Shown: in pieces, positions 1 to 38,981 of the stretch
Layout: each line of letters starts with the position of its first letter
How positions within the stretch are numbered: the first letter of the stretch is position 1
IMG/VR virus record: IMGVR_UViG_3300031839_001157
Location: 1 to 38,981 of that record
Origin: a virus
Length of the DNA stretch: 38,981 nt
Direction: 5' to 3' (one strand)
The notes under the pieces: model-generated
Told to the model about the DNA's origin: nothing
Database searches by the model: none
The model's input: only the letters and a program-made list of their open reading frames with translations
Translations under genes and position numbers: made by a program

Positions 1-1495
1 TATAAACCTCCCCTTTAACCGCTGCTTCAGTCTCACTTCTAACCCTCTCACCTACAACATCGACCGCTTCTTCAAGATTACCTTTCTTTTGCTCTGTAGC
101 TTGACCCATAAAAGCTTTAAGGCTTTCATCATCAATCAAGCTCATATCCATTTCTTGCCTTACAACATTAGCTTGCAGCACTCTTTCTTTGAACTCTATA
201 TCATTCTTTGGCTCAAGTGCATCAAGCATCCTAGCATAACTAGCTTCTCCAGGAAAACTAAAACCTTCTACAGTCCTGCCAAAGGCTTCTAATGCCTCTG
301 GTTCAACCAATGTTTCACGGCTCAGCTCTTGCATAACTGTGCCTTCTTCCGTAGCGACGGGTTCAACAGTTGAATTTGTCTTGTAGTCTTCTAGCTCAGT
401 ATACAAGACCTCTCCAAGAACTGTTGGAACTTCTTCAGCAGAAAGAACGCCTGCATCAGCCGCTGCATAAGCTTCTTCACGAAGTTTAGAAACTACAGTC
501 ATCATGCTCTCTCGAACATTTTCATCTTCTATATTTCGAGCCATTTCATACAGCTCACTTGAAGTGCGTAAGATTTCTTCTCGAGTCTTACCAATGCTTG
601 TTGGAGTCGCAGCTGCAATTTTAGCAGCTTGTTCATCTTGCTCTGCAGAAGTATATTTCTTTTTGTCTTGTTGTCTGCTAATATACCGTTCGCTTATTAC
701 TGAAGGATTAACCATCTCGTTGATTCCAAAGATTAGAGTTGGATCAACTAAGTTAGAAAGTATTTCTTCTTTTGTAAAGGGATTTTCAAACTCTCCAGTT
801 TCAGCATATTTAATACCTGAACTTCCTAGCATTGCCGCAAGGTTAATAGTTGTTTCACCCGCAATACCTGCAAGAGCGCGATCACCCAACGTTTGTGCTA
901 TTAGTCGCTCTCCAACTTGTTCTCCAGTTTCGCTAAGTATTTTTTGCGTTGTGCCTCGACCAAGAGCAGATAAAGTTCCACGAGCGCCAAGACTTGCAAC
1001 ACCTCCACCAAAACCAGCAAGACCTGCTGAAAGTGCAGCTTGTCCATACGAGTCAGTTTGTTCTAAAGTGTTTGCTCCTGCTAGTGCAGCAGAACTAGCT
1101 AATCCTAAAGGTATTGCTATAGGACCGGCTGCTCCACCCGTGGCAGCAGTAATGCCAAAACCTGCGATTGCAGGGAGGAAGTCTACAACTCCACGTAGAG
1201 CTTCCTCCCCGACTTGTCGCCCGGTTGCTTCATCAGCACCGAAAAATTCAAAAAGGTCTGCACCTCTTTCACCCAACCATTCTTCAGCACCACCAGCATT
1301 TCTGTCTAAAAACAGGTTAATTTCATCACTGGCTGATTTGACGGTGTTTTCAAACCTATTACCTACACCAGCGTCGAATACATTGGTGCCAGTAAGTTGG
1401 TTAGCAAGTTGGGAAAACTCGTTAAGGTTTCCAAAAGCTCCACCGGTTTGTCCGTGGAGTTGTCGGACATCTGAGAATGATAAAGGGTTAATCAT
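1..1495 (-). CDS. Giant internal-virion-like protein, N-terminal part (partial at window edge)
   Basis: The frame is open on the minus strand from ATG at 1495 to the left edge with no stop (498 codons). The protein starts MINPLSFSDVRQLHG and has hydrophobic Gly/Ala-rich stretches at about residues 105-185 that could be membrane segments, followed by a charged Glu/Lys-rich part. The start lies 2 nt after the stop of the upstream gene (1498). If the contig is circular, the frame continues without interruption into the minus-strand frame that enters at 38981 (same phase; junction codon AAC) and ends at 35362, giving 1704 residues. A very large protein with membrane-like segments at the end of a podovirus late operon is typical of internal core or ejection proteins; this role is inferred. 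I recognise no enzymatic motif here. Confidence 0.8.
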   Translation of the reverse strand, partial: MINPLSFSDVRQLHGQTGGAFGNLNEFSQLANQLTGTNVFDAGVGNRFENTVKSASDEINLFLDRNAGGAEEWLGERGADLFEFFGADEATGRQVGEEALRGVVDFLPAIAGFGITAATGGAAGPIAIPLGLASSAALAGANTLEQTDSYGQAALSAGLAGFGGGVASLGARGTLSALGRGTTQKILSETGEQVGERLIAQTLGDRALAGIAGETTINLAAMLGSSGIKYAETGEFENPFTKEEILSNLVDPTLIFGINEMVNPSVISERYISRQQDKKKYTSAEQDEQAAKIAAATPTSIGKTREEILRTSSELYEMARNIEDENVRESMMTVVSKLREEAYAAADAGVLSAEEVPTVLGEVLYTELEDYKTNSTVEPVATEEGTVMQELSRETLVEPEALEAFGRTVEGFSFPGEASYARMLDALEPKNDIEFKERVLQANVVRQEMDMSLIDDESLKAFMGQATEQKKGNLEEAVDVVGERVRSETEAAVKGEVY

Positions 1496-1497
1496 GA

Positions 1498-2679
1498 TTA
1501 ATCTACTCTAGGATTAAATAGGTTAAAAACTGCATCTTTGGTTTCATCACCAGTAAACTGCTCTTTACCTGTAAAAAGATACATTAAAGGGTTAGCGATA
1601 TAACTATTGAATAAGTCATTTATTCCTGCGAGTGCGCCTAAAAAGACTTCTGGCGTGTCTAACGCGTCTCTAGAAATAGGATTATCTAAAAGCGGTCCAG
1701 CATCCTCCATGTAGTCTGCTGCAGGTTGAAATAACTTCTCTCTTGTCACTGGTTTAGGTATTAGAGCTGGTGCAGGCGGAAAAACTTCGCCGACTACAGG
1801 AGTCTCCATAGGTTCCATAGGCTCCATGACGTTAAGCACAGGCTCAGGCTCAAGCACAGGCCTAAGTTCACGAGGAGTTTCATAAAAGTCCTTAATTCTG
1901 TCTTTTATAGATTCTTGAACCATAAACCTTCTTGCGTCGTTAGCATCCATTGAAGAAGGACTAGACCTATCTTCGGGTGCATAAATATTGTTTTCAAGTT
2001 TATCAGTCGAAAATGCCTCCAAAGCACTCATAGGAATACCTGAACCAGTTGGTAGCTCTCTGTTAGGGTCAATTTTAATTAGATTTTCAGAACCACCGTA
2101 AGCCATACCACCACCATACTGCTCAGGAATGTTTATAACTGTAAAATCTGGACCCTCTGACGGAGACAAAGGATTACTGTAATAGTTTGTAATTTCTCCG
2201 TCTGTGGTTGTGCCATACCTTTCAAGATCCATTTGACGTTGTTCAGCCCTAGCACGCTGCAGTTCTTTTGCTTCTGCAACTGCACTAGCAGCTCTGGCTT
2301 GAGGATCTATGTAATTAGGACTTCTGCGGTCATAAGGATTAGCTGCAGGATTATAATTCTTTGCAAGATAATCAAGACCACCAGAACCAAAGTCTGGCTT
2401 GATGTTGCTTCGTCTATAACGAGCTTCGTCAGCCTCACCTTGAAGTCTATACATTTCTTGCATAGCGTCCATAAGGAAGTCGTTTCCCAAAGGATTGTTC
2501 AAGTCTTTGCCATTTGAACGAATCCTTGAACCTGTAGTGGCCTCATTATAATCACCTCGTGCCTTGCGCCTAGCTTCTCTTGTTTTTCTTTTAGCTCCTC
2601 TTTCAGCAGCACGTCTTTGACGATTAGCTTCACTTCTTCCTACTTCTTCAACCAATTTGTTATATTCTTCTTCTGTCAT
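1498..2679 (-). CDS. Probable virion protein, disordered, unknown function
   Basis: 393 aa. The N-terminal 45 residues are strongly basic and helical (many Arg/Lys/Ala). The middle is rich in Asn, Pro, Tyr and Gly. A Pro/Glu/Met repeat (variants of MEPMEP) lies near residues 285-295, and the C-terminal about 60 residues are more hydrophobic. Low-complexity, mostly disordered composition fits an internal virion or tail-associated protein. The start overlaps the end of the upstream gene by 4 nt (ATGA type) and the stop is 2 nt before the giant gene, so the three are probably translated as one coupled unit. No known family recognised. Confidence 0.75.
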   Translation of the reverse strand: MTEEEYNKLVEEVGRSEANRQRRAAERGAKRKTREARRKARGDYNEATTGSRIRSNGKDLNNPLGNDFLMDAMQEMYRLQGEADEARYRRSNIKPDFGSGGLDYLAKNYNPAANPYDRRSPNYIDPQARAASAVAEAKELQRARAEQRQMDLERYGTTTDGEITNYYSNPLSPSEGPDFTVINIPEQYGGGMAYGGSENLIKIDPNRELPTGSGIPMSALEAFSTDKLENNIYAPEDRSSPSSMDANDARRFMVQESIKDRIKDFYETPRELRPVLEPEPVLNVMEPMEPMETPVVGEVFPPAPALIPKPVTREKLFQPAADYMEDAGPLLDNPISRDALDTPEVFLGALAGINDLFNSYIANPLMYLFTGKEQFTGDETKDAVFNLFNPRVD

Positions 2680-3119
2680 TGTGCTTGTTGTTGTTGAACG
2701 ATTTCCATAAGCTGTTGTCCGATAGGAGAGTTTCGAAGCGCTTCAAGTTGTTCTGCATTTACAGAACCACTGCTTGGACCAGTCCTATTAGTGTTTAGCA
2801 TGTTCATCATGTTTGTAAACTGCTGCATTTTCATTTGCTCTTGTGCGATACGAGGATCAACAGCTTTTGGCCTAAACCGACCCTGAACGCCTCGCTGCCT
2901 CAAAAGATTTTGAATAATTTCAGTTGGATCAGAGTGATAACCTGCAGTAGATAACAAATTAGAAATATTTCTATCATCTGCAGATAGCACATTTTGAAGC
3001 GCAGCTATGTTTTGAAGCATAGGTAAAGGGCTGCTCATTTGTCGCTCCATTGCCTCATTTTTTAGTTTCTGCGCCTTAGCTTGCTCTCTAAGCAGACGCC
3101 CTTGTATTCCTCCTGGCAT
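2676..3119 (-). CDS. Small Gln/Met-rich virion-like protein
   Basis: 147 aa, predicted mostly helical, rich in Gln, Met and Asn, and ending in a poly-Gln tail (QQQQAQ). The start ATG at 3119 is preceded by AATAATATT with no Shine-Dalgarno sequence, a context shared with the starts at 3716, 17992 and 27681. It is 33 nt downstream of the previous gene and overlaps the next by 4 nt. Position between tail-region genes and the giant virion protein suggests a structural or assembly role, but the family is not recognised. Confidence 0.72.
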   Translation of the reverse strand: MPGGIQGRLLREQAKAQKLKNEAMERQMSSPLPMLQNIAALQNVLSADDRNISNLLSTAGYHSDPTEIIQNLLRQRGVQGRFRPKAVDPRIAQEQMKMQQFTNMMNMLNTNRTGPSSGSVNAEQLEALRNSPIGQQLMEIVQQQQAQ

Positions 3120-3152
3120 AATATTATTTAAGTTAAATTTATTAGACTTTGA

Positions 3153-3716
3153 TTACAACCTGCCAAACGGCTGGTTACCTAATGTTCGATTTATATTTTG
3201 TGTTCCACCATATCCCTGAGTGGTTCTATTTGTAAAATAATTAACTCCTGGTTTAAGTCCTTGAGGAAAACCAAACTGATTGTAACGTTGTTTGTTTCTC
3301 TCAGTATAATCAGCTGCTCCAGGATTTAATGTATTTACCAAAGGCCTAACGTTACTCCTTAGATATTGTGAACCTGGGAGGTTCATAAATGCCTTTTGAT
3401 TCTCAGGCATTTGTTCGTCTGAAAGAGCAAAAGACGGGTAGTTTCCGGTTGTAGCCATGTTTAATATACCTCTTGCTTGAGGATCTTGCTGCAGTTGTCC
3501 TGCCCTAACGTTAGGGTTTCTAGACAATCTGCCAGAATTTGTCATTTCGTTTAGGTTGTATTGCCCATAAGCTCGAACTTCATTTTTATCTAAAGGGTTA
3601 AAAGTTCTACGAGAGCTTACATACGACCCATCACGTAAGCTTTGTCTTGTAGCTCTTACGGGTCTGTTTGGACGATATGGATTGTATCTACCTGGAGAAT
3701 TATACAGTGTGGACAT
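3153..3716 (-). CDS. Disordered Asn/Arg/Gln-rich virion-like protein
   Basis: 187 aa from the ATG at 3716. A longer in-frame start at 3791 would lie deep inside the sulfotransferase gene, and 3716 has the recurrent CTATAATATT-ATG context just after that gene's stop at 3721, so I chose it. The protein is rich in Asn, Arg, Gln, Pro and Tyr with almost no hydrophobic core, which suggests disorder. No motif or family is recognised. It sits in the late operon among virion genes, so a minor structural protein is likely (inference). Confidence 0.7.
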   Translation of the reverse strand: MSTLYNSPGRYNPYRPNRPVRATRQSLRDGSYVSSRRTFNPLDKNEVRAYGQYNLNEMTNSGRLSRNPNVRAGQLQQDPQARGILNMATTGNYPSFALSDEQMPENQKAFMNLPGSQYLRSNVRPLVNTLNPGAADYTERNKQRYNQFGFPQGLKPGVNYFTNRTTQGYGGTQNINRTLGNQPFGRL

Positions 3717-3720
3717 AATA

Positions 3721-4443
3721 TTATAGGTTTCTAAGTTTGCTACGTTCTTGTTGAACAATAGTGTTAATTTGATCTCTAAGAGATTTATCAATAAGTCTTA
3801 AACCATCTTTAGGAATACCTTGGCGTTGATGGCTGTCTGAACCTTTAGGTTCAAATACACAGCATTCTAACGCTCTGTCAAAATCTTCTTGATCTACGTC
3901 TAAATTAAATGTGTTAATAAGTTTTTCCAACATATACTCATGTCCAGCCGTCCATATAGTATCGTAATTAAAAGCCACGTGATTTTTGCAACAAAAACTT
4001 TTATCATGCTTTAACCACATCTTAGCTTGGCTCCGAACAAACTCTAGCCTAGTGTCAATAAAGCAGTTCACATAAACTTCGTCTGGTAAATCTTTATAAA
4101 GCTTATTAAACTCTTCAAACGTAGAATGAACAGATTCTTTGTTTGCAGGTCGTTTTTTACCATTGTAAAGAATATACGATGCTAGCACGTCTAAAAATCT
4201 ACGTCTGACTGAGATAATTCCTACTTTGTCAGCCATAGCCAAGTCTAATAAATCTCTTGGTACAAGTTCATGTGTTTTAATAACTCTGTTATTTCCTTCT
4301 ACAAAAGACTCAGATTCTTTTTCTGAAAGCCTCCAACGAAGCTTAGATTTAAAAGTCTCATATTTTACATTTAGCAGTCCGCATATACCACGAGTTACAA
4401 GCGTAGAACCACAGCGCATAAAAGTAGGAACAACGTAATTCAT
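3721..4443 (-). CDS. Sulfotransferase-like protein (PAPS-dependent)
   Basis: 240 aa. Hallmarks of the sulfotransferase fold are visible: a 5'-phosphosulfate-binding loop at residues 6-14 (PTFMRCGST, matching the P-x-x-x-x-G-S/T-T type), KTHE at 56-59, and a 3'-phosphate-binding element at 80-90 (RRRFLDVLASY, with Asp85, Ser89 and Tyr90 as in R-x-P-x-D-x-x-x-S-x-Y). The family moves sulfate from PAPS to hydroxyls of sugars, lipids or tyrosine. It overlaps the upstream glycosyltransferase by 4 nt, so the two are probably co-translated. Their place between tail proteins and internal virion proteins suggests modification of a virion glycan or a host envelope glycan; this target is inference. The substrate cannot be read from sequence. 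Confidence 0.82.
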   Translation of the reverse strand: MNYVVPTFMRCGSTLVTRGICGLLNVKYETFKSKLRWRLSEKESESFVEGNNRVIKTHELVPRDLLDLAMADKVGIISVRRRFLDVLASYILYNGKKRPANKESVHSTFEEFNKLYKDLPDEVYVNCFIDTRLEFVRSQAKMWLKHDKSFCCKNHVAFNYDTIWTAGHEYMLEKLINTFNLDVDQEDFDRALECCVFEPKGSDSHQRQGIPKDGLRLIDKSLRDQINTIVQQERSKLRNL

Positions 4444-5384
4444 AGTGCTTTTAAAGTGTGTTTAATTAAATTTGCAGAATTAAAACTTAGTGCTGTATTA
4501 AAGCCGTTAAAGTTTTTTGTCTGTCCGTCTTTGCACGCAGCTTTCAAACAATCAACTGCGCTGTCAAGCTCAGGATAAGCCCACTCACCTAAGTAAAACT
4601 CATCGTCAACAGCATCAAGTTTGTAGTCAATCAAGTAAGAATTTTCGTCATTGCAAAAATCCATATTACCAGAATAACCAGTGGCTACAACTTTTTTACC
4701 CATAGCCATCATTTCAATCATGTGCAAACCAAAGCCTTCACTCTTATGAGGGCTAAACAGTATGTCACAATTATCATACAACGAAAGCAAATCATTACGT
4801 GTAAGTGAGTCAGTAATCCACTCGCAGTCTAAACTTTCAGCTTGTTTTTTGAAGTACTTTAATAAAGAGCTTTTTGAGTTTGATACCTTAAATTTAACTT
4901 TAAAGGCTATAGACTCACTAAGTTTATTTAATGCTTCAAGAGCAAAAAATGGGTTCTTTCTAGATACTCGACTATCGCAATTAAATGCAACTAGAATAAC
5001 AGGAACGTCATCTGCTGCGTCGGGATTGTATTTATAATCATTTACACAGTGTGGAACCAACTTTACTGGTTTACCAAGCGTTTCAAAGATGGACTTACAA
5101 TAATTACTAGCAGTCCATATCTCTGAGTAATACGTTGCATGTTCAGCAAAGTCAACCGCAAGCTCTGAACTTTCCCACATCCAGTAAGCAATGTTATTGC
5201 CGTCAAGAAACTTAGGAATATGTATTAAGCTGCGAGTAGAACGTGGCAAACCATGAACGTAAAAGTCGTCGTAGTCTTCTGCACTAGATACATTACAAAC
5301 AGTTTTAATTGCTGCAGCTGTTTGCTTGTAAGCTGTGGAGATTCCACAAACGCCATTAACACCATGCAAATTCAACCTTCTCAT
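4440..5384 (-). CDS. Glycosyltransferase, GT-B fold (GT4-like)
   Basis: 314 aa. The C-terminal half shows the nucleotide-sugar site of GT4-type enzymes: SRKNP at 141-145 and SPHKSEGFGLHMIEMMA at 211-227, with the E-x7-E pair at Glu216 and Glu224, followed by GKKVVATGYSGN. The N-terminal half holds the acceptor Rossmann-like domain with HGLPRS near 44-49 and WESSE near 70-74. The length is a little short for GT4 but complete. The start overlaps the upstream small gene in a TAATG arrangement and the end overlaps the sulfotransferase by 4 nt. Genes of this type in phages may decorate virion proteins or host surface sugars; target unknown. Confidence 0.87.
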   Translation of the reverse strand: MRRLNLHGVNGVCGISTAYKQTAAAIKTVCNVSSAEDYDDFYVHGLPRSTRSLIHIPKFLDGNNIAYWMWESSELAVDFAEHATYYSEIWTASNYCKSIFETLGKPVKLVPHCVNDYKYNPDAADDVPVILVAFNCDSRVSRKNPFFALEALNKLSESIAFKVKFKVSNSKSSLLKYFKKQAESLDCEWITDSLTRNDLLSLYDNCDILFSPHKSEGFGLHMIEMMAMGKKVVATGYSGNMDFCNDENSYLIDYKLDAVDDEFYLGEWAYPELDSAVDCLKAACKDGQTKNFNGFNTALSFNSANLIKHTLKAL

Positions 5385-5566
5385 TATTGAGGTTTTACTA
5401 CTTTATACTGTTCTAACAGTTGCTGTGTTTCTTGGTCAAAGCTTGACTCATCTTGAGTCATTTGCTGTTCTGCTTCGTTTAGACTGAGCCGTATGGCTCG
5501 TAAGTCAGTGTTCCGAACGCTTCCGTCAAGTCCGGAAGTGTTATATAAATCTTCGTCCGTCTCCAT
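5384..5566 (-). CDS. Small acidic protein, unknown
   Basis: 60 aa, acidic, Gln/Glu/Asp-rich and predicted helical in the second half. Its 5' part overlaps the 3' end of the upstream structural gene by 88 nt in another frame, which is long. Without it there would be a roughly 95-nt gap before the glycosyltransferase, and its stop forms a TAATG coupling with that gene's start, which supports it as real. An internal start is possible. No family recognised. Confidence 0.5.
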   Translation of the reverse strand: METDEDLYNTSGLDGSVRNTDLRAIRLSLNEAEQQMTQDESSFDQETQQLLEQYKVVKPQ

Positions 5567-6849
5567 AAATCATACTTCCATCTAACTGTATCATCTGCAA
5601 TTAATTTTTCTTCACCCATTATATCAAGATATTCTGTTGCAGTAGGAGAACTACCTCTCCAAGAATATGTGGTTATAGGCAATTCGCTAACATCGTAACC
5701 GCCAAAACCTCCTGATCCTATGGTGATTAAATTCAACTTTCTTAAAACAATTTCACCATCGTCACAAATAATATTAGGAACATCAATTCTAAAATCTCCA
5801 TCAATATAAGATAAGTCTACAGTCTTAAATTGAAAGATTTCATCTGGTCCTTGTGCTGTTTCATGATAAGTAACTTCAAATCGTGCAGGCACTTTTAACT
5901 GTTGATCGCCTGATTTATTAGGCGAAACAGTGTTTAGATCAGAAACAACTTTAAAAGGAACAAGAGGGTCTAAATAAGCATTAAAGTAAAAATCAACATT
6001 ATGATACTCATAAAATGTTTCAGTTAAAATAGAGCTATCAATCGTTTTTCTGATTCTTGTCCAAACGTTATCACTTGATTGAACAACACTTTCAGTGCGT
6101 CGAGCGATAGACATATCTGCTGTTGTAGCAGGTTCTGCCAAAAAGATTGCTCGTTCTACAGTAACCCTTCTTCCAGTAATAGGCTCTTCTTCAAAGCTTG
6201 TAAATGTTCCGATAGGTTCAGAGTCACTAACATAGTTTTCAGCTCTAACAACTGTGCGAAGCATCTTAGCATCGTCTAGTTGCTGATCAACAACCTCAAT
6301 AATATTACTTCCAGTTTCGACAGGAGTTCCAACGGCAATAACTTGTGCTGTTGAATTAGAAGTCCCACCAAACAAGTTGTCGTCTGTATGCTTTGTTAAG
6401 GTTCTTGGTCGCCAACTATCAACACGATTAACAACACTAACAGCGTTAGTCTCATTAACTTGATTAAGTTTTTCACTAAGTAATGTCAAATCTTGATTAC
6501 TTAGTTCATCTTGTGTTGTTGAACTTGTAAGATCGACATAAGACTCTGTAGTTGTGACAGTTTCACCACCTAGACGGTCAAGCCCTTTTAGCTCTGCGTG
6601 AGAAAGCGTTCCAGTATCTGAGGGATCAAATTTTGTAACCTGTTCTCTTGATTTGTTAATATTACCACCATTGACAACGCGTTTTTCTAACTCACCAAAA
6701 ACAGGTGTATCAGGTTGATGCCCGTGTGCTACTTCTTGGTCAGTAGTAACTAAAGTCTTGCCTGTGGTCTCTGCACTTTTAACTCTTTGTGCTTCAATCT
6801 TTGGTCCTTTAATAGAACCAACAGGGTTATTTATATCAGTTTCAGCCAT
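5479..6849 (-). CDS. Structural protein, probably tail or nozzle region
   Basis: 456 aa. The N-terminal 170 residues are Thr/Ser/Asp-rich and polar. The C-terminal 250 residues look beta-rich (alternating hydrophobics and many Tyr, Thr and Val), as expected for a tail tube, nozzle or fibre component. No catalytic motif is visible. The start forms a TAATG overlap with the upstream adaptor-like gene. Position directly after the head-tail adaptor candidate suggests the tail nozzle or a distal tail protein, by analogy with the adaptor-nozzle order of podoviruses. The assignment is from position only. Confidence 0.6.
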   Translation of the reverse strand: MAETDINNPVGSIKGPKIEAQRVKSAETTGKTLVTTDQEVAHGHQPDTPVFGELEKRVVNGGNINKSREQVTKFDPSDTGTLSHAELKGLDRLGGETVTTTESYVDLTSSTTQDELSNQDLTLLSEKLNQVNETNAVSVVNRVDSWRPRTLTKHTDDNLFGGTSNSTAQVIAVGTPVETGSNIIEVVDQQLDDAKMLRTVVRAENYVSDSEPIGTFTSFEEEPITGRRVTVERAIFLAEPATTADMSIARRTESVVQSSDNVWTRIRKTIDSSILTETFYEYHNVDFYFNAYLDPLVPFKVVSDLNTVSPNKSGDQQLKVPARFEVTYHETAQGPDEIFQFKTVDLSYIDGDFRIDVPNIICDDGEIVLRKLNLITIGSGGFGGYDVSELPITTYSWRGSSPTATEYLDIMGEEKLIADDTVRWKYDLWRRTKIYITLPDLTEAFGTLTYEPYGSV

Positions 6850-7586
6850 TACCTTTTATATGGTGCTCTACCTGCTTCAATCAAGTAATTATCTTCTTCT
6901 ACAAGACTTGCAAGTGCGTCATCTCTAGCCCGTTCTGGCACATCAACATTGCCTTCTTGTCTATTTACAAATTGTTTGACTAACAAGTTTGCTTCAACAA
7001 TGCCACCATAAATCAGAAAATCAGATCCTTGATCTGTGAAGAAATCTTCATCTGAATCATTAGCATAATCGTCAAATCGTCTGTATCCATCTACAACAAA
7101 AGTTGTAGTTTCACTAGGTGTAGGCACAAAGGTTACAGTCTCGCCTTGTATATAAGCGTTATAACTTGTTCCTCTAAAAGGAGCAACTAAGCTTTCTCTG
7201 TAAATTGCACCATCGTTAAGATACCTAAAAGCACTACTAATGCCTTGCGCAGTGTTTCTTTCACTTGCTGCAATAGCACCGTGGCGCATACTGTGTTGCC
7301 TAACAACCAGCAAGTCTTCACCATATTGCAGGTAAAAACTTTCTGGCTGCTTCAGCGTAACACTGGAATCGTCACTGATTAAACTAAGGTTTCTCCAGTT
7401 ACCGACTCCATCCGTAAGAGTGCCATAAGCTCGAACCTCTTCACAATTCCAGTCATGCATTCTTGTAGCAAACCTACGTGCATTATTGCACGCGATTAAC
7501 AACAAGTCAACACCACCTGTAATAAGTTGACTTTGATCAACTTGCAGATAAGCAGCAATCGTAGTTTTAATTTGTCCGATGTTCAT
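6849..7586 (-). CDS. Head-tail adaptor-like protein
   Basis: 245 aa. The overall pattern is N-terminal helices, a central beta-rich part (about 60-165) with the sequence TVTFVPTPSETTTFVVDGY, and C-terminal helices ending in an acidic/aliphatic region (near 190-240). This resembles the adaptor or tail-tube A proteins of podoviruses that sit under the portal. It follows the capsid and small head genes and precedes the large beta-rich structural gene, which is the usual place for an adaptor. One copy of the TTCAA-N3-TTGAA palindrome lies just upstream, at 7607-7619. Family membership is a judgement from pattern and position. Confidence 0.55.
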   Translation of the reverse strand: MNIGQIKTTIAAYLQVDQSQLITGGVDLLLIACNNARRFATRMHDWNCEEVRAYGTLTDGVGNWRNLSLISDDSSVTLKQPESFYLQYGEDLLVVRQHSMRHGAIAASERNTAQGISSAFRYLNDGAIYRESLVAPFRGTSYNAYIQGETVTFVPTPSETTTFVVDGYRRFDDYANDSDEDFFTDQGSDFLIYGGIVEANLLVKQFVNRQEGNVDVPERARDDALASLVEEDNYLIEAGRAPYKR

Positions 7587-7606
7587 AGCTTATAGCACTA
7601 AACGGT

Positions 7607-7619
7607 TTCAATGGTTGAA
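7607..7619. repeat. Copy of palindrome TTCAA-N3-TTGAA
   Basis: TTCAATGGTTGAA lies directly 3' of the stop of the 61-aa gene and 21 bp upstream of the adaptor-like gene (minus strand). On the minus strand it is followed by ACCGTTTAGTG, nearly the same downstream sequence as the copy at 19069. Confidence 0.7.
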
Positions 7620-7805
7620 TTACTTGGCGTGACCGCGCAAACCAAGCTTTCCAAATGCCCCATGTTTTACTGTGTGGCGTTTGGTTGTATTTGTTCCAGT
7701 AGCAAAACGCTCGCGCGCTTCGGTGCTAAGCATAGCTGTATCTTTTACATCTACTGCTGAACTTGCGGTTACTTCATCGTTTACTCCGACTCGATGTCTT
7801 TTCAT
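7620..7805 (-). CDS. Small basic head-region protein, unknown
   Basis: 61 aa, basic, with His and Arg at both ends (starts MKRHRVGVND, ends LGLRGHAK) and an acidic/Ser-Thr centre. No membrane segment or known motif. It lies between the candidate decoration protein and the adaptor-like gene, so a head-completion or minor head role is possible. The start ATG at 7805 has no Shine-Dalgarno sequence. Confidence 0.6.
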   Translation of the reverse strand: MKRHRVGVNDEVTASSAVDVKDTAMLSTEARERFATGTNTTKRHTVKHGAFGKLGLRGHAK

Positions 7806-7826
7806 TTATAATGTCCTTTATTTGGG

Positions 7827-8141
7827 TTAATGTGCACGGCCGTTGACCACGCCACGGAAAGTTCCTGTAAAAGTTCCAGGCGCATTATGCGTCCCGTCTT
7901 GTAGCAGGAGGATTGATTTGTCAAAAGACGCAACACCAAGCACAATAGTGCTATTGTCATCTTCTGTAAGTGTGCTACTGCCTTCGAAACTCTTAAATCC
8001 GAGGGCAGAAGCAGGAATTGTATCTGTTTCGTCACCTTGACCAGCAAGCTCAATAGTCACATCACGAGACATAACAAGTTTGTCTTGCGTAGTGTAATAT
8101 GATTTGTGAAAGGTAACGTCGCTTTTTTCTAAATCTGCCAT
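7827..8141 (-). CDS. Possible capsid decoration or head protein
   Basis: 104 aa, rich in Thr, Ser, Gly and Val, probably beta-structured, with no catalytic motif. It is the first gene after the major capsid gene, the usual place for decoration or cement proteins. A strong hairpin (8150-8178) separates it from the capsid gene, which may set the ratio of the two products. Function is inferred from size, composition and position only. Confidence 0.65.
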   Translation of the reverse strand: MADLEKSDVTFHKSYYTTQDKLVMSRDVTIELAGQGDETDTIPASALGFKSFEGSSTLTEDDNSTIVLGVASFDKSILLLQDGTHNAPGTFTGTFRGVVNGRAH

Positions 8142-8149
8142 AGTAATAA

Positions 8150-8178
8150 GAGGGAGGAGGGATTAACCTCACTCCCTC
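8150..8178 (-). terminator. Strong hairpin after the major capsid gene
   Basis: On the minus strand GAGGGAG-T-GAGG, a 6-nt loop, then CCTC-CTCCCTC: an 11-bp GC-rich stem with one bulged T. It starts 8 nt after the capsid stop and is followed by TTATTACTATG rather than a long U-run. It could be a partial terminator, an mRNA 3'-end stabiliser or a processing site. Confidence 0.55.
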
Positions 8179-8186
8179 ATTAAGGG

Positions 8187-9593
8187 TTAGAGAGTGATTG
8201 ATCCAAGGCGATCCAAGAACATGTGGTTCTCTGGATAGTGCAACTCAAGACCTGCTTCAGTAAGCCACTCATCCTTACGACCATCATAGTCGCGAGGCTG
8301 ACGATTCTTAAGCAATGTCGTATCTGAATCTTGGAACGGTGTATATTTAAGCTCTCCCATATCAAGAATAAACGCAGACGAGTTGTGAACGTCGGTTTGT
8401 GCAAGAAGTGGGTGTGATTTGAAGTGAAGCACACCATGAGCAGTTTCCCAAGATGTAACTTTCATACCAAAGGTATCTTCTTTAGAGTGAAGGTCAATGG
8501 TTTTAAGTGATGCATTTTTAGCATACTTGTTAAACTCAGACAAGAAACGCTGACCGCAAAGAGCAATCTTTTCATAAGATTCATCGTTCGTATAACGGAA
8601 CGCGTTCTGAATGATACGATCTTCAAACTCTTCACCAGTAATGTCAGCATTTGCAAAATCAAGAATACGCTTGTCATCCGAAGAATCCCATGCGTCGCCT
8701 GAAATATCAGAGCCATTAGGACGGTAATCAAATTGACCACCATTAGAGGTATTACCCTTTTCGTATTGCTCAAGGAACCAACGAATGCCACCAAGAGTTC
8801 GACGAACCGTAGTGTCACCATCATCGGTAGTTGCAGCATAAGAAGAACGACGACCAAAAAGGAAGGCGTATTCAAGCAGCTTCATGTGCTTCAAGGAATT
8901 GATCTTAGCTGTGGACTTGTAAGTGCCAGAGCTATCAAACTTGAGGCCCATCTTCAACGCATTACGCGTGAAGTTGAACGAATGACGAAAGATCTGGGTG
9001 TAGTTATACACTTCGATCGGCAATGTGCGGAAACCCGTCTTAGAGCGATCACCCTCAGCAGCTGCTGAAGATACAATGATCACATCCATAGCGTTAGCAG
9101 CGGTGGTGTTAAGCACGTTTGCTACCGTCTCAATCAAGAGAACGTCGACTGAGTTTTCCGTGGGGTAGACAGCAGTAATAACGCCTTGGAAAGTCTTCTC
9201 GGAAGAAGATGTTCCAGGAATGTTACGAAACTCAAGAACATCACGTTCTTGAATTAGGGAAACATCGTTAAGAAACACGCGAAAAGCTGCGTTTCCTGCG
9301 AGTCCCCAGCCTGCTGCTGTCAAGTCAGTTCCAGCTGCGCCATTAGAACCGGAAGTATCGGTAAATGGTCCAGCGGAATTAGCTTGAGCTGTTTTAGCTT
9401 GGAAAGTTGGAAAACGTTCTTCGTTCCAACCCCAAGAGGGTTTATCTGTTTCACCGTCGCCATCATCCATCATGGACAGCAAACCCATAAGAGGTGCCGC
9501 GCCGTTAGGATACTGGTAAAACACCTTACGTCGGATATCAAGAGACTGAACGCCTGTCAAATCCGAAGATGACTGTAAGCCTAGTATTGACAT
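8187..9593 (-). CDS. Major capsid protein (SU10/DUF5309-like)
   Basis: 468 aa. The segments IRRKVFYQYPNGAAPLMGLL near residues 21-40, and the helical stretch near 206-250 (YTQIFRHSFNFTRNALKMG, then LKHMKLLEYAFLFGRR), are features I associate with the SU10-type major capsid family (DUF5309), which has the HK97 fold. Residues 70-200 contain a Gly/Thr/Asn-rich inserted beta region. It directly follows the scaffold-like gene in the late operon. Codon use is more GC-rich than its neighbours, as expected for a highly expressed gene. The start at 9593 lies in AATAATACAAT-ATG context without a Shine-Dalgarno sequence. Confidence 0.88.
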   Translation of the reverse strand: MSILGLQSSSDLTGVQSLDIRRKVFYQYPNGAAPLMGLLSMMDDGDGETDKPSWGWNEERFPTFQAKTAQANSAGPFTDTSGSNGAAGTDLTAAGWGLAGNAAFRVFLNDVSLIQERDVLEFRNIPGTSSSEKTFQGVITAVYPTENSVDVLLIETVANVLNTTAANAMDVIIVSSAAAEGDRSKTGFRTLPIEVYNYTQIFRHSFNFTRNALKMGLKFDSSGTYKSTAKINSLKHMKLLEYAFLFGRRSSYAATTDDGDTTVRRTLGGIRWFLEQYEKGNTSNGGQFDYRPNGSDISGDAWDSSDDKRILDFANADITGEEFEDRIIQNAFRYTNDESYEKIALCGQRFLSEFNKYAKNASLKTIDLHSKEDTFGMKVTSWETAHGVLHFKSHPLLAQTDVHNSSAFILDMGELKYTPFQDSDTTLLKNRQPRDYDGRKDEWLTEAGLELHYPENHMFLDRLGSITL

Positions 9594-9630
9594 ATTGTAT
9601 TATTATTTTGTTTTTTGGTTAAAGGGCAGC

Positions 9631-10461
9631 TCAGGAGAAAATGTCCAATCCAGTAGGAACTTTCGATCTACCACCTTGGGCACCTTGCTGTCCTCCTCCA
9701 GCTCCGCCACCAAGCGAAGCCATTGAAGGCATGCTGCCCTGCTGTCCATTGTTGTTGTTGTTTTGAGCACCGGATTGCAAACTGAACTGTGGGTTAACAG
9801 AACGAATTAGCGATTCGGTTTGGCCAGCAACGATCTGAGCTGCTTCAGCACCACTGTTTGCGGTATAACCACTTTGACGTAGTTGCTCAAGCACCTTTCT
9901 CATTGTTTGCTCGTGGCCTTTTAGTGCAGGATACATACTTGTTACACCAGAGTAAAATTCATTATCTCTAGCTTCACGAGCCATATCTAGCGCGGGCGAA
10001 ATTTGTGTATTAAGTTTAGAATACATATGCTGAAGCGCATAGTTTCCAACTGCTGTGGAGTTTTTAATAATTGAGTCCGCAAAGTTTTGCAGAGCTTTAA
10101 TTTGGCTATCAGAAACTTCTGAACCAAAAATTGACTCAGCAAGCTCAGAATCAACGCGAACAGTATGCAGCATCTCATCAATTTGCTCTTGCGTTATTTG
10201 CGGAGTTTCAGGTTGCTGAGTAGCTTGTTGCTGCTGCTGCATATACTGCATCATCTCTGACATAGGCACCATTGTCTCTTGTGGAGCCTCTTCAGTTTCA
10301 GACACTTCTTCATAATCTGCCTCTTCTTCTTCTGCTTCAACTGGCATACCACTTTCGTAGTCTACAGTCTCATCAAAAGATTCGAGATCACCGTGTCCAG
10401 TGCTGTAATCTCCAGCTTCTTCGTATTCATTGAACACGCCATTTATTGGTAGTTTATACAT
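9631..10461 (-). CDS. Scaffold-like head assembly protein
   Basis: 276 aa. The N-terminal 70 residues are very acidic (runs of Glu and Asp), followed by a Gln/Met-rich segment (QYMQQQQQATQQ near 80-91), a helical middle, and a Gly/Gln/Asn-rich C-terminus (about 225-265). Acidic, helical, low-complexity proteins placed between portal and major capsid genes are typically scaffolding proteins that guide procapsid assembly. It overlaps the upstream 94-aa gene by 8 nt. No protease motif is seen. Confidence 0.78.
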   Translation of the reverse strand: MYKLPINGVFNEYEEAGDYSTGHGDLESFDETVDYESGMPVEAEEEEADYEEVSETEEAPQETMVPMSEMMQYMQQQQQATQQPETPQITQEQIDEMLHTVRVDSELAESIFGSEVSDSQIKALQNFADSIIKNSTAVGNYALQHMYSKLNTQISPALDMAREARDNEFYSGVTSMYPALKGHEQTMRKVLEQLRQSGYTANSGAEAAQIVAGQTESLIRSVNPQFSLQSGAQNNNNNGQQGSMPSMASLGGGAGGGQQGAQGGRSKVPTGLDIFS

Positions 10462-10738
10462 TATTCTTTTCGGTTTGGGCTAGTTGTGCTAGTTCGTTTT
10501 GTTTGGTTTCGAACCAGTATTTATCTATTCTGACTTGGGAAAGTGATCCAGCAGCTTGCTCTCTAACAATTAAAGCAGCAATGCCATCAGGTTGAGCACT
10601 TGTTACCATGTCAATTAACATATCTTCAGCTTGTTGGCATTCCTCTTGGAACAGCTTGTAAAGTAGGCTGTCCTTGAAGTTGTCCAACTCCTGCCGAACT
10701 TGGGAGAGTTTGACCTGGTCCCATTGGATTTTGTCCAT
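10454..10738 (-). CDS. Small helical head-region protein
   Basis: 94 aa, predicted almost wholly helical, with a heptad-like pattern and many Gln, Glu and Leu residues (for example SLLYKLFQEECQQAEDML near 24-41). Its first 113 nt overlap the 3' end of the portal gene in another frame. It fills what would otherwise be a 165-nt gap before the scaffold gene and overlaps that gene by 8 nt, which supports translation. The family is not recognised; small helical proteins between portal and scaffold genes occur in related phages. Confidence 0.62.
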   Translation of the reverse strand: MDKIQWDQVKLSQVRQELDNFKDSLLYKLFQEECQQAEDMLIDMVTSAQPDGIAALIVREQAAGSLSQVRIDKYWFETKQNELAQLAQTEKNNV

Positions 10739-12539
10739 TTAAGATTTGAGGTTGAGGTTGGTTTTGAAAACGATCTACATTTTCGATCCCGCGCAACCTT
10801 AAAATCTCTTTTATAAGTGCGCCAAGATCGACATTGAGCATTGCCATTACTTCTGGCGTTCCCATCATAGCAGAAACAAGTTCTTGCAGCGATTGTGCAA
10901 TAAAACCTTTTTCGCTTTGAAGTGTAGCATCGTGAACAAAATGATCTTTTAAGCCAATGAGTTGGCTTGGGTCTGTTGGTTTGAAAGCTTGAAACCTTTC
11001 TTCAGTATTTTCACCAATAATCTTTTGCCAACCTGGATAAGTAATACCTTGTCTGTGATTCGACAACAGCTTTTGTCCGAGCGGTGTAAAGGCGCAGTCC
11101 CACAAAATCTTAGCTGTAACTTTCATACGTGCAGCGGAACCGGAGTTAACGGCGCGAGCTTCAGTAGCAGACCTACGGCCACCATGAAACTGACCCATCG
11201 CGTTCTCGTTAACCCCAGTCACCACTTGCATGACTTTCATAAGAACTTCAGCGTCATTAAAATTGCCAGCAGTATAATCATTAAACTGCAACTGTTTAGC
11301 AAAACGATCAACGCCCATCTTAGGAGCACCTTTCTTAGTAAGAATCCAAGGTGATCGGCTTTCAAGACTTGCCATATCAATCATACCTGGATCAACAATC
11401 ATGTTGTTTTCCAAACCTTTCTTATTTGCCATAAGCCTAGCGTTAATAAGAAAGCTAATAACCTCTTGAATAGGATCAATAGAATCTGCAAGCGATTGTC
11501 CAATATGCTGGTGCATATCAGGCGAAATAAGTCCAACGTCGTAAGTATACTCATCGTGCATATAGCCAATAGGCTCAGCACGTATTATTCTATCGTCGTT
11601 AGCAACTTGGACAACGTATTTAACAAGTCTGTCAGTATCGCTGAAACCGTAAGACTTTGGATTGATCTCTAATTGACATTCAGTAACACATACAACTTGA
11701 TCTTCTTTTGTTTTAACTCTAGATTCACTAATTGTATAATTATGAAAAGCTGACAACCTAGTGTAATTACGGTGCCTTTCATAATCTTGTTTAGTCATAG
11801 GCTCAATAAACTCAACTCCTGCTACCCTTCCTGCAGCTTCGTGTTTTTTAAGATAATTAATGTGCCACTCTGTTTCATCAGCTACAAAAGAGCCTTTGTG
11901 CCATTCACTCAGAGGAAATCTTGTATCAGGAAAAAAGTTATATGGCGAGATGTTAGTGAACTTATTGCCTTGGAACTTCAAGTATTCTTGTTCAGTTTCA
12001 ACACTTTCGTTAGATACTTCAATATCACCTAACTGTGCGACTGCACCTGGAATTGTAGCAGGAGCAAACTGATTTTCTGTTTCATACCAGCTTTTAAAGA
12101 TTCCAATCGAGAAGCGACCGACATTAGTTAAAAACTGATAAACCTGCTGGCTACCGTAGTTAGACCGCATATCTGCTTCTAACAGCTTTTCACCGTCGCT
12201 TGACTTATCACCTTTGTCTTCACTGCCAGTTCCAATTAACTCAAAGAACCTTTTGTTTTGGTAGAACAACAAAAAGATAAAGGCCACAAATGTTTGAATC
12301 TGTGCAAACGACATAGGAACGACCATTTTTTCAGGCTCATTATGATCGCTGGCGTCAATATCTTCTTCATCTGGAGCACGCAAGCCACAATACACATCGT
12401 TGTTTTTATCCCAACGTTCGTAATTTTTTGACATTTCTGATCTGGACTCTTTGACCAGTTGAACAACTTTGTTCTTTAGTCTGACCAGATCATCATCTTG
12501 CTCTTCAGCAGCTAGTCTTTTCTTTAATTCTTCTTCCAT
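10626..12539 (-). CDS. Portal (head-tail connector) protein
   Basis: 637 aa. Length, mixed alpha/beta composition and position between the large terminase and the scaffold/capsid genes fit a podovirus portal. N-terminal helices are followed by WDKNNDVYCGLRAPDEED near 43-60 and FIFLLFYQNKRFFELIGTG near 88-106. A central segment with QSLADSIDPIQEVISFLINA near 344-363 is typical of the helical stem region. The GGRRSATEARA element near 446-456 is a pattern seen in P22/SU10-type portals. The C-terminal 40 residues are Gln/Pro/Gly-rich and overlap the next gene. A TTCAA-N3-TTGAA palindrome (12546-12558) sits immediately upstream of the start. Confidence 0.85.
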   Translation of the reverse strand: MEEELKKRLAAEEQDDDLVRLKNKVVQLVKESRSEMSKNYERWDKNNDVYCGLRAPDEEDIDASDHNEPEKMVVPMSFAQIQTFVAFIFLLFYQNKRFFELIGTGSEDKGDKSSDGEKLLEADMRSNYGSQQVYQFLTNVGRFSIGIFKSWYETENQFAPATIPGAVAQLGDIEVSNESVETEQEYLKFQGNKFTNISPYNFFPDTRFPLSEWHKGSFVADETEWHINYLKKHEAAGRVAGVEFIEPMTKQDYERHRNYTRLSAFHNYTISESRVKTKEDQVVCVTECQLEINPKSYGFSDTDRLVKYVVQVANDDRIIRAEPIGYMHDEYTYDVGLISPDMHQHIGQSLADSIDPIQEVISFLINARLMANKKGLENNMIVDPGMIDMASLESRSPWILTKKGAPKMGVDRFAKQLQFNDYTAGNFNDAEVLMKVMQVVTGVNENAMGQFHGGRRSATEARAVNSGSAARMKVTAKILWDCAFTPLGQKLLSNHRQGITYPGWQKIIGENTEERFQAFKPTDPSQLIGLKDHFVHDATLQSEKGFIAQSLQELVSAMMGTPEVMAMLNVDLGALIKEILRLRGIENVDRFQNQPQPQILNGQNPMGPGQTLPSSAGVGQLQGQPTLQAVPRGMPTS

Positions 12540-12545
12540 GACGCT

Positions 12546-12558
12546 TTCAACGATTGAA
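12546..12558. repeat. Copy of palindrome TTCAA-N3-TTGAA
   Basis: TTCAACGATTGAA lies in the 23-bp gap between the large terminase stop and the portal start (minus strand). It occupies the place of the portal ribosome-binding region, so a protein bound to DNA or RNA here could affect portal expression (inference). Confidence 0.7.
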
Positions 12559-12562
12559 GATG

Positions 12563-14158
12563 TTAAACTCGATATCTATTTGAGGTTTGTTGTTTAGGCA
12601 GGCTAGGTGTTCCCATAGTCGGTAAGCCAAAAGAACCTGACAGAATGTTTTTAGTTGAGCTTAAATTGATAGGATTGACTGTAACTTTATAACCACCAGG
12701 CTCAACATATTTCATACCAGAAAGCACTGCTCGATAAAGGTTCTCCATCATGTGGTCGTCTTTGTCTACTGGTTTTTCAGTATTAGGTTTCCATACGTAA
12801 CGATCAATTTCAAAAAGGAATGTATCGCATCCTTCATGCACATAAAAAGTAGGACGATCTGCTTCGTCACGGTCTCTTAATTTTTTGCGAGTTGCTTGTA
12901 TGCCGTAAGCAAGATCTTTTACTGCTGGCACAATGTTAAGCCCTTGCTCGTAAAATACATCTGCCATGCAGGTTCCATCAATTGGATTCTCATTCCAAGC
13001 AATAGGGTCACAAATAAAATCTTCCACAACGTAACCATCTACGACTGCTTTAATGTGTTCACAGATATCTGAAATTAAGCCAGGACGAAAAAGTTCTTGG
13101 TATTGAAAAGTGTATCCTTCTGGCGAAGTTGCAAAAAATGACACAGCATGTGGTGTCTTAGGATGCGGGTCAATAAAAACTCTAATTGTGTAATTGCGAG
13201 GCGGAGTAATAACGTCTTCCCAACCTTTAGGGCAGTCCCTGTAAACATGTAGATCTTGAGAAAACTCTTTGTAAACAACACCAGCTAAAGCAGCAGGAAT
13301 ACCAGAAATACGACACTCTCTTTCGTCAGCTGATATGTCTGCTTCAAAAGCTTGTAGCGCTTCTTTACTAATGTGCGGATTATCGTATGAACTGCCGGTT
13401 AGAACGTATTTAGTTAAATTTTCTTCTTCTACGTTTTTGTAACCTTCGTCAAAGGTAGAACGTGTAAGAGAGCGTGGAATAAAGTAATCGTTAATCCATG
13501 CCTCGGTAATTGGCGTGCAAGTAAACCAAGCGGAGCCTGCACGATCAACTAGACCACGAGATACGGCAACCCACATTTCTCTAGGACAAGGCTCATCAAC
13601 GTGAATCCAGTCCCAGTTAGATGATTCCAAGCCCATCTTGTTTTGCATGAAAGATCTCACTGTTTCCAGATGAATTGTTGAATGTCCACCGTGCACACTT
13701 TTAATAACTATTTCTGCGATACCTGTTCCAGAACGTCCTTTTTTGCAAGACACTATTGCATCTTTTGGAAGAAAGTGAAAGAGTTTACCTCTTGATTTTC
13801 CAGGTTCAGTGTTTGTAAAAATTTCATGTGCTTTATCCCAATCTTGCACAATAATACAACCTTTAGTAGAATGCTTAGGAATACCTTCGTATCTTGCTGG
13901 ATCGTCTTTAGCATACCAAGGACGCTCTCCTAATGCATACGCACAATCTTCTGCTGCACCACAGTCAGACTTGCCAAAACGGTTGCCTGTTCTAAGATAA
14001 CGTCTTTTATATTTTGCAGCACGATGGAAAGTGTCTTGTTTGGGATGAGGAGTATAAAACGCCAATCCGTTCTCCTCACGCAGTTGTTTTCTGCGTCGGA
14101 GCAACTCTAGCTTTTGTCGTCTTTTGACGATTTCAAGCTGCTGTGCGTTATCACTCAT
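12563..14158 (-). CDS. terL: Terminase large subunit
   Basis: 531 aa. The ATPase domain has Walker A at 56-64 (RTGNRFGKS) and Walker B at about 184-190 (WIHVDEP, with catalytic Glu189). The C-terminal RNase H-like nuclease has its acidic residues at Asp330 (VFIDPH), Asp384 (FICDP) and the DDHMMEN element at 467-473. The protein is full length for the family. It cuts and pumps DNA into the procapsid through the portal. The start overlaps the upstream coiled-coil gene by 8 nt. The small subunit gene is about 2.6 kb upstream, separated by basic protein and lysis genes. Confidence 0.95.
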   Translation of the reverse strand: MSDNAQQLEIVKRRQKLELLRRRKQLREENGLAFYTPHPKQDTFHRAAKYKRRYLRTGNRFGKSDCGAAEDCAYALGERPWYAKDDPARYEGIPKHSTKGCIIVQDWDKAHEIFTNTEPGKSRGKLFHFLPKDAIVSCKKGRSGTGIAEIVIKSVHGGHSTIHLETVRSFMQNKMGLESSNWDWIHVDEPCPREMWVAVSRGLVDRAGSAWFTCTPITEAWINDYFIPRSLTRSTFDEGYKNVEEENLTKYVLTGSSYDNPHISKEALQAFEADISADERECRISGIPAALAGVVYKEFSQDLHVYRDCPKGWEDVITPPRNYTIRVFIDPHPKTPHAVSFFATSPEGYTFQYQELFRPGLISDICEHIKAVVDGYVVEDFICDPIAWNENPIDGTCMADVFYEQGLNIVPAVKDLAYGIQATRKKLRDRDEADRPTFYVHEGCDTFLFEIDRYVWKPNTEKPVDKDDHMMENLYRAVLSGMKYVEPGGYKVTVNPINLSSTKNILSGSFGLPTMGTPSLPKQQTSNRYRV

Positions 14159-14597
14159 CTTCTGTTTTCTGTAGTTCTTCTAGTTGCTCACGTAAATTTC
14201 TAATATCTGATTGTGTGTTTCTGTCACGCATATCTTCCATTTCGCGCAGGTGATTATCTCTAAGCTCAGATATTATAATAGAATGCTCGTCAGCTTGTTT
14301 GTTCTTTTGTTCAATTAAACTTGTGATTGTCCAGCCTAATCCAGCTGTTGTTACAATAATAGAAATACTTAAAGTTAAAACCTTAATAATCGAATCAGTC
14401 CTAACAAAACCAGGTTGAGGTTGTTGTTGAGAGTGTTTAGTTTGCTCGCTAACAGAAGCTGCAATACCGTCAAGAACTGTGCCTTGTCGTGTCTGCTCTG
14501 TTTTAATGTCTGCAACGCTTCTATCAAGATTGTTTATTCGTGTTTCACTGGTGGATACGCGACGCTCTAAGTCTGTTTTAGCAAGCTCTTCGCTCAT
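14151..14597 (-). CDS. Coiled-coil membrane protein in the lysis region
   Basis: 148 aa. The N-terminal 55 residues form a heptad-like coiled coil and are followed by a Gln-rich linker. One membrane segment lies at about 71-93 (IIKVLTLSISIIVTTAGLGW), and a second, very charged coiled coil spans about 100-146. This architecture fits an inner-membrane protein with a long periplasmic helix. It sits next to the amidase and spanin-like genes and just before terL, so it may be a holin, an alternative inner-membrane spanin or a lysis regulator. The exact role cannot be decided from sequence. Confidence 0.72.
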   Translation of the reverse strand: MSEELAKTDLERRVSTSETRINNLDRSVADIKTEQTRQGTVLDGIAASVSEQTKHSQQQPQPGFVRTDSIIKVLTLSISIIVTTAGLGWTITSLIEQKNKQADEHSIIISELRDNHLREMEDMRDRNTQSDIRNLREQLEELQKTEDE

Positions 14598-14598
14598 A

Positions 14599-15336
14599 TT
14601 AGTCAGATAAAATTACGCTTAGACCTAATTTAATTGATTCAACTAGCAAAGAAGCATAGCCTTTATGACCCAGATCAGCAACTTTAGCAGCGCTTTGTAA
14701 GTGATCACCAAAAAATGGTTCTAACAATACTGAAGGACATTTAGCTTTTACCATAGAGTAATAACCGTTTTCTCCCGAGATCAAAGCTGGAATACTTTCT
14801 TTGCCTTCTTCTATGTTATAATTACGAAGTCCAAACGCATTAGCAAAAGGCACTGACATTGCATCTGCAACACGACGAGAAATTTTACTTTGTTGATAAT
14901 ACATTACCATAGAGTAGGCACCGCCACCTCCGTTAAAATGTCCATCAATAGCAAACGTAGGATTGAACTCATCAATCTCTTTGTAAACACGATTAATTTC
15001 TTCCGTATAGCCACCGCCATACGTTCGATTAAACTTTTTAAACTCTACGTTATCAAGCCCACGGTCAATAACAATGTCAAACACTTTGTTATAGAATGTA
15101 AACTCTGACTCTCTTAGGCTTGGATCTTTGATCCAAGCACCAGGTTGTTTTTCGTTATGTCCAGTTAGAAGTGCAATGCGACCATAAAGCTTTGGCGTAT
15201 CTGGTTCAGGGTCTACAATATCAGGAATTGTGTCATCATCTGTTACAATATCTGATATAGACTTAATCAGCTTTGACTGATAGTGTCGCGCAGTAAAGGC
15301 TTCTTTAAGAAGGGCATGTTTACTTTCTTTGTTCAT
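14599..15336 (-). CDS. Endolysin: N-acetylmuramoyl-L-alanine amidase (Amidase_3-like)
   Basis: 245 aa. Residues about 52-240 match the zinc amidase fold: LLTGHN with His60, an acidic zinc ligand at Glu76 or Glu78 (SEFTFYNK), DGHFNGGGG with His133, and the catalytic Glu206 in LLEPFFGD. These correspond to the H, E, H and E residues of Amidase_3 enzymes, which cut the bond between MurNAc and L-alanine in peptidoglycan. The N-terminal 50 residues are a charged extension with no obvious signal peptide, so export would need a holin. It overlaps the upstream lipoprotein gene by 4 nt and lies within the lysis cassette. Confidence 0.9.
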   Translation of the reverse strand: MNKESKHALLKEAFTARHYQSKLIKSISDIVTDDDTIPDIVDPEPDTPKLYGRIALLTGHNEKQPGAWIKDPSLRESEFTFYNKVFDIVIDRGLDNVEFKKFNRTYGGGYTEEINRVYKEIDEFNPTFAIDGHFNGGGGAYSMVMYYQQSKISRRVADAMSVPFANAFGLRNYNIEEGKESIPALISGENGYYSMVKAKCPSVLLEPFFGDHLQSAAKVADLGHKGYASLLVESIKLGLSVILSD

Positions 15337-15557
15337 TTAGTAGCAACTCTAGTAAAAGCAGCTTGGGAGTAAAATTTTTGTCCTCTACCTTTCAAGCGAC
15401 CTTCTTCAAATTTATACGTTTGGTCTTGAATCAATGTCACTGAAGACGGATCGTATAATGCTGAGTTGTTCAACAATACGGCGTTTTCTTTGTTTGAGTT
15501 TCTCGATGCGCAGGATGTCAGACTCACTAGCGTTGATACTGCAATCAAAAATCTCAT
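15333..15557 (-). CDS. Outer-membrane spanin-like lipoprotein
   Basis: 74 aa. It begins with a lipoprotein signal peptide (MRFLIAVSTLVSLTSC), with lipobox LTSC and lipidated Cys16, followed by a short polar mature part. Its first 146 nt overlap the upstream 86-aa gene in another frame. A short lipoprotein nested in an overlapping frame of a coiled-coil gene next to an endolysin is the Rz/Rz1 arrangement of two-component spanins that fuse inner and outer membranes. The mature part is less proline-rich than classical Rz1. It overlaps the amidase gene by 4 nt. Confidence 0.68.
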   Translation of the reverse strand: MRFLIAVSTLVSLTSCASRNSNKENAVLLNNSALYDPSSVTLIQDQTYKFEEGRLKGRGQKFYSQAAFTRVATK

Positions 15558-15672
15558 CTTCTATTTTGTCTAAGTCTTTGTTAAGTTGACGAGAGACTGC
15601 TAGAGGCGCCAAGTAGCGCATGAACATCGTTGCAGCTTTAAGGCTCGTTTCAATGACCCCTAGCAGTCTCAT
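15412..15672 (-). CDS. Inner-membrane spanin-like coiled-coil protein
   Basis: 86 aa. The N-terminal 27 residues are moderately hydrophobic (LKAATMFMRYLAPLAV near 11-26) and could be a weak membrane anchor. Residues 28-80 are charged and helical (LDKIEDEIF, then ILRIEKLKQRKRRIVEQL) and fit a periplasmic coiled coil. The 3' 146 nt overlap the lipoprotein gene. Together they look like an Rz/Rz1 pair. The membrane segment is weaker than usual, so an alternative is a soluble coiled-coil protein, with the neighbouring 148-aa protein (14151-14597) as the true inner-membrane spanin. Confidence 0.6.
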   Translation of the reverse strand: MRLLGVIETSLKAATMFMRYLAPLAVSRQLNKDLDKIEDEIFDCSINASESDILRIEKLKQRKRRIVEQLSIIRSVFSDIDSRPNV

Positions 15673-15697
15673 TATGCGTCAACGCGTTGACATTTTG

Positions 15698-15883
15698 TTA
15701 AGCTCCTTGGGAAGAACCTCTTGCACCAGAGTCAGCAATACCTTGGCCAATAATGTAGCCAGTGATAATAGTGGCAGTCCACTGAACAACGTCAGCAGGC
15801 AGACCAAGTTCTTCTCCAAGCGTAACAAGGACAGTGCCAACTACGGCTGCCCACAGCTTTCGGGATTTTAGTTTATTTAGCAT
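15698..15883 (-). CDS. Holin-like small membrane protein
   Basis: 61 aa. The basic start MLNKLKSRKLW is followed by two hydrophobic segments (about 11-24, AAVVGTVLVTLGEE, and about 31-48, VVQWTATIITGYIIGQGI) separated by a short turn, and a polar tail ends SSQGA. Size, two membrane spans and position just upstream of the spanin and amidase genes fit a class II-like holin that lets the signal-less endolysin reach peptidoglycan. The acidic Glu pair at the end of the first segment is unusual but tolerable. Confidence 0.7.
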   Translation of the reverse strand: MLNKLKSRKLWAAVVGTVLVTLGEELGLPADVVQWTATIITGYIIGQGIADSGARGSSQGA

Positions 15884-15935
15884 TTTTATTATTTGTTAAA
15901 CTTTACAATGACCATTGTTATTTCTTTTTCTTAGG

Positions 15936-16031
15936 TCACTTCTTCTTTTTGACCATTTTCTTTTTAACTGTCGTTTTCTTTTTGGGTGGTCGACCCTTTT
16001 TACTTCCGTATGTTCCTTTACCGTATGGCAT
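15936..16031 (-). CDS. 31-aa basic peptide (MPYGKGTYG type)
   Basis: ATG at 16031 to TGA at 15936: a 31-residue peptide starting MPYGKGTYGSKKGRPPKK and ending in a lysine run. I recall very similar short peptides in many marine phages, which supports it as a real gene despite its size. It is the last of four consecutive small, strongly basic proteins and starts 3 nt after the previous gene. It may bind DNA or RNA (inference from charge). Confidence 0.7.
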   Translation of the reverse strand: MPYGKGTYGSKKGRPPKKKTTVKKKMVKKKK

Positions 16032-16033
16032 AG

Positions 16034-16312
16034 TTATTTCTTTCTTTTTAACGATTTAACTCTTCTAGGTTTTCCAGCAGGTTGACCTAGACGTTTCTTT
16101 TGACTTATTCTGCTACGTTTTTCAGCAGCAGTCATTTCCTTTATTGTCTTTGGAGTTTTAGAGGAAACTCTTTTCTTGGGACGACAGTATGGAGTCCCAC
16201 GCTTCTCGCCTTTCTTGCGACCACAAGCTTTACCAGTTCTAACATCAGTCCATTCTTCTTTGAACCAACGTTTAAGTGCTGCACCTTCTTTACTTTTTCT
16301 TGGCTTTGGCAC
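16034..16312 (-). CDS. Small basic protein, DUF5872-like
   Basis: 92 aa from a GTG start at 16312, overlapping the upstream 55-aa gene by 23 nt. The segment ALKRWFKEEWTDVRTGKACG near 12-31, followed by Lys/Arg-rich sequence with TPYCRPKKRV, resembles the DUF5872 family (LxxWFKExWxDV, then CGR), which occurs in phages and large viruses. The rest is extremely basic. Two or three cysteines could bind a metal. Function unknown; possible nucleic-acid or virion-associated protein. Confidence 0.75.
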   Translation of the reverse strand: MPKPRKSKEGAALKRWFKEEWTDVRTGKACGRKKGEKRGTPYCRPKKRVSSKTPKTIKEMTAAEKRSRISQKKRLGQPAGKPRRVKSLKRKK

Positions 16313-16457
16313 GACCAGTTCCCCAGTTTTTAGCTCCTACTTTACGACACTTTGCAATTGCTCCACTGGCGTAAGCTGATGGAAAGACTTTATATCGTCC
16401 TTTAACCTTGCTATAACAAGCGTCTTTTTTCTTAGCCGTTTTGCGTTTAGTTGCCAT
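16290..16457 (-). CDS. 55-aa basic protein (DACYSKVKGRY family)
   Basis: ATG at 16457, TAA at 16290; 55 residues. The core DACYSKVKGRYKVFPSAYAS, then GAIAKCRKVGAKNWG, matches a widespread small phage protein family that I believe carries a DUF6321-type name, though I am not certain of the number. It has two Cys residues and lysine-rich ends. The start forms a TAATG overlap with the upstream gene. Function unknown. Confidence 0.78.
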   Translation of the reverse strand: MATKRKTAKKKDACYSKVKGRYKVFPSAYASGAIAKCRKVGAKNWGTGRAKAKKK

Positions 16458-16747
16458 TACCACTTAACTTTGTCGGCCCAATAAGCTGCACTCATTTTGC
16501 CTTTTTTAATGTTTCTTCCGTGTCGTGCTTTGAAACTTTTACGTTTCATAGTCATTTTTCGAGATTCTCCGGATTTTGGTTTGCCTGCAGTTTTAGCTCC
16601 TTGTTGACCAAATCTAATAGTCTTTATTTTGTCGCCTTCTTTTGCAACAACAACGTGACTTTTCTTTGGATGATTAGGTGTCCGCTTTGGCTTATTAAAA
16701 CCTGAAACACCTGCTCTAGCTAATCTAGGGTCCTTTTTACTTGGCAT
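16457..16747 (-). CDS. Conserved basic phage protein
   Basis: 96 aa, very basic. It starts MPSKKDPRLARAGVSGFNKP and ends AYWADKVKW. I recall near-identical arrangements (FNKPKRTPNHP, then HVVVAKEGDKIKTIRFGQQG) in marine phages next to terminase or basic-protein genes, so it is a conserved family of unknown role. The central beta-like strand with KTIRFGQQG and the flanking Lys/Arg-rich tails suggest nucleic-acid binding. It lies 22 nt downstream of the small terminase gene. Confidence 0.8.
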   Translation of the reverse strand: MPSKKDPRLARAGVSGFNKPKRTPNHPKKSHVVVAKEGDKIKTIRFGQQGAKTAGKPKSGESRKMTMKRKSFKARHGRNIKKGKMSAAYWADKVKW

Positions 16748-16769
16748 TGTATTGTGGGTTATAATTTAA

Positions 16770-17312
16770 TTATTCAAGCTCTAACTGCTTAATCTCACGG
16801 TTAATAATATCAAGCTCTTGTTGTGGGTCATCAGAAACTTTTTCAGCTTCTTTTGGTTTATTTGCAAAATGTAAATCTAACAACTTTGCCGCAGAAAATC
16901 TTTGTGTTGACTCTGAACCCTCTTCCATTAAAGTTTCAAGTTTTAGCACAGCTGAAGTAGCTGCACCTTCGACCATCTTAGTAACATCGTTATCAAAGTG
17001 TTCTGCTGCAAGTCGAGCGCACAAATCCTCAAACCAAGGTTGCCGCTTAATTAATCTAATTGTATCAGGATGCTTTCCAAATTCTTCAGCAAGTTCTGCT
17101 GTAGGTTTGCCTTGCAGACTTAAATAAGCCAAAGTGCGGTGCCAGGGTTTTTCGTTTTTAATTTCAGGTGGAAGTGCTTTGCCGTCCTGTCGTTTTAAGG
17201 GCACGACGGAAGTTCCTGCTCGTGTCGAATTATCGTCACGAACAATACGCGGCTGAGGAGCTATCTCTAGCTCTCCTAGCAGTGCATCTGCAAATGAATC
17301 AGGTTGTCCCAT
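16770..17312 (-). CDS. terS: Terminase small subunit-like protein
   Basis: 180 aa. A helix-turn-helix lies at about 63-92 (LAYLSLQGKPTAELAEEFG, then KHPDTIRLIKRQPWF), followed by long helices (about 96-150) and an acidic C-terminal helix. A DNA-binding HTH followed by oligomerisation helices is the plan of small terminase subunits, which recognise the packaging site. It is the first sizeable gene of the late operon. Another HTH regulator cannot be excluded, but there is no other terS candidate. Confidence 0.78.
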   Translation of the reverse strand: MGQPDSFADALLGELEIAPQPRIVRDDNSTRAGTSVVPLKRQDGKALPPEIKNEKPWHRTLAYLSLQGKPTAELAEEFGKHPDTIRLIKRQPWFEDLCARLAAEHFDNDVTKMVEGAATSAVLKLETLMEEGSESTQRFSAAKLLDLHFANKPKEAEKVSDDPQQELDIINREIKQLELE

Positions 17313-17397
17313 GTTTTACAAGCTTAGAATCTACTTCAGACTCATTAAACTTTCTAACCTTTGCAACAGGTCTATTTATGCGACGTTTTTCAGTCAT
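17299..17397 (-). CDS. Possible 32-aa leader peptide before terS
   Basis: ATG at 17397, TGA at 17299, giving 32 residues (MTEKRRINRPVAKVRKFNES, then 12 more), basic then acidic. It overlaps the terS start by 14 nt in another frame, so it could couple terS translation. It is too short for firm support and no homologue is recalled. Confidence 0.35.
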   Translation of the reverse strand: MTEKRRINRPVAKVRKFNESEVDSKLVKHGTT

Positions 17398-17519
17398 GTA
17401 GCAACCTACTATATGTATAGCAAATAGCAACGCGTATTTTATTTTTTACGCATCGTTTAGGACTTTTTTATACCTGGCACATTGCTTTAATTTTTCCACA
17501 TTACTATCTGTCTGACCAA

Positions 17520-17532
17520 TTCAACACATGAA
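17520..17532. repeat. Near-copy of palindrome TTCAA-N3-TTGAA
   Basis: TTCAACACATGAA has one mismatch to the palindrome but shares the downstream TGCGTTTA with the copy at 19069. It lies in the divergent hub, about 120 bp upstream of the first late gene. Confidence 0.5.
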
Positions 17533-17695
17533 TGCGTTTAAGTCTATTACAAGCAAGGCGCAACTCTCGTTCGATTCTAAGTTTCTCACTCGCGTGTGGA
17601 TGTTTTATGTTTAAGGTTTAGAAACGTTTTGTTGTCGAAGGAACCGAGGGTGATAATAATAGGGCCAGCAGGCGTCGAGGGGAAGGGAACCCCCC

Positions 17696-17716
17696 TGATA
17701 GTGAGACTCAGTATCA
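17696..17716. promoter_or_regulatory. 21-bp imperfect palindrome, candidate operator
   Basis: TGATAGTGAG-A-CTCAGTATCA: two 10-bp arms around a central A with one mismatched pair. It ends 45 bp upstream of the -35 box of the rightward promoter, in the divergent hub, so it is a plausible operator for a dimeric repressor or activator of early or late transcription. Confidence 0.5.
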
Positions 17717-17761
17717 ATAAGAAAGAATCTCGGAAAATAGGGCGATTTGAGCAAAAAGTGC

Positions 17762-17789
17762 TTGAGAATCAGATTAGATGTGGTATATT
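17762..17789 (+). promoter_or_regulatory. Sigma70-type early promoter
   Basis: -35 TTGAGA (17762-17767), 16-bp spacer, -10 TATATT (17784-17789), with a TGG just before the -10. Predicted start is near 17796. It would drive the rightward operon through a long leader. The boxes each differ from consensus by one base. Confidence 0.65.
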
Positions 17790-17991
17790 GTCTGACAAGA
17801 AAAAACAGAAATAAGGCCAGAAAGGTTTTGGCAAGCCATAGCAAAGGAAAGACTTTGTGACAAGGTAGAGTAAACGCTCTAAAGTGTAGATCTTTTACAT
17901 ATCCAAGATAAAAACCTAGTAAGGTCAATTTGTGCTTTGTTAGCTGGTGTTGATTATCCAGCAGAATAAATACTAAACAAAAGTAAATATT

Positions 17992-18444
17992 ATGGCAAAG
18001 TTAATTGAAAGCAAAGTAGTGTCCGCTGGTAGCAAGTCTAATGCAGACGGTGATACCATCGCAAGCTGGCCTGATACCAAGCTCACGATTGAAGCTCACG
18101 TTGATACATGGAGTGATGAGCAGAAAGATAAGTTCATCGCATCCGTTCTCAACACGGTATTGCAACACGGTCCATCTACCGCTTGCCGATACAATCACGA
18201 TCAATTCGAGATCGACGCAGAAGTTGCAGGTGGTAAGATTGTAGAATATGAGGCAGGCGATAGCGAGACAATGCGTAGCGTTACAATCGTGCTTGACCCT
18301 GACAAGGTCAAAGGCAAGCGGAACGGTTTGACTAAGGCGCAACAGCAAAAGCTGGAGTCTTTGAAAACCTATCATACCGCAATGTATGGCGCGGAGCCTA
18401 CCGAAGACGAAATCGCCAAGATGGTGGAAATTGTCAAAAAGTAG
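17992..18444 (+). CDS. First early gene, unknown protein
   Basis: 150 aa, soluble, mixed composition. A beta-rich acidic middle (about 65-105) is followed by a basic, helical C-terminus (LTKAQQQKLESLKTYH near 113-128). Codon use is more GC-rich than the following small genes, suggesting high expression. The start has the AAGTAAATATT-ATG context without a Shine-Dalgarno sequence and lies about 195 nt after the predicted transcription start. As the first gene of the early operon it may act on the host or on early regulation. No family recognised. Confidence 0.8.
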   Translation: MAKLIESKVVSAGSKSNADGDTIASWPDTKLTIEAHVDTWSDEQKDKFIASVLNTVLQHGPSTACRYNHDQFEIDAEVAGGKIVEYEAGDSETMRSVTIVLDPDKVKGKRNGLTKAQQQKLESLKTYHTAMYGAEPTEDEIAKMVEIVKK

Positions 18445-18824
18445 AAACTACATGGCGTGGAGGTGAAATATCCTCCCGCCAGCTAACAGAGCATAAGTTG
18501 AAGGTTCAAAACTTACAAAGTCGGTGCGTATGTCGTCGGTCATAGTAGAAATGAGCAATGGCAGATTGATAGATTTACATTGCTCATGGAGCTAGAGGTG
18601 CGAATATGTTTCTTCCTCCCTAACTTCATTTCTTCTGGACTTGGTGTTATTGTAATAGTGTAATATATATATATAAGAGTATATATATAAGTAGTAAACA
18701 AACAAAGATACTACACGTTAGAAGCAAGCCAAACCTTAAACACAAATCAGTCTATCAATCATTCAGCGATAGCAGATTTATTACCGACCGACCGCATACC
18801 GACTGACTCAATGTCAAATCAATC
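18445..18824 (+). ncRNA. Structured noncoding region, candidate RNA or origin
   Basis: 380 bp without a supported gene. Seen in sequence: hairpin TGGCG-T-GGAGG...CCTCC-CGCCA (about 18452-18479); hairpin TAAGTT...AACTTA (18494-18515); a perfect 10-bp stem ATGAGCAATG...CATTGCTCAT (18551-18560 with 18578-18587); and a possible long-range helix pairing 18520-18541 with 18786-18803 (GTCG, GTATG and GTCGGTC with CGAC, CATAC and GACCGAC). An alternating TA tract lies at about 18660-18692. The set could be a structured RNA, an untranslated regulatory region or a replication origin with an AT-rich unwinding tract. Which of these applies is not decided by sequence. Confidence 0.45.
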
Positions 18825-19049
18825 ATGGCAAACCCAATAACAGTAACCAACATAAGCGGAAACTCCATTGTATTCAAAGAGATATACAAAGACAATGAAT
18901 TTACATTGGAGTTTGGAGAAACCCTAGAGTGTGAATCAGTTAAACTTGTATTCCAAGACTCTAGAGTTCAACTACAAATAACTTCCAAGTTAAATAAAGT
19001 TTTTGTCGCAACAAGAACAAAACCCTTGGGAGTAACCTTCACAGCATAA
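18825..19049 (+). CDS. Small protein, probable beta fold, unknown
   Basis: 74 aa with alternating hydrophobic and polar residues over the whole length (VTNISGNSIVFKEIY, then FTLEFGETLECESVKLVF), suggesting a small beta sandwich or barrel. No cysteine pair or catalytic motif. It is flanked by the structured noncoding region and by a terminator immediately after the stop, so it may be expressed as a separate short transcript. Confidence 0.65.
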   Translation: MANPITVTNISGNSIVFKEIYKDNEFTLEFGETLECESVKLVFQDSRVQLQITSKLNKVFVATRTKPLGVTFTA

Positions 19050-19054
19050 CCAAT

Positions 19055-19099
19055 GCCCACTAGACAAATTCAACTATTGAATGCGTTTAGTGGGCTTTT
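19055..19099 (+). terminator. Rho-independent terminator with the palindrome in its loop
   Basis: Outer stem GCCCACTA (19055-19062) with TAGTGGGC (19088-19095), then TTTT. The inner part contains TTCAA-CTA-TTGAA (19069-19081), which extends the hairpin. It begins 6 nt after the stop of the 74-aa gene. A strong intrinsic terminator that also carries the repeated palindrome. Confidence 0.78.
19069..19081. repeat. Copy of palindrome TTCAA-N3-TTGAA
   Basis: TTCAACTATTGAA inside the terminator hairpin. The core and flanks (ATTCAACTATTGAAT) are identical to the copy at 33783, which is also in a terminator-like hairpin. Confidence 0.75.
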
Positions 19100-19148
19100 G
19101 TGTATGAGAAAGTAACTGAAAATACATTGAATGATTGCTAAATATATC

Positions 19149-19176
19149 TTGATCTTTTAGGATTATATGGTATATT
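19149..19176 (+). promoter_or_regulatory. Sigma70-type promoter, probably leaderless transcript
   Basis: -35 TTGATC (19149-19154), 16-bp spacer, -10 TATATT (19171-19176). The last bases of the spacer and the -10 (TGGTATATT) repeat those of the promoter at 17762-17789. The expected start, 6-8 nt after the -10, coincides with the ATG at 19184. Confidence 0.62.
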
Positions 19177-19183
19177 ATAGCGT

Positions 19184-19396
19184 ATGAATGAATTACCCGA
19201 AACCTATGTAAAGTCTGCCTTGTATGGAAAATTCTACTTCTTGAATGATTCTATACTTATGTCTTGTCCTATCAAGGCAGATGGCAAGCCAGACGTTGAG
19301 TCTATTACTCCTGTAGATATGTCCGCTTTAGACGATGATGATGAGTATGACAACGTCTGGAACATTAGTATTACATTAGAAGAAATAGCAGAGTAA
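19184..19396 (+). CDS. Small acidic protein, unknown
   Basis: 70 aa, acidic, with an Asp run (DDDDEYD near 50-56). Its ATG lies where the upstream promoter should start transcription, so the mRNA is probably leaderless. TAATG coupling links it to the next gene. No family recognised. Confidence 0.62.
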   Translation: MNELPETYVKSALYGKFYFLNDSILMSCPIKADGKPDVESITPVDMSALDDDDEYDNVWNISITLEEIAE

Positions 19397-19557
19397 TGAA
19401 ACTTATAACTATCGCAGCATTACGACGTGAATCTTTTACAATAATGACATTTACATTCGACGGTTTCTCTTTGACTGAAAAGGTGAACTGCTATTACACA
19501 AAAGAAGAAATAGAAGAACGAGGAATTTTGACCACTACAGTGTTAGGGTTAAATTAA
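19396..19557 (+). CDS. 53-aa protein, unknown
   Basis: Begins MKLITIAALRRESFTIMTF and ends TTTVLGLN. ATG at 19396 overlaps the previous stop (TAATG) and the TAA is at 19555-19557. The coupling and good codon pattern support a real gene although it is short. No membrane segment or known motif. Confidence 0.55.
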   Translation: MKLITIAALRRESFTIMTFTFDGFSLTEKVNCYYTKEEIEERGILTTTVLGLN

Positions 19558-19569
19558 ACAACAAATAAA

Positions 19570-19758
19570 ATGAAAAGAGTATTAAGAATATTAATGGAGC
19601 GCGACGATATAACGCGTGAAGAAGCAATGGAACAGATTGATAATTTCGAACGTGACTTAGAAGAGACTATAATGACTGGCGACCTTAACGAGTGCGAGGA
19701 GCTTTTGTCTTTACACTTTGGTCTTGAACCTGACTATCTGATTGACTTTCTCCTATGA
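19570..19758 (+). CDS. Small acidic helical protein (RDDITREEA type)
   Basis: 62 aa, strongly acidic, predicted three-helix. The pattern ERDDITREEAMEQI near 10-23, with a C-terminal FGLEPDYLIDFLL, is one I recall as a recurrent small phage protein of unknown function. It overlaps the next gene by 4 nt. The start lies in AAATAAA-ATG context. Confidence 0.68.
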   Translation: MKRVLRILMERDDITREEAMEQIDNFERDLEETIMTGDLNECEELLSLHFGLEPDYLIDFLL

Positions 19759-20123
19759 AAATTGTAACACTCGCAGAATACGTCGAAGCTAGAGGTGGTA
19801 TTCCATCTCTAGCTTACGGCAGATGGAAGCCTTGGTCCAAAGGAGGATTCTTTAGACTTACCAGCAACAAAGACCAAAAACACGTTTTACCTCGTATATG
19901 GGATGAACAACGTGGCTTAGCTTGGGTCGAAGATTTGTTTGGCAATCATGTCTTAGTTCGAGTAGAAAACCTAAAGAAAGACAAGCCTTCTGGCAGCTTA
20001 AAGACTGCACTAGAACAAGTAGAACGTAAACTAAACATTAAAACAGATAAGAAAGAAAAAGCTTCTGCTGTATCTGCAAACGCTAAACTCATACAAGAGT
20101 ATGAAGAATTATTAAACGCATGA
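19755..20123 (+). CDS. Unknown soluble protein
   Basis: 122 aa. Residues 1-75 look like a compact alpha/beta domain with many aromatics (YGRWKPWSKGGFFRL near 21-35). Residues 76-122 are Lys/Glu/Ala-rich and helical, possibly a coiled coil. It overlaps both neighbours by 4 nt (ATGA), so it belongs to a coupled cluster of small early genes. No family recognised. Confidence 0.68.
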   Translation: MKIVTLAEYVEARGGIPSLAYGRWKPWSKGGFFRLTSNKDQKHVLPRIWDEQRGLAWVEDLFGNHVLVRVENLKKDKPSGSLKTALEQVERKLNIKTDKKEKASAVSANAKLIQEYEELLNA

Positions 20124-20398
20124 AATATTTAATAGAAGTCAAAGGTCGTGACTTTAACGTTACCGCAGACATTGAGGTCGTGGAACGTTACAAAGCACGA
20201 GGACAGCTCGCTGGAGAAAAAGTTATTACATACGATTATCTCGACGGATATGACATTGAAGCTTTGCAGGTTCACTCTATAGAGTGGTCTAACGCAAATA
20301 CAATAACGGAAGAAGTTACTTACTCTAAGTATCCTCGACTCTACGATGAAATTATTGCACGTCTCGAAGAACAAATTGAAAGCCAAATTAGCATTTGA
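20120..20398 (+). CDS. Unknown small protein
   Basis: 92 aa. A beta-strand-rich N-terminal half (YLIEVKGRDFNVTADIEVVE) is followed by an acidic helical C-terminus ending EEQIESQISI. It overlaps the previous gene by 4 nt, and the next gene starts 3 nt after its stop. No known motif. Confidence 0.65.
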   Translation: MKYLIEVKGRDFNVTADIEVVERYKARGQLAGEKVITYDYLDGYDIEALQVHSIEWSNANTITEEVTYSKYPRLYDEIIARLEEQIESQISI

Positions 20399-20401
20399 AC
20401 A

Positions 20402-20866
20402 ATGACAAAGTTTATAACTTCAGTCGTAATCATTACAACCTTGGCAGCTATTGGCTGCACTTCTCCTACAACTAACAGTAAACTGCTTGAACTGTTCACC
20501 GTGCCAATATCAAATTCGTCTATCGTAACAGAAGCAAGGAAATGGGACAGCAAGCACTACAAAAAAGGCCAGTCTTTACAATGTGCTAACTGGGTAGGTC
20601 GAGTTGTGATAGATGCAGGTGGAACTCCTCCACCGCGACATGCTATGGCTAGAAGCTGGTTAAAATGGGGCAGCCCTGTATCAAAATCAGCAATCCAACC
20701 GGGTGATATTGTAATCACTTGGAGAGGCAGTAGGTCAGGCAAGTCCGGACATATACTTATTTACATTGGCGATGGTCAATGTATCCATCGTCCCACCTAC
20801 AGCAGAGCAGTCTGCAAAACCTATCTATCAAACTACAGCCCAAGAATATTAGGCATAAGAAGATAA
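20402..20866 (+). CDS. NlpC/P60- or CHAP-like peptidase lipoprotein
   Basis: 154 aa. A lipoprotein signal peptide (residues 1-19, with a lipobox ending AIGC and lipidated Cys19) precedes a cysteine-peptidase-like domain. The catalytic Cys is probably Cys61 in LQCANWVG, followed by GDIVITWRG near 101-109 and the His117 element SGHILIYIGDG. This order (Cys, then His before a hydrophobic strand) is that of NlpC/P60 and CHAP peptidoglycan peptidases. Unlike the endolysin it sits in the early arm. An outer-membrane-anchored cell-wall enzyme could act in lysis, envelope remodelling or exclusion of other phages (inference). Confidence 0.75.
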   Translation: MTKFITSVVIITTLAAIGCTSPTTNSKLLELFTVPISNSSIVTEARKWDSKHYKKGQSLQCANWVGRVVIDAGGTPPPRHAMARSWLKWGSPVSKSAIQPGDIVITWRGSRSGKSGHILIYIGDGQCIHRPTYSRAVCKTYLSNYSPRILGIRR

Positions 20867-20869
20867 ACT

Positions 20870-21112
20870 ATGAACCCGTTCCGCTCCACATGTCATAACT
20901 GCAACTGCATTATACCTTACAAACGTGCAATATTAAACTACACAACTTGTCTTTCATGCTCCGACCAATTTACTAAACGACGTTGGATGTATGACACCTA
21001 CGACGAACACGATTGCGTAACTTCCCATCTTACATATGAAACAAATAAAACCAACATTCAACTCTACGAAGAAACTGACTCACCATATTCAGAAAGTAAT
21101 GAGTCACTATGA
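20870..21112 (+). CDS. Small zinc-ribbon-like protein
   Basis: 80 aa. Cysteines at CHNCNC (8-13) and CLSC (27-30) give a C-x2-C ... C-x2-C pattern that could bind zinc. The C-terminal half is acidic and polar. It starts 3 nt after the previous gene and its end overlaps the MarR-like gene. It may be a small nucleic-acid or protein-binding adaptor; function unknown. Confidence 0.6.
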   Translation: MNPFRSTCHNCNCIIPYKRAILNYTTCLSCSDQFTKRRWMYDTYDEHDCVTSHLTYETNKTNIQLYEETDSPYSESNESL

Positions 21113-21419
21113 CTTACGTGCATTCAAACTGTGTGTGGCTATGGTGCTTCTAAACGATAAACCTCTAACAGTCTCTACCCTAGCCAAGCTACTTGGTTGC
21201 TCCAATGCAAACATAACAGGCTTGCGCAAAACTCTAGAGGCGCGCGGTCTTATTATATCGGAGCGTCCTGCGACAGATAATCGTAAAGTTTATCTATCTC
21301 TAACCAGCAAAGGAGAACAATTCTTAAAACACTACTATGGAAGTGACATCATCTCAAATACTGAGCAACAGCCTTCCGCCGCTGCCACCGTTCTGGAAAA
21401 GACTAACAATCAAGTTTGA
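21099..21419 (+). CDS. MarR-like winged-helix transcription regulator
   Basis: 106 aa from ATG at 21099, which overlaps the previous gene by 14 nt; an in-frame ATG at 21036 would overlap it by 77 nt and is less likely. A winged helix spans about 17-75: LTVSTLAKLLGCSNANITGL for the HTH, then TLEARGLIISERPATDNRKV and YLSLTSKGEQFL for the wing, the classical MarR pattern with the basic D-N-R-K wing. MarR dimers bind short palindromes, so this protein is a natural candidate to bind the TTCAA-N3-TTGAA sites (inference). It lacks the long flanking helices of full-length MarR proteins. Confidence 0.75.
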   Translation: MSHYDLRAFKLCVAMVLLNDKPLTVSTLAKLLGCSNANITGLRKTLEARGLIISERPATDNRKVYLSLTSKGEQFLKHYYGSDIISNTEQQPSAAATVLEKTNNQV

Positions 21420-21546
21420 CTTTCCTCCAGGCAAATCACCTAACAACTTCGATGAACTCTTAAAACAGTTCATCACTAACCTTCAAGAAGAAGGTATAAC
21501 TACAACAATAACACACAACCCATTAACTATTACATTACTAAGATGA
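21337..21546 (+). CDS. Small protein, unknown
   Basis: 69 aa; Pro-rich start (LPPLPPFWKRL near 13-23), then a helix and two short strands (GITTTITHNPLTITLLR). Its first 83 nt overlap the MarR-like gene in another frame. Its stop overlaps the next start by 4 nt (ATGA). No in-frame ATG lies after the MarR stop, so the long overlap has to be accepted if the gene is real. Confidence 0.5.
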   Translation: MEVTSSQILSNSLPPLPPFWKRLTIKFDFPPGKSPNNFDELLKQFITNLQEEGITTTITHNPLTITLLR

Positions 21547-21812
21547 AATTGAAAATTAACTCTATTTACCTGCACGAAACCTATGGCGAAGAAACGCTTA
21601 GCGGAAGTGTTTCCCTTCGCTCACTAGATGACTCAGTCAAGCAAGAGATTAAATTGACGCGTTCAACCATTGAATCCCTGCTAGATGTTATCGAACCCTT
21701 GGTAAACAAGACGATTGAGTCAACTTATGGAGAAGCCAGTAGTGTTGAGTTCCAAAGCAATCTACGACTTGGTATGAAAGACGCAGATGCAGAGGTTATT
21801 AATTCATATTAA
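21543..21812 (+). CDS. Unknown small acidic protein
   Basis: 89 aa, acidic. N-terminal strands (KLKINSIYLHETYGEE) are followed by a helix (LLDVIEPLVNKTIES near 46-60). One TTCAA-N3-TTGAA palindrome lies inside the gene at 21662-21674. It is the last gene before the promoter at 21841. No family recognised. Confidence 0.62.
   Translation: MKLKINSIYLHETYGEETLSGSVSLRSLDDSVKQEIKLTRSTIESLLDVIEPLVNKTIESTYGEASSVEFQSNLRLGMKDADAEVINSY
21662..21674. repeat. Copy of palindrome TTCAA-N3-TTGAA (intragenic)
   Basis: TTCAACCATTGAA inside the 89-aa gene, about 170 bp upstream of the promoter at 21841. On the opposite strand it is followed by CGCGTCAA, like other copies. Confidence 0.7.
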
Positions 21813-21840
21813 AATACATTAAAAAATAAGAAATTATATC

Positions 21841-21868
21841 TTGACTTTCTTGATTTATACGCTATAGT
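21841..21868 (+). promoter_or_regulatory. Sigma70-type promoter
   Basis: -35 TTGACT (21841-21846), 16-bp spacer, -10 TATAGT (21863-21868). Predicted start is near 21875, about 23 nt before the ATG at 21898. It has the same 16-bp spacing as the promoters at 17762 and 19149. Confidence 0.65.
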
Positions 21869-21897
21869 ATAAGTGGCGACAACAACTGCAATACTCA

Positions 21898-22227
21898 ATG
21901 ACTTCTACTTTACGTTCGAAAGATTTATCAGAACACGCATCTATCGGTTTGACTCTGACGGATAGAAAGATTGACGCTTATATGCTACGTGGTTTCTACG
22001 GTTTACACCTTAGAAAGAAACTACTCAAACTCATACAGTCTGGTGCTGTCAAGTCTCTTGATGCACGAATCAGAAAGAACGAGTTTGGTGACGAAGCATT
22101 ACAAGCACTCAACGCAAGAACTGTAAAGAGAAGAAAGAAATCTACAAGCACACTCACTGCTGAGGATATTGCAGAGTATGAAGCATTCTTGGGATTAAAT
22201 AGTAATTTACTTGATTGCAACGACTAA
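21898..22227 (+). CDS. Basic protein, unknown
   Basis: 109 aa, basic and helical, with KRRKK near 78-82 and an acidic tail. The arrangement of a short helical domain followed by a basic patch could be DNA-binding, but no HTH is clear. It is the first gene after a good promoter and is followed by a two-hairpin leader of the next gene. Confidence 0.65.
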   Translation: MTSTLRSKDLSEHASIGLTLTDRKIDAYMLRGFYGLHLRKKLLKLIQSGAVKSLDARIRKNEFGDEALQALNARTVKRRKKSTSTLTAEDIAEYEAFLGLNSNLLDCND

Positions 22228-22243
22228 CAATTTACTATTCACG

Positions 22244-22297
22244 CAAGGCTAATGACCTTGGTGTTTAGGAACGCTAGAGGTAGGCGTAAACTACCTC
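22244..22297 (+). promoter_or_regulatory. Two-hairpin leader of the 201-aa gene
   Basis: Hairpins CAAGG-N7-CCTTG (22244-22260) and GAGGTAG-N7-CTACCTC (22277-22297) lie in the 97-nt gap before ATG 22325, followed by an A-rich stretch. They may control or stabilise the mRNA of the next gene. Confidence 0.45.
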
Positions 22298-22324
22298 AAA
22301 CTAAATAGAAAAAAATACATACGT

Positions 22325-22930
22325 ATGAAAACCTACATGAATAAGTCTCTGGGACAAACTGTTCCAGTTCAAGTGCCATCTAACGCAGAAGAGTTCGACC
22401 AGCTTGCTGGACGCACTGGTGCCTGTGTTGACGAAGCTAATCGTAACGTCATTTACCGTGGATGGAATCACGCATTCCGTGAAGCGTTCTGTGACGCACT
22501 TGAACAAGAGACTGGCATCGAGCGCGAAGGCGAAGATCAAGGTGAAGGCGACAAGAAGAAGTTTGTCTACACCGAGAAAGAGCAACCCTACATCAACCGC
22601 CTTCTCTCTACTGGTGCTATCTCAGAAGAAGCAATGCAGCAGATTGCTTCTACTGTCGGTGAAGGAATCAAGTTCGATCCTTCTCCATCTACTCGTTCCA
22701 AGAAAGCACCGAAAGAAATTGTTGCGCTTGTTGACAATGCTTTCATCGCTATCGAAGACGACGGCCACGCTCTCACCGAAGACAAATTCGCAGGCAACCT
22801 TGCCCAGCGTCTTGGTATCGACACGTTCGAGTCCCAGTTCGGAGAGCTTACCAAAGAATCTGCGATTACTGCACTGCAGGCAATCAAAGAGAAGGAGCAG
22901 CGCGAGCGTGAGTCCAGCTTGCTTGGCTAA
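22325..22930 (+). CDS. Acidic protein, probably abundant, unknown
   Basis: 201 aa, acidic, largely helical. A Glu/Asp/Gly/Lys-rich linker lies near 63-78, and an Arg/Glu-rich helix at the C-terminus (EKEQRERESSLLG). Codon use is markedly richer in C-ending codons than the surrounding small genes, a sign of high expression. It has a structured leader and is followed by a terminator-like hairpin, so it looks like an individually tuned gene. No family recognised. Confidence 0.75.
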   Translation: MKTYMNKSLGQTVPVQVPSNAEEFDQLAGRTGACVDEANRNVIYRGWNHAFREAFCDALEQETGIEREGEDQGEGDKKKFVYTEKEQPYINRLLSTGAISEEAMQQIASTVGEGIKFDPSPSTRSKKAPKEIVALVDNAFIAIEDDGHALTEDKFAGNLAQRLGIDTFESQFGELTKESAITALQAIKEKEQRERESSLLG

Positions 22931-22973
22931 TCCTTTTCCCTTGGGTGTTAAAGGTTCATATTAAAACCTTCGA

Positions 22974-22996
22974 GTGGGTGAAAGGCCCACACTTTT
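22974..22996 (+). terminator. Terminator-like hairpin abutting the next start
   Basis: GTGGG-N7-CCCAC (22974-22990) followed by ACTTTT, ending 3 nt before ATG 23000. The stem is short (5 bp). Its position resembles the hairpin at 28128-28156, so it may be a partial terminator that lowers expression of the genes that follow. Confidence 0.5.
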
Positions 22997-22999
22997 ATC

Positions 23000-23533
23000 A
23001 TGTCATCGACCCTACAGCAGCATTCACGTGCAGCTCTGCAGAGATACGAGCAGCACATTTATCAAATCGTCGAGAACTTTCCTAAAGAGACGATACTTGA
23101 TCCAACACCTTATTCGCCCGAAACTTTTATAGCACGTATTCGAGACGCTATCAAGGGCATGAAGCTCAACGGACATGCTTCAACTTTATTTACCATTGCA
23201 CAGTGCGAGTCGATATTTGCACACCTTAAATGCGGTGGTAGCTTTATATTCACTAGACACACGGGCGATCTAATTAGATGTGGTGAACGCCAACGTGCCG
23301 AGGCACGAGGAGCCATTGACTCTAGCAATACTGTTGTCGGCGTAAAAGATGGAGAGCTAGACGCACGTAACACAAAAGTGTTCGATGCTGTTTTCCTTCT
23401 CAAAGAGCTAGACATTATTACCGATCAGGTCACTTTTGCAAACATGAGCACCGCACAATACCAACAGGTGCAGTCATCGTTTAACCTTGAGCTAGTCGAA
23501 ACAGACGAAGCCCATAAACATATACTCATATGA
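23000..23533 (+). CDS. Unknown protein of the replication arm
   Basis: 177 aa, mixed alpha/beta. Features seen include GGSFIFTRHTGDLIRCGERQ near 79-98 and DARNTKVFDAVFLLKELDII near 120-139. No catalytic signature is recognised. It overlaps the next gene by 4 nt and heads the run of replication genes, so a role in DNA metabolism is possible. Confidence 0.72.
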   Translation: MSSTLQQHSRAALQRYEQHIYQIVENFPKETILDPTPYSPETFIARIRDAIKGMKLNGHASTLFTIAQCESIFAHLKCGGSFIFTRHTGDLIRCGERQRAEARGAIDSSNTVVGVKDGELDARNTKVFDAVFLLKELDIITDQVTFANMSTAQYQQVQSSFNLELVETDEAHKHILI

Positions 23534-23859
23534 GACCTAATCCTTACAAAATTAAAGGTCAAGAAACCACTCTTCACAAAATAGCTTGTGACGTATCCGA
23601 AAACGACTTCTATTACTTCACACGTGCATTAGGCACGTTACGAGGTCCAATAGATCAAACCCTAAGTAAACTGTTCTTGTCTCTGGTAACAGAGATGAGA
23701 GCAAGAGACATACCCGATTATTACCTAGCAACCAATGAATACGAAATCGAAGAAATACTTCGAGGACTTACCTTTACACGAACTCCTCGAAGTAGACGAG
23801 AGCAAACTGACTCTGGAAGAAGCGAGAACTTATTTCCAGGTGATCCAAGCAAATCGTAA
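23530..23859 (+). CDS. Unknown small protein
   Basis: 109 aa. The first 70 residues look like a compact helical domain (FYYFTRALGTLRGPIDQTL near 27-45). The last 40 residues are polar and overlap the next gene for 125 nt in the +1 frame, where the other frame has the more protein-like sequence. The overlap is long enough that a frameshift or a shortened real C-terminus should be considered. Start overlaps the previous gene by 4 nt. Confidence 0.58.
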   Translation: MRPNPYKIKGQETTLHKIACDVSENDFYYFTRALGTLRGPIDQTLSKLFLSLVTEMRARDIPDYYLATNEYEIEEILRGLTFTRTPRSRREQTDSGRSENLFPGDPSKS

Positions 23860-23959
23860 CACACCACAAAAACGCAGAGCAAAAACCAAGAAAGAGTCAA
23901 ACAAACTTACAGGTAAAAATGTTCTGATCTCAGACATGGATGACCTGTTACAAGGTTAA
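23735..23959 (+). CDS. Small acidic/basic helical protein
   Basis: 74 aa. An acidic, Leu-rich N-terminal half (FEDLPLHELLEVDESKLTLE near 9-28) is followed by a basic segment (KRRAKTKKESNK) and an acidic end. The first half is the kind of sequence that binds a partner protein. It overlaps the 3' part of the previous gene by 125 nt and ends 4 nt before the nuclease start, so it is probably coupled to that gene. Confidence 0.6.
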   Translation: MNTKSKKYFEDLPLHELLEVDESKLTLEEARTYFQVIQANRNTPQKRRAKTKKESNKLTGKNVLISDMDDLLQG

Positions 23960-23963
23960 AGAT

Positions 23964-25055
23964 ATGACACCAGACCTATCATTCCCTAGCTTAGACTTAA
24001 ACGATACGATCACCAAACGAAACCCTGTTGGTGCTCGTAGGTTCTTGCTGCAATACGACAAACCGGGTGAGTTTAATCTACAGATTGACAACTCTTCTCT
24101 TGAGGTGTTCAATGCCTGTGCCAAATCAGCAGAATACAAACTTGTTGATGCACGTGAAGCACCACCCAAAGCAGCACTTACTTATGGCTCAGCTGTTCAC
24201 GAGGGTTTGGAGGTTTACTACAGAGACAAAACACTTGGTATCAAATCAGATACGGAGATGCGGCAAGATGTGTTCGCAGCAGCGCAAGTTCCCTTTGAAA
24301 AGCAACCAGTTCCACTAGACGAATGGCGCACCTCTGATCGTGCTATCGACACGCTTCAGCGTTACATGAAGCACTACGAACACGAGGACATTGTAGTTCA
24401 AACACGTGACAATGTTCCACTTGTCGAGATGCCGTTCTCTCTTCCTCTCACTGTTCTTGAATACGAACCGACACAACTTAACTGGAAGTTTAGCGAACTC
24501 GTTGACCCTTCTACCTATCCAGACGAACTGGCTGATAAACCTGTAGAAGTCAAACGCATCAACGTTTACTGGACTGGTAAGATTGACTTGGTTCTCACAC
24601 TCGACGGACGTGACACGTGGATATCCGACCACAAAACTACATCCATGCTAGGCGGAACCTACTGGGCTGACTTCGAACTATCAAATCAAACCATAGGTTA
24701 CAACTGGGCGGGTTGGAAAATCATTGGAGAACTTCCACGCGGCTTGCTCCTCAACGTAATCTATTCAAGACCACCACTCAAATCTGGTCTTGTTAAAACA
24801 GAATTTCACCGTCACCGTTATTATTACCGGCAAGACCAGATCGAAGAATGGGAATACAATACCTCCATTCTTGTTTCAGACTTTTGTTCTAACCTCTTAC
24901 GAGGAGAGTTCCCTATGATGTTCCGCTGGTGCGTAGGTAAATACGGTGTATGCCCATACCACGATGTATGCAAATCACCTGCTTCGCAACGACGCATGGT
25001 GCTCAACACTGACCTTTACTCAGATGTAACATGGTCACCACTTAACAAAGACTAA
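23964..25055 (+). CDS. Cas4/RecB-like PD-(D/E)XK nuclease with Fe-S cysteines
   Basis: 363 aa from ATG 23964; an ATG at 23940 would overlap the previous gene by 20 nt. The nuclease core is visible: YGSAVHEGLE with His79, WTGKIDLVL with Asp208, and ISDHKTT with Asp222 and Lys224. Four cysteines, one early (Cys52) and three late (Cys323, Cys330, Cys336 in CVGKYGVCPYHDVC), match the [4Fe-4S] arrangement of Cas4/AddB-type nucleases. Such phage enzymes resect DNA ends for recombination with a partner such as the Sak4-like ATPase encoded downstream. The stop overlaps the start of the DnaQ-like gene (TAATG). Confidence 0.85.
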   Translation: MTPDLSFPSLDLNDTITKRNPVGARRFLLQYDKPGEFNLQIDNSSLEVFNACAKSAEYKLVDAREAPPKAALTYGSAVHEGLEVYYRDKTLGIKSDTEMRQDVFAAAQVPFEKQPVPLDEWRTSDRAIDTLQRYMKHYEHEDIVVQTRDNVPLVEMPFSLPLTVLEYEPTQLNWKFSELVDPSTYPDELADKPVEVKRINVYWTGKIDLVLTLDGRDTWISDHKTTSMLGGTYWADFELSNQTIGYNWAGWKIIGELPRGLLLNVIYSRPPLKSGLVKTEFHRHRYYYRQDQIEEWEYNTSILVSDFCSNLLRGEFPMMFRWCVGKYGVCPYHDVCKSPASQRRMVLNTDLYSDVTWSPLNKD

Positions 25056-25615
25056 TGGAAGACATTGAAGAAATACTTGTCGTAGACATAGAAACAACAG
25101 GCTTCAAAGCAGGAGAAGACTTTATACTTGAGCTAGGAGCTGTAGAATTAAACTTAATAACTGGAAAGAGAACTACGCTCTTTGACAAAGTGTTCAATCA
25201 CCCTGACTTAACAGCAAAACACCATGACGCATGGATCTTCAAGAACGGTTACATGACTATAGATGAAGTTCGTAAAGCAAAACCAATCGACGAAGACGTA
25301 GAAGAACTAGAGACTTTGTTCTCTGAATTTTCTGGTTGCATTACAGCATGGAACAGATTCTTTGATTCTAAGTTCCTTGAATACGAAGGCTTTGACTTAG
25401 GCACACCTTTAGCCTGCCCTATGCTACAATCAACTAGTTACTTCAAAATACCTAAGAAATCTGGTAACGGTTACAAATGGCCAAAAGCACAAGAAGCATG
25501 GGACCGTTTGTTTCCTGACAATCCACGAACAGAACTCCACCGTGGAGGAGACGATGCTGACTTTGAAGCAATCATAATCAAAGAGCTTTACGACAGAGAG
25601 GTCTATGAACCATGA
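25055..25615 (+). CDS. DnaQ-like 3'-5' exonuclease (DEDDh)
   Basis: 186 aa. Exo I VVDIETTGF (Asp11, Glu13), Exo II AWNRFFDSKFLE (Asn100, Asp104) and Exo III HRGGDDADF (His162, Asp167) give the DEDDh set of metal ligands and the catalytic His. Length is normal for a stand-alone proofreading or trimming exonuclease. The polymerase encoded downstream already has its own exonuclease domain with a variant Exo II site, so this protein could proofread in trans or process RNA or DNA ends (inference). Coupled to neighbours by 1-4 nt overlaps. Confidence 0.87.
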   Translation: MEDIEEILVVDIETTGFKAGEDFILELGAVELNLITGKRTTLFDKVFNHPDLTAKHHDAWIFKNGYMTIDEVRKAKPIDEDVEELETLFSEFSGCITAWNRFFDSKFLEYEGFDLGTPLACPMLQSTSYFKIPKKSGNGYKWPKAQEAWDRLFPDNPRTELHRGGDDADFEAIIIKELYDREVYEP

Positions 25616-25824
25616 TGGAGATAAAAGAAGTATCTGACCTCAAAGAATTAAAAGACGACAGTTATTACTGGATAAAAGTAAAAACTGTTTGGAGAATTAG
25701 ACGCGCAAACATATCGAACGGCAATCTGTTCTTAGGTGAAGTTCCTTACTCGCACATACGCAGACGCTTTCCACATGCAAAAATTGCAGGTCCAATGTCT
25801 TTGCCAGACCAATTCAATTATTGA
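25612..25824 (+). CDS. Small protein, unknown
   Basis: 70 aa, basic, strand-rich (YYWIKVKTVWRIRRANI near 18-34), perhaps a small beta barrel. The stop codon lies inside a TTCAA-N3-TTGAA palindrome (25813-25825). Two adjacent ATGs (25612 and 25615) could start it; the first overlaps the previous gene. No family recognised. Confidence 0.6.
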   Translation: MMEIKEVSDLKELKDDSYYWIKVKTVWRIRRANISNGNLFLGEVPYSHIRRRFPHAKIAGPMSLPDQFNY

Positions 25825-25825
25825 A
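25813..25825. repeat. Copy of palindrome TTCAA-N3-TTGAA
   Basis: TTCAATTATTGAA covers the stop of the 70-aa gene and ends 6 bp before the MazG-like start. As at 12546, it sits where a ribosome-binding site would be. Confidence 0.7.
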
Positions 25826-25831
25826 TCCCTT

Positions 25832-26416
25832 ATGAGTAATGCCCAACCAACACTGAATGGACTGTCTCACCCTGAGATGGTAAACAAGTTAGCCAAGAAC
25901 GCTGCGCAGATTGCAGACGAAGTAAACAACAGAGAAAACAGAGATCAACTGTTTGATTTGCTTCACGCGTCTATTGGCTTTGCAGGAGAAGTATGTGAAC
26001 TGCAAGAAGGTTCTATAACCTTGCTAACTAAAGTAGACGATAATCTAGTCGAAGAACTAGGTGATATAGAGTTTTATCTTGAGCTATTAAGACAGTGCTT
26101 GCACATCAAAGAGTTATCTGCAACTCAACAAGTATCTAGTTATCTAAGCTTTAATGGATTACTCGAAGAGTTATCAGAGATTAGTGGTGATATGTTAGAC
26201 GCAACTAAGAAATGCTTTATCTACAACCAAGAGATAGACACAATACGATTTGTCAAAGCACTTACTAAAGCGCACCTATGTTTGAATCGTATCTATACGA
26301 ACGAAGGTCTTACACGTGAGGATGTTCTTGAAGCCAACCTCAAAAAGCTGGACAAACGTTATCCAGGTTTTAATTTTACAAACGAAGCAGCTAAAGCTCG
26401 TAAAGACAAAGCATAA
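25832..26416 (+). CDS. MazG-like nucleotide pyrophosphohydrolase
   Basis: 194 aa from ATG 25832, chosen because upstream in-frame starts lie deep in the previous gene. The all-alpha NTP pyrophosphohydrolase motif is visible: HASIGFAGEVCELQEG with Glu53 and Glu56, then VEELGDIEFYLELL with Glu74/Glu75 and Asp78, the E-x2-E ... E-x2-D metal-binding set. Such enzymes remove NTPs or modified nucleotides; in phages they are thought to adjust nucleotide or alarmone pools. The C-terminal half (about 100-194) is a second helical region. Confidence 0.82.
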   Translation: MSNAQPTLNGLSHPEMVNKLAKNAAQIADEVNNRENRDQLFDLLHASIGFAGEVCELQEGSITLLTKVDDNLVEELGDIEFYLELLRQCLHIKELSATQQVSSYLSFNGLLEELSEISGDMLDATKKCFIYNQEIDTIRFVKALTKAHLCLNRIYTNEGLTREDVLEANLKKLDKRYPGFNFTNEAAKARKDKA

Positions 26417-26418
26417 CC

Positions 26419-27201
26419 ATGAGAGATATAAACGAAGGATACAAACAAATCCCGTCAATCCTAATGCTTGGGCAACCAGGCACAGGCAAAACAACTGCGC
26501 TAATGCAGTTCCCAAACATCGGTGTCATTGACCTTGACTTAAACCTATCTGGACCTTTGCGTTGGCTCAAAGAAAACAACAAGAATCCTAGTGTCTATTA
26601 CGACTCACCTGTTGTAGATGAGTTTGACAACAAAGTTCCACGCGAGGACCAGTTCAGAAAGTTTGCTCAGATCGCAAACGATTTCATAGCTGACGACAAG
26701 ATCAAAGTTATTGGTGTTGATTCTCTTACAACTCTTGTTGACGTTGTCTGCGTAGAAATTCTTCGCGCACAGAAAAAGCACATCGGCAACTTCGACTTCA
26801 AGACTGTCACATCTAAATCCTTTGATGCTGCATTCGAGTGGTCAGAGTGGGGTGCGTTCTTCAACATCATGAAGCAAATGTTGTTCAACCTCAAAGCTTC
26901 AGGCAAGCCTATTGTTTTTACTGGACACCTTCGAGCTAAGGAAGCATCGCTAGACAAAGTCATGCAGAACTTTATTGCAGTGCCAGGGCAGACAGCTGAG
27001 ATCATTGCAGGTTTGTTCTCTGAGGTTTGGTTATTCGACAACGAGCTATCTGGCTTTGGCGCAAATGCCAAAGAGACTAGAGTCGTTTCTACCTTTCCAA
27101 CATCAGCAGCAAACAAAACACTTGGACTCAAGTCCTCTGTCGGTGGAAAGAAAACAGAAGACGCTATGGAGCTTGTCAACCTTGTAATGCAGGAAGCATG
27201 A
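26419..27201 (+). CDS. Sak4/RecA-like recombination ATPase
   Basis: 260 aa. Walker A GQPGTGKT (18-25), a strand ending VIDLD (36-40), and Walker B IKVIGVDSL (95-103, Asp101) define a RecA-core P-loop ATPase of the phage AAA_24/Sak4 type. These proteins bind single-stranded DNA and act as annealases or recombinases, commonly with an SSB and a nuclease. Here a Cas4-like nuclease lies upstream and a DUF669/SSB-like gene downstream, which fits a recombination module. Coupled to the next gene by a 4-nt overlap. Confidence 0.85.
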   Translation: MRDINEGYKQIPSILMLGQPGTGKTTALMQFPNIGVIDLDLNLSGPLRWLKENNKNPSVYYDSPVVDEFDNKVPREDQFRKFAQIANDFIADDKIKVIGVDSLTTLVDVVCVEILRAQKKHIGNFDFKTVTSKSFDAAFEWSEWGAFFNIMKQMLFNLKASGKPIVFTGHLRAKEASLDKVMQNFIAVPGQTAEIIAGLFSEVWLFDNELSGFGANAKETRVVSTFPTSAANKTLGLKSSVGGKKTEDAMELVNLVMQEA

Positions 27202-27413
27202 AACGCGCGTTTATTGTAAAGCTAGAATTAGACAACTTGTCCGATCTTGGTTTAGTTGCTGAAGATATACAGCTAGCATTAGCTGACGACGGTTACGAAG
27301 TAATTTCTGTAGCACCTTATGCTGCACCAGAACAAATGGTAGGTCGCTTAGACGAAATTAGAAAGGCACAAGCCTTATCAGACATATCACCTTTAGGTGA
27401 CGACTTAATATGA
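27198..27413 (+). CDS. Small acidic protein, unknown
   Basis: 71 aa, acidic, with a ferredoxin-like strand-helix-strand look (FIVKLELDN, helix with AEDIQLALADDG, then YEVISVAPY). Overlaps both neighbours by 4 nt. Probably a small partner protein in the recombination module; no family recognised. Confidence 0.6.
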   Translation: MKRAFIVKLELDNLSDLGLVAEDIQLALADDGYEVISVAPYAAPEQMVGRLDEIRKAQALSDISPLGDDLI

Positions 27414-27616
27414 AACATTTTCCACCAACTCAACCAGGCTATCATTGGGTCTGGGTCTTTGACGGCTGGGTAATCTGGGAAGTCGAATTTAATTTAGAAA
27501 ATGCCAAACTAGAGGTATATAACCCTATCACCAACACTTGGGAACCTGCTTCAAACTATGAATACTATATTTATATACCTGAACCAAGCCATCCCGAGTC
27601 AACAGAACCCTTTTAA
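27410..27616 (+). CDS. Small aromatic-rich protein, unknown
   Basis: 68 aa with many Trp, Tyr and Pro residues (YHWVWVFDGWVIWEVEF near 11-27), probably a beta sheet. Small Trp-rich proteins of this kind occur between phage replication genes without known function. Overlaps the previous gene by 4 nt. Confidence 0.58.
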   Translation: MKHFPPTQPGYHWVWVFDGWVIWEVEFNLENAKLEVYNPITNTWEPASNYEYYIYIPEPSHPESTEPF

Positions 27617-27680
27617 GTAAAGTATTCTTCTTTGCTTGAAACCAAAACAAATAAGTAAAACCTAGTAAATCAGTAATATT

Positions 27681-28115
27681 ATGTTAGACACACAAATTGA
27701 TCTAAACGACACCGATACTTCAATGCCACGTCTTATTGACGGTAAGTATCTTTGCTCCATTGACAAGGCCGAGGTAGTTGCCTCTAAGTCTGTCGAAGGT
27801 AACAAGAACCTTATGGTTATCTATAAGCTGGCGGAAGATGCAGAATCAACCATTGGTTCTTCCATCAGTCCTGGGTATCAGCTTCGTCGTTACTACGCGC
27901 TGCAACCTTCTGAGAAAAATCCTGACTGGGATTTCAAAACAGATATTGCTCGCCTCATCGACGCAGCCTTCGGCACTTCACAGGGTGAACGCCCTGAGTT
28001 CAATGCTGACACAATCGCAGGTCTGCACGGTCGTCAGGTCATTGTGACCACTAAGCTCGTAGACGGAGAGATGGGACTTCAGAACGAAGTCAAGTCTGTT
28101 CTTGCAGTTAGTTAA
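27681..28115 (+). CDS. DUF669/single-stranded DNA-binding-like protein
   Basis: 144 aa. A beta-rich protein with LIDGKYLCSIDKAEVVAS near 18-35, NKNLMVIYKL near 42-51, and a C-terminal LHGRQVIVTTKLVDGE followed by LQNEVKSVLAV. This looks like DUF669, a family often beside Sak-type recombinases and proposed to act as SSB. Its place after the Sak4-like ATPase supports the role. The start has the CAGTAATATT-ATG context. It is preceded by a 64-nt gap and followed by a terminator-like hairpin, so it may be expressed at its own level. Confidence 0.7.
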   Translation: MLDTQIDLNDTDTSMPRLIDGKYLCSIDKAEVVASKSVEGNKNLMVIYKLAEDAESTIGSSISPGYQLRRYYALQPSEKNPDWDFKTDIARLIDAAFGTSQGERPEFNADTIAGLHGRQVIVTTKLVDGEMGLQNEVKSVLAVS

Positions 28116-28127
28116 TACAATAGTGGG

Positions 28128-28156
28128 GTGCGCACACTTATCACGCACACTTTTTT
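28128..28156 (+). terminator. Terminator-like hairpin abutting the methyltransferase start
   Basis: GTGCG (28128-28132), 11-nt loop, CGCAC (28144-28148), AC, then TTTTTT (28151-28156) directly before ATG 28157. A U-tract touching the start codon would limit readthrough, or act as an attenuator, between the SSB-like gene and the polymerase cluster. Confidence 0.62.
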
Positions 28157-29734
28157 ATGAGTGATCTATACAAACAAATTCTAGCCAAGTCTACAACAGG
28201 CACTAGCACTATACCTATCGAAGAAATTCACATTGCACCAGAACGTGCACGTGAGGATACTCCTGAAGTCCGTAGATACATTGACGAAGAACTTATTCCT
28301 TCTATCGTTGACAACGGACTAATTCACCCGCCTGTTCTTAACTTCAAAGACGATCTACCAGAAGGTAAAAGATGTGAGCTTGTTGCAGGTTGGTGTAGAA
28401 CCACAGCTTTTCAGATGCTTGGTCTCACAGAAATTCCATACACATACAGGGAGAACATGTCTACCGTAGAGTATCGCGAAGTCGAACTCGAAGAAAACTT
28501 TCGTCGCAAGGACATGACATGGCAAGAGAAAGTATGTGCGGTAGCAGACATTCACAAACTCAAAGCACAAAAAGCAGGTGCCGAAGGAACTAAGTGGGGA
28601 CAAGCTCATACAGGCAAACTGCTTGGCACTTCAGCAGGACACATTAACAACTGTCTAAAGATCGCAGCGTCAATCAAATCACATGACGAAGAAATTAAGA
28701 ATGCTGCAGGTGTGCAAGAGTGTTTACAGATTTATCTCAAACGCAAGGACGACAAACTTGCTTCTTACATTGCAGAGCAAGCCGGAGTGCAAACAACTAA
28801 AGCCACTCCTGTCACAGGTGCAGGTCCAATACGCGGTGAAGCAGGCATCAACCTGTCTGATGTCGTAGACACAGCTAGCCAGACAAGTTCAAGCGTTGAA
28901 TCCGTTAGCGCAGCACCAACTATTGAGTATACGCAAAACACAAAGTTTGATCTAAGCAAAATTATTTACAATGAAGATAACAGAGACTGGTTCTCCCGAC
29001 AAGATGATGAAAGCGTTGATCTTGTTTATACTGATATTCCCTTTGGTATTGATATGGATAACCTTGATTTCAATGCGTCTGATTTGGATAGAGTTGCTGA
29101 CGCGCATGACGTCGAAGAAAACTTAGAGCAGATGCCAGTGTTCCTTGAGAATGCTTATAGAGTTTTAAAAGACAGTAAATACTGTGCGTTCTGGTATGAC
29201 CTCGCGCATCACGAAAAGCTTTTAAACTGGGGCAAAGACATCGGCTTTAGTGTTCAACCTTATCCTCTTGTATGGTGCAAAACTCATCCTTGCAGAAATC
29301 GTGCTGGTAATATCTGGTGGACCAAAGCTGTCGAGTATGTAATGGTAATGCGCAAAGGTCAAGCTACGTTACGTAATCCACAAACTAAAAACTACTATCT
29401 TGCTGATGGCTCAGCTGAACGTAAGATGCAACGCAATCCGTTTTCAAAACCTTTCGAAGTATCTAAACAAGTCATCGAGCCATTAGGTATTCCTGGTGAT
29501 TTTATGGTTGATCCTTATGCAGGTGAAGGCTCTCTTGTTCGTGCCGGTCTTAACATGGGTTTTCAAGTTGTAGGTATTGAGAAAGAGAAAACACATTTTG
29601 ACCGTATGGGTGAACACGTTCGAAACGTGCTTACTGCAATGACACGAGGCAAAGCACAGTTTGTAAGTTTTGACGAAGAGCATGCTGAGTTAAATCGTAA
29701 AGTTCAAGAAGCAGATGACGCAATCAAGTTCTAA
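28157..29734 (+). CDS. ParB-like domain fused to DNA methyltransferase
   Basis: 525 aa. The N-terminal ParB/Srx-like domain (about 18-130) shows IHPPVL (56-61), ELVAGWCRTTAFQML (74-88, in place of the usual G-x-R-R) and EENFRRKDMTWQEK (112-125). A polar linker (about 215-260) leads to an N6/N4 amino-methyltransferase. There, catalytic motif IV is DIPF (293-296, a variant of D/N/S-P-P-Y/F) and precedes SAM-binding motif I, DPYAGEGS (452-459), which is the beta-class order. It probably methylates adenine or cytosine amino groups in phage DNA, perhaps against restriction. A TTCAA-N3-TTGAA copy lies within the linker coding region. No cognate endonuclease is seen. Confidence 0.87.
   Translation: MSDLYKQILAKSTTGTSTIPIEEIHIAPERAREDTPEVRRYIDEELIPSIVDNGLIHPPVLNFKDDLPEGKRCELVAGWCRTTAFQMLGLTEIPYTYRENMSTVEYREVELEENFRRKDMTWQEKVCAVADIHKLKAQKAGAEGTKWGQAHTGKLLGTSAGHINNCLKIAASIKSHDEEIKNAAGVQECLQIYLKRKDDKLASYIAEQAGVQTTKATPVTGAGPIRGEAGINLSDVVDTASQTSSSVESVSAAPTIEYTQNTKFDLSKIIYNEDNRDWFSRQDDESVDLVYTDIPFGIDMDNLDFNASDLDRVADAHDVEENLEQMPVFLENAYRVLKDSKYCAFWYDLAHHEKLLNWGKDIGFSVQPYPLVWCKTHPCRNRAGNIWWTKAVEYVMVMRKGQATLRNPQTKNYYLADGSAERKMQRNPFSKPFEVSKQVIEPLGIPGDFMVDPYAGEGSLVRAGLNMGFQVVGIEKEKTHFDRMGEHVRNVLTAMTRGKAQFVSFDEEHAELNRKVQEADDAIKF
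28888..28900. repeat. Copy of palindrome TTCAA-N3-TTGAA (intragenic)
   Basis: TTCAAGCGTTGAA, inside the linker of the methyltransferase gene, followed by TCCGTTAG, which matches the downstream part shared by other copies. Confidence 0.65.
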
Positions 29735-32155
29735 ATGGCTATAATTGTTCCAAACCAAATGCCGGTAGTTGACAAGCCGGAAAAGATTGCGCTGATCGGT
29801 GGCTCACCTGGAAAGGATGAAACCGAGATGCGCGTGCCTTTTGTAGGTAGTGGTGGTAATATACTATCACAGCTACTCAACAGAGCAGGCATCTTAAAGT
29901 CTGCTTGTTTCCTAGGCAACGTCTCACAATCTTCTCCTACTTATGGTAACGAAGATAACTTTTCATGGGACGGTTGGCAGGTGCAGCAAGGCTTAGAGCA
30001 GTTAGGCCGAGACATTAAAGCCTTTGACCCTAACGTCTGTGTGTTGATGGGCAAGCTGGCGATGCGTGCCGCAGGCAAAACAGGTGATAGCGTATACAAT
30101 ATGCGTGGCACCATGTTTCGATGTGTAGATACCAATTCTCCTTTGTATGGTCGTAAGTGTATTATTACGCACGATCCATATATACTGACAGGTCAATACA
30201 AGCTAGTTCCTTTAGTTGCTTTTGATCTAAAACGTGCAGCGGAAGAAGCGTTAGACAAAGATCTTGAGCTGCCGCAACGCACCTTTGACCTTCATCTAAC
30301 TCCTCCAGAAATAATAGATAAACTAGACTCTTGGCCGACAGGCCACGTCGCATCTATTGACATTGAAGGTGGAGTAGACCCTGAGAAGTATGGCGGTATT
30401 ACCTGCCTTTCTATTGCATCTTCGCCGCAGTATGCTTTTATCATTGACTTCAAAAATATGTCTCCTCCTGTGATGCTTGACGTTTACAAGTCTCTAAAGC
30501 GTTGGATGGAGAATCCTGAGATTCCAAAGATTGCGCAGAACTTTATGTATGAAAACTTCTGTATTCCTTGGAGACACAAAATGTATGTCGCAGGTATGCA
30601 TTGGGATACCATGCTATCTGGCTGGGAGATATTTCCAGAGCTGCCTAAAAGTCTAGCTACGCAGACATCAATCTGGACACGTGAACCTTACTACAAGTTC
30701 GAGAGAAAGATACACGATGACGAAACTCACAACGCTTACTGCTGCAAAGATACAACTGTAACATACGAGATTTATGAGCGGCAAAAAGAGTATCTTGACC
30801 AAGAAGAATTTGCACAAGCTAAAGCACACCTAGACTTCAATCACAGCTTACTTAGACCATTTGCATACATGCAGCTGAGAGGTATAAAGTATGAAAGTGA
30901 GCTTGCACAAAACGAGGCTTCCGCGCTTTGGGCTGAGATGATGGAGCTTCAAACCTGGATTGATTTAGTAAATGGAGAACCACTTAATATAAACTCTCAT
31001 GTTCAGCTTAAAAAGTTCCTATACAACAAACTTCAACTAACTAAGCAGTATGTTATAGAGAAAGGAAGAAAGACCAACAAGCTTGCTTCCGACGTAGTCG
31101 CTCTGCTAAAGCTCCTTAAATTGCATGACTCAGACGTAGTATATCACATCCTTAGATGGCGACACTTAGAAGGTATTCGTCGTCAAGTGGATTTCAAGTT
31201 AGATGATGACGGTCGTGTCCGGTCTGGTTACAATGTTGTTGGCACAGAAACAGGTCGTTTATCTTGTAAGACCTCTGACTCAGGCGGAGGTTACAATTTG
31301 CAGACTACAACTAAACGACTGCGCAAATGTTTCGTTCCAGACGAAGGCAACTACATGTTTCAAGTTGACCTTTCTGGAGCAGACGGTTGGACTGTTGCAG
31401 CTCATTGTGCAAGGTTCGATGACTTCGCTATGTTAGAAGATTATCGCTCCGGAGTCAAACCTGCTAAAGTCATCTGTGCTTTGTCTATTCTTAAAGACAA
31501 CTCTATTGCAACACTTCCATCACACGACCTTAAAGAAATTATCGACGGTTTAGACATTCCGCCTTGGCTGTATGCTGCTGCTAAAGCAGTTCAACACGGC
31601 TCCAACTATGGTATGGGTGGACCGACTATGTCTAACAACATCCTTAAACGATCTTGGAAAGACGATGGCAACCCTGTTCACGTTGCACCTAAAGATTGTC
31701 TTGCATTACAAACACTATACTTTTTACGCTATCGTGGTGTCAAAGCATGGCAAGCTTGGTGCAAACAACAACTAGAACAATTCGGCTGGATGGATTCTGC
31801 ATCAGGTCATCGAAGGCACTTCTTTGGTCGTCGACGTGACAACGCTACACTTCAAGCTGCATATTCGCAAGAGCCGCAGGCTAATACCACTTATGCCACT
31901 AATTTAGCTCTAACAAACCTTTGGCAGGATCCAGAAAACCGCGACAAAAATAAACTCATCATTGAACCACTGCACCAAGTTCACGATGCACTCATTGGTC
32001 AATTTCCAAAAGACAAAGAGGACTGGTCTGTTAAAAAACTTATAGACTATTTTTCTAACACATTAACAATAGCTGGCACCGAAATGATTATTCCTTTTGA
32101 GGGCGAGTATGGCCTTTTCTGGGGTGATGATTCAGCTGGCACTATATCCCTATGA
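29735..32155 (+). CDS. DNA polymerase family A with N-terminal UDG-like domain
   Basis: 806 aa. Residues about 15-175 resemble a family 4-type uracil-DNA glycosylase fold: GGSPGKDE (22-29, the usual GEAPG position), VPFVGSGGNILSQLL, GNVSQSSP (61-68) and ITHDP (144-148). The usual Fe-S cysteines are absent. A 3'-5' exonuclease follows: DIE (209-211), QNFMYE (268-273, Glu for the usual Asp) and YCCKD (335-339). The polymerase has motif A DLSGAD (545-550), motif B with Lys617 and Tyr625-Gly626, and motif C HDA (750-752). The usual Glu of motif A is Asp550 and the Glu of the canonical HDE is Ala752. Main replicative polymerase of the phage. Start is 1 nt after the methyltransferase stop. Confidence 0.92.
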   Translation: MAIIVPNQMPVVDKPEKIALIGGSPGKDETEMRVPFVGSGGNILSQLLNRAGILKSACFLGNVSQSSPTYGNEDNFSWDGWQVQQGLEQLGRDIKAFDPNVCVLMGKLAMRAAGKTGDSVYNMRGTMFRCVDTNSPLYGRKCIITHDPYILTGQYKLVPLVAFDLKRAAEEALDKDLELPQRTFDLHLTPPEIIDKLDSWPTGHVASIDIEGGVDPEKYGGITCLSIASSPQYAFIIDFKNMSPPVMLDVYKSLKRWMENPEIPKIAQNFMYENFCIPWRHKMYVAGMHWDTMLSGWEIFPELPKSLATQTSIWTREPYYKFERKIHDDETHNAYCCKDTTVTYEIYERQKEYLDQEEFAQAKAHLDFNHSLLRPFAYMQLRGIKYESELAQNEASALWAEMMELQTWIDLVNGEPLNINSHVQLKKFLYNKLQLTKQYVIEKGRKTNKLASDVVALLKLLKLHDSDVVYHILRWRHLEGIRRQVDFKLDDDGRVRSGYNVVGTETGRLSCKTSDSGGGYNLQTTTKRLRKCFVPDEGNYMFQVDLSGADGWTVAAHCARFDDFAMLEDYRSGVKPAKVICALSILKDNSIATLPSHDLKEIIDGLDIPPWLYAAAKAVQHGSNYGMGGPTMSNNILKRSWKDDGNPVHVAPKDCLALQTLYFLRYRGVKAWQAWCKQQLEQFGWMDSASGHRRHFFGRRRDNATLQAAYSQEPQANTTYATNLALTNLWQDPENRDKNKLIIEPLHQVHDALIGQFPKDKEDWSVKKLIDYFSNTLTIAGTEMIIPFEGEYGLFWGDDSAGTISL

Positions 32156-32382
32156 AAACCGTAGAAGCCCGTCGTAACCTTCTAAACGATATTCAAAACT
32201 TTCATTCAGTCGAGGTAAATTCTGACTATTTATTGTCTGAAGTATTTAATGATGTGTTAATCACCGAGTGGTGTCACGCGGTTGGTGTAACATACTTAGT
32301 TAATTTAAAACCTGACCCTTCCTTCAAATCAAAAAGCACAATTATATTCCAAGACATTCTTTGTAAAGACGAATCACTATGA
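32152..32382 (+). CDS. Small protein, unknown
   Basis: 76 aa, mixed composition (EVFNDVLITEWCHAVGVTYL near 30-49). Overlaps the polymerase and the next gene by 4 nt each, so it is co-translated with them. No motif recognised. Confidence 0.6.
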   Translation: MKTVEARRNLLNDIQNFHSVEVNSDYLLSEVFNDVLITEWCHAVGVTYLVNLKPDPSFKSKSTIIFQDILCKDESL

Positions 32383-32969
32383 AACCTAATGTTCACCTAG
32401 AAACCGAAGCGTTTAAAGCACAAGTAAAAAATCTACGATCAGAATTTGATACTGTCGTAGAGACTGGCACAAACACAGGAACCGGCACAACTAAGATCTT
32501 TGCCGATAATGGGTTTGAAGTTTACTCTTGTGAGATGAACGTATCAAATTACGACAAAGCAAAAGAGTTGCATGGCAACAATAAAAAAGTGCATCTGCAT
32601 TACGCTTTCTCTTGCGACCTTAAAACACTTGATCCAGTCAGTCAACAGAAATACAAAGATCACCAAGACATAGAGCAAGACTTTCTTGCCAAGCAAATTA
32701 AAAAGCACGGATCAAGCGTTTTGTATTGCCTTGATTCTCATTGGACTATGGGCTTCCGTGAGTTTAGTCAACTGCTTCAACACCATATGAAGTTCGGTCA
32801 ACGTCTAGTAATTCTTTTAGACGACGTAACAAATCTAAAGCACCGCCCATCTATTAGATTCTTAGACACAATGTATCCTTACCCTCATACAGTAGAACAT
32901 AAATCAGGAGAACGTTGGGCAACCATTACCTTGCACGCATATGATACCAATGTTAGCACATCACTATAA
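32379..32969 (+). CDS. SAM-dependent methyltransferase-like protein
   Basis: 196 aa. A class I methyltransferase-like motif I, VVETGTNTGTGTTKIFADNG (26-45), is followed by an acidic residue after the next strand (YSCEMN, Glu52). Then come VLYCLDSHW (113-121) and a strand with LVILLDDV (147-154). This order resembles class I Rossmann methyltransferases such as FkbM/CmcI-like ones. Substrate unknown; small molecule, glycan, protein and nucleic acid are all possible. It overlaps the ligase gene by 29 nt. The call rests on the Gly-rich loop and fold pattern. Confidence 0.6.
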   Translation: MKPNVHLETEAFKAQVKNLRSEFDTVVETGTNTGTGTTKIFADNGFEVYSCEMNVSNYDKAKELHGNNKKVHLHYAFSCDLKTLDPVSQQKYKDHQDIEQDFLAKQIKKHGSSVLYCLDSHWTMGFREFSQLLQHHMKFGQRLVILLDDVTNLKHRPSIRFLDTMYPYPHTVEHKSGERWATITLHAYDTNVSTSL

Positions 32970-33771
32970 GGACAAGAAAAAGCATGTAACTTATCCCTGC
33001 TTTATTCAGCCTAAGATTGATGGAGTCCGAGGCATTTACAACAGTGAAATACTTCAAACACGTGACGAAAAGATCTGGAATAACTCAGTAGTAGAACATA
33101 TCACTTCCGAGTTAACTAACCTGCCTAAACACATTCTACTCGATGGTGAGCTTTATGTCCACGGCTGGCCATTGCAGAAAATTAACGCTGCAATTTCTGT
33201 GAATCGTTTGCACCCAACTAAAAATACTCCGCATGTGCAGTTTCATGTATTCGACTGTATAGATGCTAGTAACTTAACTATGCCTTTTTCTGAGCGATTC
33301 AACTTGCTCCAAGAAATATTACCAGCAAACTCCTTAAACATCTTTTCTGTTCCAACTTACAAAGTTCACACAGAAATAGAAGCCGACCAATATTACTCAC
33401 ATTTCCTTGGACTAAACTACGAAGGTATGATGTATCGTCTTAATCGTCCATACGGCTTGCTAGACGACTGCGGTAACAAAGAAAACCGTTGGCCGTATCT
33501 ACTCAAGCGCAAAGACTGGTTAGACGAAAACTGTGAATGCGTTGACGTAATACTAGGAGAAGAAGGTTCTAAATACGAGAACGTTGTAGGTTCATTAAAA
33601 CTACGTTTTCCTAATGGTATAATCTTCTCAGCTGGTTCTGGCCTTTCTGACATTCAACGACACCAATACATGGACGCTCCTCCTATTGGCACTATGGTCA
33701 GAATAAAATACAAATGCCTTACAGAAGGAGGCAGACCACGTGAACCTATTATCGCCGCTGTGCTAGACTAA
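32941..33771 (+). CDS. ATP-dependent DNA ligase
   Basis: 276 aa. Motif I QPKIDGVRG carries the adenylated Lys25. Further motifs are LLDGELYVHG (67-75, Glu70), FHVFDC (101-106), EGMMYR (161-166) and LLKRKD (187-192) of the adenylation domain. A C-terminal OB-like domain contains VGSLKLRFPNG and IKYKCLTEGGRPREP. It is a compact ligase of about T7 or Chlorella-virus size, sealing nicks left by the phage polymerase and nucleases. The start at 32941 overlaps the previous gene by 29 nt; the ATG at 32950 is a close alternative. Confidence 0.92.
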   Translation: MIPMLAHHYKDKKKHVTYPCFIQPKIDGVRGIYNSEILQTRDEKIWNNSVVEHITSELTNLPKHILLDGELYVHGWPLQKINAAISVNRLHPTKNTPHVQFHVFDCIDASNLTMPFSERFNLLQEILPANSLNIFSVPTYKVHTEIEADQYYSHFLGLNYEGMMYRLNRPYGLLDDCGNKENRWPYLLKRKDWLDENCECVDVILGEEGSKYENVVGSLKLRFPNGIIFSAGSGLSDIQRHQYMDAPPIGTMVRIKYKCLTEGGRPREPIIAAVLD

Positions 33772-33818
33772 GCTCTAACGCATTCAACTATTGAATCAAA
33801 CGTAATTTTAGGGCTTTT
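33771..33818 (+). terminator. Terminator-like hairpin after ligase, with palindrome
   Basis: Outer stem AGCTCTAA (33771-33778) with TTAGGGCT (33808-33815, one G-U pair), then TTTT. The palindrome TTCAA-CTA-TTGAA (33783-33795) lies inside. The plan is the same as at 19055-19099, ending the replication operon just after the ligase stop. Confidence 0.68.
33783..33795. repeat. Copy of palindrome TTCAA-N3-TTGAA
   Basis: TTCAACTATTGAA inside the hairpin after the ligase; identical over 15 bp to the copy at 19069. Its reverse complement continues TGCGTTAG. Confidence 0.75.
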
Positions 33819-33824
33819 ATATAT

Positions 33825-33894
33825 CGCCCGCGCTATCCATCCGATCCGCCCGATGCGATGGCCTACGGGCAAGCGTGATGCAAAAGCGGGGCAT
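33825..33894. other. GC-rich island in intergenic DNA
   Basis: 70 bp with about 66% G+C, clearly above the surrounding AT-rich sequence, between the ligase terminator and the next promoter. It holds inverted repeats GCCCG-N13-CGGGC (33848-33870) and CCATC...GATGG (33837-33861). It is not coding and not a tRNA. Possibly a protein-binding, packaging or origin site, or imported DNA. Confidence 0.5.
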
Positions 33895-33902
33895 TTACGA
33901 GA

Positions 33903-33931
33903 TTGACAAATCCCCCATTGCATGATATATT
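33903..33931 (+). promoter_or_regulatory. Consensus sigma70 promoter, leaderless transcript
   Basis: -35 TTGACA (33903-33908), 17-bp spacer, -10 TATATT (33926-33931). The predicted start lies at or just before ATG 33940, giving a leaderless mRNA as at 19184. It drives the last two rightward genes. Confidence 0.72.
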
Positions 33932-33939
33932 TATATATA

Positions 33940-34170
33940 ATGAAATCATATCCGTTAAACCTATCCGAGAATGCTTGGCTTGATTACATCAAACGCAAGC
34001 GAACTATACACGACCTAAGAGCTAAAGAATCTCCTCAGTCTCCTAAGGTGACTATGGCATTACTCTTTCGTCTTGCCATTGCCGAGTTCTTCAAAATGTC
34101 TGACAAAGACATAATAAATCTAATTCGCAAAGAGCAACTATCTGAGACTGAACAAGACCTCTTTTCCTAA
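33940..34170 (+). CDS. Small protein, possible ribbon-helix-helix DNA binder
   Basis: 76 aa from ATG 33940; the ATG at 33922 is rejected because it lies inside the promoter spacer. A strand-like start (SYPLNLSENAWLDYIKRK) is followed by helices with VTMALLFRLAIAEFFKM near 38-54, a layout like small ribbon-helix-helix proteins, but the match is weak. It is coupled (TAATG) to the helicase-like gene and has its own strong promoter, so a regulator of the helicase or an accessory factor is plausible. Confidence 0.6.
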   Translation: MKSYPLNLSENAWLDYIKRKRTIHDLRAKESPQSPKVTMALLFRLAIAEFFKMSDKDIINLIRKEQLSETEQDLFS

Positions 34171-35477
34171 TGTCATTCCTGCGCAACTATTCAATCATGA
34201 CCTCAGGCAATGAGTCACCTGTTGTCTATCATAACTGGGCTGCACTGTCTACCTTATCGTCACTCATATCAAGACGCGTATGGGTTGACATGGGTATCTT
34301 TACAGTTTACCCTAATATGTATGTTCTATTCGTAGGTATGCCAGGCATCAAGAAGTCTACAGCAATGGACATATCTTTACGTATGCTGCAGTCACTTCAT
34401 GACATTCCTATCTCTCCTCCATCTGTGACAAAAGAAGCACTAACTCAAATGATGGCAGAAGAAGATTCACCATGCCAAAAAGCTTTCAAAGTCGGCGAGG
34501 ACTTGCATCACTACACTCACCTGTCACTATACTGTAACGAGTTTGCAACTTTACTAGATGCAGGTGGTAATGCTCCAGGTATGATTGGCTTTCTCACAGA
34601 CGTTTGGGATCGTGATGAGTTTGAAGTTCGCACCAAGAACAAAGGTATCGACACTATCAAAGGTCCATACATCACTATGCTTGGTTGCCTTACTACAGAG
34701 ACCATGAACAACTTAGCGTCAACACGCATTATTTCTTCTGGTTTTTCTCGCCGCTGCATCTTTGTTTATTCAGACGACTTCGGAACACCAGTGCCTATTC
34801 CTCGCATCACAGAAGAACAAAAGCTTGCTCGTGACGCTTGCATCAAACGAGCAAAAGAAATACTAGAACTTAAAGGTGAGTTCAAGCTAGCTACGACTGC
34901 ACTGGTCTGGTGGGACAGATGGTATAAAGAGAACTTCAAAGCACGAGCAGAAGAAAAGAACGCAATCTTTCAAGGTTACTTACAATCAAAAGCAGGATAC
35001 GTTTTGAAGGTTGCAATGTTAATATCTCTGTCCGAAAGTAATGACTTGAACTTAGAGCCAGAACATCTTTCCGCTGCACTACAATTCCTAGAGGACATTG
35101 AGCCTGACATGATGAGAGTGTTTGAAGGTGCTGGTCGCAATGAGCTTGCGCCTATCGCAGCATCAATCAAGACAATGATCCTCGCTTCCAAGAAGCCCGT
35201 CACTCGTAAGTTAATTCACAAGACTTTCCACAAAGATGCCGATCCAAAGGAAATGGACAACGTGCTGGATCACTTGGTTAATACCGAGGACGAGATTCTA
35301 TGCAAGGCTTTAACAATAGATGAGACGCACACCGTAAAGCTCTACGGGACTGAAGCAGCGTTTACAGAGTTGCTAACAACTGATCCGCGATTTGCGCCGC
35401 AACAACACGAGAAAGATAAGGTCGATCTTCCATCAGTCGATCTATCAAAGACGCCCTCATCACAGAACGTTGATTAA
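34170..35477 (+). CDS. DUF3987-like P-loop helicase/ATPase
   Basis: 435 aa. A Walker A-like loop GMPGIKKST (56-64, Lys62) and a following strand with LSLYCNEFATLL (119-130, Glu125) fit the Walker B position. FLTDVWDRDEFEVRT (142-156) and LGCLTTETM then follow, with an arginine-rich FSRRCIFVYSDD. This is the DUF3987/phage primase-helicase-like pattern, and it would serve as the replicative helicase; no DnaB- or primase-type gene is otherwise present. The C-terminal 120 residues contain a possible winged-helix region. The last 116 nt overlap the giant virion gene on the opposite strand. Confidence 0.78.
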   Translation: MSFLRNYSIMTSGNESPVVYHNWAALSTLSSLISRRVWVDMGIFTVYPNMYVLFVGMPGIKKSTAMDISLRMLQSLHDIPISPPSVTKEALTQMMAEEDSPCQKAFKVGEDLHHYTHLSLYCNEFATLLDAGGNAPGMIGFLTDVWDRDEFEVRTKNKGIDTIKGPYITMLGCLTTETMNNLASTRIISSGFSRRCIFVYSDDFGTPVPIPRITEEQKLARDACIKRAKEILELKGEFKLATTALVWWDRWYKENFKARAEEKNAIFQGYLQSKAGYVLKVAMLISLSESNDLNLEPEHLSAALQFLEDIEPDMMRVFEGAGRNELAPIAASIKTMILASKKPVTRKLIHKTFHKDADPKEMDNVLDHLVNTEDEILCKALTIDETHTVKLYGTEAAFTELLTTDPRFAPQQHEKDKVDLPSVDLSKTPSSQNVD

Positions 35478-38400
35478 GGTTAGGTTTAGATCCTAGCTGT
35501 GATTGAACTTCTGCCCTTTTAAGCAGCCTAGCAACCTCGCTAGGTTCATTGCTATAACCCATAGATCGAAGCAAAGCCTCTTGACCAGCCGAACCTTTAA
35601 AAGTAGCTTCCCTTCTAGCATCTCTAGGAAACGCTTCTTTCTCTGCTCGGTCTGCAACAAGGCCAGACAAACGCTGCTTTTCGCTTTCAAACTCACTAAA
35701 AGCTTTTTCAGTCGCACCCATATCTAGTGCCATCTGAACTTTTTCTGAACTCCAAGCTAGCCGCTCAATCTCTTTTCTTGCTTCACTTGCTGGCATCTCT
35801 GACAGCGAATCAGCCACTTTAATACCTTTTCTTCTTATAACGTCTTCATGCTTACGTTGCAGACGATTAATAGTTCTTTCTCTGTCTATTCGTTGTGGTG
35901 TAAATCCAATAGCATAAGCTACCTTTTCTCCAAAGTTAGCATCAATCAATTTGCCACCTCCCGAGTCTCTCAGCTCTCCACCGTGCCTTAGCAGGTGAAT
36001 AGGCTTCTTCCAAGCAATAGGAACAACATCCTCTAATGCTTGCCCAGGGTTGCCTTCTCTAATCAAGTTAATAGCACCCTTAGAGACATTTTCAACGATT
36101 GAACCCGTCGGTCCCATTAGTTGCCCCAGAGACCAACCATCATAAGGGTTAAGTCCCATCACACCGCCGACAGCTAAACGACTTGCAAAGTCAGGTGCGC
36201 CTGGTAATACTTCTTTAGAAAAGGTATTTGCTGCTCCATTAAGTATCAAGTCAGCCAAGATGCCACCGTCTTCTCGTTCATCATCTTCTAATAGACCTGC
36301 AAGACCTTCTCGAGCTTCTTTCTCAATTTCAAGTCCAGTATATTTTTCTAGCAGTGCCATAGCTGATCCTACAAAAGGAAGTCCTACTAAACCTGCAGAA
36401 GCAAACTGTGCAATAACCATTGCTGTTAAAGCTTTGCGTGCATTTTTCCTGTCAGTTGGTGTCATGTCAGGATACTGCGTCTTATTAAAAGCCGTTTCAC
36501 CGTAACGTCGCATCATTGACAACACACCAAAGTTATATCCTTGCAACGAATACATAGCTTGACCAAGTCCTCTAAATGCGCCTGTTCCTTCAAACATTGC
36601 AACAGGCCTATTAGCTTTGCCGCCTGAATAAGTAACTACACGAGCAAATTCAAGTGCTGACTCCATTGCGGCTTTATGGTCTAATCCGTCAGCTTTTGCT
36701 TTGTTGTATCCAGCAATGAGGGCGACGCGAGCATTGTATTGTGTAAACTGCTGATAGAGTTTCAGCGAGTTTCTTGCTAGGTTCATTGCAGGAGTTATTC
36801 CCCACCTTGCAAGTGGATTTTTGGATTTCTCACCGCCCCTCATTGCCAGACCTGAAAGATCTGAGTTTGCTGCAGGATCAGGCTCAATAACTTCACTAGC
36901 CCATGACATAGAAATTTCGCCCCTTTCAGCAGCGTATTCCATCAGTTCGCCATAGTCTTTGTTGTCCCAAAACCTGTGGTTGTCAATACCCTTATAAGCC
37001 TTTTGTTTGTCGCTTTCAGTAAGTCTACCAACAAATGGTAGTTTAACTTTAGCCAGACGTTTTAGATTAGAAGGTATCTGTAGTGCAGAAAACTTACCAA
37101 CTTCTTTTTCAGCCTGAATAATATACTTCATTGCACCCAGAAAACTTTCACCTCGTGCTATTAACTCAGGCACATAAGTGTTAACTGGCTGTGTAAGTTC
37201 AATAGCATGAGAGCTAAAGTTCAAGCCAAGAAAGTATGCAGCATTTGCTTGCACAATATCTTTACCAATCTTCGTATCTGGTTCGAAGAAGTTTTTAATG
37301 TGTTGGTCCAAGTCACCTAAATGTGCAGCAACCTTTTCATCGTTACGCCATGCCGGATCGGACTGACGATAGTTGTATCTGTGATAGAATAATTTTTTGT
37401 TTAGCTTTCGTGTAGCAGAGTTCCAGTAAGCCATTTGCGTCGAAAACATATCAAGATACTGACGACCATCAGAAAGCTTTCTGCGCGATCCATTCTTAAT
37501 AATGTCGCTTGCCATCAGGTCTTTCTCAAATTCTGAAGCATAATTAAACTCAGCTTTGAGACGCTGCTTCTGCTCATCAGACAATGTAGTCATAGAGTCT
37601 ACAAGCGACTTGTTCAATGCATCCATGCGTGCAAGTTCAGAAACAACACGATCTTCACCTACAAAGTGTGGTTGTCCTCTGCGAACACCTTCCACCATTA
37701 TGACCTCTTTTCCTCTGGCTTTAAGCTCCTTAGCTTCAAAGGCTTTAGCTTCTTTAGCTGAATCAAACGCAGCACCACCAGTCTTGCCATCTTTGTCTTT
37801 CCAGCGAACAAAGAACTTACCTGTTCTAATTTCAGAGAAGAAATAAGGCTTCTTCTTGAATTGTGCTTTAAGCGTCTCTAAACCATTAAAACCCTTTTCA
37901 GCAAGTTCATACGCCTTGGCAAATCCGTCACTATCAGGAAACTCACTTGCTACTTTTTGTAGCATAGTTCTACCAGCTTCTACACTAGCAGGATCACCTG
38001 ACTTCATTAAAGTTAAAGCTTCATACATGACATTAGACAAGCCCATTGCGTTTTCACGTAAGCTGTCAGGATAGCGGCTTGCAATATAGTTAGTTACAAG
38101 TGCTTCGTTAGAGGCTCTAACAATACGAGGAATTTCTACGTCAGTAAACTCTTTCATTGCCGCAGACATTCTAGATTTAATGTGAATAACTGCTTCTCTC
38201 TCTGAAGGCTTAAGGTCTTTCAGTTTCTTGTGTAGCTCAGGTTCTACTTCAGCTAAGTCACCAAATGACAACTCCTTAGCGTGAGTGTTTTGTGCACGCA
38301 TCCAGTCATCTCGCAGCGACTGTAGCTTAGGACTTTTTTTAACGCGCTCAAACTTTAAGCTGTCATCGCGTGATGAAAACTGTGCGTTACCTGCTGCATC

Positions 38401-38981
38401 AACTTCACCCATAATCTTGCCTGCAATACGTTTCATTACAGCATTGACGTTTCCAGAGTAAGCGTGCAGGTCTGAGCCAACTCCTTGAAAAGAAGGAATC
38501 ATACGTGTTAGTTGATCAAACTGCAAAATCCATTTATCAAAGGCCTTGCGAGCAAAACCACGAGAGTCATCTGGTATTTGACTTTCAAACTTGCCGCCAA
38601 AGAAGTCTAAGCTATCTTTAACGTCAAAGCCCTGTGGACCCATTGCAAGTAATTTCTGGCTTTCTGTCCAGAACTCACGTTGTTTCTGTTGCGCCCTTTG
38701 ATATGCATCAAGATCTTTAGTAAGACGATCCAACTTCTTGCGCATATCTCTTCTTGACCGGAAGTTAACTAAGGTGTTGCTGGTTCCTTTCATTGCACCA
38801 ACAACGTCTCTCATCAGATCAGTAAGCACTCTAAGTCCGCGTTGAATTGGCGCAGGCAAAAGGTTCATTGCAACTTCATCTGGCTTATGCGCACGGTTCA
38901 TAGCCCACATTGAGATAAGGTTAGCCCTTACCTCTGCAGGATCGCTAACAGTATCCATAGCCTGCCGCACAACTTCAGTGT
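35362..38981 (-). CDS. Giant internal-virion-like protein, C-terminal part (partial at window edge)
   Basis: The frame enters from the right edge on the minus strand and ends at 35362 (about 1205 codons). It joins in frame with the N-terminal part starting at 1495 if the contig is circular, total 1704 residues. The region around 36480-36700 (segments QYNARVALIAGYNKAKADG, MESALEFARVVTYSGGKAN and GLGQAMYSLQGYNFGVLSMM) resembles the PLxRFG-type domain of large phage polyvalent proteins. A hydrophobic stretch near 36360-36420 could be membrane-active. The likely role is a virion-packaged protein ejected with DNA. The N-terminal portion of this part is charged and helical. No peptidase or polymerase motif is seen. 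Confidence 0.82.
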   Translation of the reverse strand, partial: TEVVRQAMDTVSDPAEVRANLISMWAMNRAHKPDEVAMNLLPAPIQRGLRVLTDLMRDVVGAMKGTSNTLVNFRSRRDMRKKLDRLTKDLDAYQRAQQKQREFWTESQKLLAMGPQGFDVKDSLDFFGGKFESQIPDDSRGFARKAFDKWILQFDQLTRMIPSFQGVGSDLHAYSGNVNAVMKRIAGKIMGEVDAAGNAQFSSRDDSLKFERVKKSPKLQSLRDDWMRAQNTHAKELSFGDLAEVEPELHKKLKDLKPSEREAVIHIKSRMSAAMKEFTDVEIPRIVRASNEALVTNYIASRYPDSLRENAMGLSNVMYEALTLMKSGDPASVEAGRTMLQKVASEFPDSDGFAKAYELAEKGFNGLETLKAQFKKKPYFFSEIRTGKFFVRWKDKDGKTGGAAFDSAKEAKAFEAKELKARGKEVIMVEGVRRGQPHFVGEDRVVSELARMDALNKSLVDSMTTLSDEQKQRLKAEFNYASEFEKDLMASDIIKNGSRRKLSDGRQYLDMFSTQMAYWNSATRKLNKKLFYHRYNYRQSDPAWRNDEKVAAHLGDLDQHIKNFFEPDTKIGKDIVQANAAYFLGLNFSSHAIELTQPVNTYVPELIARGESFLGAMKYIIQAEKEVGKFSALQIPSNLKRLAKVKLPFVGRLTESDKQKAYKGIDNHRFWDNKDYGELMEYAAERGEISMSWASEVIEPDPAANSDLSGLAMRGGEKSKNPLARWGITPAMNLARNSLKLYQQFTQYNARVALIAGYNKAKADGLDHKAAMESALEFARVVTYSGGKANRPVAMFEGTGAFRGLGQAMYSLQGYNFGVLSMMRRYGETAFNKTQYPDMTPTDRKNARKALTAMVIAQFASAGLVGLPFVGSAMALLEKYTGLEIEKEAREGLAGLLEDDEREDGGILADLILNGAANTFSKEVLPGAPDFASRLAVGGVMGLNPYDGWSLGQLMGPTGSIVENVSKGAINLIREGNPGQALEDVVPIAWKKPIHLLRHGGELRDSGGGKLIDANFGEKVAYAIGFTPQRIDRERTINRLQRKHEDVIRRKGIKVADSLSEMPASEARKEIERLAWSSEKVQMALDMGATEKAFSEFESEKQRLSGLVADRAEKEAFPRDARREATFKGSAGQEALLRSMGYSNEPSEVARLLKRAEVQSQLGSKPNLNQRSVMRASLIDRLMEDRPYLSRVVAAQIADQLLATL
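36091..36103. repeat. Copy of palindrome TTCAA-N3-TTGAA (intragenic)
   Basis: TTCAACGATTGAA within the giant virion gene; same core as the copy at 12546, followed by CCCGTCGG. Confidence 0.65.

Follow-up and report, generated by a model that had tools for sequence, protein, structure and literature searches.

Dispersed phage palindromes as predicted recognition sites of a ParB-DNA methyltransferase fusion protein

The window, which here means the whole 38,981-base viral record analysed, carries two hairpins resembling intrinsic terminators, both with the same exact 15-mer, ATTCAACTATTGAAT, at the apex (19068-19082 and 33782-33796) and TTTT behind the stem. Inspection of the sequence thus bore out the shared 15-bp core of a preliminary description made from the letters alone, and the further copies it had placed at the portal (12546) and MazG (25813) genes are also real; its list was nevertheless incomplete and the palindrome is longer than it had supposed. 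TTCAA-N3-TTGAA is the most over-represented dyad of the window, with nine copies against 0.2 expected, and the same arms at any other gap length gave zero copies in the window. With its outer arms the full unit spans 25 bp, about (G/A)AC-N3-TTCAA-N3-TTGAA-N3-GTY, and a palindromic weight matrix returned exactly 10 sites in the window, scoring between 23.7 and 33.6, the next-best position scoring 8.1. Site 4, absent from the earlier list, has one half-site mismatch. A chance origin of the palindromes was ruled out by shuffles and by a second-order Markov null. Elsewhere in the window, positions 29735-32155 encode an unusual fusion in which a uracil-DNA-glycosylase domain (Pfam UDG, 4.1e-12) forms the N-terminus of DNA polymerase A, and a glycosyltransferase (3721-5384; Pfam Glycos_transf_1, 3.1e-12) lies with a 240-aa ORF among the structural genes.

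Table 1. Palindromic sites, terminator-like hairpins and the ParB-methyltransferase gene in the window.
Feature	Position	Strand	Sequence	Context or basis	Matrix score
Site 1	356..380		GACGGGTTCAACAGTTGAATTTGTC	Within gene 2-1495 (-)	33.6
Site 2	7601..7625		AACGGTTTCAATGGTTGAATTACTT	Intergenic	26.5
Site 3	12540..12564		GACGCTTTCAACGATTGAAGATGTT	terL-portal gap, covering the portal ribosome-binding region	26.3
Site 4	17514..17538		GACCAATTCAACACATGAATGCGTT	Intergenic, between terS and rightward early genes	26.7
Site 5	19063..19087		GACAAATTCAACTATTGAATGCGTT	In first terminator hairpin (19055-19099)	32.9
Site 6	21656..21680		GACGCGTTCAACCATTGAATCCCTG	Within ORF 21543-21812	27.1
Site 7	25807..25831		GACCAATTCAATTATTGAATCCCTT	End of ORF 25612-25824, directly before likely MazG start	29.3
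Site 8	28882..28906		GACAAGTTCAAGCGTTGAATCCGTT	Within the ParB-methyltransferase gene itself	30.7
Site 9	33777..33801		AACGCATTCAACTATTGAATCAAAC	In second terminator hairpin (33771-33818)	23.7
Site 10	36085..36109		GACATTTTCAACGATTGAACCCGTC	Within gene 35362-38979 (-)	29.4
Intrinsic-terminator-like hairpin	19055..19099	+	GCCCACTAGAC/GTTTAGTGGGC (stem)	Stem, then TTTT; holds site 5	
Intrinsic-terminator-like hairpin	33771..33818	+		Directly after ligase stop codon; holds site 9	
ParB-methyltransferase gene	28157..29734	+		Pfam ParB_N and N6_N4_Mtase; PDB profiles; AlphaFold2; covariation with sites	

RNA folding of 19050-19108 gave a hairpin at 19055-19095 of -23.8 kcal/mol (z -6.0), which no shuffle equalled, and folding of 33767-33822 gave one at 33771-33815 of -10 kcal/mol (z -3.2), so that the anatomy of a terminator, hairpin plus T-run, is strong at the first locus and weaker at the second. 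A promoter-like TTGACA-17-TATATT (11/12) lies at 33903-33931 and a weaker one at 19149-19176, each behind a terminator, and for this reason both hairpins resemble real transcription-unit borders. Termination in both directions, as had been suggested, does not fit the T-tracts, which follow both stems on the plus strand only, no clear T-run being present on the minus strand. The proposed tie between the site and operon ends did not hold either: terminator-like hairpins hold 12 of 325 sites, two of them in the window and the others in relatives, compared with 13 of 1,200 random intergenic points, and co-directional junctions are preferred over convergent ones. Terminator-embedded copies do recur in relatives (for example G018, G027, G048 and G060). 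The terminator placement is incidental; most simply, the palindrome is cost-free in a hairpin already needed there, and would have been placed in short intergenic gaps where a hairpin is free or pre-existing. What stands of the preliminary reading is a predicted protein-binding palindrome found twice inside terminator-like hairpins, while its operon-end link, its bidirectionality and, as described below, its binder were abandoned.

Relatives were gathered by terminase and ParB-methylase searches in IMG/VR, many of the records being 25-50 kb in length with genes called simply as longest ORFs, and their dispersed dyads were mined without presupposing any letters. A collection-wide scan using just the 25-mer pattern gave mostly single hits among the matches listed and did not enter the evidence. 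In five records (G024, G027, G045, G060 and G080) the matrix strayed onto low-complexity repeats when refined automatically; the seed was kept fixed for G024, G027 and G060, and the statistics omit G045 and G080. The architecture of the site is shared, with lineage-specific letters and 6-16 copies per genome, by relatives whose TerL identity falls to about 40%. At a TerL identity of about 41-45%, the window's own palindrome sequence was found in 10 copies in G031, five in G027 and five in G041, a partial record; it was also present in phages identified through the ParB-methylase alone (11 copies in G052, 10 in G053). The nearest large relative, G003 (TerL 64%), has zero copies of the window's form and nine of AN3GTTCN7GAACN3T. 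Other lineages carry GTN4ATCAN5TGATN4AC (G030, G019), GTN4GTCAN5TGACN4AC (G057), TNGGTNAN7TNACCNA (G012, G047, G011), CCN2TTCAN5TGAAN2GG (G040) or ACN3ATNNAANTTNNATN3GT (G036), among other forms. Odd-centre dyads of this architecture reached log10P < -11 in 35 of 51 ParB-methylase records, a few of which score through low-complexity repeats, the minimum among shuffles being -8; no strong dyad was found in the remaining 16, some of them fragments and some with diverged proteins. The best shuffled dyad score was beaten by 44 of 54 records. The annotated GenBank genome of Desulfofustis phage LS06-2018-MD01, which encodes a ParB-methylase, has nine evenly spaced copies resembling TGCTATGTCCCAAATTGGGACATAGCA, and the control LUZ24, a distant relative without an annotated ParB-methylase, gave no dyad above noise. 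In a different phage group, G038 and G039 (L221-L225) contain 10-11 copies of GTAC-N5-GTAC against 0.2-0.3 expected.

The ParB-methylase is present in all large TerL relatives compared. The window protein consists of a ParB nucleotide-binding fold (residues about 18-116), a KorB/Noc-type helix-turn-helix (HTH, 122-213), a disordered linker and an N6/N4 DNA methyltransferase domain (262-505). Its profile matched Noc (1.4e-19, positions 7-205) and N6-adenine methylase (6.5e-24) in the PDB, and Pfam detected N6_N4_Mtase at 1.6e-14; Pfam ParB_N was found in 31 of 40 homologues, the window protein scoring 20.6 bits, under the 26.3 cut-off. An AlphaFold2 model (mean pLDDT 84) has two domains and the disordered linker; in structure comparisons it matched CcrM, Noc, KorB (8qa9) and ParB-parS, with Z values of 23.4 for CcrM and 13.6 for Myxococcus ParB. 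The evidence for Noc and KorB comes from Foldseek and from sequence profiles, because methylases fill most of the VIA-align list. Across 51 ParB-methylase proteins the G and R of Box I and the E and N of Box II are kept in all 51 and the Box II R in 50, the D and P of methylase motif IV (D-x-P-Y/F) in 49 and 48, and the G of motif I (F-x-G-x-G) in 50. The N-terminal part thus has the ParB fold with the Box I and II residues of a ParB/Noc-type protein, the central HTH is homologous to that of ParB/Noc by the Noc profile match and the modelled recognition helix (residues 160-174, A160 corresponding to ParB residue 173), and the C-terminal half has the motifs and fold of a beta-class N6/N4 DNA methyltransferase, the activity itself being predicted. 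The ParA-type motif KxGGxGK[ST] is absent from window ORFs of at least 120 aa, in which the sole P-loop protein found is an AAA_24 protein; with no ParA candidate in the window, a classical ParABS partition system is unlikely. In one related record, G017 (L216, 4880-7140), a ParB protein without a methylase match adjoins a separate N6_N4 methylase gene, as in a split fusion.

Which protein reads the site was addressed by covariation, using every 8-residue window of five shared proteins (ParB-methylase, TerL, portal, PolA and primase). After correction for identity, the five windows that best predicted motif similarity all lie in the ParB-methylase recognition helix. For base 6 of the half-site, the ParB-methylase residue equivalent to 173, the helix's first specificity residue, ranks first among 2,400 columns, although the margin in this single-column test is small (z 5.4, versus 5.1 for the next column). 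Glutamine at this residue goes with A (3/3), arginine with G (3/4), lysine with G or C (3/4) and other residues with T (11/12). None of 20,000 permutations gave as strong an association among 23 representatives below 45% identity, shared ancestry of the sequences making this and the other P values optimistic. The exceptions are G037 (R with T) and G017 (N with A), and lysine is ambiguous (G, C or T). At motif positions other than base 6, columns of other proteins rank higher in the single-column tests; all-position association is noisy where a motif position hardly varies, and the window-based and base-6 tests were preferred. In ParB, R173 contacts G1 of parS, and in Noc, Q173 (Q158) contacts A1 of the NBS, as established by crystallography and mutagenesis (PMC7383237). 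The key helix residue of the ParB-methylase aligns with both of these, and natural variants of an independent family, compared by sequence, reproduce the published ParB/Noc structural rule, the predicted site and the specificity residue of the HTH agreeing by covariation. G045, whose mined dyad is a low-complexity repeat, encodes an SH-type helix; as this helix foretold, the genome contains seven copies of TNGGTNA-N7-TNACCNA against 0.04 expected, and this form is present in all five SH-helix genomes and once elsewhere. Taken together, these comparisons make it very probable that the ten palindromes are dispersed binding sites of the phage's own ParB-methylase.

The sites are more evenly spaced than expected, with a median gap of 4.5 kb in 31 genomes and a gap CV of 0.51 versus 0.94 (P=3e-27) in a null that kept each random site coding or intergenic like the site it replaced. 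Intergenic positions hold 140 of 303 sites against 20.5 expected, and the remaining sites, about half, lie within genes. By gap type the intergenic sites number 113 in co-directional, 12 in convergent and 14 in divergent gaps, or 16.6, 7.8 and 6.8 per 10 kb, respectively. The start of the portal gene carries a site in 9 of 28 phages, compared with 0.6 expected. This layout is unlike that of promoter operators or operon-end terminators and fits loading points serving the whole genome.

The model that we favour is that the fusion acts as an orphan ParB without ParA and that the palindromes are its parS-like recognition sites, both half-sites being read by the HTH of a dimer according to the ParB/Noc code, as the covariation suggests. 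If it behaves like ParB, Noc and KorB, the dimer would close as a clamp on binding nucleotide and then slide away from the site, and sites every 4-5 kb would let such clamps cover the entire genome, so that the tethered methylase might modify phage DNA everywhere and thereby mark or protect it, for example against restriction. Clamp closure and sliding are inferred from the family. The residues that contact the nucleotide are unchanged in 50-51 of the 51 proteins; 17 of 28 ParB-fold proteins assayed elsewhere bound no NTP (PMC12704722). Spreading of methylation from the sites is suggested by the near-complete retention of the catalytic motifs and by the methylase gene alongside the ParB gene of G017, and the sliding-methylation step, argued from analogy, stands at about even odds. 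A more tentative proposal, which we put at somewhat below an even chance, is that the system provides self-recognition, the evenly spaced sites loading a nucleotide-gated sliding-clamp methylase so that only DNA with such sites would be methylated end to end, whatever the intervening sequence. If so, site and recognition helix would diversify together, giving lineage-specific modification.

Several other explanations of the palindromes were weighed against this model. The core can pair in RNA, and the repeats might be chance or structural ones selected solely as terminator hairpins; yet the three bases at the centre are frequently C-N-A, which cannot pair, the sites near 12552 and 7613, outside the terminators, form structures no more stable than those of shuffled sequence (z 0.04 and -0.16), and the fixed-spacing arms are conserved. 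The RNA hairpin was therefore rejected as the selected feature, and a DNA palindrome for a dimer is more likely to be what is conserved; the folding results, the gap in matrix scores and the residue-base covariation together contradict the hairpin or chance explanation, to which we give practically no weight. MarR proteins bind palindromes, and the window does encode a MarR-family protein (ORF 21036-21419), the binder named in the preliminary description. A comparison with 15 related records, among them the ones carrying 10 and five copies of the palindrome, did not find its gene, and no relatives of the protein were found in viral contigs, whereas the HTH residues of the ParB-methylase co-vary with the site; MarR operator identity fails on co-conservation, and it is very improbable that the sites function as operators of this regulator.

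Transcription control, in which the ParB-methylase or another dimer bound at the sites would halt RNA polymerase or make it terminate, in the manner of stoperators or of KorB at the RK2 promoters that it silences, would account for the copies in terminator hairpins and at portal starts, and the stoperators of Cluster A mycobacteriophages are likewise dispersed (PMC9283540). The sites, however, are symmetric and orientation-free, about half of them are within genes, divergent and convergent gaps are poorer in them than co-directional ones, and promoter regulation has no need of near-regular spacing, so that we consider this unlikely. The same even spacing would suit a role in DNA organisation or segregation, in which the protein bridges or condenses phage DNA for packaging, a replication focus or plasmid-like maintenance and methylation is secondary. 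ParB and Noc use dispersed or spread chromosomal sites, and gp90 of Mycobacterium phage Catdawg represents the ParB part alone; since Catdawg combines a dispersed palindrome with a ParB-like protein lacking a methylase, dispersal by itself is no proof of a methylation role. Against organisation as the main role, no ParA-type Walker motif was found in the window, nearly all members of the family keep the methylase motifs, and the G017 protein, itself without a methylase match, is directly adjoined by a methylase gene. We regard it as a minority reading, with roughly one chance in four.

Under the favoured model, an anatomy of some ten sites at even intervals in each genome points to action on the whole genome rather than to gene control, and the HTH and its sites would offer a case of natural co-diversification across many phages. 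Noc with its NBS in Bacillus subtilis and ParB with parS share with the present system a homologous nucleotide-binding fold and HTH, palindromic sites and the residue-173 code, and the sites of Noc are likewise scattered, in that case over a chromosome. Unlike either, the protein described here is phage-encoded, has a fused DNA methyltransferase and is accompanied by no ParA that could be found, and its sites are odd-centre palindromes with extra outer arms, about 10 of them evenly spaced in 39 kb, with phage-specific specificity. KorB of plasmid RK2 is a structure match (8qa9), and its operator, OB, is an odd-centre 13-bp palindrome present in several copies per replicon, resembling the sites here. 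OB sites are located at promoters; KorB has no methylase, and the sites here are not enriched in divergent gaps. The stoperators of Cluster A mycobacteriophages also occur as many dispersed copies with lineage-specific variants, but they are asymmetric, oriented with transcription and bound by the immunity repressor, and identity with them was rejected because the window sites are palindromic.

In cluster O mycobacteriophages a 17-bp repeat, TGTTCGG-N3-CCGAACA, is present in 34 copies; the published description assigns it no function and considers a transcriptional role unlikely (PMC4351075). Like the sites here, these are dispersed odd-centre palindromes, many of them lying between genes or close to a gene start, and their phages encode a ParB-like gp90; unlike the sites here, they number 34 and are unevenly placed. 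The gp90 of Catdawg (L439, 5179-6687, minus strand) has the HTH, no methylase domain being found in it by Pfam, and is a candidate binder of the repeats. The key position of gp90 is occupied by serine, consistent with T at base 6, a sequence-based lead that offers a candidate explanation for the repeats. Fusions of the ParB-CTPase fold with N6_N4 methyltransferases, the same domain combination as in the window protein, have been catalogued without an assigned function and are enriched in phages (Kaljevic et al. 2025, PNAS, PMC12704722), no DNA site being reported for them as far as the excerpted text of that paper goes, and no report of such sites was found in the openly licensed literature. 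The fusions themselves are thus already known; new here are their sites, the spacing and the recognition code, through which a family common in phages gains candidate cognate sites and a one-residue recognition rule.
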